Positions 1-36,740 of a stretch of 36,740 bases of DNA are shown piece by piece. The stretch's first letter is position 1. Every line of letters starts with the position of its first letter. The notes beneath the pieces are model-generated. The model worked only from the letters and a program-made list of their open reading frames with translations, had not been told where the DNA came from and searched no databases. Position numbers and translations under genes: made by a program. Origin of the DNA: an uncultured Anaerolineae bacterium (lineage in GTDB: Bacteria > Chloroflexota > Anaerolineae > Anaerolineales > Villigracilaceae); the NCBI GenBank assembly GCA_903910795.1, contig CAIWAX010000342.1:1-36740 (forward strand), written 5' to 3'.

Positions 1-150
1 CTGCTATCGTTCGCCTGGCCGAAAAATCTATTGATCGGCTCGGCGCCTGATCTGCGCGGAACCAGCTTCTTCAATTTTGGATTAATCCTGTACCTGACCG
101 TACTGCTGCGCGCGCGCCGGGGAAAAGGGAAAGAAGACATGTTAAAATAG
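1..150 (+). CDS. C-terminal end of an unidentified membrane protein (partial)
   Basis: Frame 1 is open from the window edge to a TAG at 148-150, giving 49 residues. The visible tail holds one hydrophobic stretch (FFNFGLILYLTVLL) followed by a basic, charged end (RARRGKGKED), typical of a last transmembrane helix with a cytoplasmic tail. A hairpin with a T-run follows 17 bases after the stop, which supports this as a real gene end. The family cannot be named from the tail. Glycan genes follow on the same strand, so a polysaccharide-related membrane protein is possible, but that is only context. Confidence 0.6.
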   Translation: MLSFAWPKNLLIGSAPDLRGTSFFNFGLILYLTVLLRARRGKGKEDMLK

Positions 151-166
151 TAAATCGAACGGCATA

Positions 167-190
167 TTCGCCAGGAAGGCGAAGTTTTTT
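167..190 (+). terminator. Rho-independent terminator after the partial first gene
   Basis: A perfect 6-bp stem (TTCGCC at 167-172, GGCGAA at 178-183) with loop AGGAA is followed by G and six T residues (185-190). It lies 17 bases after the TAG at 148-150 and 105 bases before the next start codon, so it separates the two transcripts. Confidence 0.75.
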
Positions 191-294
191 GGGCAGGATC
201 AGTGATGCTTATGCCCCCGCCCAACGTACTTTGAAACCCTTGCCCACATACGCCTGGTACGGCATGGTAAAAATTATCGAAACATGAAGGTTGA

Positions 295-1737
295 ATGTCC
301 AAAAAAGTATTTATATGTGCCGATCACGGCATGGCACTGATTTATTTTTTACAGAGCGATGTGATCCCGGAGCTGCTGGCAGCCGGTGTTCAGGTTGTGC
401 TGCTGACAGATGATGAAATTCTGGAGCGCATTGCGGCGCAATTTGCACGCTCCGGACTGACTTTTGAAGGTCTGCGCCTGAAAAAAGCCAATGCCTACTT
501 CCAGAAAGTGGATAACCGGCGGCAGTGGCTGCTGGCCTACCTGCGGCGGGTGAGCGGCTCGTGGCGCATCAACAACGAGGCCCAGACCAGCCACATCTGG
601 GAAGTGTGGGCCGAAAACTCCTGGAGGTTCCGGCTGGGAGTCTGGCTACCAGCCGCGCTGATGACACTCGGGCTGCGCTCCAGCCGCGCGGCGCGCCAAC
701 AACTGGTAAAAGCCCAGATGCGCTTTACGCCCGGGATTTATACTGACTTGTTTGAAAAATACCAACCCGACCTGGTGATCGCATCCACACCCGGTTGGAG
801 AATAGACCGCTACCTGCTGCGCGAAGCCGCCCAACGCAGTGTTGAACGGATGACAGTGATCGTGGGCTGGGATAATCCATCCAGCTACGCCGTCACAGGC
901 GCGCCGGTAGATTGGGCCACCTGTTGGTCGCAGGTGCAGAAGGATGAGCTTGTATACGGATCGGATTGGCCGGCCGAGCGGGTCAACATCGCTGGCATTC
1001 CATCCTATGACGGCTATTTCCGCAAAACCTGGCTGATGCCACGCGAAGATTATTTTCGCCTCCACGGTCTGGATCCCGCCCGTAAATTGATTTCCTATGC
1101 CTGCAGTTTTGTGCATTTCGCGCCGAATTATCCCAATGTGGAAGCACTGGCACGGCTGGTCTCATCCGATGCGCTGGCCGAGCCCAGCCAGTTGCTGGTG
1201 CGCCTGCACCCCAGTCATTTTCAAGACAAACCACGGATTTTTGCCGAGGAACGAGAAAAAATCCACGCCCTCGAACAGAAGTATCCGCATGTGCACATTG
1301 TCCGCCCGGTGGCGCTGGGCGGTTCGCTAGGTTATTACGGCGGCGAAGACATGGATGAAAAGAGCTCCATGATGGCATATTCGAATGTGCTGGTGACAGT
1401 CTATTCAACCATGCTGGTTGAAACAGCGGTACATGACACTCCAGTTGTGGCGGCAGTGCTGGATACACCTGGGGGTTGGAATGTGCCTGGCAAGTTCTCG
1501 CTCTCATTGAAAGAAATCGGCAATTGGCCGACGCACCAACGCTTCCGGGCAGCCCGGGCCGGTCGCGTGGTCCAGGATGAAACAGGCCTGCGGGCAGCCC
1601 TGAATGCTTACCTGTCAGATCCGCAACTGGATGCGGCCGAGCGTAAAGCTTTTATCGAAAAAGAAATCACCTTCACGGATGCCTCCGCCGGAAAAAGAAC
1701 CGCCGAGTTTATCCTGAAGGTGTTGAATGCCAAATAG
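295..1737 (+). CDS. GT-B-like surface-glycan transferase (CDP-glycerol transferase/capsule synthase type)
   Basis: A 480-residue soluble protein. The ATG at 295 has a GAAGG ribosome site ending five bases upstream. The N-terminal half opens with a Rossmann-like stretch (KKVFICADHGMALIYFL). The C-terminal half carries a nucleotide-sugar-type region: a histidine segment near 'LVRLHPSHF' and, around residues 360-390, 'VTVYSTMLVETAVHDTPVV', which matches the ST-x-x-x-E-A-x-x-x-x-P-V pattern of CDP-glycerol glycerophosphotransferases, capsule synthases and related GT-B enzymes. A second protein of similar layout is encoded on the minus strand at 28170-29789. It sits 30 bases before a GH1 glycosidase and probably shares its transcript. 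Donor and acceptor are unknown. The fold class is fairly secure; the precise activity is inference. Confidence 0.7.
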   Translation: MSKKVFICADHGMALIYFLQSDVIPELLAAGVQVVLLTDDEILERIAAQFARSGLTFEGLRLKKANAYFQKVDNRRQWLLAYLRRVSGSWRINNEAQTSHIWEVWAENSWRFRLGVWLPAALMTLGLRSSRAARQQLVKAQMRFTPGIYTDLFEKYQPDLVIASTPGWRIDRYLLREAAQRSVERMTVIVGWDNPSSYAVTGAPVDWATCWSQVQKDELVYGSDWPAERVNIAGIPSYDGYFRKTWLMPREDYFRLHGLDPARKLISYACSFVHFAPNYPNVEALARLVSSDALAEPSQLLVRLHPSHFQDKPRIFAEEREKIHALEQKYPHVHIVRPVALGGSLGYYGGEDMDEKSSMMAYSNVLVTVYSTMLVETAVHDTPVVAAVLDTPGGWNVPGKFSLSLKEIGNWPTHQRFRAARAGRVVQDETGLRAALNAYLSDPQLDAAERKAFIEKEITFTDASAGKRTAEFILKVLNAK

Positions 1738-1767
1738 AGTGGTAAATTGAGCTTGGGAGAAAAAAAG

Positions 1768-3093
1768 ATGGCAGAGGCCGTAAATCATTTTCCGCGCGGG
1801 TTTTTATGGGGCACAGCCACCGCCGCGCACCAGGTGGAAGGCAACAACACAAACAACAACTGGTGGGCTTGGGAGCAGCAGCCTGGGCGTATTCTGAATG
1901 GGCATAAATCGGGATTGGCATGTGATTGGTGGGGCGGGCGCTGGAAAGATGATCTGGATCGCGCTGCCGAAACCGGCCAGAACGCGCACCGCTTCTCAAT
2001 TGAATGGAGCCGCATCCAGCCAGCGCCAGATCGTTGGGATGAAAGCGCTCTGGATCGCTACCTCGGCATGTTGCGTGGTATGCACGAGCGCGGATTGATG
2101 CCGATGCTCACCCTGCATCATTTCAGCAACCCGATCTGGTTGGAAGAACAGGGCGGCTGGGAAAATGACGACACCCCGGCCAAGTTCGCGGTTTTTGTTC
2201 GTAAAGTAGTGGAAGCCCTAAAAGAATATGTCTCCTACTGGGTCACAATCAATGAGCCGAATGTATATGCCTATTCAGCCTACAGCGCCGGTACGTTTCC
2301 GCCTGGGATAAAGAATATTAACACCGCTTTTCACGTGATGGCAAACCTGACACGCGGGCACGCCATGGCTTATCAGATCATACACCAACTCCAACCCGAA
2401 GCGCGGGTGGGGCTTTCGATGAATTACCGCTCTTTCTTCCCAGCCACAGCCAACCCACTTGATAAGTTTGTCGCCCGAACCCAATCTTCCATTTTTAATG
2501 ATCTGATCCCTTCCGCCGCCAGGGACGGCAAGCTGCGCCTGCCGCTGCGCACTGTCAGGGTGCCAGAAGCGATTGGAACGCAGGATTTTCTGGGCGTAAA
2601 TTATTATTCCCGCGACCAGGTAGCCTTCGATATTACTCGGGGCGCGGAGTTATTTGGAAGGCTGTATTATCCGGATGGGGCTGATTTAAGCGCCAACGGA
2701 TTCATCGCCAATGAACCGGAAGGCTTTTTTGAGGCGCTCAAGTGGGGTTTGCAGTTTAACATCCCTATGCTTGTCACCGAGAACGGTGTGGAAGACCAAT
2801 CCGATCAGATGCGCCCGCGCTATATTGCGAAACACATCCAGCAAATGTGGCGCGCTGTGAACTTCAACTGGCCTGTGCGAGGCTACTTCCACTGGTCGCT
2901 GGTAGATAATTTTGAATGGGAGCGCGGCTGGACCCAGCGTTTTGGGCTGTGGGGATTGGACGTCGAAACCCAAACCCGCACCCGCCGCCGCTCAGTCGAT
3001 CTGTACGCCGAGATTTGCAAGGAGAATGGGCTCTCGAATGCAATGGTAGAAAAGTATTGCCCCGAAGCGCTAAAAGATCTTTTCCCGGATTGA
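1768..3093 (+). CDS. Family 1 glycoside hydrolase (beta-glucosidase type)
   Basis: A 441-residue enzyme of standard GH1 length. It has the N-terminal GH1 signature 'FPRGFLWGTATAAHQVEG', the acid/base motif TINEP with Glu163, and the nucleophile motif TENG with Glu338. 'RFSIEWSRI' and 'GYFHWSLVDNFEW' are further GH1 landmarks. No signal peptide is visible, so it should act in the cytoplasm on small beta-glycosides imported or made in the cell. The frame is open back to a TTG at 1747, but the ATG at 1768 has GGGAGA seven bases upstream and starts where family members do. It follows the GT-B-like gene by 30 bases. Whether it is a beta-glucosidase, beta-fucosidase or beta-galactosidase cannot be told from sequence alone. 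Confidence 0.93.
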   Translation: MAEAVNHFPRGFLWGTATAAHQVEGNNTNNNWWAWEQQPGRILNGHKSGLACDWWGGRWKDDLDRAAETGQNAHRFSIEWSRIQPAPDRWDESALDRYLGMLRGMHERGLMPMLTLHHFSNPIWLEEQGGWENDDTPAKFAVFVRKVVEALKEYVSYWVTINEPNVYAYSAYSAGTFPPGIKNINTAFHVMANLTRGHAMAYQIIHQLQPEARVGLSMNYRSFFPATANPLDKFVARTQSSIFNDLIPSAARDGKLRLPLRTVRVPEAIGTQDFLGVNYYSRDQVAFDITRGAELFGRLYYPDGADLSANGFIANEPEGFFEALKWGLQFNIPMLVTENGVEDQSDQMRPRYIAKHIQQMWRAVNFNWPVRGYFHWSLVDNFEWERGWTQRFGLWGLDVETQTRTRRRSVDLYAEICKENGLSNAMVEKYCPEALKDLFPD

Positions 3094-3144
3094 TTTTATA
3101 TACTTGCTATCCCCAGGGAACTTTAGCCAAAGGTACTATTCTAA

Positions 3145-3174
3145 GTCAATTTGTGACCCCAAGTATTATATAAT
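3145..3174 (+). promoter_or_regulatory. Probable sigma70-type promoter for the lipoprotein-queG-rdgB genes
   Basis: A perfect -10 hexamer TATAAT lies at 3169-3174, with a weak -35 candidate GTCAAT at 3145-3150 (18-base spacer). It is in the 143-base gap between the GH1 stop and the lipoprotein start. The -10 match is direct; the -35 is poor, so this is a moderate call. Confidence 0.45.
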
Positions 3175-3179
3175 GTTAA

Positions 3180-3222
3180 CAGGAGGTGTGAACAACCCCG
3201 TCGCATGACCAGAAACCTCCTG
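3180..3222 (+). promoter_or_regulatory. 8-bp inverted repeat in the leader of the lipoprotein gene
   Basis: CAGGAGGT (3180-3187) and ACCTCCTG (3215-3222) are perfect inverse complements separated by 27 bases. The left arm is itself a perfect Shine-Dalgarno sequence, followed by GTG and a six-codon frame ending TGA at 3205-3207. The right arm abuts the GGAAAGG that is the likely ribosome site for the ATG at 3237. Pairing could mask or expose that site. The inverted repeat is seen; any regulatory role is inference. Confidence 0.4.
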
Positions 3223-3236
3223 GAAAGGTATCCGCT

Positions 3237-3857
3237 ATGAAGCTAACCCAGTTGATCCCAATCTTTTTATCCTTAATCCTGTTAAGCGCCTGTGCCAGCC
3301 CTGCATCCGCCACTCCCACCCCTACACAGGTGGATATCAACGCCCTCCAAACCGCCGTTGTCCAAACAGTGGTGGCCAATATTACCCAAACAGCCGCAGC
3401 CCAGCCAACCCTGGCAGCCACAAATACGCCTGTCCCGGCGGCTGTCACCCAACCTGCCGCCACGGCGGGCGCCGTTCCAACTGCCGCAACACCCGCGCTC
3501 GTACCTACCGCCACAACCCTGGCGCGGTGTGATGACGCTGTATTTGTCAGCGATGCCTCGGTGGCAGATGGCACGCACATGGGCCCCGGCCAGGCCTTTG
3601 TCAAAACCTGGCGGGTCAAGAACATCGGTACCTGTACCTGGAAAACCACCTATCACGTCAGCTATGGTTTTGGTGACAAAATGAGTGGTTTGCCTACCGC
3701 CCTGCCCGCAGAAGTGCTGCCCGGCCAGGAAACTGAAATATCGGTCAACCTGACTGCGCCGCAAAAAGCGGCCAACTATTTTGCAAATTGGAGATTGACC
3801 AACGCCAGCGGCATTTTCTTTGGTCAGGGGCTGACCGTCATGATTATTGTGCCATGA
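3237..3857 (+). CDS. Lipoprotein with NBR1-type Ig-like domain
   Basis: A 206-residue exported lipoprotein. A basic start and hydrophobic core lead to a lipobox LLSAC with the lipidated cysteine at position 19. Residues about 20-98 form a Thr/Pro/Ala-rich linker beginning 'PTPTQVDINALQTAVVQTV'. Residues about 103-206 form one domain with 'GTHMGPGQAFVKTWRVKNIG', 'CTW' and a final beta-rich segment. This is the Ig-like fold first named in the human NBR1 autophagy receptor and very common in Chloroflexota secreted proteins, where it probably binds extracellular ligands or cell-wall material. GGAAAGG precedes the ATG by nine bases. The stop overlaps the start of queG (ATGA). The first 50 residues resemble those of the deacetylase lipoprotein at 32582-33778. 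Confidence 0.85.
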   Translation: MKLTQLIPIFLSLILLSACASPASATPTPTQVDINALQTAVVQTVVANITQTAAAQPTLAATNTPVPAAVTQPAATAGAVPTAATPALVPTATTLARCDDAVFVSDASVADGTHMGPGQAFVKTWRVKNIGTCTWKTTYHVSYGFGDKMSGLPTALPAEVLPGQETEISVNLTAPQKAANYFANWRLTNASGIFFGQGLTVMIIVP

Positions 3858-4912
3858 CCTCCGGGCAATTAGCCCTGCTGCTCAAGCAAAAAGCCCGTCA
3901 GCTTGGTTTCACACTGGCGGGCATTGCCTTGCCCATACATCCTGCTCATCTGGATGTGTACTTGAACTGGTTGAACGCCGGCCGCCAAGCTGGCATGGCT
4001 TACCTGGCAGAACCCCGCGCTGTTGAGCGCAGGGCCGACCCAACCCAGATTCTGCCTGAATGCCGTTCCATTCTTGTGCTTGGAACACCGTATGCAAATC
4101 CGCAATCGATGCAGCCTGAGGAAGATCCATTGCCGCGCGGTCGGGTTGCCGCCTATGCCTGGGGCGCAGATTATCATCTGGTTCTGCCTGAACGGTTGCA
4201 AGCCCTGGTTGCATTTCTTGAAGAACAAGTGGGTCATGCCATTCCTAACCGCTGGTATACTGACACCGGCCCGATCCTGGAGCGCGAGCTGGCTATGCGG
4301 GCTGGTTTGGGTTGGATCGGGAAAAATACCTGCCTGATCAACCCCAGGCTAGGCTCAACCTTCCTACTTTCCGAAATATTGCTGGGACTTGAACTACCCC
4401 CGGATGAACCCTTCAGGGCAGATCACTGCGGTACATGCACTCGCTGTATCGATGCCTGCCCAACCCACTGCATCCGTGCGGATCGTACCCTTGAGGCGGG
4501 CCGTTGTATTTCATACCTGACGATTGAAAACAAAGTTGAAATTCCGCCAGAACTGCGCCCGCTGATGGGCGAATGGATTTTTGGCTGCGATATTTGCCAG
4601 ATGACCTGCCCGTGGAACCAGCGTTTTGCCAGTTCACAGGGAGATCCGGCCTTTGACCCCCGTTCCGGTATGCCAGCCCCTGCGCTAGCCGAAGAACTGG
4701 CGCTGTCACCACAGAAATTCAACCAAAAATTTAAAAACAGCCCGCTGCAGCGCGCCAAACGACGCGGATATTTGCGCAATATCGCCACCGCCTGCGGGAA
4801 CAGCGGAAAAATAGAACTGCTGACAGCCCTTGAAGCAGCCCAAAATGACCCCGAGCCGTTGGTACGCGAGGCCATCCGCTGGGCTGTTGGGCACATCAAA
4901 GGGGATTGGTAA
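3854..4912 (+). CDS. queG: Epoxyqueuosine reductase QueG
   Basis: This is the final enzyme of queuosine synthesis. It reduces epoxyqueuosine to queuosine at the wobble base of GUN tRNAs using cobalamin and two [4Fe-4S] clusters. The 352-residue protein has the catalytic Asp137 in 'DTGPILERELA', followed by 'GWIGKNTCLI'. The ferredoxin-like cysteines are C192, C195, C198 and C202, then C206, C245, C248 and C252 ('GCDICQMTCPWN'). The C-terminus holds HEAT-like helices ('RNIATACGNSG'). The frame is open 22 codons further upstream, inside the lipoprotein gene. The ATG at 3854 was preferred because it gives the usual family N-terminus and an ATGA overlap implying translational coupling. Length and motifs are complete. 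Confidence 0.95.
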   Translation: MTSGQLALLLKQKARQLGFTLAGIALPIHPAHLDVYLNWLNAGRQAGMAYLAEPRAVERRADPTQILPECRSILVLGTPYANPQSMQPEEDPLPRGRVAAYAWGADYHLVLPERLQALVAFLEEQVGHAIPNRWYTDTGPILERELAMRAGLGWIGKNTCLINPRLGSTFLLSEILLGLELPPDEPFRADHCGTCTRCIDACPTHCIRADRTLEAGRCISYLTIENKVEIPPELRPLMGEWIFGCDICQMTCPWNQRFASSQGDPAFDPRSGMPAPALAEELALSPQKFNQKFKNSPLQRAKRRGYLRNIATACGNSGKIELLTALEAAQNDPEPLVREAIRWAVGHIKGDW

Positions 4913-4954
4913 GATGGTAACCTTGGAAAAAGAGAAAGGGAGAGTATTTGTTTG

Positions 4955-5563
4955 ATGGAAAAATTACTCATTGCTACAACAAATAAGGGCAAGATCAAGG
5001 AATTTCAGGATTTGCTGGTTGGGCTGGACGTGTTGTTGGTTACACCCCAGGATTGCGGGCTGGGTTTGGAAGTTGTTGAAGATGGGCAAACTTATGAAGA
5101 GAACGCAGGAAAAAAGGCCCTGGCCTATAGCCAGGCCAGCGGAATGATCTGTCTCGCGGATGATTCAGGGCTGGAAGTCGAAGCCCTTGGAGGTGCGCCG
5201 GGCTTGTATTCGGCGCGCTATTCCCCCTTGCCCAACGATACAGATACCGGAAGGCGTGCCTACTTGTTAAAAAACCTGGCTGGATTTCCACGTCCCTGGC
5301 GGGCGCATTTTCACGCCACGCTGGCCATCGGCCTCCCAAACGGCAGCCTGTTTTTTGCAGCGGGAGATTGCTTTGGCGAGATCGTTCCTGAAGAACGCGG
5401 CGACAACGGCTTTGGTTATGATCCGATTTTTTTCATCCCTGAAAAGAGCTGTACCATGGCAGAACTATCCGGGTTGGAAAAGAATCAACTCAGCCACCGG
5501 GCCCTGGCTGTGAAGAATGCGCTGCCGCTTTTACGCAAAGCATTCAAAGATGTGCAGTTCTGA
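4955..5563 (+). CDS. rdgB: XTP/dITP diphosphatase (RdgB/HAM1 family)
   Basis: This house-cleaning enzyme hydrolyses dITP, ITP and XTP to monophosphates, keeping deaminated purines out of nucleic acids. The 202-residue cytoplasmic protein has the family start 'LLIATTNKGKIKEF', the catalytic/metal segment 'ADDSGLEVEALGG', 'GLYSARYS', and the base-recognition segment 'GFGYDPIFF'. GGGAGAG lies at 4938-4944. Both ATG 4955 and the TTG directly before it (4952) are within reach; ATG was chosen. It is 42 bases after queG and is probably the last gene of this plus-strand transcript, since the next gene is convergent. Confidence 0.95.
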   Translation: MEKLLIATTNKGKIKEFQDLLVGLDVLLVTPQDCGLGLEVVEDGQTYEENAGKKALAYSQASGMICLADDSGLEVEALGGAPGLYSARYSPLPNDTDTGRRAYLLKNLAGFPRPWRAHFHATLAIGLPNGSLFFAAGDCFGEIVPEERGDNGFGYDPIFFIPEKSCTMAELSGLEKNQLSHRALAVKNALPLLRKAFKDVQF

Positions 5564-5594
5564 ACTCCCCGCACCCAGCCAGAATCCGAATATT

Positions 5595-5626
5595 TAGCCA
5601 GGGAACTCACTTGACACTACCTGGCT
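5595..5626. other. Inverted repeat at the convergent rdgB/hydrolase junction
   Basis: AGCCAGG (5595-5601) and CCTGGCT (5620-5626) form a perfect 7-bp stem with an 18-base loop. It spans the stop of the minus-strand hydrolase, 32 bases after the rdgB stop. There is no T-run on either strand, so it is at most a weak or factor-assisted terminator. Confidence 0.3.
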
Positions 5627-6386
5627 GATATGAAATCCCATTCAGGAACACTTCAAGGATGCTGGCAATCGCCATCGGCTGTTCCAGCATAATCATGTGT
5701 CCTGCTCCATCAATAACGTGCAGCAAGGATTTTTTCAGACGATTGTGCATGGTTTCTGAATAACGCATGGGCGTCATCCTGTCATCCGATCCACATATAA
5801 TCAAGGCAGGAGCTTTGGCTCGTCCAAGCAGGCTGGTTTCATCAAAAGCATTGCAGGCCAAAAAATCGCCGTGCAGCACAGGATAACGAATCTCCAACAT
5901 GCGTTGAGCGGTTAATTCCTTTGTACGTGGATCAGCGAGAGGGCTGAATGATAGGTCAATCACTTTTTTGATGGCAATTGGAATAGTTGCGGACACCGAG
6001 GAGTTTGAAAGAAGTTCGCTGGAAACATGCAGCCGGGGAGCGGTTGAAAGCAGCCCCAATCCCAGGGTACGGCTGAGGTGGTGAATTCCCAACCAGAGCG
6101 CAATTGCGCCGCCCATTGAATGGCCCACAAAAATGGCTTTTTGGATCTTGAGCGAACTCATGAAATCCAATATGCAGAGGCCGTATTCTGCAATCGACTG
6201 GCTTCCAATGCCTTCCGACTTACCATGTCCTGGCAGATCAATGGCATAAATACGTTGGTTTTTCAGCCGCCGAATTTCGGGCGGCCAGGAGAGGTTGTTG
6301 CCTCCCGCGCCATGGATCAGAATAACCGCAGGTTTGGACCAATCACCGCCGTTATCAAAATAATATATTCCTGCTGAGAGGGGCAT
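5607..6386 (-). CDS. Alpha/beta-fold hydrolase
   Basis: A 259-residue hydrolase with a full catalytic triad: nucleophile Ser90 in GHSMGG, Asp201/202 in 'GSDDRMTP', and His230 in 'DGAGHMIMLEQP'. The oxyanion-hole segment is 'LIHGAGGNNLSW' and the strand after it is 'AIDLPGHGKSEG'. This is the esterase/lipase/haloalkane-type superfamily; the substrate cannot be read from sequence. There is no signal peptide, so it is cytoplasmic. AAGGGAAT sits directly before the ATG, and only six bases separate it from the stop of the histidine kinase, so the two are co-transcribed. Confidence 0.88.
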   Translation of the reverse strand: MPLSAGIYYFDNGGDWSKPAVILIHGAGGNNLSWPPEIRRLKNQRIYAIDLPGHGKSEGIGSQSIAEYGLCILDFMSSLKIQKAIFVGHSMGGAIALWLGIHHLSRTLGLGLLSTAPRLHVSSELLSNSSVSATIPIAIKKVIDLSFSPLADPRTKELTAQRMLEIRYPVLHGDFLACNAFDETSLLGRAKAPALIICGSDDRMTPMRYSETMHNRLKKSLLHVIDGAGHMIMLEQPMAIASILEVFLNGISYQPGSVK

Positions 6387-6392
6387 ATTCCC

Positions 6393-8180
6393 TTAATTTA
6401 CAGATTGATTTTTTTGGCCGTCGCGAGCATTGTGAAGCAAATCAGCGGCATCTTCCGTCAGAGGGATGAAGACCTGGATTTTAGTGCCTTTTCCGGGCGC
6501 TGATTGGATGTTCAGGATTCCGTTTACCAGTTCGGCCCGCTCTCGCAGGTTAACCATCCCGAGACTCCCACGTTTGTCATAAGATTTGTCAACCTCTGCC
6601 ACGTCAAAGCCAACACCGTTATCAGAAATTTCCAGAAAGGCAATTTCAGGGTGTTTCGGCAGCGGATTTAACCTGACCCAGATGGTGGCAGCTTTGGCAT
6701 GTTTACGAGCATTGTTAATGGCTTCTTCGGCGATGTAAAAAATCACACCGCTCTTGCCCATCTCAATCTGGGTGGCAAGCTGGCTATCAACCTGAATGCT
6801 GACATCCTGGTTGTAAGTTTCCTTCATCTTTTCCGCGTTGGACTGCAACGCGGCCACCAAACCCTGAGTTTCCAGCACCAGCGGCCGCAACGTGAATAGC
6901 ATATGCCTGATTTCCTTGGTAGTACGGCGAGCTAAATCTTCAATTTTAGCCAGCTCTTCTGCCACGGCACTCGGGTCGCGATCCAGCATGCGCCGGGCCA
7001 GGCTGACTCGCATTGCAATGGCCGAAACAGACTGCGTAGGGCCGTCGTGTAGATCACGCGCCAGTTTTTTGCGGGCTTCTTCCTGCGCATCCTGCATGCG
7101 TTCTTTTTCATCCGCCAGATCCTGGTAAAGGCGGGCATTCTGAATAGCAATGACAGCCTGCCGGCCAACAATTCCGAGCACGTCACAGCGTTCACGTGTA
7201 AAGTAGTTGGGAGTGGGATACCCAAAAATCATTGCCCCGTATGTATTAATTCCGCTGCGCATGGGCAGACAATAAATTGAATTGCACTGCGACAGGGCAA
7301 TTAACCGGCTTAATTCAGGATCCTTGGAGATATTACCAGTAATCAGCGGCTCGCCTTCTTCAATAATTTTCGCAAGGATCCCCTGTTTGGCAGGAAATGT
7401 GGCACGCAAATCGACCTGCGAAAACCGTCTGGCTGAACCCACAACAAGCTCGTTCCCCTCAAATAAAAGGAAGGCGCTAATGTAATTTGCTTCGGCTGGA
7501 ATAGCTGGCTGATCGGAAGAAGAATCTTCGACATGCAAAGCCGATACACTCAAATCCAGCGCGGCTTCCAGAACATGCTTGTAGCTAAGCATCGATGAAA
7601 GCGACGCAGTCATGTTATAAATAGCGCGCAGCCGATCTGTCTCCACTTTTTGCTGTTTCTCACGCTGGGTGATCTGATTGAGGCGTTTTTGCCGAATCTG
7701 GTTATACGTTTGTTGGCTGATATAGCCAAACAAGGTGCCTAAAATCATGGTAATGAAAACGCCGCCAATGACCAAAAACAGATTACTGGCAAACAAAAAG
7801 CCATAGGCGATTTCGATAAACACCATCAACCCGGCCGCCAAAACTCCACCTTTCAAATTGTAATAAAGACTGGTGGAAATTAGGGGGAGCAGTAAAATCC
7901 AGCAAGCCGGGCTTGCCAGACCCCCGGCTAAACAGAAATACAAAGCCCCAACTCCCAGATCAACCCCCACACAAACTTCCCGATGATGGCTGACACGATG
8001 GTTTTGCCCCGCCATACCCATTAAGTAGATGTTCCAACACGTCAGAGCCAGGAGCAGGGCGGTGCTTGGCATGACAAGCGAGTTTGCGAGTGAAAGGGAT
8101 ACCGTTGTTCCCAACAGGATAATCCAACGCAGGGATACAACATACCAGTCAACTACATAGGGAGAATCAGAATGAATCAT
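6393..8180 (-). CDS. Membrane sensor histidine kinase, GAF plus HisKA_3/HATPase (NarL-partner type)
   Basis: A 595-residue kinase. Residues 1-155 hold about five or six membrane helices. Residues about 156-182 are a charged coiled coil, and about 185-350 form a GAF-like domain. A second coiled coil leads to the HisKA_3 dimerisation helix with phospho-acceptor His378 in 'ARDLHDGPTQS'. The HATPase domain follows: N-box 'EEAINNARKHA' (485-495), G1 'DNGVGF' (520-525) and 'GSLGMVNLRERAE'. HisKA_3 kinases normally phosphorylate LuxR/NarL-type regulators, but none is adjacent. The genes downstream and upstream are a hydrolase and a sulfotransferase. The start ATG at 8180 has no strong ribosome site. 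The signal is unknown; the GAF domain suggests a small ligand or redox cue. Confidence 0.9.
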   Translation of the reverse strand: MIHSDSPYVVDWYVVSLRWIILLGTTVSLSLANSLVMPSTALLLALTCWNIYLMGMAGQNHRVSHHREVCVGVDLGVGALYFCLAGGLASPACWILLLPLISTSLYYNLKGGVLAAGLMVFIEIAYGFLFASNLFLVIGGVFITMILGTLFGYISQQTYNQIRQKRLNQITQREKQQKVETDRLRAIYNMTASLSSMLSYKHVLEAALDLSVSALHVEDSSSDQPAIPAEANYISAFLLFEGNELVVGSARRFSQVDLRATFPAKQGILAKIIEEGEPLITGNISKDPELSRLIALSQCNSIYCLPMRSGINTYGAMIFGYPTPNYFTRERCDVLGIVGRQAVIAIQNARLYQDLADEKERMQDAQEEARKKLARDLHDGPTQSVSAIAMRVSLARRMLDRDPSAVAEELAKIEDLARRTTKEIRHMLFTLRPLVLETQGLVAALQSNAEKMKETYNQDVSIQVDSQLATQIEMGKSGVIFYIAEEAINNARKHAKAATIWVRLNPLPKHPEIAFLEISDNGVGFDVAEVDKSYDKRGSLGMVNLRERAELVNGILNIQSAPGKGTKIQVFIPLTEDAADLLHNARDGQKNQSVN

Positions 8181-8239
8181 ACGACTTTAATCATAACTCA
8201 ATCCGGGCGGAAAATGTCAAGATAAAGTAACAACTCGAA

Positions 8240-8974
8240 TTAAATTTGGTACCCCATTTTCTGAAGAGAAGGCCCAAATTTGTCAGCCAGGATTTTTTGT
8301 TCATCGGCCGAATAGCGCTCTCGGAAACGGCCAATCTGTCCTTTGAAAAAATGCGTACCTTGCTGGGCCTGTACCTGCCCATCAGAACGATATTTTGTAA
8401 CCACAGCTCTGACAGCTTCATCGACAGGGTTGAGACCTAAGAACCTGACCAGGGTTTCCGCTTCCTGATCGTAATTTTGAAGCAAATCCTCGTAACGGGC
8501 AGTCAGAACACCCGAAACCTGCATCCACTTATCCCAGTCTTGAACATATTCTGTGAAGAAATCAAGCGTCTTCTGAAAATCTGTCAGATGAGAAAAAGCG
8601 TTGGGGCGACCCTGTTTCTCCAACACGCGTTTACCGTAGTCATAAGCTGAAAGCATTGCATCTCGCGGATCGCGATAGATATAAGTGGCGCGAATCAGCC
8701 CACCCCCGATCATCGCACGCGCCCAGATGGTTGGGCCCGAATGTGCTTTGATGACAAAGGTATGTCCTAGCAAGGCGGGACGGGCCACCATTAACAAACG
8801 CCGGGCGCTCAACACACCGATGTTGCAATTCACATCCGTCAGGATGCCTTGCAGCCCAAAATTCGCCCGAACTTCTCGAGCATCATCACAGCCGCTGGTG
8901 GCCATCAGGTCATGTACGAGGTTGTAATGCCAGCCCGATCCAGCGCGCGGCATACCTACAGAAAGAATGATCAT
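8240..8974 (-). CDS. Sulfotransferase-domain protein
   Basis: A 244-residue PAPS-dependent sulfotransferase-fold protein. The 5'-phosphosulfate loop is 'MPRAGSGWHYNL' (from residue 8). The 3'-phosphate loop is 'YIYRDPRDAMLSAYDYGKR' (98-116), with the RDPRD motif and a downstream serine. 'RYEDLLQNYDQEAETLVRFLGL' is the usual later helix. It should move a sulfuryl group from PAPS to a sugar or lipid hydroxyl in the cytoplasm. It is the most downstream member of the minus-strand glycan cluster, 39 bases after the wzy-like gene, so sulfation of the glycan made by this locus is the natural reading. It is distinct from the longer sulfotransferase at 27256-28149. Confidence 0.87.
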   Translation of the reverse strand: MIILSVGMPRAGSGWHYNLVHDLMATSGCDDAREVRANFGLQGILTDVNCNIGVLSARRLLMVARPALLGHTFVIKAHSGPTIWARAMIGGGLIRATYIYRDPRDAMLSAYDYGKRVLEKQGRPNAFSHLTDFQKTLDFFTEYVQDWDKWMQVSGVLTARYEDLLQNYDQEAETLVRFLGLNPVDEAVRAVVTKYRSDGQVQAQQGTHFFKGQIGRFRERYSADEQKILADKFGPSLQKMGYQI

Positions 8975-9013
8975 AAGAAATCCTGGTAGTAGATTGGTAA
9001 GTTAACAGGCCGG

Positions 9014-10594
9014 TTAAACAGAAAATTTAGAATCAGCAACTTCTTGCAGTGGTTGATGAGTAAAAGCTCCAACGGCGCCGGCCAGGATGCCCAGATTGAC
9101 CCACATTTCAGGCATCGCAAACGAATCTTGAGAAATGCCCATTAAAAAAACTGCTGTCAAAGTAAATATCCCGGCGGCGGCCAGCCAGAGGCCTGCCCGG
9201 TCCGTTGAGCGCAACAAACTAAGGGCATCTCCGAAAAGAGAAAGGTAGAAGGCAAGGAAAAGCATGAAGCCTGCCAGGCCGGTTTCGGTCAGCAAGCGCA
9301 CATAAAGAACCTTTGAATTGGGGTACAGATCGAGGGTATTCGGACTCATTTGCTTGGCAATCTCGGGGTCGCCGGAAAGCGCCCAATCTGGCATGTTTGG
9401 ATAAATCCAAAAGCCGCTCGCGCCCAGGCCAACACCGGTCAAAGGATGGCTTTCAAAAGCCTGCATGGCAGCGGAAACATAAGCCAGTCGCGGCCCAAGA
9501 TAAACACTCTGGACAAAAGAGAAAATATCGGTTTTCCCAGATTTGAAAAACACAGCGATATAGCCCTTATTGGTCAGAAAGACAACTGAACCTAACATAA
9601 CCGCCAAAATCAGAAATGCCAGCACTACGCGTATCCCGGCGGTTTTCATCAGCGCTGTAAAACTGATCCAGCGTTGGCGCTCAAAGCCTGCCAGTACCCA
9701 ATGCCAGGCCGCGGAAATAGCCTGCCTGCCAGCCAATAAGAAGGTGAATACCGCCGCGAGGAAGGCGATCAAAAGACCTGAACGAGAATAAGTCATCAGC
9801 AACCCTGCGGCAGCGGCCAGACATAGAACAGGTTCAAGCCAGGGGCGGATCCATTTTCCAACGATTGCCAAAAAATTTCCAGATGGACCGCCTTCGGGTT
9901 GCTTGTTCACCAACGCCCTGTAACCCATCAATAGCGCAGCAATCAGCCAGGGCAGGTATAAGGTGGCGATTTGCCCGGCAAACCAGGAAGGTTCATACGC
10001 AAAACCTGAAATGCGCTTGTTTTTCACCAGACCACGCACAGAAAACAGGTTTTGGAATTTGAGCAGTAGATTGCGGTGCCCACTGTTCAGACCAATGAAC
10101 TGGATCGCCCCCCAGCCCAAATCAGCCGCCAGACCGATCAAAAGCCATTTAACCGAAAATTTCAAATCTGCTTCACTCTGGTTCATCCAGGCCGCCGCGA
10201 TAAAAAATGCCAGGCCGATCATCACCGTCAGGATTGCGCGTACAGCACGATCAAGATAACCTGCGCCTCGCAACTCAAGGGGAGTCAGGAGCGCGCCAAA
10301 GGCAGTGGCGGCCAGCGCGGCTAACATAAACGCCAGCAGGATGGTCAAAGTACCGGGCCACGGGCGGACGATCTCTCCCCGTCTCAGCCTGACCAGCAAA
10401 ACTGGCAGAAGCAGGGCCAATGGATATAACGCAAGCGGGCGGACGTAGGTACCAGAACCCATGAATGGCATAAATCGAAAGCTGGTAACTGGCAGAGTCA
10501 CCAAAACAAGCGCCCAGAGCAGTCGGGAAATGGAAAGTACCCACGATTTGCTAAGCAAATCGTTCAGGGTGGAACTGGCCGAGGGCTTAGGCAC
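9014..10594 (-). CDS. O-antigen ligase/polymerase (Wzy_C-type) membrane protein
   Basis: A 526-residue polytopic protein with about 11-12 hydrophobic helices. The O-antigen ligase core is seen around 'MTYSRSGLLIAFLAAVFTF', and a large periplasmic loop follows ('HPLTGVGLGASGFWIYPN'). Family members polymerise lipid-linked repeat units or ligate finished chains. The start is GTG at 10594 with GGGAGA eight bases upstream. It overlaps the wzz-like stop by eight bases. Residues 9-21 (TLNDLLSKSWVLS) are encoded by a copy of a dispersed repeat (10531-10570), so the N-terminus is repeat-derived. Pairing with a Wzz-like protein favours polymerase over ligase, but sequence alone does not separate them. 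Confidence 0.85.
   Translation of the reverse strand: MPKPSASSTLNDLLSKSWVLSISRLLWALVLVTLPVTSFRFMPFMGSGTYVRPLALYPLALLLPVLLVRLRRGEIVRPWPGTLTILLAFMLAALAATAFGALLTPLELRGAGYLDRAVRAILTVMIGLAFFIAAAWMNQSEADLKFSVKWLLIGLAADLGWGAIQFIGLNSGHRNLLLKFQNLFSVRGLVKNKRISGFAYEPSWFAGQIATLYLPWLIAALLMGYRALVNKQPEGGPSGNFLAIVGKWIRPWLEPVLCLAAAAGLLMTYSRSGLLIAFLAAVFTFLLAGRQAISAAWHWVLAGFERQRWISFTALMKTAGIRVVLAFLILAVMLGSVVFLTNKGYIAVFFKSGKTDIFSFVQSVYLGPRLAYVSAAMQAFESHPLTGVGLGASGFWIYPNMPDWALSGDPEIAKQMSPNTLDLYPNSKVLYVRLLTETGLAGFMLFLAFYLSLFGDALSLLRSTDRAGLWLAAAGIFTLTAVFLMGISQDSFAMPEMWVNLGILAGAVGAFTHQPLQEVADSKFSV
10531..10570 (+). repeat. Dispersed repeat family R1, long (palindromic) form, inside the wzy-like gene
   Basis: The left part TGGAAAGTACCCA is followed by a perfect palindrome CGATTTGC (10544-10551), loop TAA, GCAAATCG (10555-10562), and then TTCAGGGT. 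The same flanks recur at 30204, 35280, 35357, 35381, 36688 and 36712. This copy is translated on the opposite strand as residues 9-21 of the O-antigen protein. Confidence 0.85.
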
Positions 10595-11321
10595 TTTTTC
10601 GGTCTCCCATGGAAAATACCCATAAGTTCGGTATGAATAAAATCACCAGACCAGCCAGCAGCAAAAACAAACCCGCACCCACGAGACAATAAACCCCCAG
10701 GCCGGTTTTACGGGTGGTGGCGAGATCCTTGCTTTGCGCCAGTGAAACCTGTAATTCGGGAGTGACCGCGAATGATTTTGCTTCAAGATCTTTGATTTGG
10801 GCCTGGATTTTGGCATCACCTGGGCTGCGTGCGAGCGCCTGACGAGCTGCATCCAGCGCAACCGCATCCTGGATGCCCTGCTGCACCTGAGCGGTGAAAA
10901 CCTGCGCCCAGGCTGTTGCCAACTCATTGGCGGTTTTTTGGGAAGGATCGCTGGCATAAAAATGCCATCCGCCATCCTGCGGCTGGCTGAGTTCGAGCTT
11001 TCCAGAACGCAATTCTGCAACTGTTAAATTTGTTTGCCCGGCCACCTGCTGAAGCGTCGCATCCGACCAGGCAACTTCCTCAACCTTGCGGCTTTCACGC
11101 TCCAGGTAATAGAACAATTCATTGTCCGGTTTATTTGGCCAGGCTTTTTCCATATTGAAGCTAACCACCACTGTGGCGCGTGCGCGATAATCGGGTGGGC
11201 TGACAAAATAGAACGCCGTGCCAGCCAAACCGCCAATTAGCGCGCCCAGAACCCAGAAGCGCCAGGCACGCAGCAGCCGGATAACATCATTCATTGAAGC
11301 GGGGGCCAGCAAGGTTTTCAT
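10587..11321 (-). CDS. Wzz-like chain-length determinant protein
   Basis: A 244-residue polysaccharide co-polymerase-like protein. An N-terminal helix is at about residues 18-38 ('FWVLGALIGGLAGTAFYFV') and ends in 'SPPDYRARATVVV', the usual Wzz entry into the periplasmic domain. The middle is helical with Gln/Ala-rich segments. The second helix is near the C-terminus ('GLFLLLAGLVILFIP'). No tyrosine-kinase domain is attached. It should set glycan chain length with the Wzy-like protein. Its ATG overlaps the upstream GT2 stop (ATGA) with AGGAGAGAAGGA just ahead, and its end overlaps the wzy-like start. Residues about 229-237 come from a copy of repeat R1 (10610-10635). Confidence 0.78.
   Translation of the reverse strand: MKTLLAPASMNDVIRLLRAWRFWVLGALIGGLAGTAFYFVSPPDYRARATVVVSFNMEKAWPNKPDNELFYYLERESRKVEEVAWSDATLQQVAGQTNLTVAELRSGKLELSQPQDGGWHFYASDPSQKTANELATAWAQVFTAQVQQGIQDAVALDAARQALARSPGDAKIQAQIKDLEAKSFAVTPELQVSLAQSKDLATTRKTGLGVYCLVGAGLFLLLAGLVILFIPNLWVFSMGDRKSA
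10610..10635 (+). repeat. Dispersed repeat R1, short form, in the 3' end of the wzz-like gene
   Basis: TGGAAAATACCCATAAG followed by TTCGGTATG differs from the short R1 unit at two positions. On the minus strand it encodes IPNLWVFS at the C-terminus of the Wzz-like protein. Directly after it comes ATGGGAGA, which supplies the ribosome site of the wzy-like gene. Confidence 0.75.
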
Positions 11322-12106
11322 TCCTTCTCTCCTGAGCGCATTTGCTGCTTCCGGCGCCAGTTCAATACGGGGGCGACCAGTTTGCGGACATAATACTTGG
11401 CAACAATCGGTGATATGAACGAACCGCCGTCACGGTAGTGGACTTTTAACATTTCGGGCCAGCAACGGTCATCTGCGGTGATGGTTTTCCCGCTGGTGTG
11501 CAAGCGAAAGTTTGCCCAGGTTTGATCTGGCAGATAGGTCAGGGGTGCGAGTTTTGCCAGTCTCACCCACAGATCATAATCCATGGCAAAGTAAAAATCC
11601 GGATCAAGCGGTCCAACCTGCCGCCAGAGATCGGCGCGAAAAAAAGCGGCTTGCTGGGGAATGTGCACATAACCCTGCCGCAATCGCTGATAATCAGTCT
11701 GGGCGGCAGGAAATCGCCCGATTTTGCGACCGGTTTCATCGATGAAATTCGTATTGGCATAGATCAGCCCGGTTTTGGGGTGGTCTGTGAAATATCGGGC
11801 GGCAGCGGCCAGGGCACCTGGCTCATAGGTATCGTCTGAGTTAATCCAGGCCAGTATCTGGCCTTTGGCCAGAGAAAACCCTTTATTGAGAGCGTCGGTC
11901 TGGCCTTTATCCGGTTCAGACACCCACCATGCCAGCCTGCTGGCATACCGCTGAATTATTTCCAGCGAGCCGTCATGCGAACCACCATCCATAATAATAT
12001 ATTCCAGGGCAGGATAATCCTGATCGAATACCGAGTGAATAGTGGCTTCCAGATAACGGGCCTGGTTGAAAGATGGGGTGACGATGGAAATGAGCGGTTG
12101 GTTCAT
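11318..12106 (-). CDS. Family 2 glycosyltransferase (GT-A fold)
   Basis: A 262-residue cytoplasmic enzyme. The nucleotide-binding strand is 'ISIVTPSFNQARYLEATI', with 'YIIMDGGSHDGS' and the metal-binding acidic motif in 'ILAWINSDDTYEPGAL'. A catalytic-base segment 'GPLDPDFYFAMDYDLWVRL' follows. This is the standard GT2 architecture for adding one sugar to a growing lipid-linked oligosaccharide. It is about 40% similar by eye to the GT2 at 13814-14740, sharing the WVSEPDKGQTDAxNKG-type segment, so the two are paralogues within the cluster. Both ends overlap neighbours by four bases, indicating a tightly coupled operon. Sugar specificity is unknown. Confidence 0.92.
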   Translation of the reverse strand: MNQPLISIVTPSFNQARYLEATIHSVFDQDYPALEYIIMDGGSHDGSLEIIQRYASRLAWWVSEPDKGQTDALNKGFSLAKGQILAWINSDDTYEPGALAAAARYFTDHPKTGLIYANTNFIDETGRKIGRFPAAQTDYQRLRQGYVHIPQQAAFFRADLWRQVGPLDPDFYFAMDYDLWVRLAKLAPLTYLPDQTWANFRLHTSGKTITADDRCWPEMLKVHYRDGGSFISPIVAKYYVRKLVAPVLNWRRKQQMRSGEKE

Positions 12107-13662
12107 TTTTTAGCTTTGAAAAGAAACATGATGTGATTTTGGGGTGTCAGGTTGTCTGGCCCATAATTTCTGTTCTCAGAAATGACATAATCAGCCACTT
12201 CTATCGGTGAAATATACTGACCCGGCAGATAAAACACCGGCACATAAGGCGCATAAGGAACAACATTTTTCATGAATATATTGTTGCCGGTACCAACAAT
12301 CTTTTCATCAATTTGCATGAAGTCATAAGTGTACTGGTTGGCGCTTCCAGCGATGCTTTCGTGCAAATGTTTAACCTGAACCAGGGCATTTAAATAGATC
12401 GCCAGCGCAACCACCAGCAGAAGATAGGATAGCTTACCGGGCAGCTTGATGAATGAAAATAAGGCCAGGAAAAAAATCAGCGGGATACCCACATAATACA
12501 TTGTGGTGTAATCATGAAAGGCTGCCAGGTTGCGGAGCGGGATCAGCCATCCAAAACCAAATAATATAATGATCAAATAAATGATCCGCTTTTCAGTGGT
12601 TTGCAGGAAGATAAATATCCCAATGATGATAAGCATTAATATGAGCAAAATGCTGTTCCCCAAAAACTCCAGATTGACCTTATTGTAGGGGAAAGCCCAC
12701 TGAATAATACGGTTAACTTCGCTGACCGTGAATTCCTGCCAGTTGATGATACCTTCATTGGCTTGATTAAATTCCGGGTTCAGAGATAGCCTTCTTTGCG
12801 CACTGTCAACGATACTGGTTTTGGAGATGGAAATATCTCTTTTATTGGCTTCCATCACAATATTGTAAGATAGCAGACTGGCACCCCAAATAATTCCAAA
12901 CACCAACAATAGAAAAGAAGGTTGCTTCAGGATGGTTAATAGCTTGTTTTTGAGATTTAAATTTCTAGATTTCAGGATCAGGATGGCTTCAAAGCCAACC
13001 AGCAGCATCAATATTGGGTAGGATGCATAGCCCCGGCCAAGTCCAATCGCCACAAAAGTGGAAATAATTAAGAGGATCTTTTTCCCATCAAGTTTGTAAA
13101 CAACCATAGCATAGATCAACAGGAAACAGCCAAAGAGCGCTGGTTGGTCAAAATGCACCATATCTTTGTAGAAAAGTAAAAATGGATTGGCAAAGGTTAG
13201 CAAAGCAACACTGAGCGCCAATAATTTATTTCCAGTCAACTTGTCAAGAATCAAGAAAGCCATGATCAAGGTTGCCAGGAAAATCAAGTTCATACCCTGT
13301 TTGGCGGCATAAACCTTGTCAGATAATTTGTTAAATAATGAGATTAACCGGTTAAAGGTCGCGCTGAAGAAAATAGGATAACGATCAAAATAATCATAGA
13401 GAGGATTATCCTGAGAATCCTTCATGGCGACCGCGTAACCAACGAAATGATTTTCCAGGGTCGCGGTAGTCATAATCGCCAGGCCCTGGGAGGATACCCA
13501 TCCATGATGTTTGGGCTGCAGGGCATCATATCCCGGTTCAAAACCGACAATTTTATTCTGGAGCGCAAACGTCGAGCCGCAGACAATCAAAATGGTTAGA
13601 ACGCAGATGACAAACGACCGATCGTTTTTCACTTTATCCCTGATACATTGAAGAAAGGTCAT
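12103..13662 (-). CDS. Polytopic membrane protein, GT-C-like, low GC
   Basis: A 519-residue protein with about 10-12 hydrophobic helices. The first is at about residues 14-31. A long first loop contains 'YDALQPKHHGWVSSQG' and 'PLYDYFDRYPIFFSATFNRL', and the C-terminal tail is soluble. The order of an acidic motif after helix 1, many helices, and a soluble tail recalls GT-C polyprenyl-phosphate-sugar transferases, but no family motif is certain. The frame is open to a TTG at 13683. The ATG at 13662 was preferred because AGGAAA lies at proper spacing. Several lines of this gene are only 33-40% GC, far below neighbours at 55-67%, suggesting recent acquisition. It is coupled to the GT2 downstream by ATGA. 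Confidence 0.7.
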   Translation of the reverse strand: MTFLQCIRDKVKNDRSFVICVLTILIVCGSTFALQNKIVGFEPGYDALQPKHHGWVSSQGLAIMTTATLENHFVGYAVAMKDSQDNPLYDYFDRYPIFFSATFNRLISLFNKLSDKVYAAKQGMNLIFLATLIMAFLILDKLTGNKLLALSVALLTFANPFLLFYKDMVHFDQPALFGCFLLIYAMVVYKLDGKKILLIISTFVAIGLGRGYASYPILMLLVGFEAILILKSRNLNLKNKLLTILKQPSFLLLVFGIIWGASLLSYNIVMEANKRDISISKTSIVDSAQRRLSLNPEFNQANEGIINWQEFTVSEVNRIIQWAFPYNKVNLEFLGNSILLILMLIIIGIFIFLQTTEKRIIYLIIILFGFGWLIPLRNLAAFHDYTTMYYVGIPLIFFLALFSFIKLPGKLSYLLLVVALAIYLNALVQVKHLHESIAGSANQYTYDFMQIDEKIVGTGNNIFMKNVVPYAPYVPVFYLPGQYISPIEVADYVISENRNYGPDNLTPQNHIMFLFKAKK

Positions 13663-13813
13663 GGATGGGTTTTCCTGTTTCAAATCCTGAAAATATTCTT
13701 TCTGGCTGGCAGCCAGCCAGGAGAACTTTGCTATTCAAACAAAGAATCGTACCACGATTCAACAACCTGCCAGTATCCTCCTGGCGAAAGGCGAAATGTT
13801 GGAGAAAGTCAGT

Positions 13814-14740
13814 TTACATGCCTTTTCGCCATTCACGCATGCGCATAAAAACAGCGCGCAGGTTTTTCAACCCGGCCAAGGCCAACAAGGCGTAAACGAT
13901 ACGGTGCCAGTCTTTTAGCGCGGCCGCGGGATTGTAACGAAATGCCCGGCCATAGGCTGTGAGGGACTGAGTATATAACCCGGCTTCCAGCAAGTAATAA
14001 GCATCAAAACGGTTGGCACCGCCCAGCACCCGGGCTTTATTATGCACAAACAATGTTCCAAATTCGTCCGATGATTTCATCCAATCCACAATCCGAAAGG
14101 CTTCCCTGCCAAATTCCACTGGACGAGCCAGGTTCTTGGCGTCCACGTGATAACGCGCAGCTGCCAGGGTCTCAGGAATGTAAACAATGGGTGCCAGGTG
14201 GGCTAAACGCAGCCAGAGATGATGATCCAGCAAACAGTGGTAGCTTGGATCGAGCAGCCCAACCTGATCCAGCGCGGAACGCCGGATAAAAACACCCGGC
14301 TGGCTGATGATATTGAAAGATAGTAGATCCATCAAATCATAGGATCGAAATTTTTGCACGTTAAAGACGCGATTATGCGCATCGACCGAAAAAACATCGC
14401 CATAAACAAGGCTGGCTTGCGGGTTTTGTTCAAAGGCCAGGCTGGCGCGTTCAATCGCGCCGGGCAAATAATAATCATCCGAATTTAACCAGGCAACAAT
14501 TTCCCCTGTGGTTTTCCGCAAACCTTTATTGATGGCATCGGCCTGCCCCTGATCTTTTTCTGAGACCCAACCTGTCAGCCGGTTTGAATATTTCTTAATG
14601 ATTTCTACACTCGAATCGGTGGATCCCCCATCCATGACAAAATATTCAGAGGCTGGCCCGGCTGAATCGAGCACCGAACAAATGGTTTGCTCCAAAAAGC
14701 TGGCCTGATTATAAGAAGGGGTCACGATTGAGACGCGCAT
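13814..14740 (-). CDS. Family 2 glycosyltransferase (GT-A fold)
   Basis: A 308-residue enzyme with 'VSIVTPSYNQASFLEQTI', 'FVMDGGSTDSSVE', the acidic metal motif in 'IVAWLNSDDYYLPGA', and 'VGLLDPSYHCLLDHHLWLRL' as the acceptor/base region. The C-terminal 70 residues add helices ('GLYTQSLTAYGRAFRYNPA') not found in the paralogous GT2 at 11318-12106. It should transfer a sugar to the lipid-linked intermediate at the inner face of the membrane. Twelve bases separate it from the stop of the GT39-type gene upstream in transcription. A 151-base stretch without a gene lies between it and the low-GC membrane protein; I see no clear signal there. Confidence 0.92.
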   Translation of the reverse strand: MRVSIVTPSYNQASFLEQTICSVLDSAGPASEYFVMDGGSTDSSVEIIKKYSNRLTGWVSEKDQGQADAINKGLRKTTGEIVAWLNSDDYYLPGAIERASLAFEQNPQASLVYGDVFSVDAHNRVFNVQKFRSYDLMDLLSFNIISQPGVFIRRSALDQVGLLDPSYHCLLDHHLWLRLAHLAPIVYIPETLAAARYHVDAKNLARPVEFGREAFRIVDWMKSSDEFGTLFVHNKARVLGGANRFDAYYLLEAGLYTQSLTAYGRAFRYNPAAALKDWHRIVYALLALAGLKNLRAVFMRMREWRKGM

Positions 14741-14752
14741 AAAACCGGCAGC

Positions 14753-16303
14753 CTACTTTTTGGGATGATACAAATCAAAGACGATGAAATCCCGGCTCTG
14801 GGCCAGGATCGGATAATTTTCGGTGAGCTGTTTTTGCAGCTCAGGTTCACGCTTGTACTCATCAAAATCGGTGACAAGAAAGTAGGTTTTATTGGATGCC
14901 AGGCGTTTGAAAGTGTCGCGAAATTCCTGCGCAGGAAGCGAGGGCGGCCAGGGGCTGGAGTTTTGCCAGCCGTAATACGCCAGAGAATAACCATAATCAG
15001 TGGTCAGAGCCAGGACGCCAGGCTGGTGACCGATTGCATCCCCAACCTGCGCCCAGAAAGCGGCTTGCGGGCGATAATCATTGGTGCGTTCGTCAAGGTA
15101 TTGGTTGACCGTGTAAAGCAAGAGAGAACTTATAAAAATAAGGACGATGAACGCCTGTAAAAATATTCCAGGAACCCCGAACTCGGCCGGGGCGCTCATC
15201 CCGGCGGACTCTGATTGAGAAACACCTGGCAGGAAGCGCAACCGGAGGGCTGACAAGATGACTGCAGCCAGCGGCGCCAATCCCAGCGCCAGAATCGGAA
15301 CAAGTGGCAGGCTGTAGTAATCATGGCTGGAAATATGATGAGCAAAGATCAACCCAAAAACGACATAAGCTGCCAGCAAACTACCCAGAAAAACCCTGAC
15401 TGTCTTGCTGCTAAAAACGAAACACCCCAATAAGGCAAGCCCAATCCACAGGATACTGGCAACATTCTGTACTTTTAGAAACCAGCGTAGATAAAAAATC
15501 GGGGTGATCCACAATTCCGGGTAAAACCGGTCTCCAAACTGTTGTCCTAGAAAACCGTGCAGGACAGTGCCATAATATAAATAAACCGCTGGGGGAAGAA
15601 TGCCCAACAAAACAATGCCCCAGGTTTGGGGCTTTTTGAACGCGTTTATCAGGCCAACGCGCCCGAAAATGATACCAAACGCACCACCTATCACAAAAAA
15701 TACCACCGGGAACTTGATAAAAATTGCCAGCCCGCCAGAAAGACCCGAAATCAGGGCCCATTTCCATGAAAGCTGCCGGCTCCAGTTTTCGATGCTCCAC
15801 CAGAAAAGGATCAGTAGCATCACCATCAATGGGTCAGGCTGGAAGGCGCGGCTGGCGGAGACTGCGTACGGCAGCAAAAGGTAAAAAGCCAGGCTGGCCG
15901 CGCCAGCCGGGGAGGAGCCGGTCAGGTTGCGGGCCAGCAGGAATAGAAACAAGCCGCCCAGCAACCAGAAGCTGCTCGAAACCGCGCGCGGAATGGCGGT
16001 TTGCTCGCCGAAGAATTGATATAAATCGGCCGAGAGATGCTCCATCAAAGGAGGCTCGATGGTGGCTTCGCCCTCATACTGCCTGACTGCCAGGCTTTTT
16101 TGCCAGGCGGGGGCCTCCGGCAGGGTTTGATAGAAAAGGCCGCGGGCTTTGATCGCCCCAAACAACTGCCGGGTGGGATGAAAATCCAGCAACGGCGCCG
16201 AAAGGTCACTGTAGCGTAAAAAAGCCCCGCATCCCAACAGTACCGCCAGGAGCAGACCAAGAACCCATTTGCGATCGAATAGATTAAACGATGAAGATTT
16301 CAA
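14753..16303 (-). CDS. GT39/ArnT-like membrane glycosyltransferase
   Basis: A 516-residue protein with about 11 helices and a short soluble tail. After the first helix comes 'LDFHPTRQLFGAIKARGLF', and later 'GEATIEPPLMEHLSADLYQFFG', the loop arrangement of PMT/ArnT-type GT-C enzymes that use polyprenyl-phosphate sugars on the outer face of the membrane. 'SRAFQPDPLMVMLLILFWWS' matches the conserved helix after that loop. The C-terminal soluble segment ends 'VFDLYHPKK'. The first usable codon is TTG at 16303. No strong ribosome site is visible, so the true start could be slightly upstream within the 50-base gap. Acceptor and donor are unknown. It lies within the glycan operon between a GT2 and a DUF115-type gene. 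Confidence 0.8.
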   Translation of the reverse strand: MKSSSFNLFDRKWVLGLLLAVLLGCGAFLRYSDLSAPLLDFHPTRQLFGAIKARGLFYQTLPEAPAWQKSLAVRQYEGEATIEPPLMEHLSADLYQFFGEQTAIPRAVSSSFWLLGGLFLFLLARNLTGSSPAGAASLAFYLLLPYAVSASRAFQPDPLMVMLLILFWWSIENWSRQLSWKWALISGLSGGLAIFIKFPVVFFVIGGAFGIIFGRVGLINAFKKPQTWGIVLLGILPPAVYLYYGTVLHGFLGQQFGDRFYPELWITPIFYLRWFLKVQNVASILWIGLALLGCFVFSSKTVRVFLGSLLAAYVVFGLIFAHHISSHDYYSLPLVPILALGLAPLAAVILSALRLRFLPGVSQSESAGMSAPAEFGVPGIFLQAFIVLIFISSLLLYTVNQYLDERTNDYRPQAAFWAQVGDAIGHQPGVLALTTDYGYSLAYYGWQNSSPWPPSLPAQEFRDTFKRLASNKTYFLVTDFDEYKREPELQKQLTENYPILAQSRDFIVFDLYHPKK

Positions 16304-16353
16304 ATCAGATGTTTTTCTGCTGTTTTTTACAATTTTCAGCCAGCCAGCGCGGC

Positions 16354-17172
16354 TTAAAAGAGAGAGTCATAACTGGCTTTTTCAAAAATGGTCAGCTTAC
16401 CGCCCACGGTGGCATCCACAATGCGGCGGCCGGCGTTTTCATAAGCCTGGCGGGCCATGCGATAAGCGATTTCGGATGTTTCCAGGTCCGGTAGCTGCCA
16501 ACGAAAACCCTTGCCAAAGTATTGGCCTGAAAAGTGGTTCGGATCATCGCCCTGGGATGTTATGGTAGTGTTTGGCTTACCTGTGGTGATGTAGTTGTGA
16601 TCAACACCGATCAGAATGACTTCCCGCACTCCCATGTGGAAGGCCAACTGCATGGTCACATAGGTAACAGTGGCACCCTCCCATACCCTGCCACGGACAT
16701 CACTGGAAAAGCGTGGGGAGTCGTAGGTTGTGTAAAGGAAAGTGGGCAGGTTGTTATATTTATCGCCTTCAAATTGGGTCGGCCCAAAGAAGCGCCGGGA
16801 TCGCCAGGTGAGGAACTTGGGCATTTGCAGACCAGCCAGATCAGCCGCGGTCTGTTCGATCACCAGATCGTTGACCACCGACAGGTAGGTGGTGTTAAAA
16901 CCCAATTCCGGAAACATCAAGTAAATGCGGTTCATGCCAAAGGTCAGCTCGCCTTTGAGCTTGCTTAAGTCGGTCTGCTTCAAGCTGGGCCCGTTCCCGA
17001 TAATAAAGGCGCGTTTGCCAGCGTGAATATCCTTGAGCGCAGCCAGGCGTTCAAGGGCAGTGCGGCGCCAGGGATGCAAATAGGCAGCTGGTAATTGCGG
17101 CAAATCGCGCAGGCCGATATATGTATCACGGATGAACGGCCACAGCCGCGATTCCTTGAGGGATTGTTTCAT
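16354..17172 (-). CDS. DUF115/MptE-like or CST-I (GT42)-like protein
   Basis: A 272-residue soluble protein. The nucleotide-binding loop 'AFIIGNGPSLK' (55-65) and the later strand 'GVREVILIGVDHNY' (181-194) are the two landmarks shared by DUF115/MptE-like proteins and by CST-I-type sialyltransferases (GT42), which bind CMP-sugars. 'GMNRIYLMF' after the first loop also fits. In this cluster a CMP-sugar-type cytidylyltransferase is present (23233-23949), so a transferase for a CMP-activated sugar acid is a reasonable guess. A pterin kinase role is much less likely here. The second-domain catalytic His of GT42 cannot be assigned with confidence by eye. Confidence 0.68.
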   Translation of the reverse strand: MKQSLKESRLWPFIRDTYIGLRDLPQLPAAYLHPWRRTALERLAALKDIHAGKRAFIIGNGPSLKQTDLSKLKGELTFGMNRIYLMFPELGFNTTYLSVVNDLVIEQTAADLAGLQMPKFLTWRSRRFFGPTQFEGDKYNNLPTFLYTTYDSPRFSSDVRGRVWEGATVTYVTMQLAFHMGVREVILIGVDHNYITTGKPNTTITSQGDDPNHFSGQYFGKGFRWQLPDLETSEIAYRMARQAYENAGRRIVDATVGGKLTIFEKASYDSLF

Positions 17173-17192
17173 AATTACGGAGTGTTGTAACC

Positions 17193-17954
17193 TTATTCTG
17201 TGCTCAGGCGGGCAGTGGCGCCGCCATCCACAACGATAGCCTGTCCGGTCATAAAGGAAGACTGCTCGTTATCCGCCAGGAAATAAATGGCATGGGCGAT
17301 TTCGGACGGCAGACCAACACGGCCGTTGACAGTTTTGCGCGCCAGGTTATCGAGGCGCGACTGCATATCGCCCTGTCCAACATGGCCGCGTCCCAGCCCG
17401 GCGCGCAGCATGGGAGTATCGACTGCCCCGGGCAAAATGGCATTGACGCGGATGTTATCCGGCGCAAACTCAATCGCCATGGCGCGGGTCAGGGCCAACA
17501 ACCCGCCTTTGCTGGCGGCATACGCGGCGATGTTAACCGAAGTTTGCACGGCGTGAACAGAGGAAACATTCACAACTGCGCCGCCCGCGGCCTTGAGCAA
17601 AGGGTACGAATATTTCATGAATAGGAAGGCCGGGCGCAGGTTGGAAGCCATGACCGCATCCCATTCTTCCACGGTCGTGTCCACCAGGGGCTTGGCCACC
17701 TGAACCGCCGCGTTGTTGACGAGAACTTGCAGGCTGTCGGTGGCCTGGCAGATTTGTTCAAAGATTTTACCGAGCTGGCTGGCATCTGAAATATCGGCCT
17801 GAATAAAGACACCATTTTGCGGGAAACCCTCGCCAAAGGGTGCGCGGTCCACACCAATCACCTGCCAGCCTTTTTCTGCAAACAGGGCCACCGTAGCGCG
17901 GCCGATTCCACCACCTGCACCTGTGATGATCACTGTTTTATTTTCTTTTTCCAT
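17193..17954 (-). CDS. Short-chain dehydrogenase/reductase
   Basis: A 253-residue classical SDR. The NAD(P)-binding motif TGAGGGIG is at 11-18, NNAA at 80-83, catalytic Ser131/132, and YAASK (Tyr145, Lys149). 'NAILPGAVDTPML' and 'VVDGGATAR' complete the fold. Asp36 at the end of the second strand (VIGVD) suggests NAD preference. The frame is open ten codons further, into the tandem repeat. The ATG at 17954 was chosen because AGGAG lies six bases upstream and it gives the family N-terminus. SDRs beside cytidylyltransferases occur in legionaminate-type pathways (PtmA with PtmB in Campylobacter), which is only an analogy here. Substrate unknown. Confidence 0.93.
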   Translation of the reverse strand: MEKENKTVIITGAGGGIGRATVALFAEKGWQVIGVDRAPFGEGFPQNGVFIQADISDASQLGKIFEQICQATDSLQVLVNNAAVQVAKPLVDTTVEEWDAVMASNLRPAFLFMKYSYPLLKAAGGAVVNVSSVHAVQTSVNIAAYAASKGGLLALTRAMAIEFAPDNIRVNAILPGAVDTPMLRAGLGRGHVGQGDMQSRLDNLARKTVNGRVGLPSEIAHAIYFLADNEQSSFMTGQAIVVDGGATARLSTE

Positions 17955-17966
17955 TATTAAACTCCT

Positions 17967-18106
17967 GTGGGCTTCCCAACACAATCATGTGGGCTTCCCA
18001 CCACGATCATGTGGGCTTCCCACCACGATCATGTGGGCTTCCCACCACGATCATGTGGGCTTCCCACCACGATCATGTGGGCTTCCCACCACGATCATGT
18101 GGGCTT
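17967..18106 (-). repeat. 22-bp hairpin tandem array between two operon genes
   Basis: Six full 22-bp units start at 17967, 17989, 18011, 18033, 18055 and 18077, and a partial unit of eight bases follows at 18099. Five units are identical; the first (17967) has three changes. Each holds GTGGG-CTT-CCCAC, a perfect 5-bp stem with a 3-base loop, then CACGATCAT. On the transcribed (minus) strand the array begins within the stop codon of the hydroxyacid dehydrogenase and ends just before the AGGAG of the SDR. There are no spacers, so it is not CRISPR. Such perfect tandem copies expand and contract by slippage. Confidence 0.95.
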
Positions 18107-19052
18107 AGAAATCCGGGGATATGCCCAGACCCTGCAGCAGATTTCGGATGGTATTCCAATGCACCCGCTCCCAGGCAGCCGGGCTGGAATTGGCATTGTG
18201 CGGGGCCAGCATGACATTATCCATCTTCAACAGCGGGCTGTCGTGGGGCAGCGGCTCAACTTCAAAAACGTCCAATGCAGCCCCGCCCAGTTTCTTGTTT
18301 TGCAGAGCCGCAATCAAATCATCTTCCTTGATGATCGGCCCACGAGCAGCGTTGATCAGAATGGCGCTGGGTTTGACATGCGCCAGACTGCGTTCGTTGA
18401 TCAGATGGCGGGAGGTGGGGTTTAGATCGCAATTGGTGGAAATGTAATCTGCGTTGGACAGAAGGTACTCCAGGCTCGTCATCTTGATCCCGGTCTCAGC
18501 AACAAAGACATGGTCGATCTCCACAATATCTGTGCCTATGATCTGCATACCAAAAGCGCGCGCGCGGCGGGCCAGAGCCTTGCCGATCGCACCGACCCCA
18601 ATGATCCCCAGGGTTTGTTCATGCAGGGCTTTGCCGGGGATTTTCTCCCATTCGCCATTTTTTACGGCCCGATCCATCCAGGGTTGGCGGCGGGCGAAAG
18701 CCAGCATATACCCCATGACGGTATCCGCCACAGGCAGGGTGAAAGCATTCGGGGTGCGCCCGATCTTGATGCCCAGGCGTTCGCAGGCTTCGGCGTCAAT
18801 TGAATCAACACCCGTGCCCCATTTTGAGATGATTTTCAGGCGTGGAGCGCAGGCTTCCAGCGCGCGCGGGGTATAACGGTCATCACCGCAAATGGTGCCG
18901 TCAAACTGCCCGGCATATTTCAGAATATCAGCTTCTTCCAGGCGTTCGTGCACATCCGCCAGAATCAATTCAACACCGTGGCGCTCTAAAATCGGGCGGA
19001 AGCGTTCCACAAAGGGGAGCATATAGGGGGCAGAAAAAAGGATGGTGGGCAT
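18105..19052 (-). CDS. D-2-hydroxyacid dehydrogenase (phosphoglycerate dehydrogenase-like)
   Basis: A 315-residue NAD-dependent dehydrogenase. The Rossmann motif GVGAIG is at 152-157, with 'GTDIVEID' after the second strand. The catalytic residues are Arg237 ('INAARGPII'), Glu266 ('DVFEVEPL') and His285 ('LAPHNANSS'). It lacks the C-terminal ACT or ASB regulatory domains of full SerA, so it is the short type that oxidises or reduces small D-2-hydroxyacids. In this cluster it may make a hydroxyacid or sugar-acid precursor for glycan decoration, though a biosynthetic SerA role cannot be excluded. Its stop TAA (18105-18107) overlaps the partial last unit of the tandem repeat. It starts three bases after the preceding gene's... 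that is, the neighbouring 670-aa membrane gene on the same strand lies directly downstream in coordinates, with only three bases between them. Confidence 0.9.
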   Translation of the reverse strand: MPTILFSAPYMLPFVERFRPILERHGVELILADVHERLEEADILKYAGQFDGTICGDDRYTPRALEACAPRLKIISKWGTGVDSIDAEACERLGIKIGRTPNAFTLPVADTVMGYMLAFARRQPWMDRAVKNGEWEKIPGKALHEQTLGIIGVGAIGKALARRARAFGMQIIGTDIVEIDHVFVAETGIKMTSLEYLLSNADYISTNCDLNPTSRHLINERSLAHVKPSAILINAARGPIIKEDDLIAALQNKKLGGAALDVFEVEPLPHDSPLLKMDNVMLAPHNANSSPAAWERVHWNTIRNLLQGLGISPDF

Positions 19053-19055
19053 AGG

Positions 19056-21068
19056 TTACCTTTGGCAAAAATCTTCCTTAACTGTGGCAAGCAAATCCGG
19101 ATCTTTGGCAGCAGCGCTCAGCGCAGTGCAAACCTGCTTCTGGATAAAAGGGCTTTCTCCCATGATGCTGACGAAGCGGTGTAGTTTCTCTTTTTGACCG
19201 AGCGTGACATACGCCTGCAGAAAAGGCATCCATTCAATCTTATCAGACGGATAATAGCCCTCAGCCAGGGCCTTGTCTCCCAGGTTGGAAACAGTTTTCC
19301 AATCGTTCTGCTGGCGGGCAAGCGCGGCTTTCTGATAATAATAACACCAACCGTGCGGCGGTTCTGCACCGAAGAAAGCCGTTGGAGCGGGGGGCGGAGG
19401 GGCGCTTGTGAGGACATCATCAATCCTGGAGGCAGACGCCACCAGCATGATACGCTGCTGATCTTTCTCGGATAATTCAGGTGAGGCGCCGTTGATCACA
19501 CGCACACAACCAGATGGTGTGGCCTGGGTCAGCACAAGCACATTGGAGAAATCGCGCACCACATCATTCCCGCGGCGGAGCTGGGTTTCGTTGCCCTTCC
19601 CGTGCATGATTTGAATAACAGTCTCATCAGTCAGCACGGCGGCCGGAATTTTGATCTCGATCGGTATCAGGCTTTGCGGGCCGGGCTGGTAGATCATGTT
19701 GGCCGGGCCCCATACAAAATAATCTTCCTCGATCGCGCCCACCGGGTAATCAGCCACCAGGGTCGTGCCCGGTTTGATGCCAGGCACCCGCCAGGTGACT
19801 TGCCACCAGAAATCGTTCATATTGCGGGTTTCCAGGGCACCCTGTACCGCGTTGGCATACTGGGTGAATACGGCTCCTAACATTAACAAGATGATCAAGC
19901 TGGTACGGATAAATTTTTGCTCCAGATAATACAGTAGCGCTGTGATCAGTATGGCTGCTCCGGCCGCGCTGGCCAAGAGGTAGCGGGAATAATCAGTAAA
20001 ATCCGCGCGGCGATTGACCAGGATCACAGGCAGCAGACCGGCCGCCACAACGATCAGCCCCGCGAACAGGAAGATCAGCCGCCAATCAATTTCGCTGGCT
20101 TCCTGCCCGCCCTCCGCGATTGATTCGCGCCTGGAGAGCCACAGCCCCAGCAAGGTCAGCCCGATCACAAGAATTGAAATCCCCAATCCGGCAAGAAAAT
20201 CCCGCATCCGGAGGTTAAATGCCATGTTATAGACGGGCACCGCCCATGCCAGCAAAGCGGCTTTGATTGAATCCTGCAGAAGCGCAATGAACCAGCCCAG
20301 GATGGCAGAAGGAGAGCTGAAAGCCTGTCCAAGCTGGACGGATGCATCCGTGGCGCGTCTTTCGGCGGCAAAAAAGAACAACCGCCAGACAAGGAAAATG
20401 GCCGGGATAGATAGAAAAGGCAGCCATACCCGCAGCAAGGGTGCAATCATCGTTCTGATGGATCCGTTTTTTTGACGGAGCACAAAGGTCGCAACCAGAA
20501 CCAACCGCAGAGCTTCAAAACCAATAAAATATTCCACCAGTGGAAGGTAGACCAGCCCGGTCAGAATCGATAGCAAAGTGTAAACGATCCGCAAGGCGCG
20601 GTTTTCAGCGTGGATAGCCTGTACCGTCAGAGCGATGGAGATCAACGCCAGGCAGAGACTCATCAATTGAGATTGATAATCAATGGGGTTGATTTGCGAA
20701 AGAAAGCCTGGATATACCAGGAACAACAGGGCAGCCAGGAAGCTGGGGCCGGTACGGCGTGGAAATGTTTTAACCAGCGCCCAGAATAAAGCCGCCGTTG
20801 CCAGGAAACGATACAGGTAAGCGCTAATGTGGTACAACAGCACGCGGTCGCCAAACATCGAATAAATGAACTGCAAGAAGTAGCCGCGCGCGGGACGGTC
20901 GACACGGTAAATTTCATGGAAGAAACTGGCGCCCTGGGAATGGGCATCGTAGATCAGATACCAGTCATCCTTGAAATAACCCAGGCTGGCAACCAACGGT
21001 AAATAGACCGCCGCTGAGATGATCAGCAGAAACAGCATAAGCGGCCAAAAATAGTTTTTTATCTTCAT
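19056..21068 (-). CDS. Large GT-C-like membrane protein with CYYY helical tail, paralogue 1
   Basis: A 670-residue protein. Helix 1 is at about 8-30, then 'YFKDDWYLIYDAHSQG' with the acidic pair Asp34-Asp35, then 'RVDRPARGYF'. About ten helices follow. A soluble region begins near 'WWQVTWRVPGIKPGTTLVAD', and a C-terminal helical tail begins 'HGWCYYYQKAALARQQNDW', resembling one or two TPR-like helix pairs. The acidic motif after helix 1 is the layout of GT-C transferases, so transfer of a sugar from a polyprenyl phosphate on the outer face is plausible but unproven. It shares every landmark with the proteins at 21108-23240 and 23957-26170. It lacks the WNNPG repeat peptide those two contain. 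I do not recognise the family by name. Confidence 0.75.
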   Translation of the reverse strand: MKIKNYFWPLMLFLLIISAAVYLPLVASLGYFKDDWYLIYDAHSQGASFFHEIYRVDRPARGYFLQFIYSMFGDRVLLYHISAYLYRFLATAALFWALVKTFPRRTGPSFLAALLFLVYPGFLSQINPIDYQSQLMSLCLALISIALTVQAIHAENRALRIVYTLLSILTGLVYLPLVEYFIGFEALRLVLVATFVLRQKNGSIRTMIAPLLRVWLPFLSIPAIFLVWRLFFFAAERRATDASVQLGQAFSSPSAILGWFIALLQDSIKAALLAWAVPVYNMAFNLRMRDFLAGLGISILVIGLTLLGLWLSRRESIAEGGQEASEIDWRLIFLFAGLIVVAAGLLPVILVNRRADFTDYSRYLLASAAGAAILITALLYYLEQKFIRTSLIILLMLGAVFTQYANAVQGALETRNMNDFWWQVTWRVPGIKPGTTLVADYPVGAIEEDYFVWGPANMIYQPGPQSLIPIEIKIPAAVLTDETVIQIMHGKGNETQLRRGNDVVRDFSNVLVLTQATPSGCVRVINGASPELSEKDQQRIMLVASASRIDDVLTSAPPPPAPTAFFGAEPPHGWCYYYQKAALARQQNDWKTVSNLGDKALAEGYYPSDKIEWMPFLQAYVTLGQKEKLHRFVSIMGESPFIQKQVCTALSAAAKDPDLLATVKEDFCQR

Positions 21069-21107
21069 GGCTTATCCGAATATTGCAGTAAAAAAGATTG
21101 AATGAAA

Positions 21108-23240
21108 TCAGCCCCCAATGCACAGGGCTGCGTGTACCAGCCCCGCATAGGGAGTTTGTGTGGTCAATGTGATTTGCGCTTGCTGCAGGCAAATGCTCTT
21201 GCGCAAATCCTTGTCGATTTGCCCGGCAGCAGTATTGAGCTTGTCAATCTGGTTTGTGCTGGCATACGCTTCAACGATGGCCAGCCACTCGGTTTGGTCC
21301 GAGGCTTTCAGACCTTCCTGGATGGCTTTATCTGCCAGGGTCGAGGCTGCGCCGAACTTGCCGGATTGTAGAGCCAACTCGATTTGCTGATAGTAATAAC
21401 ACCAGCTATGCGGCGGCTCTTCTCCAAAAATGGAGGCAGCCGGCTGTACCGGCCGCGCCGAAAGGTCAAGCAACTTGATATTGGAATAACTGGCAATATC
21501 TTTGATTTGGCTGCCTTCGAAAAACGGCAAAGCTGGATGCTGACCATCCAGTACATGGAAACAGGAATTGACGGAAGGCATGCTGATAATAAGCGGTTTG
21601 CCGTAGTCCCGGCGCACATTAATATTACGCAGAGAACGTTTATCGAGCGTCTTATCTTTCAAATCCAGCACAGTTCTATCGGTTGGCACCTGACCCGTGA
21701 CCTGCATGGGTTGAGCGGGGTAAAAAGCCATGTTGACCGGCCCCCAAATTTCGTATTCTTCGGCCAGGTGATAGCCCTCCGGCAGCGAGACGATCAGGGT
21801 GGTGCCCGGTTGAAAACCGGGCGTGCGCCAGGATAACTGCCAGACCAGACCGCGCTCGTAATCCCAAAAACGGGCGTATTCCGCGGCACTGTGAACCTGG
21901 GTCATGACCGCCAGAAAAACCAGCCCCATGATCACCGGCCAGCGAGCCGGAGCGCGTAAAAAATAAAAGATGCAGCCGCTAACCAGGACAGCCACACCCA
22001 GCATGGATTGGGTGGTGTAACGATCCCACTGGTTGCTGAACAAGACATTGCGCCCCAACAGGTCGATGACTGCCGAGGGAATCAGCACACCGATCAAACC
22101 GATCCACACAAATGAGCGTAAATCTGCGCCGCTGGTTTCAGAGGCCAGATGGAAAGTACCCATAAGTTCAGTAGCATGGCGACGGTACCAGAAAGCATAT
22201 CCGCCAATCAGGATCAGCACGCCAACTGCAACCCCCAGGGCCAGAATGAAGTTATTAAAACGGCCGCCAGCAGTGAACTGGTAAAACGGCACAAACCAGG
22301 CCAGCACAATGGTTTCAAACAGATCTTTCAGATAGCCGATCAGGATTTGAACAAAGCTGAGCAGCGGGTTGCTGGCGTAATCACTGAGCAGAACGCTGAC
22401 GCTGGTGGCGCGGCGGACGCTGGTAAAAATGAACAGTCGCCAGTACAGGAACCCCGCCAGCATCAACAGGTAGGGCGACAGGGCCAGCAATCCCGTCCTG
22501 AAGCCGGGATTATTCCATCCCGTCCTGGAACCGGGATTATTCCACAACGGGCGGACACTGGAAAGGATAGTCGTTTTTTTAGTGGGGCTTTCGGGGTTGA
22601 CAGGCTGAGGCTGGTTCTGGCCGCCTTCGTGCGTCATCCACCAGACCAGAGCCCAGCGCACCACTTCCAAACCAATGGTGGCTTCATACAGGCCCAGGTT
22701 CACCAGCCCAAGCAGCATGGCCGCCAGGATATAGAGCACCTTGAGAACGCGGTTCGTTGTTTTGACAGCCAACACCGTCAGGGCCATGGAACAAATGATT
22801 GCGTTCAAACCCAGGAGGTCAATGCAAAAGGTGGCGGCCACCGGCTGCTGATAAAAACCAGGGTAAAGCACAAACAACAGGGCGGCGCTGAGCGTTTCGA
22901 GGCGTTTGCCCGGCCAGATCAGCCTGAGCAGCCAGAGCGCGGATAACCCGGTCAGTATCTTGAGTACCAGGCCAAAAAGCTGCCACCACAGCACGTTTGT
23001 ACCGATGAATTTAAAAATCAGCGCGTATACCCAGCCTATCAGCGGCCGGTCGGTCAGGAAAAGGCGGGTGATGGCGGTCAACCCGCCAGGAGACTGACCG
23101 GCCCAGAGCATATACCAGTCATCCCGGTAAAAACCCAGTTGGGGAATCAAAATGCCATAGGTCAGCGCCGCGACCACAATGATCAGACCGCCGGCCAGCC
23201 AGGTTTCCATCCGGCCATTTTTCTTGAGTTCATCATTCAT
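21108..23240 (-). CDS. Large GT-C-like membrane protein with CYYY helical tail, paralogue 2
   Basis: A 710-residue protein with the same order of parts as its neighbour: helix 1, 'FYRDDWYMLWAGQSPGG' (Asp40-Asp41), 'LTDRPLIGWVYAL', about ten helices, 'VWQLSWRTPGFQPGTTLIV', and the tail 'HSWCYYYQQIELALQSGKF'. The loop after 'ALVWWMTHEGG' is expanded by about 40 residues and contains WNNPGSRTG (233-241) directly followed by WNNPGFRTG (242-250), encoded by two tandem 27-bp repeats. Residues about 357-364 (TELMGTFH) come from a copy of repeat R1. Its ATG overlaps the end of the cytidylyltransferase gene by eight bases, so they are translated from one transcript. The tail and mid-region signatures set it apart from GT39. 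Confidence 0.75.
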   Translation of the reverse strand: MNDELKKNGRMETWLAGGLIIVVAALTYGILIPQLGFYRDDWYMLWAGQSPGGLTAITRLFLTDRPLIGWVYALIFKFIGTNVLWWQLFGLVLKILTGLSALWLLRLIWPGKRLETLSAALLFVLYPGFYQQPVAATFCIDLLGLNAIICSMALTVLAVKTTNRVLKVLYILAAMLLGLVNLGLYEATIGLEVVRWALVWWMTHEGGQNQPQPVNPESPTKKTTILSSVRPLWNNPGSRTGWNNPGFRTGLLALSPYLLMLAGFLYWRLFIFTSVRRATSVSVLLSDYASNPLLSFVQILIGYLKDLFETIVLAWFVPFYQFTAGGRFNNFILALGVAVGVLILIGGYAFWYRRHATELMGTFHLASETSGADLRSFVWIGLIGVLIPSAVIDLLGRNVLFSNQWDRYTTQSMLGVAVLVSGCIFYFLRAPARWPVIMGLVFLAVMTQVHSAAEYARFWDYERGLVWQLSWRTPGFQPGTTLIVSLPEGYHLAEEYEIWGPVNMAFYPAQPMQVTGQVPTDRTVLDLKDKTLDKRSLRNINVRRDYGKPLIISMPSVNSCFHVLDGQHPALPFFEGSQIKDIASYSNIKLLDLSARPVQPAASIFGEEPPHSWCYYYQQIELALQSGKFGAASTLADKAIQEGLKASDQTEWLAIVEAYASTNQIDKLNTAAGQIDKDLRKSICLQQAQITLTTQTPYAGLVHAALCIGG
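22150..22173 (+). repeat. Dispersed repeat R1, short form, inside paralogue 2
   Basis: TGGAAAGTACCCATAAG then TTCAGTA, a full 24-base match to the tandem units at 35357-35404 and 36688-36735. It is read on the minus strand as TELMGTFH in a loop between predicted helices. Confidence 0.88.
22491..22544 (+). repeat. Repeat family R2, two tandem 27-bp copies inside paralogue 2
   Basis: Units 22491-22517 and 22518-22544 each read TCCCGTCCTG, then AAG or GAA plus CCGGGATTATTCCA. Each has TCCCG pairing with CGGGA and, in the second copy, TGGAA pairing with TTCCA, so two mutually exclusive small hairpins are possible. Length is a multiple of three. On the minus strand they encode WNNPGFRTG and WNNPGSRTG in the gene's own frame. 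Confidence 0.9.
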
Positions 23241-23949
23241 GGATGGAATGTTCCTGCTGCGTACCCGATTGGCCGGCTTTTTCCCGGTTCTGGTTACGCA
23301 TCATCAAGTCTGCAATTTGAAAATCAAACTCATCATCAATATCGACAGCTTCATGGCGCGGGACTTCAAACATCAAGGGACGATCGCCCAGACGGTTGCG
23401 CCGGGAAAGCAGGTTGTCGCGTTTGAACAGGTAGAAACACGAGTTTTCTTCAAAAACCGGGGGCAGATCCTGGGTCTGTAACAGGATTGCCGGGTTGTGA
23501 TTGATAGCGCGCGTCAGCCCATCCCACAAGCGAGTTTGCAGGCGGGTGACTGAAAACATTGAGTCATAGACAGGGTGTTGAGACAGAAAACTCTGGATTG
23601 CCTGCGAGAGAGTCGCAGCCTTAAGCAGCGGGTTGGTGCTGTGAGTCTGAAGAAAAAAATCAGCCTGTACCTGACCGGTGTCGTAGGTCAGGATTTCATT
23701 CATAGGGATGGCGTCGGCGCGCAGATGTTCTGGCCGTTCAATGATTCTAACTTGCGGAAAGCTGGCGCGCAGTCCATCCATGATGGGCTGGGAATCGGTG
23801 TCCACCAGGATGGTGGTTACTTCGGGCACATCCAACAGGGTTTCGATGATGTACTGGTACAACGGTTTGCCCGCCAGGCTGCGATAATTCTTACCGGGTA
23901 CACGCTGGCTGTGATGGCGCATTGGAACAAGAGCAGCAATATCAGGCAT
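23233..23949 (-). CDS. CMP-sugar-type cytidylyltransferase (NeuA/KdsB-like)
   Basis: A 238-residue nucleotidyltransferase. It begins 'IAALVPMRHHSQRVPGKNYR', the CTP-binding loop of acylneuraminate cytidylyltransferases with the conserved Arg and Lys. It continues 'LAGKPLYQYIIETL', 'ILVDTDSQPI', 'ADFFLQTHSTNPLLKA' and ends with the metal-binding 'EAVDIDDEFDFQIADLM'. It should form a CMP-activated sugar acid such as a nonulosonate or a Kdo-like sugar. The frame is open to TTG 23973; ATG 23949 gives the family N-terminus and has AGGGG about ten bases upstream, so it is preferred. It is embedded between two of the large paralogous membrane genes and overlaps the second by eight bases. No nonulosonate synthase gene is in the window. 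Confidence 0.88.
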   Translation of the reverse strand: MPDIAALVPMRHHSQRVPGKNYRSLAGKPLYQYIIETLLDVPEVTTILVDTDSQPIMDGLRASFPQVRIIERPEHLRADAIPMNEILTYDTGQVQADFFLQTHSTNPLLKAATLSQAIQSFLSQHPVYDSMFSVTRLQTRLWDGLTRAINHNPAILLQTQDLPPVFEENSCFYLFKRDNLLSRRNRLGDRPLMFEVPRHEAVDIDDEFDFQIADLMMRNQNREKAGQSGTQQEHSIHE

Positions 23950-23956
23950 GGTTTGA

Positions 23957-26170
23957 TTACCCCTGGCACCCAAGTTTTTGTTTCACCTGCAGAATGACCT
24001 GATCGCGCTGCCCACTGGGCGTAGTACTGGTTTCAATCTCTCTCCACAAGCTGCATAATAAAGATTTCTCAACCGGTGGCAAAACATCCGCCATGTTGGT
24101 CAGTTCACGCGCGGTGGTCCAATCACCAGTTCTGGCTTCGGCCTCAATGAAAGGGATCAATTCAATGCTGGCGCCCGGATGAAAACCCTTGTCTTTGGCG
24201 TCCTTCCAGAGTCCGGTGACTGTTTGCCAGTTCTTTTGTTGACTGGCAAGATCGGCTTTTTCATAATAATAACACCAGGTGTGTTTGGGCTCACTTCCAA
24301 ACACTGCGGATGGCGGTCCCGTACTGGAACCGGGATTATTCCATAACGTGGTTGACTGCGGTTGGATTAGATTAAGATTCGAGATGGCCATCCAGCGATA
24401 GGCTTCATCGGTAAATGAACGCACTTCAGAGTAAGAAGGTCTCAGCACCCATAAACATTGTCCCTGCTGTGGCTCAAAAGTAATTGAAAGCACCGCCTGG
24501 TTTGTGGCAGTAAAGACAGAACTGTAGCGGGCAATTTCAACCGGCTGGCCGTGCTGAAAATTTGTCCAATTCATGTGCTCAGAGCCGTTATTGAACCAGT
24601 ACATCGGCGCGGTGGCACCCCGCAAGGTGGGGTTGACTGACCCGGGGGCCCCAACCTGGGGGCCGTATAAAACGTTAAGCGCAAAAGCGGTGGGGTAATA
24701 ACCCATATAAGGCAGTATCTCAGAATCAGCCACCACCATGGTATTGGGCTGCAGGCCAGGTGCCCGCCAAGACATCTGCCAGTAAAACTGAAGTTGTTTA
24801 TCCCAGGAAGTCTGAAAATCACGCGCGGTTTGAGCCTGGAACCCAACCGCCAATCCCAACAGGATACTCAACACCAGGTGACGGTAAGCGGGCCGGTCGA
24901 CCAGCAGATAAACGAACCCGGTCAGCAACATACTGGCCCCCAGGATCGCTCCCAGAGCCAGCCGGCCACTCCACAACGGATTTTTGGAAAACAAGAACAT
25001 ATCCGCCAGCCAGGGAGGCAGCAGCCCGAAGAACATGGCAAGCGCGCCGGTCAAAATGATCTGGCGAGTAGACCGGTGTGTTTCTTCTTTCTTTTGCGTT
25101 TCCAGGCGTGAAACAACAAAATAGCCAAGCAAACTGAATCCCAGGATGATTGCCAAAATGACAAAAGTGGTACCGCGGCTGAAATCGATCAGGGCCGGGT
25201 CCACGGTGGCTATCCAGGGCGAGATCAGCACAAAAGCGGAATCCTGCAGGACAGTCTGGATGAAAAACGGGATTCCCGTCATCGGTGTATGAATCAGGCT
25301 GTTCAGCAAGTTGGATGTAAAGCGATCGTATCCATAGATGGTATGGTAAGACATCCGGTAGGCGGCGTATATGCCAAGTACCAGAAGGTAAGGCAGCCAT
25401 TGCTTGAGAACTTGCTTCCAACGCTTTAAATAGGAAATTTCACTTCCCGTACTAGTGCCGGGATTATTCGAGAAAACAAACCACAGCAGGATCAACCGGA
25501 CGAATTCCAACCCGGAATAATATTCGATCATCAAAAGATGAAACAACTGCAGGATCAGCGCCAGGCCGGTGTACAGAAGATATGATTTTGGGTTACGAGC
25601 GGCTTTCAGCATCATTACCACTGAAAGCATGAAAACCAGGTACATGATCCAGTGCAGACTGTAAGCCACTGATAAGGATTGGAGCGGGTAAGCCGGGTAA
25701 ACGGCGAATAACAGCGCCAGCCAGACTGCCATGCCAGTCAGATTCGGCCACACCAATCTGACCGCGTACCAGAATGTCAGCACGGTCAGGAAGCGCAGGA
25801 TCATCAACGACCAGTGCCAGTTGGCCGGGTTGAAACCAAGCAGTTTAAATAAAGGTACATAAGCGATGAAGGCCAGAGGGCGGCTGTCTGTGAACAGGAA
25901 GCGCATCAGACCACTGACGCCTTCGGCATAAGCATAATACACGTGATGCCAGTCATCCTGGAAAAAACCCAATCTGGACAGAAGAATTCCAAAAGAGAAG
26001 AAACAAGTCACAAATAGCATCAGAGGCCCGCACCAGGCCGGCAGGCTGGCGTTCCTGATCTTTGAGTTGAAAAACTCCTTTAGTTTTCTGAATTCAGGTT
26101 GAGCGGAGGGTTTGGGTTTGTCTGTCAATCTTATCCTTCGAATGATCGTGCCCGCGTTGAGCACAGGCAT
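23957..26170 (-). CDS. Large GT-C-like membrane protein with CYYY helical tail, paralogue 3
   Basis: A 737-residue protein with an extra 40-residue charged N-terminal segment, then helix 1, 'FFQDDWHHVYYAYAEG' (Asp72-Asp73), 'TDSRPLAFIAYVPLF', about ten helices, 'YWQMSWRAPGLQPNTMVVAD', and the tail 'HTWCYYYEKADLASQQKNW'. Two R2 repeats are translated in frame: SNNPGTSTG (234-242) in the same loop where paralogue 2 has its double copy, and WNNPGSSTG (610-618) in the linker before the helical tail. It is the first of the three genes in transcription order. An 80-base gap separates it from the GT2 upstream. A GT-C role is inferred from the DDW motif and topology only. Confidence 0.75.
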   Translation of the reverse strand: MPVLNAGTIIRRIRLTDKPKPSAQPEFRKLKEFFNSKIRNASLPAWCGPLMLFVTCFFSFGILLSRLGFFQDDWHHVYYAYAEGVSGLMRFLFTDSRPLAFIAYVPLFKLLGFNPANWHWSLMILRFLTVLTFWYAVRLVWPNLTGMAVWLALLFAVYPAYPLQSLSVAYSLHWIMYLVFMLSVVMMLKAARNPKSYLLYTGLALILQLFHLLMIEYYSGLEFVRLILLWFVFSNNPGTSTGSEISYLKRWKQVLKQWLPYLLVLGIYAAYRMSYHTIYGYDRFTSNLLNSLIHTPMTGIPFFIQTVLQDSAFVLISPWIATVDPALIDFSRGTTFVILAIILGFSLLGYFVVSRLETQKKEETHRSTRQIILTGALAMFFGLLPPWLADMFLFSKNPLWSGRLALGAILGASMLLTGFVYLLVDRPAYRHLVLSILLGLAVGFQAQTARDFQTSWDKQLQFYWQMSWRAPGLQPNTMVVADSEILPYMGYYPTAFALNVLYGPQVGAPGSVNPTLRGATAPMYWFNNGSEHMNWTNFQHGQPVEIARYSSVFTATNQAVLSITFEPQQGQCLWVLRPSYSEVRSFTDEAYRWMAISNLNLIQPQSTTLWNNPGSSTGPPSAVFGSEPKHTWCYYYEKADLASQQKNWQTVTGLWKDAKDKGFHPGASIELIPFIEAEARTGDWTTARELTNMADVLPPVEKSLLCSLWREIETSTTPSGQRDQVILQVKQKLGCQG
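24317..24343 (+). repeat. Repeat R2, single 27-bp copy inside paralogue 3 (tail linker)
   Basis: TCCCGTACTGGAA followed by CCGGGATTATTCCA. It carries both TCCCG/CGGGA and TGGAA/TTCCA inverted pairs. The minus strand reads WNNPGSSTG, residues 610-618, just before the FGSEP-x-HTWCYYY segment. The other two paralogues have no equivalent peptide here. Confidence 0.9.
25445..25471 (+). repeat. Repeat R2, diverged 27-bp copy inside paralogue 3 (helix loop)
   Basis: TCCCGTACTAGTG then CCGGGATTATTCGA. The minus strand reads SNNPGTSTG, residues 234-242. It has more changes than the other copies, so it may be the older insertion. Confidence 0.82.
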
Positions 26171-26250
26171 AACTCTTAGTTCAGACGCGTTTTGCTACCG
26201 GTTTCTTGAAAGCCAGAAATCATTTATACGCGAAACTGGGCAATTATCGC

Positions 26251-27228
26251 TTACCTATTATACCGAATTGGTTCCACATCCCGTTTGCCGGGTTGCGTCG
26301 GTTCAGTACCGCGGGGATAATAAAATGTCTGGCGCAGTTGCCAGTTCCATTCCGGTGACTGGCGGTAACCCTGGTAAGTACCCCAGAACTGGTTCCAACG
26401 GAACCAGAATATACTGGCGAAATTTTCAAAAAATATTTTTTGATTGGCTGCCTGCCACAAATCATTAGAAATATTGCCGGTCAACATTCGCGCAAGATCA
26501 TACAGGCTAAAATGCGCCGCGGGGTAGATATGTTTGAAAGCGATGGCCTCACGCCTGTAACGGTTGAAAACACCCGCAGGTGTCTCATTGTGAATATGGA
26601 TTATCTCGGCTGCGGGTACATAAGCAAGAACATTGGAGTGAGTCAAAGCCCATTTCGCCCAGGCCAGATCTTCCAGGCCGGTCAATGTTTCATCGTAGGA
26701 ATGTTGGTTCCACAAAGACTTGCGGATGGCAGCATTGGCATTATTACAAAACGGATGCAACTGCCCTGGATCGGGTTGTTCTGGGAACCAGCGGGCGAAA
26801 ACCTCGTGTTCCGAGAATTTAGTTGTTTGCGCTCTTCGCGCATGGCTTTTGGCCGCCTGGGTTGCTGATGTGGGATCTCCGCGCTGTTTTCCATAAGATA
26901 ATGCGACCTGAGGATCATTGAAAGGCTCCAACAAGCGCTCCAGCCAATCCGGGTAAACCGGGTAAACATGCGCGCTGGCAATCACCACCAGGGGATGCGT
27001 AGCCGCACCAAGACCAAGATTTAACGAACGCCCAAATGTGAATTCTTTGGGAGAAATATGGAGGACCCTGGCGGCGTAAGTTTTGGCAATTGAAATAGTC
27101 GCATCGGTTGAACCAGAGTCAACCAGGATGACTTCTACATCCTGCACAGTTTGCTGTCTGATCCCCTCCAGCAAACGGCCAAGATGCAGGCTTTCATTAT
27201 AGGCGCGGATAACAATTGAACAATCCAT
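26251..27228 (-). CDS. Family 2 glycosyltransferase (rhamnosyltransferase-like)
   Basis: A 325-residue GT2 with 'SIVIRAYNESLHLGRLLEGI', 'VEVILVDSGSTDATI', 'FGRSLNLGLG' and a 'VVIASAHVYPVYPDWLERLL' segment in place of the usual DxD strand. 'FCNNANAAIRKSLW' and 'LTGLEDLAWAKWAL' (the ED base motif) follow. This pattern is that of GT2 enzymes annotated as rhamnosyl- or other deoxyhexosyltransferases, and it differs clearly from the two GT2 genes at 11318 and 13814. The acidic motif is replaced by SAH, as is common in this subgroup. It lies between a sulfotransferase gene and paralogue 3 on one transcript. Sugar specificity is not readable. Confidence 0.88.
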   Translation of the reverse strand: MDCSIVIRAYNESLHLGRLLEGIRQQTVQDVEVILVDSGSTDATISIAKTYAARVLHISPKEFTFGRSLNLGLGAATHPLVVIASAHVYPVYPDWLERLLEPFNDPQVALSYGKQRGDPTSATQAAKSHARRAQTTKFSEHEVFARWFPEQPDPGQLHPFCNNANAAIRKSLWNQHSYDETLTGLEDLAWAKWALTHSNVLAYVPAAEIIHIHNETPAGVFNRYRREAIAFKHIYPAAHFSLYDLARMLTGNISNDLWQAANQKIFFENFASIFWFRWNQFWGTYQGYRQSPEWNWQLRQTFYYPRGTEPTQPGKRDVEPIRYNR

Positions 27229-27255
27229 AGGGATCAGTTTTATCTGCGCGCGTCT

Positions 27256-28149
27256 CTACCAGTTGTTGTCTTTTTCATAACCCAACTGGATCAGCAAATC
27301 TCCGGCTATATCCTTGAACAAGGTTTTATGTTCTTCTTTAAAATATTTCTTCCACTCACCAGTCTTACCTGAACGAAAAGTGGGTGAGCGCTTGGGATTA
27401 ATGTTGCCTTCCAATGCGCGGATGATTTCATCGCGGCTGGATGGCAAGGTGTCCACCCGATTCAGAAAGTGATCCACCACCTTGCCGAGGGTGTCCTGGC
27501 GCTGGTGGATGAATTCTTCAAAGCGTAATACAAGCACCTCGGGCCGCGCCAGCCAACCCTGGTATAGTTCAAAACGTTTGGCGATATTGGGAAATTCAAT
27601 GTCCGTGTCTGGGCGACCAAGGATGCTAACCTTGAGACGTTCATCGAAGCTTTTCAGGTTCTGATTGTAATACTGATAGTGCGCATGATCGGGCGCCATC
27701 TCGGTGACAAAGAAAACATGCGAAACCACGATATCGCGCGGGTCGCGAAAGATCAGATAGGGGATGAACCTGGGTGTACAGACCGCTTCCACCACTTCGG
27801 GCCAGGCCAGTAGATGGGCGGTGGTGACATCCAGAGGTCGCAGGGAGTTGACATAAGCCAGGGCCTCGCCCACGCTGCGCTTTTTCCCGGTTTCACCATC
27901 GTACGACACAAACGGCAGAGCCACATGCGATGAAAACGGCGCCACGCGGGAAAAACCCATCAGAACCTGGTCAAGCAGATGTGTCCCACTTTTTGGAAAT
28001 GAATTTGCCATTAGCACCGGCCAACCGCCCGCTGGAGGATTGATCTTCGCAAACCTGGCGCGCTGAAGTAAAACTTCGCTCCTATAAACGGATAGGCGCA
28101 AGCTGTTTCGCAAACCGGTTGGCATGGAGTTGGCAAATCGCTTTTTCAT
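27256..28149 (-). CDS. Sulfotransferase-domain protein
   Basis: A 297-residue PAPS-dependent sulfotransferase. The 5'-phosphosulfate loop is 'SFPKSGTHLLDQVLMG' (50-65, PKSGTH at 52-57). The 3'-phosphate loop is 'YLIFRDPRDIVVSHVFF' (131-147). 'RFEEFIHQRQDTLGKVVDHFL' and a C-terminal 'RSGKTGEWKKYF' complete the Sulfotransfer_1 pattern, including the GxxGxWK-like PAPS motif, so this is a full-length enzyme. A basic N-terminus without a clear membrane helix suggests a cytoplasmic protein. It is the second sulfotransferase of the cluster and is much closer to consensus than the one at 8240-8974. Acceptor unknown; the surrounding glycosyltransferases suggest a polysaccharide or glycolipid. Confidence 0.93.
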   Translation of the reverse strand: MKKRFANSMPTGLRNSLRLSVYRSEVLLQRARFAKINPPAGGWPVLMANSFPKSGTHLLDQVLMGFSRVAPFSSHVALPFVSYDGETGKKRSVGEALAYVNSLRPLDVTTAHLLAWPEVVEAVCTPRFIPYLIFRDPRDIVVSHVFFVTEMAPDHAHYQYYNQNLKSFDERLKVSILGRPDTDIEFPNIAKRFELYQGWLARPEVLVLRFEEFIHQRQDTLGKVVDHFLNRVDTLPSSRDEIIRALEGNINPKRSPTFRSGKTGEWKKYFKEEHKTLFKDIAGDLLIQLGYEKDNNW

Positions 28150-28169
28150 GGCATTCCTGCAAATCTATT

Positions 28170-29789
28170 TTATGAATTTTCTTCCAAAAGGAAGTCACCG
28201 TTCTCAATCAAGCCTTTTGTCACGGTTTGTATGGCCGGAGACTTCAACAAGTCACGTGGATCGAACCATTTCAGGCGGGCATGTGTGCTGCGCACACCGG
28301 TTTCAAGGAACTGGCCGAAAGGCAGGGATGTACGGAACAACTGATAATAAAGAAAACGGCGGGCGTTATACCGGAATTTGGACGGCACATCGATTGTATC
28401 AGCAGCCAGGAAAGCCTCCAGTAAACTGGCATATTCGGCCTGCCCTTGCGGGAAGAAGACTGTGGGGTACTGGGTGAAACGCGCCCGCCCGGCGCACAGC
28501 ACCGCAGCGCCCAGAATCGTCGCTTCCAACCCGATGGTGGAATTGTATATCAACACAAATCTGGCGCGCGCAATCAATTCATATGAACTCAAATGCTCAT
28601 TCGGCGGTACGAAGTGGATGTTGGGCAGATCAGTTGCCCGGCGGCTCTCAACCCAGCCTGCCACTGTTTCCAAACCGGCTTTGCGAACACGCATTTCATC
28701 CGGATGGGCGCGGATCACAAATAAGGTTTCGGGGTGGCGCCGGGCACTCTCTATGATCAAATCAAGCCAGGCGAACATATCAGGGAAAATGGTATTGGCA
28801 TGCGGCTGGCTGGTATCAAAGATTACGTTTGTAAAAACCGGGACAATTTGTTTAAACTGCGCGGATTTTTGCAGAAAGTCTTCATCCATCCCCCGCATGG
28901 TTGTCCAAAACTTGACACCAGCCATGCTGAAATTACCCTGAAAGCGGTTTTGCAGGTAAGCATCCAGGCGGGCACTCTGAGCATCATTCAATTCAAAGCT
29001 ATCGGGGATATGGATGGGATAGGCAGTCGCCTCGCCATCTGTAAAGAAGGCCGTGGCGGGCAACAATCCCACTTCATGACTGATGACGCGCAATCCGCGT
29101 CCTTGGGCAACCCATTTGGCCGCAGCTTCCGGGTAAAACTGGCCGTTAAACACTATCACCGCTTGTGGTTGAGTGGAATCCAGGAAATGCCCAAAAGAAA
29201 CCGCCACGTTCCAGGCTGACTGAATGTATTCACACAAGAAAAATCGGGTGGCATCATCATCCAATAAATTGTGCCGGCGCAGTATCCAGCGCAAACCGGG
29301 CAGAACAAGCTTCCCAAGCGGCATACCCTGCCACTCAAAAACCATCAATTGCGCAAGCGTCAAATTCTTCAACGCACTTTCAAGTTCTGGATCGCGCTCA
29401 AAACCAAACCAGTTCACTTTTGCACCGCTGTAAAGTGTTTTGGACTGATAAACGCAGGAACGGCAGGGGGGCGGCTGAGGAGGCGCATCCCGGTTGGTAC
29501 CCAGCACACAACGGCTCATGCCGTGGTCACAGGCAAAGAAAATTACCGGTACAGCTTGCAAGCGCAACCCCCAGGATGTCAGCAGGTGAAAGGCGCTGTT
29601 CCATGAAAGATCATCTATGCCGCTGGATGCTTTAAAAAACACCACCGGACGTTCATCCGCCGGGTGAGGCGCAAGCGCAGCCACTCGCCGGCCCAACAGG
29701 ACGATATTGGCATTATTAATATGCCGCGCCAGGCGGCGTTGGATACGTTGGATATAAAAATCTTTAAGCATGAACGCGTATTTTATCAT
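28170..29789 (-). CDS. GT-B-like capsule/surface polysaccharide transferase
   Basis: A 539-residue soluble protein, first gene of the minus-strand glycan block. The C-terminal half has 'LFVIRAHPDEMR' and 'FVLIYNSTIGLEATILGAAVLCAG', the H-P and N-S-T-x-x-x-E-A-x-x-G pattern of capsule polysaccharide synthases and CDP-glycerol-type transferases. The N-terminal part has a basic helix-rich start and a cysteine pair in 'PPPCRSCVYQSKTLYSG', preceded by 'FFACDHGMSRC'; such cysteines could bind metal but this is unproven. It resembles the 295-1737 protein in its C-terminal motif but is longer by about 60 residues. The ATG at 29789 has AAGGGG about seven bases ahead; a second in-frame ATG at 29771 has none. 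Confidence 0.75.
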   Translation of the reverse strand: MIKYAFMLKDFYIQRIQRRLARHINNANIVLLGRRVAALAPHPADERPVVFFKASSGIDDLSWNSAFHLLTSWGLRLQAVPVIFFACDHGMSRCVLGTNRDAPPQPPPCRSCVYQSKTLYSGAKVNWFGFERDPELESALKNLTLAQLMVFEWQGMPLGKLVLPGLRWILRRHNLLDDDATRFFLCEYIQSAWNVAVSFGHFLDSTQPQAVIVFNGQFYPEAAAKWVAQGRGLRVISHEVGLLPATAFFTDGEATAYPIHIPDSFELNDAQSARLDAYLQNRFQGNFSMAGVKFWTTMRGMDEDFLQKSAQFKQIVPVFTNVIFDTSQPHANTIFPDMFAWLDLIIESARRHPETLFVIRAHPDEMRVRKAGLETVAGWVESRRATDLPNIHFVPPNEHLSSYELIARARFVLIYNSTIGLEATILGAAVLCAGRARFTQYPTVFFPQGQAEYASLLEAFLAADTIDVPSKFRYNARRFLYYQLFRTSLPFGQFLETGVRSTHARLKWFDPRDLLKSPAIQTVTKGLIENGDFLLEENS

Positions 29790-29806
29790 TTAACCGCCCC
29801 TTGTAT

Positions 29807-29812
29807 ATAATA
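29807..29812 (-). promoter_or_regulatory. Possible -10 element upstream of the minus-strand glycan block
   Basis: On the minus strand TATTAT lies just upstream of ACAAGGGG and the ATG at 29789. A TTGC-type -35 (TTGCTG) is found about 20 bases further, which is long. It is the only large gap before the cluster, so a promoter is expected here. The match is weak. Confidence 0.3.
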
Positions 29813-30050
29813 GAGAAAACGGCTCAGCACCTCAGCAATTGCAATTCTCATTATGGAAAATATTTAGTGACTTTCTCCCACCCAAGCAGGAAAAACGGCA
29901 TTAATTCGTCATAACTGTATTGATCAGGTAACGGTAGGACAAACCCATAGGGCAATGTGCGCAGCACTCAGTAAATAAAGGATCGCACAAATCACCCCCT
30001 CCCAACCTCCTGCGACCCACAGGGCACGTGAGAACACGCAGGCGAGATCA

Positions 30051-30159
30051 GCCCCAAATCACCCCCTTCCCGGCCCTCCCCCAAATCCAAGAGCGGGATT
30101 TGGAGGAGGGGAAACCCAGGGCAAATTGGAAGGTTTGTTTGAGTTTTTGCTGATGAATA
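30051..30159 (+). repeat. Intergenic repeat R3, copy 1
   Basis: It begins GCCCCAAATCACCCCC. It contains a long hairpin in which CCAAATCC pairs with GGATTTGG around AAGAGCG, extended outward by CCTCC against GGAGG with one mismatch, and ends ATTGGAAGGTTTGTTTGAG then a TGATGAATA end. A second copy lies at 33856-33957 in the same orientation with scattered substitutions and a shorter middle. Confidence 0.85.
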
Positions 30160-30203
30160 CAAAACCATCGATATTTAGTTCTTTTACCCACATTTTTTCC
30201 GAA

Positions 30204-30268
30204 TGGAAAGTACCCACGATTTGCTCCCGCAAGGGCATCGGGACGATGTTAGTAGATCGTTCAGTATG
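30204..30268 (+). repeat. Dispersed repeat R1, variant with a longer middle
   Basis: TGGAAAGTACCCACGATTTG is followed by a different middle (30224-30255, containing TCCCG and CGGGA as inverse complements) and then GATCGTTCAGTATG. Both ends match the other R1 copies while the palindrome right arm is replaced. Confidence 0.75.
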
Positions 30269-30341
30269 ACGGAACATGGTGAGCAGTTACCTTTGGCCTT
30301 GACTTTAAGGAGCCCGCGCAGGAAGGTTGCAGCTTTATTTT

Positions 30342-32006
30342 TCAGTCAATCTGGCTGTCTGGCTCTTCCAATTTTTGGATGAGGTAGTATTCTCCGCGTT
30401 CAAAACCACGTTCCAGGTAGTATTTGCGCGTGCCGATGGCAGAAATGACGGCTAAATGTTTATAGCCGCGCAGAACGGCGATGCGTCTGGCTTCGGCGAG
30501 GAGTTTTGTGCCGAGGCCGCTGTGTTGGGCCCCGTTGGGGCCGGTATGTTCCGCACCAACGGCCAGGGATTGCCCATAAACGTGTACTTCGCGGATGAGG
30601 GCGGCGCCTTCGAGGTCAACCAGCCCGGTGTGGGGCGAACCGGGCTGGGGGAGGCTGAGGCGGAGGAAGCCGGCGATGCGGTCATCGGGGGTGACAAAGG
30701 AGAGGAAGTGTTCTTCGGCGGGGCCGGCCGGGTAGGTCAGATCATCGAGGCGCAGTTGGGCGGCGTCGAGATTAGCTGCGCGGACTTCGCGGCAGCGGAT
30801 GCAGTTGCAGGCGGTGGCGCGCCGTTTTAACTCGGCCTGGACATCCATGCGCAGGCTGGTGCGTTTGTTGCCTTCGACTACATTGGTGGAGGGGATATCC
30901 CGGATGACGCGGTTGACGCGGCAGTAGCGCGGGATGCCGGGTTTGACATCGGCGATCAGGTTGATCAGTTCTTCGGTGGTATAGGGTTTGTATTCGCCGC
31001 GCTGCCAGACTTGGTAGAGTTCGGTATTGGCGAGCAGCTGGTTGGGGTAGATTTTGATCTCATCCGGGCAGAAGCCGTCCCATAACTTCTCAAAATCAAT
31101 GCGGTCGCTGGCGGGGGTGGCGCCGTGGAGGTTGGGCATCCAGTGGAGGACGATTTTGAAGCCGGCGGCGCGCAGGAGGGCGACGGCTGTGCGGGTGGCT
31201 GCTACGTTGTGGCCGCGTTTGTTCATTTCCAGGATGCGGTCGTCCAGGCTCTGGGCGCCCATTTGGACTTTGGTCACGCCGAGGTAGCGCAGCCAGAGCA
31301 GTTCGCGGGGTGTGATTTCATCGGGCCGGGTTTCTATGACGAGGCCAACGTTGCGGTGAGAGGCGTTTTCGTTGAGGGCCTGGGCGGCGGGGAGGTCGGG
31401 GCTTTCGGGGGGGGGCGATTGCCGCGCTTCGCTTGCAATGACGCAGTTCATGGCATCAAAGCAGCGTTTGATGAACCATTCCTGGTAGTCGCGGCGGTAG
31501 GCGCTCCATGTGCCGCCCAGGATGAGGAGTTCAATTTTGTCGGTCGGGTGGCCGAGGGAATCGAGGGCGGCGATGCGGGACTGGACCTGGGTGAAGGGGT
31601 CGAAGTTGTGTTCGAGGGCCCGCATGGCGCCGGGTTCATCGGGCAGGTAGGATTTGGGCATGCGGACATCGGTGGGGCAGAAGATGCATTTGCCGGGGCA
31701 AGGGTAGGGTTTGGTGAGAACGGTGACGGTGGTGACGCCGGATAGGGTGCGGACGGGTTTCATGCGGATGCGTTCGAGCAGGTCTTGATCCGGCTGGCGT
31801 TCGCCAGCCTGGGTCATTTCGACGTAGGCTGCGACGAGGGCGGCTTTGCTGAGGATGCCGCCATTTGGCTGGGGGTGGGCGCGCAGAGCGTCCAGCACGG
31901 GTTTCCCGGCGCGGACATCGTCCAGCACCAGGCGGGCGAGGGTTATTTTTTCGGGTGTGAGGGTGTTATCGCGTTTCCAGCGTTCCTGACGGGCAGTGGT
32001 TGGCAT
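30342..32006 (-). CDS. elp3: Elp3-family tRNA wobble-uridine carboxymethyl transferase
   Basis: A 554-residue enzyme fusing a radical SAM domain and a GNAT acetyltransferase domain. The family forms the cm5U-type modification on U34 of tRNA from acetyl-CoA and S-adenosylmethionine. The iron-sulfur cysteines are C103, C107 and C110 in 'YPCPGKCIFCPTD'. 'ELLILGGTWSAY', 'GLVIETRPDE', 'KVQMGAQSLDD' and 'VHWMPNLHGATP' are core Elp3 landmarks. The GNAT part includes 'LIREVHVYG', 'HSGLGTKLLAEA' and 'YYLERGFERGEYY'. Residues 188-197 (CVIASEARQS) are an in-frame insertion encoded by a palindromic repeat (31417-31443). It starts four bases after the HIT gene stop. It is a standalone Elp3, as in other bacteria and archaea that lack the other Elongator subunits. 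Confidence 0.93.
   Translation of the reverse strand: MPTTARQERWKRDNTLTPEKITLARLVLDDVRAGKPVLDALRAHPQPNGGILSKAALVAAYVEMTQAGERQPDQDLLERIRMKPVRTLSGVTTVTVLTKPYPCPGKCIFCPTDVRMPKSYLPDEPGAMRALEHNFDPFTQVQSRIAALDSLGHPTDKIELLILGGTWSAYRRDYQEWFIKRCFDAMNCVIASEARQSPPPESPDLPAAQALNENASHRNVGLVIETRPDEITPRELLWLRYLGVTKVQMGAQSLDDRILEMNKRGHNVAATRTAVALLRAAGFKIVLHWMPNLHGATPASDRIDFEKLWDGFCPDEIKIYPNQLLANTELYQVWQRGEYKPYTTEELINLIADVKPGIPRYCRVNRVIRDIPSTNVVEGNKRTSLRMDVQAELKRRATACNCIRCREVRAANLDAAQLRLDDLTYPAGPAEEHFLSFVTPDDRIAGFLRLSLPQPGSPHTGLVDLEGAALIREVHVYGQSLAVGAEHTGPNGAQHSGLGTKLLAEARRIAVLRGYKHLAVISAIGTRKYYLERGFERGEYYLIQKLEEPDSQID
31417..31443 (-). repeat. Palindromic repeat inserted in frame in elp3
   Basis: On the minus strand it reads CGTCATTGCAAGCGAAGCGC followed by GGCAATC. 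It contains nested inverse complements (ATTGC with GCAAT, GCG with CGC). It encodes CVIASEARQS. Closely similar sequences, and the peptide they encode, are a recognised class of dispersed repeats in several bacterial phyla. In this window only one copy is seen. Confidence 0.7.
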
Positions 32007-32010
32007 AGGG

Positions 32011-32358
32011 TTATCCCATTGGGAACTTTAAATGCTGGCCGCCGATCACGTGCATGTGCAGGTGAAAGACTGTCTGTCCGCTGTGGGGGCCAGTGTTGAC
32101 GATGGCGCGGTATCCGCCCGCGGTGATTTGGTCGATTTCGGCGACTTTGCGGGCGACGCTGAATAGCCGGCCCAGGATGTGTTCATCTTCGGTTTCAACC
32201 TGGCTGACGGATTGGATGTGTTTGTTTGGCACGACGAGGATGTGGGTGGGCGCGACCGGGTGGATGTCGCGGAAGGCGGTGACCAGTTCGTCTTTGTAGA
32301 CGATGGAGGCTGGTAGTTCGCCGGAAATTATTTTGCAAAAGGGGCAGGCAGGGTTCAT
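32011..32358 (-). CDS. HIT-family nucleotide-binding hydrolase
   Basis: A 115-residue histidine-triad protein. It starts '[19 protein letters not shown]', the usual zinc-site N-terminus of Hint-type proteins with the CxxC pair. It has '[16 protein letters not shown]' and ends with the HxHxH triad in '[11 protein letters not shown]'. Family members hydrolyse nucleoside phosphoramidates or dinucleotides. The frame continues upstream for 19 codons to an ATG at 32415, but the ATG at 32358 matches the family start and the longer frame runs into an imperfect palindrome. It sits just upstream of elp3 (four bases), so both are on one transcript. Confidence 0.93.
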
Positions 32359-32413
32359 ATTATGTTGGGGTTCCAGGTGGAGGGTACCTAGCTGGACAAG
32401 GATTAAACATTTC

Positions 32414-32481
32414 ACCGCAAAGGCGCGAAGAGCGCCAAGGAATGCTTATAAAAAACTTTGCGAACTTTGAGCCTTGGCGGT
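32414..32481. repeat. Imperfect 26-bp inverted repeat in the HIT upstream region
   Basis: The left arm is 32414-32439, starting ACCGCAAAGGCGC. The right arm is 32456-32481, ending CCTTGGCGGT. They pair at 20 of 26 positions around a 16-base AT-rich loop. The CAAAGGCGC-type wording is that of a widespread intergenic repeat (ACCGCAAAGACGCAAAG). It separates the deacetylase and HIT genes, and may act as a terminator-like or mobile remnant sequence. Confidence 0.75.
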
Positions 32482-32581
32482 ATATTGGGTCATTTTTGGT
32501 GATAAAAGCGTTAACCGCTGAGCGGAGGTCGCTGAGCTTGTTGGAGATACCCAAACAATGACACGGCTGAGAGGTAATATG

Positions 32582-33778
32582 TCAGGGTTGCGGGAGGTCG
32601 CCGTATTTGGGGGCGCAAAGGGTGTTGTAGTATGCCAGCTCGGTTGCTTTGTTTTTCTGGGCGTAGGCAATGGCGGCATCCGCGATGTTGCGTATATTAT
32701 CCAGATGGGAACGGGCGTCTGTATCCCAGTAACGCGGCAGGGTCATGAGCGGGTCGCCCGCCGGGCCTTCCGCCAGGTAAGATGGGCGGGCAGGGTCAAG
32801 AGCATCGATTTGTGGAACCCAGTTGAACATGATTGGGCCGCGCGGGTTGATGGTGAAGCCGAGTTGGTAGCCGTATTGGCGGGCAGCCTGAACGGGCTTG
32901 ATGCCAAAATCGCCGCCCGGCCAGATGATGGCGATGGGGGTTTTATTAAAGTGCGCCTGCATGGAGTCAATTGAACCTTGCAGTTCGCCTTTGAGAAAGT
33001 CAGCGCTGGAGTTGTCATTCATGGTGATGTTGTGGATGACGCCGTGGGCTTGATGATCGACCCAGCCTTCTTTTTCGAGGGCGGCGTTTTCATCCCAGAC
33101 CTGCTGGATGGTGCCGGGGAAGCTGATCCAGGAGTTGACCACCTTCCAGCCCCATTGATCGTAGTAGGGTTTGAAATAGGTATCAAAATATTGGCGGTAG
33201 TGGCGGTCGTCAACGATCAGGAGGACTGAGCGTTCGGGAATTTTGGCGTTTTTGTAAATAAAATCGGCCGCCTGCTGCATGTCCACTGCCTGAAAGCCCA
33301 TTTCATGCAGGTCTTTCATCAATAGTTTGAAATCTTTTGCGCTGATTTGATTGGAATTGGTTAGATTGCCAATTGAGATGGAGTGAAACATGATGGGTAT
33401 CAGGACGGTGCCGGGCGTGGCGTTGTTCGGATCCCATTTGGCTTTGAGTACCTGACAGGTATCTTTGATGTAAGTGTGCGGAGTATCGAGTGGATTTAGG
33501 AGCGGGGAAGTGAAGGCTCCGGGCAGGGCGGGCGGGGTGACGCCGATGGCAAGAGTGGCGGTGGGTTGAATGGCTGGTGTGCTTTGCACAGTAGGGCTGG
33601 CGGGCAGGATCTGCGCGGTTTGGGTTCCGCCTGCCATGAGGGTGGCAACTACTTGCGTCAGGGCTGCGTTGATATCGGGTGTGGGCTGCGGCGCCGGGGT
33701 TGGGGCGCAGGCGCTCAGAAGCAGACCGAGAATTAAAAAACTGAAAACCAAGTTTTGAAGGGATTTTTTCATTAACAT
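32582..33778 (-). CDS. Lipoprotein polysaccharide deacetylase (NodB domain)
   Basis: A 398-residue secreted lipoprotein. Lipobox LLSAC has the lipidated Cys at 24 (ATG 33778) or 22 (ATG 33772). A Thr/Pro/Ala linker begins 'PTPAPQPTPDINAALTQVV'. The NodB-like domain shows 'VLIPIMFHSISIG', then 'SVLLIVDDRHYRQYF' in the position of the TFDDGY motif, the metal histidines in 'DHQAHGVIHN' (H-G-V-I-H), and 'WPGGDFG' in place of the usual proline-glycine loop. Gly after DD is replaced by Arg, which is unusual. It should remove N- or O-acetyl groups from an extracellular glycan or peptidoglycan. It stands apart from the glycan cluster by two genes. Confidence 0.85.
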   Translation of the reverse strand: MLMKKSLQNLVFSFLILGLLLSACAPTPAPQPTPDINAALTQVVATLMAGGTQTAQILPASPTVQSTPAIQPTATLAIGVTPPALPGAFTSPLLNPLDTPHTYIKDTCQVLKAKWDPNNATPGTVLIPIMFHSISIGNLTNSNQISAKDFKLLMKDLHEMGFQAVDMQQAADFIYKNAKIPERSVLLIVDDRHYRQYFDTYFKPYYDQWGWKVVNSWISFPGTIQQVWDENAALEKEGWVDHQAHGVIHNITMNDNSSADFLKGELQGSIDSMQAHFNKTPIAIIWPGGDFGIKPVQAARQYGYQLGFTINPRGPIMFNWVPQIDALDPARPSYLAEGPAGDPLMTLPRYWDTDARSHLDNIRNIADAAIAYAQKNKATELAYYNTLCAPKYGDLPQP

Positions 33779-33800
33779 GGTTTTGATTCTAACCTATTCC

Positions 33801-33823
33801 AATCAAGTTACGGGATTATTCCA
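33801..33823 (+). repeat. Repeat R2-related copy upstream of the deacetylase gene
   Basis: AATCAAGTTA then CGGGATTATTCCA. It matches the 3' half of R2 (CGGGATTATTCCA) and shares the AATCAAG prefix with the copy at 35161. It starts 23 bases upstream of the deacetylase ATG at 33778 on the opposite strand. Confidence 0.7.
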
Positions 33824-33855
33824 TATCATTCCGCTGGTCATAAGGTGGAGGGTCG

Positions 33856-33957
33856 GCCCCAAACCACCCCCTCCCAATCTCACCCAAATCCAAGAGCGGG
33901 ATCTGGAGGAGGGGCGGGGCGAATTGGAAGGTTTGTTTGAGCTTTCGCTGATGAATA
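33856..33957 (+). repeat. Intergenic repeat R3, copy 2
   Basis: Same orientation and order as 30051-30159: GCCCCAAACCACCCCC, CCCAAATCCAAGAGCGGGAT, GGAGGAGGGG, ATTGGAAGGTTTGTTTGAG, and a TGATGAATA end. The stem is less perfect here (GGATCTGG). It lies between the deacetylase start and the ino1 terminator; there is no gene in 33779-34043. Confidence 0.85.
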
Positions 33958-33967
33958 GAAGTGGGAT

Positions 33968-34002
33968 AAAAAATGGGGACATTCGCACGGGCGAACGTCC
34001 CC
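33968..34002 (-). terminator. Strong rho-independent terminator of ino1
   Basis: Read on the minus strand, GGGGACGTTCGC pairs with GCGAATGTCCCC over 12 positions (one G-U pair) around loop CCGT, followed by A and six T residues. It begins 41 bases after the ino1 stop at 34044. This is the clearest terminator in the window. Confidence 0.9.
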
Positions 34003-34043
34003 ACATAAATTCACAGGCAGGGCCATGGGGCCATGAGGGAGAT

Positions 34044-35120
34044 TTAGTCGCCCTTGATAAAGGCTTCGGTCATGTCGCGGCAGATGTTATCTTTAAACTG
34101 CTTGGGAGGGGTCTTGAAGAAATAGGAGGACGGGCCGACAATCGGGCCGCTCAGGCCGCGATCCAGCGCCAGCTTGGCGCAGCGCACGGCGTCAATGATG
34201 ACACCAGCGGAGTTGGGGCTGTCCCAAACCTCGAGCTTGGCTTCCAGGTTGAGGGGGACATCCCCAAAGGTGGTGCCTTCCATGCGGATGTAGCACCACT
34301 TGCGATCGGTCAGCCACGGGACATAATCAGAGGGGCCAACGTGAACGTTGTCCTTGCCGATATCGTAGGGGATCATGCTGGTGACTGCGCCGGTCTTGGA
34401 GATTTTTTTGCTTTCCAGCCGTTCGCGCTCGAGCATGTTCATAAAGTCGGTGTTGCCGCCGAAGTTAAGCTGGTAGGTGCGGTCAATGCGGACGCCGCGA
34501 TCAACGAAAAGGCTGGTCAGAACACGGTGCAGGATGGTGGCGCCAACCTGGCTCTTGATGTCATCGCCCAGGATGGGCAGGCCGGCTTCTTTGAAGCGCT
34601 TTCCCCAATATTCTGATGAGGCGATAAAGACCGGGATGGCGTTTACAAAAGCGCATCCGGCTTCAATGATCTGTTCAACATACCATTTGGTAGCCATTTC
34701 GGAGCCAACCGGCAGGTAGCTGACGACCACATCGGTCTTGCTTTCTTTGAGCAGTTTGACGATGTCGGCAGTTGGGCCGGGGGCTTTGGTGATGACCTGT
34801 GAGAGGTATTTTCCGAGGCCATCGTGCGTCATGCCGCGCACGACGGGGGCGTTCAGGTTGGGCACATCGGTGAATTTAAATGTATTGTTGGGCTCGGCAA
34901 AAATGGCTTCGGAAACATCCTTGCCAACCTTGGTTACATTGATATCGATTCCCATAGTGATTTCGATATCCCGGATGTGATAACCGCCCAAATTCACGTG
35001 CATTAAGCCAGGCACAGTGGCGTCATCGGGGGCATTCTTATAAAACTCAAGACCCTGAACTAGAGAAGAAGCACAGTTACCAACGCCGATGATCGCTACT
35101 CTGACTTTTTTTTGACTCAT
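34044..35120 (-). CDS. ino1: Inositol-3-phosphate synthase (prokaryotic type)
   Basis: This enzyme converts glucose 6-phosphate to L-myo-inositol 1-phosphate with an NAD cofactor, the first step towards inositol lipids and compatible solutes. The 358-residue protein has '[19 protein letters not shown]' as its NAD-binding start, '[16 protein letters not shown]', '[18 protein letters not shown]', '[19 protein letters not shown]', '[12 protein letters not shown]' and '[19 protein letters not shown]', all core features of the archaeal/bacterial branch, which is shorter than the eukaryotic one. The ATG at 35120 has AAGGAG nine bases upstream; the frame extends 14 codons further upstream without such support. 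It is monocistronic as far as can be seen, closed by the terminator at 33968-34002. Confidence 0.95.
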
Positions 35121-35160
35121 GTTATTATTCTCCTTGCCGTACAAATTATGTGCCAGTTTC

Positions 35161-35183
35161 AATCAAGAACCGGGATTATTCCA
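35161..35183 (+). repeat. Repeat R2-related copy upstream of ino1
   Basis: AATCAAGAAC then CGGGATTATTCCA. It keeps GAACCGGGATTATTCCA of full R2 and the AATCAAG prefix seen at 33801. It starts 41 bases upstream of the ino1 ATG on the opposite strand. Confidence 0.75.
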
Positions 35184-35207
35184 TTATTGCATAGCGGGTA
35201 CCAAGAA

Positions 35208-35220
35208 GGAAAGTACCCAC
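35208..35220 (+). repeat. Repeat R1, left-half fragment
   Basis: GGAAAGTACCCAC only; the sequence after it does not match the palindrome or right end of R1. Confidence 0.55.
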
Positions 35221-35279
35221 GGAAGTTGGACTATGATTTGTGTGATTGAATGATTTTGTGATTAGAGCATTTAAAGTGC

Positions 35280-35319
35280 GGAAAGTACCCACGCTTTGCT
35301 AAGTAAATCGTTCAGTATT
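35280..35319 (+). repeat. Dispersed repeat R1, long form (diverged palindrome)
   Basis: GGAAAGTACCCACGCTTTGC then TAAGTAAATCG then TTCAGTATT. It matches the copy at 10531-10570 except for changes in both palindrome arms. Confidence 0.85.
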
Positions 35320-35356
35320 GACTGGTTTGATTATACCCTCAATGTCTTAACCATGA

Positions 35357-35404
35357 TGGAAAGTACCCATAAGTTCAGTATGGAAAGTACCCATAAGTTC
35401 AGTA
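35357..35404 (+). repeat. Dispersed repeat R1, two tandem 24-bp short-form units
   Basis: Units 35357-35380 and 35381-35404 are identical: TGGAAAGTACCCATAAG then TTCAGTA. The same unit occurs at 22150-22173 and in the array at the window end. Confidence 0.92.
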
Positions 35405-35474
35405 TACTATGCTGTGCATTAGCAGCCACGCTTGTAACTGCTCACGGGTTGCTATTCTTTGGACATTAACGTAT

Positions 35475-35524
35475 CCTCGCGAAGAACGTGCGAGGTGAAA
35501 GAACCCTTCCCGTTTCGGGAAGGG
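35475..35524. other. Two adjacent hairpins upstream of pfkB
   Basis: CCTCGC (35475-35480) pairs with GCGAGG (35490-35495), and CCCTTCCCG (35504-35512) pairs perfectly with CGGGAAGGG (35516-35524) around TTT. There is no T-run, so this is not a standard terminator. It could be a structured leader or an intergenic repeat element. Confidence 0.55.
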
Positions 35525-35628
35525 GGAGAAGGTTACTTTTGTGGTGTTTCCCGCAGGGCATCCCCGAGAGTAGCCCCGGAAGAACAGCCCCGGGGTGAAA
35601 CAAGGGACGATGCACAGCACTGTGTGTT

Positions 35629-35647
35629 AGCAAATCGTTCGGGATGG
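35629..35647 (+). repeat. Repeat R1, right-half fragment
   Basis: AGCAAATCGTTCGGGATGG resembles the right arm and tail of the long R1 form (AGCAAATCGTTCAGGGTGG at 10554-10572) with two differences. Confidence 0.5.
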
Positions 35648-35680
35648 GCAAATTACCATGCCCGTGAGTAGTAAACGAAC

Positions 35681-36685
35681 ATGAATTATTCTCTCGTTGT
35701 TGTTGGACAATTGCGCCGCCAATACCTGCTCCCACCTGAAGGTCGTCCGCTTCTGGATGCGCCGGGCGGTAATTTGTTATATGCCGCTGCTGGAGTGCGC
35801 TTATGGGCGGATCATGTTGGCCTGATGGGACGTGTTGGCGAAAACTATCCACATGAATGGTTGAATCTCTTTCGGCAAAAAGGAATGGATCCCGCCGGCA
35901 TTAAGATCCTGCCCGGGCCAATCGATCTGCGCACCTTCCTCGTTTACACTGATCTACAAAACCCCCAGCGCAGCAACCCGGTTTCGCACTTCGCGCGCCT
36001 GGGACTGCCATTTCCCAAGGAACTTCTCGGCTACCAGGCGCCGCGCCTTGAACAGGACAATCGCAACAGTGCCAATCTCGATTCTCCAAAACTATCTGAT
36101 ATTCCCCCCGATTACCTGGTTGCAAAGGCTGTTCACCTGGCACCGCTCGATCTGCTGACCCATTCCCGTATGGCGCCCGCTTTTCGCTACGGCGGCGCTC
36201 CGATCGTGACGCTTGATCCCGGCCCTGGTTATATGAATGCCAATTACCTGGATGACTTGCGTTCACTGCTGCAGGGTGTGACAGCCTTCATGCCGTCAGA
36301 GGAAGAAATCCGCAACCTTTTTTGGGGACGCACCAACGATTTATGGGAGATGTCCACGACCCTGGCCAGCTTTGGTTGTGATTTAATTATCATCAAACGC
36401 GGCGGGCGCGGCCAGTATCTTTATGAGCGGGCCTCCAATAAAAAATGGGAAATTCCGGCCTATCCATCCCGGCTGGTGGACCCCACCGGCGCAGGCGATG
36501 TGTTTTGTGGCGGTTTTTTGGCAGGCTTTGCCGCCACCCTTGACCCCCTGCAGGCCGTCATGCAAGGTAACATTTCGGCATCTTTTTCGCTAGAGGGTTC
36601 CGGCGTTTTTTACCTGCTTGATTCAATGCCTGGCCTGGCGCAGGCGCGCCTGCACTCTCTTTCCAACCTCGTCCGGCAGGTTTAG
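35681..36685 (+). CDS. PfkB-family carbohydrate kinase
   Basis: A 334-residue ribokinase-fold kinase that phosphorylates a sugar, polyol or nucleoside with ATP. It has 'DAPGGNLLYAAAGVRLWA' as the N-terminal GG substrate motif, and the C-terminal signature 'DPTGAGDVFCGGFLAGF' with catalytic Asp273 and the GAGD anion hole. 'LIIIKRGGRGQYLY' precedes it. The lid segment is small. The substrate is unknown; position next to ino1 raises inositol or a related polyol, but the genes are divergent and this is weak. No clear ribosome site precedes ATG 35681. Its stop TAG (36683-36685) lies inside a partial R1 unit, so the gene end was overwritten by or evolved with the repeat array. Confidence 0.9.
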   Translation: MNYSLVVVGQLRRQYLLPPEGRPLLDAPGGNLLYAAAGVRLWADHVGLMGRVGENYPHEWLNLFRQKGMDPAGIKILPGPIDLRTFLVYTDLQNPQRSNPVSHFARLGLPFPKELLGYQAPRLEQDNRNSANLDSPKLSDIPPDYLVAKAVHLAPLDLLTHSRMAPAFRYGGAPIVTLDPGPGYMNANYLDDLRSLLQGVTAFMPSEEEIRNLFWGRTNDLWEMSTTLASFGCDLIIIKRGGRGQYLYERASNKKWEIPAYPSRLVDPTGAGDVFCGGFLAGFAATLDPLQAVMQGNISASFSLEGSGVFYLLDSMPGLAQARLHSLSNLVRQV

Positions 36686-36740
36686 TATGGAAAGTACCCA
36701 TAAGTTCAGTATGGAAAGTACCCATAAGTTCAGTATGGAA
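36682..36740 (+). repeat. Dispersed repeat R1 tandem array, continuing past the window edge
   Basis: A partial unit (TTAGTA at 36682-36687) is followed by full units at 36688-36711 and 36712-36735 and TGGAA at 36736-36740. All full units are identical to those at 35357-35404. The number of units beyond the window is not known. Confidence 0.92.

Follow-up and report, generated by a model that had tools for sequence, protein, structure and literature searches.

The DNA examined here, called the window, is the whole 36,740-nucleotide stretch of contig C342, part of a 5.01-Mb genome assembly of an uncultured Anaerolineae bacterium (496 contigs, 92% complete). For one gene of this genome, the best named relatives are those of Anaerolineae/Anaerolineales, in the Chloroflexota. 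Three paralogous genes lie in the window, together with six 27-bp units of a repeat designated R2, four of them within two of the paralogues and two bordering other genes, and several copies of a second repeat, R3. All six R2 units are matches to a covariance model of the repeat.

19056-21068, minus strand: paralogue 1, 670 aa, without the element, no Pfam match at E 0.001
21108-23240, minus strand: paralogue 2, 710 aa, host to two R2 units and one R3 unit, no Pfam match at E 0.001
23957-26170, minus strand: paralogue 3, 737 aa, host to two R2 units, no Pfam match at E 0.001
22491-22517, plus strand: R2 copy 1 in paralogue 2, where the minus strand reads WNNPGFRTG
22518-22544, plus strand: R2 copy 2, read as WNNPGSRTG, in exact head-to-tail tandem with copy 1
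24317-24343, plus strand: R2 copy 3, read as WNNPGSSTG in paralogue 3
25445-25471, plus strand: R2 copy 4, read as SNNPGTSTG in paralogue 3
33797-33823, plus strand: R2 copy 5, just upstream of gene 32582-33778 and intergenic according to the gene model used
35157-35183, plus strand: R2 copy 6, bordering gene 34044-35162 on its 5' side, with the core in intergenic DNA
10531-10569, minus strand: R3 long form, 39 bp, with the palindrome GATTTGC-TTA-GCAAATC, in the 5' part of gene 9014-10594
10610-10633, minus strand: R3 copy in gene 10587-11321, close to the C-terminal end
22150-22173, minus strand: R3 copy, 24 bp, in frame in paralogue 2 (TELMGTFH)
35279-35317, minus strand: R3 long form, 39 bp
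35357-35404, minus strand: R3 tandem pair, 24 + 24 bp
36688-36735, minus strand: R3 tandem pair, two copies at the contig end

A sequence-only reading of the window had reported four 27-bp copies in a single frame in two paralogues, and these were found as described, all four being read in one common frame of the minus strand. The absence of the element from paralogue 1 was borne out by alignment of the paralogues, in which the R2 copies of paralogues 2 and 3 occupy different columns. The related non-coding sequence noted near 33801 and 35161 corresponds to copies 5 and 6, both at gene borders; copy 6 covers the first 6 bases of the open reading frame 34044-35162 (TTG start), whose product is presumably inositol-phosphate synthase-like. 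The core CCGGGATTATTCCA occurs exactly at 22504, 22531, 24330 and 35170 and with one mismatch at 25458 and 33810. With up to three mismatches the core gave 10 matches in the window against a shuffle mean of 4.1, and the window alone is weak evidence for R2 because 1 of 100 shuffles also reached 10. The predicted fold of paralogue 2 (three window sequences) had a mean pLDDT of 52.5, and its R2 residues fall in a low-confidence stretch that is mainly coil. No Rfam match was obtained at gathering thresholds for the part of the window from 21000 to 36740. Elsewhere in the window, at 17966-18106, an array of 6.4 copies of the 22-bp unit TGTGGGCTTCCCACCACGATCA lies at the start of gene 17193-17984; the length of this unit is not a multiple of three, and one more weak copy (L024) was seen in the 956 kb examined.

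Dispersal, structure and target site of R2 and R3

The sequence-only reading had proposed a genome-wide search in coding and non-coding DNA. A 14-mer R2 core with at most one mismatch was found in both, with 126 matches in the whole genome against 0 for the reversed control, and a 12-mer core at the same stringency gave 184 against 3 for the reversed pattern. The covariance model gave at least 150 matches at E <=0.1, and the R2 consensus is TCCCAANCAAGAACCGGGATTATTCCA. Forty stretches picked for holding core matches, 662 kb including the window, were studied closely. Among 93 R2 sites there (at most one mismatch), 52 were intergenic, 7 straddled a predicted gene border and 34 were genic, by genes predicted with our own codon-usage script and with single core matches that may include chance; random placement would put 84%, the coding share of positions, in genes. 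R2 is a DNA element and not a protein motif. The short R2 copies (n = 72) comprise 43 that are single and dispersed and 29 in tandem. Units within one array tend toward common private variants, so most tandem arrays look like later local duplications. The R2 copies are very probably mobile, non-autonomous DNA elements of 27 bp that form one family.

R3 is 24 bp long, TACTGAACTTATGGGTACTTTCCA, and unrelated to R2 in sequence. Its 20-mer, with at most two mismatches, gave 351 matches in the genome against 0 when reversed. The two families nevertheless have features in common, beginning with their layout. In R2 the first 4 bases pair with 4 bases past an 11-nt loop, and an 8-nt tail ending in TTCCA follows; in R3 the first 3 bases can pair past an 11-nt loop, and the 7-nt tail also ends in TTCCA, which suggests that R3 is laid out likewise around a stem of 3 bp. 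That stem is a weak one, its three pairs forming in 56, 59 and 45 of 72 distinct copies. Both families also have a long form that carries the palindrome GATTTGC-TTA-GCAAATC and adds 15 bp, taking R2 from 27 to 42 bp and R3 from 24 to 39 bp, and all four lengths are multiples of three. A further palindromic repeat family, ACACCTGCACTTGCGTTCCGGTGC, is built around the GATTTGC palindrome and is sometimes nested (L012:175, L035:36, L007:3921, L004:10954 and L032:15695).

Conservation of the R2 stem was assessed in an alignment of 73 copies, with 17 of 90 left out. In this alignment 92.8% of stem cells pair, above all 500 shuffles (91.2 +/- 0.4), and slid versions of the stem pair in at most 69.2%. 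The G-T pair excess in the stem was disregarded, the copies having been found via their 3' half. Covariation within the alignment is modest, with one pair changed on both sides, in 5 cells. The commonest stem in the source genome is TCCC/GGGA, and TCTC/GAGA occurs in two of its long forms. Among 27 distinct R2-like copies from three same-genus genomes (G004, G008 and G010), some of which are possibly chance matches, 13 have T-A and 9 have C-G at stem pair 4; at stem pair 1 the numbers are 18 with T-A and 4 with C-G. The pair-1 C-G copies all come from one five-unit tandem array with the stem CCCC/GGGG, inside a 766-aa frame. These comparisons of aligned copies show that the R2 hairpin is maintained and that its stem changes in step between species. 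The five-unit array (L239; contig C287 of G004, about 4121-4255) encodes PNQEPGLFR repeats.

The sequences flanking the two families are also alike. R2 is flanked by C at -3 in 66%, A at -1 in 63% and T at +1 in 88%, and the corresponding values for R3 are 60%, 62% and 90%. Among single copies, 17 of 41 in R2 and 18 of 50 in R3 have the complete site, C-N-A^T, over a background of 1.6%. Since the R2 end reads CCA^T, insertion would recreate the target. Direct equality of the two flanks was seen in 4, 1, 1, 0 and 0 of 43 single R2 copies at k = 1 to 5. Junctions from R2 into R3 were found at 3 of 114 R2 ends and from R3 into R2 at 0 of 146 R3 ends, and these few junctions are against frequent insertion into the ends of existing elements.

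Among relatives, the R2 covariance model (E <=0.1) gave 46 matches in G004, 4 in G008 (best 7e-9) and 4 in G010 (best 4e-6); 27 other relatives had 0-7 matches each, none better than 7e-4. By simple pattern the R2 core occurs 18 times in G004 and 0-7 times in each of the remaining genomes, against 0-1 for the reversed pattern. R3 is present in the source genome alone among 11 of the genus, with 0 matches in the ten others, and a search of 60 relatives gave 1 match. An exact search with degenerate R2 strings returned 0 hits in public genome and viral contigs, a collection from which records of near relatives may be missing and a method that would miss variant subfamilies such as that of G004. 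Given the restricted spread of both families, their expansion looks recent and lineage-specific.

Insertion into protein-coding genes

Six host genes, those for the NuoE-F-like subunit, RecD2, a response regulator-PP2C protein, alanine racemase, paralogue 2 and an acyltransferase, were compared with same-genus genomes. The NuoE-F-like subunit has an orthologue in G008 (81% amino acid identity) that lacks exactly 8 aa at the R3 site and exactly 9 aa at the R2 site. In RecD2, exactly 9 aa are missing in all three orthologues compared. At the first site of a response regulator-PP2C protein, exactly 9 aa are missing in G004, and G010 lacks 9 aa in a split gap. The alanine racemase was a suspected counter-example, having a FYG-x-x-P stretch of its own that resembles the R2 insert; the insert is read as an insertion because the relatives show a gap of 10 aa there (6 of 6 compared, with four further same-genus matches left out). 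Paralogue 2 bears directly on the sequence-only reading, which had named conservation of the peptide across distant homologues as the observation that would speak against a mobile element: neither the R2 nor the R3 peptide is present in its orthologues from G007 (63%) and G008 (64%). At its R3 site the G007 protein has a gap of 8 aa and, separately, one of 1 aa; the G008 gap there spans 9 aa. An exact 9-aa difference is not visible in the variable surroundings of the acyltransferase linker, the R2 loop of paralogue 2 and the second site of the regulator. The aligned orthologues show that R2 and R3 were added precisely, as clean units of 27 and 24 bp, to genes that relatives hold element-free. 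The proposal that a DNA element had spread in frame into open reading frames is thus upheld by the dispersal of the copies, by the use of five reading frames and by orthologues that are shorter by exactly the 9 aa of R2 or the 8 aa of R3.

The same reading had called for a check of frame bias. Genic R2 uses five of the six frames, and the frame with a consensus TAA is nearly avoided (1 of 34 copies); for R3, 30 of 55 copies are genic and its two stop frames hold 0 of the 30, these counts including tandem units that are not independent. The common R2 variant has TGA in the WNNPG frame. Of the copies read in that frame, 11 of 12 have no stop at this point, compared with 21 of 46 of those between genes (Fisher p 0.007). 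The window copies therefore look alike because the stop-free subtype was kept. Neither the WNNPG frame nor membrane proteins are special, as R2 also occurs in enzymes and in other frames. We infer that the WNNPG peptide is a by-product of R2 insertion.

Genic copies are frequent near gene ends: 12 of 34 R2 (expected 4.4) and 17 of 30 R3 (expected 3.2) lie within 25 codons of one. In some cases the ATG of a high-scoring frame lies exactly at the end of an element. Such frames have 471, 847 and 544 aa in the source genome, and 4 of 10 copies in G004 end in this way, the true starts being uncertain because the frames stay open upstream. A histidine kinase (L030:85-3327) contains five tandem R3 units (MESTHEFN/MESTHKFN repeats) within its HATPase domain.

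Origin of the elements and known systems

In the mechanism that we propose, one trans-acting recombinase, or an RNA- or single-stranded-DNA-based machinery, would recognise the hairpin and tail and join the element into C-N-A^T, any target duplication being no longer than about 1 bp. Selection after insertion would then leave copies between genes, at gene ends and in protein segments that tolerate them; as every length is a multiple of three and stops are absent from the majority of frames, copies in such segments or in termini could survive.

A mobilising enzyme for R2 or R3 was not found in the 92%-complete assembly. Of 74 contig ends, 16 have an R2 or R3 core within 100 bp, compared with 106 of 4000 internal windows, the contigs having been partly picked for holding elements, and the assembly seems to break at these repeats. 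Given these breaks and the completeness, an enzyme may be missing. A search of the assembly with PF01797 returned one protein, a 565-aa frame (L119:10324-12018) with a Y1 domain at its C-terminus. This protein has PDYLQW where an intact relative (the L051 protein) has PDHVHL, and F replaces the tyrosine, at what we take to be the HUH and Tyr motif positions as placed against the HVH of the L051 protein. Its contig carries no R2, and one R3 long form lies about 10 kb away. It was rejected as a RAYT (a Y1 HUH transposase), since both HUH and Tyr are lost and domain proteins of similar length occur in element-free relatives; perhaps it is a domesticated DNA-binding protein. A survey of repeats of at least 150 bp in 956 kb gave 32 rows, and a larger parent transposon may exist. 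Two further kinds of sequence were noted in the assembly: a MITE-like repeat of roughly 180 bp, with copies about 79-97% identical (L020:18794, L029:5688, L137:13334 and L011:16835), and two reverse transcriptase genes (L261:989-2417; L262:2298-4834), one of them followed by a small protein, which has the look of a diversity-generating retroelement, and one beside a Cas1-like gene.

One account of the window, that WNNPG is a normal inherited motif of membrane proteins, would explain why all four genic copies there share one frame. It is hardly credible, however, given that the peptide is absent from the G007 and G008 orthologues and from paralogue 1 and that R2 DNA is also read in other frames and present between genes; on these grounds the protein-motif reading was ruled out. 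Minisatellite slippage, by which 27-bp units would multiply only locally, draws on the exact tandem arrays with common private variants and on the cores at contig ends, and it is likely to remain the explanation for the arrays themselves. As a full account it is very improbable, being contradicted by the dispersed single copies (43 of the 72 short copies) and unable to explain how a first unit came to lie at many unlinked C-N-A^T sites.

Two routes of transposition were weighed as well. Spread through an RNA intermediate, in which a small structured RNA is reverse-transcribed and then inserted, has reportedly been suggested for the small dispersed repeats (SDRs) of Nostoc. The compact hairpin and the tail ending in CCA would suit such a route, and an RVT_1 protein is present in all four genomes with strong R2 matches (G000, G004, G008 and G010) against 1 of 7 others of the genus. 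Those four are also the largest of the eleven genomes, however, so that genome size confounds the link, and the reverse transcriptases of the source genome, judged by their neighbours, seem to belong to a diversity-generating retroelement in one case and to be Cas1-linked in the other; we consider this route unlikely. Movement as a REP-type element, a tagged palindrome mobilised by a RAYT via single-stranded DNA, is doubtful, if somewhat less so. It would account for the one-end tail with hairpin, the 20-40 nt size, the intergenic bias with some genic copies and the want of a clear target duplication, and the accessible text of PMC3733652 reports GTAG repeats from Chloroflexi and CGTC-repeat tails of which most fit CCA. 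Against it, neither R2 nor R3 has GTAG or CGTC at an end, and the sole Y1 protein of the assembly is catalytically degenerate. A more far-reaching reading, to which we give less than an even chance, is that R2 and R3 are two families within one undescribed system of 24-42 bp hairpin elements, moved by one trans-acting enzyme into C-N-A^T and held to multiples of three in length by passage through protein-coding genes.

Elements as short as R2 and R3 probe the lower size limit of mobile DNA, and if the one-system reading is true they would rank with the smallest mobile DNA known and would represent a new tag class beside the GTAG and CGTC REPs. Two sequence-unrelated families with one target suggest one common enzyme, for which a search is possible. 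The conserved proteins that have received clean insertions of 8 and 9 residues (the NuoE-F-like subunit and RecD2 helicase) amount to a natural insertion-scanning experiment, and such insertion is a route by which proteins may gain new segments.

Among known repeats, REPs as described in the accessible text of PMC3733652 are similar in being short palindromes with a one-end tag, in copy numbers that can reach the hundreds or beyond, and in lying mostly between genes and sometimes within them. R2 and R3 differ from them in their ends, which lack the GTAG or CGTC tag, and in that head-to-tail arrays are common. REP families with GTAG are reported to have a cognate RAYT, whereas no intact Y1 transposase was found in the assembly studied here. 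REP stems are 5-13 bp (GTAG) or 8-9 bp (CGTC); here the long-form arms are 7-8 bp and the short-form stems 4 bp (R2) and 3 bp (R3). Small dispersed repeats are mentioned in the accessible portions of PMC2884548 and PMC3116915, and a literature search on such elements in Chloroflexota, from which subscription papers were mostly absent, found none beyond the GTAG repeats (PMC3733652) and PMC6006769. The likeness to Rickettsia palindromic elements drawn in the sequence-only reading stands in function, unrelated host genes gaining in-frame peptides from a mobile DNA repeat in both cases; it fails for size and frame use, the Rickettsia elements being about 150 bp with a conserved in-frame peptide according to the accessible part of PMC10969869, whereas R2 and R3 are 24-42 bp and five frames are used.

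MITEs are marked by terminal inverted repeats and a target-site duplication. R2 and R3 resemble them in being short, non-autonomous and dispersed, but are far shorter, with a consensus that has no visible terminal inverted repeats and with no clear target duplication. The SDRs of Nostoc punctiforme, reportedly described by Elhai and co-workers in 2008, are 21-27 nt long and dispersed, with reported evidence of mobility, and some of their families are unrelated in sequence yet alike in their hairpin. R2 and R3 are similar in these features, at 27 and 24 bp, dispersed and with empty sites in relatives. They differ from SDRs in coming from another phylum and in sharing both a C-N-A^T target and a longer palindromic form; in addition, they often form tandem arrays, and conserved genes provide examples of empty sites.
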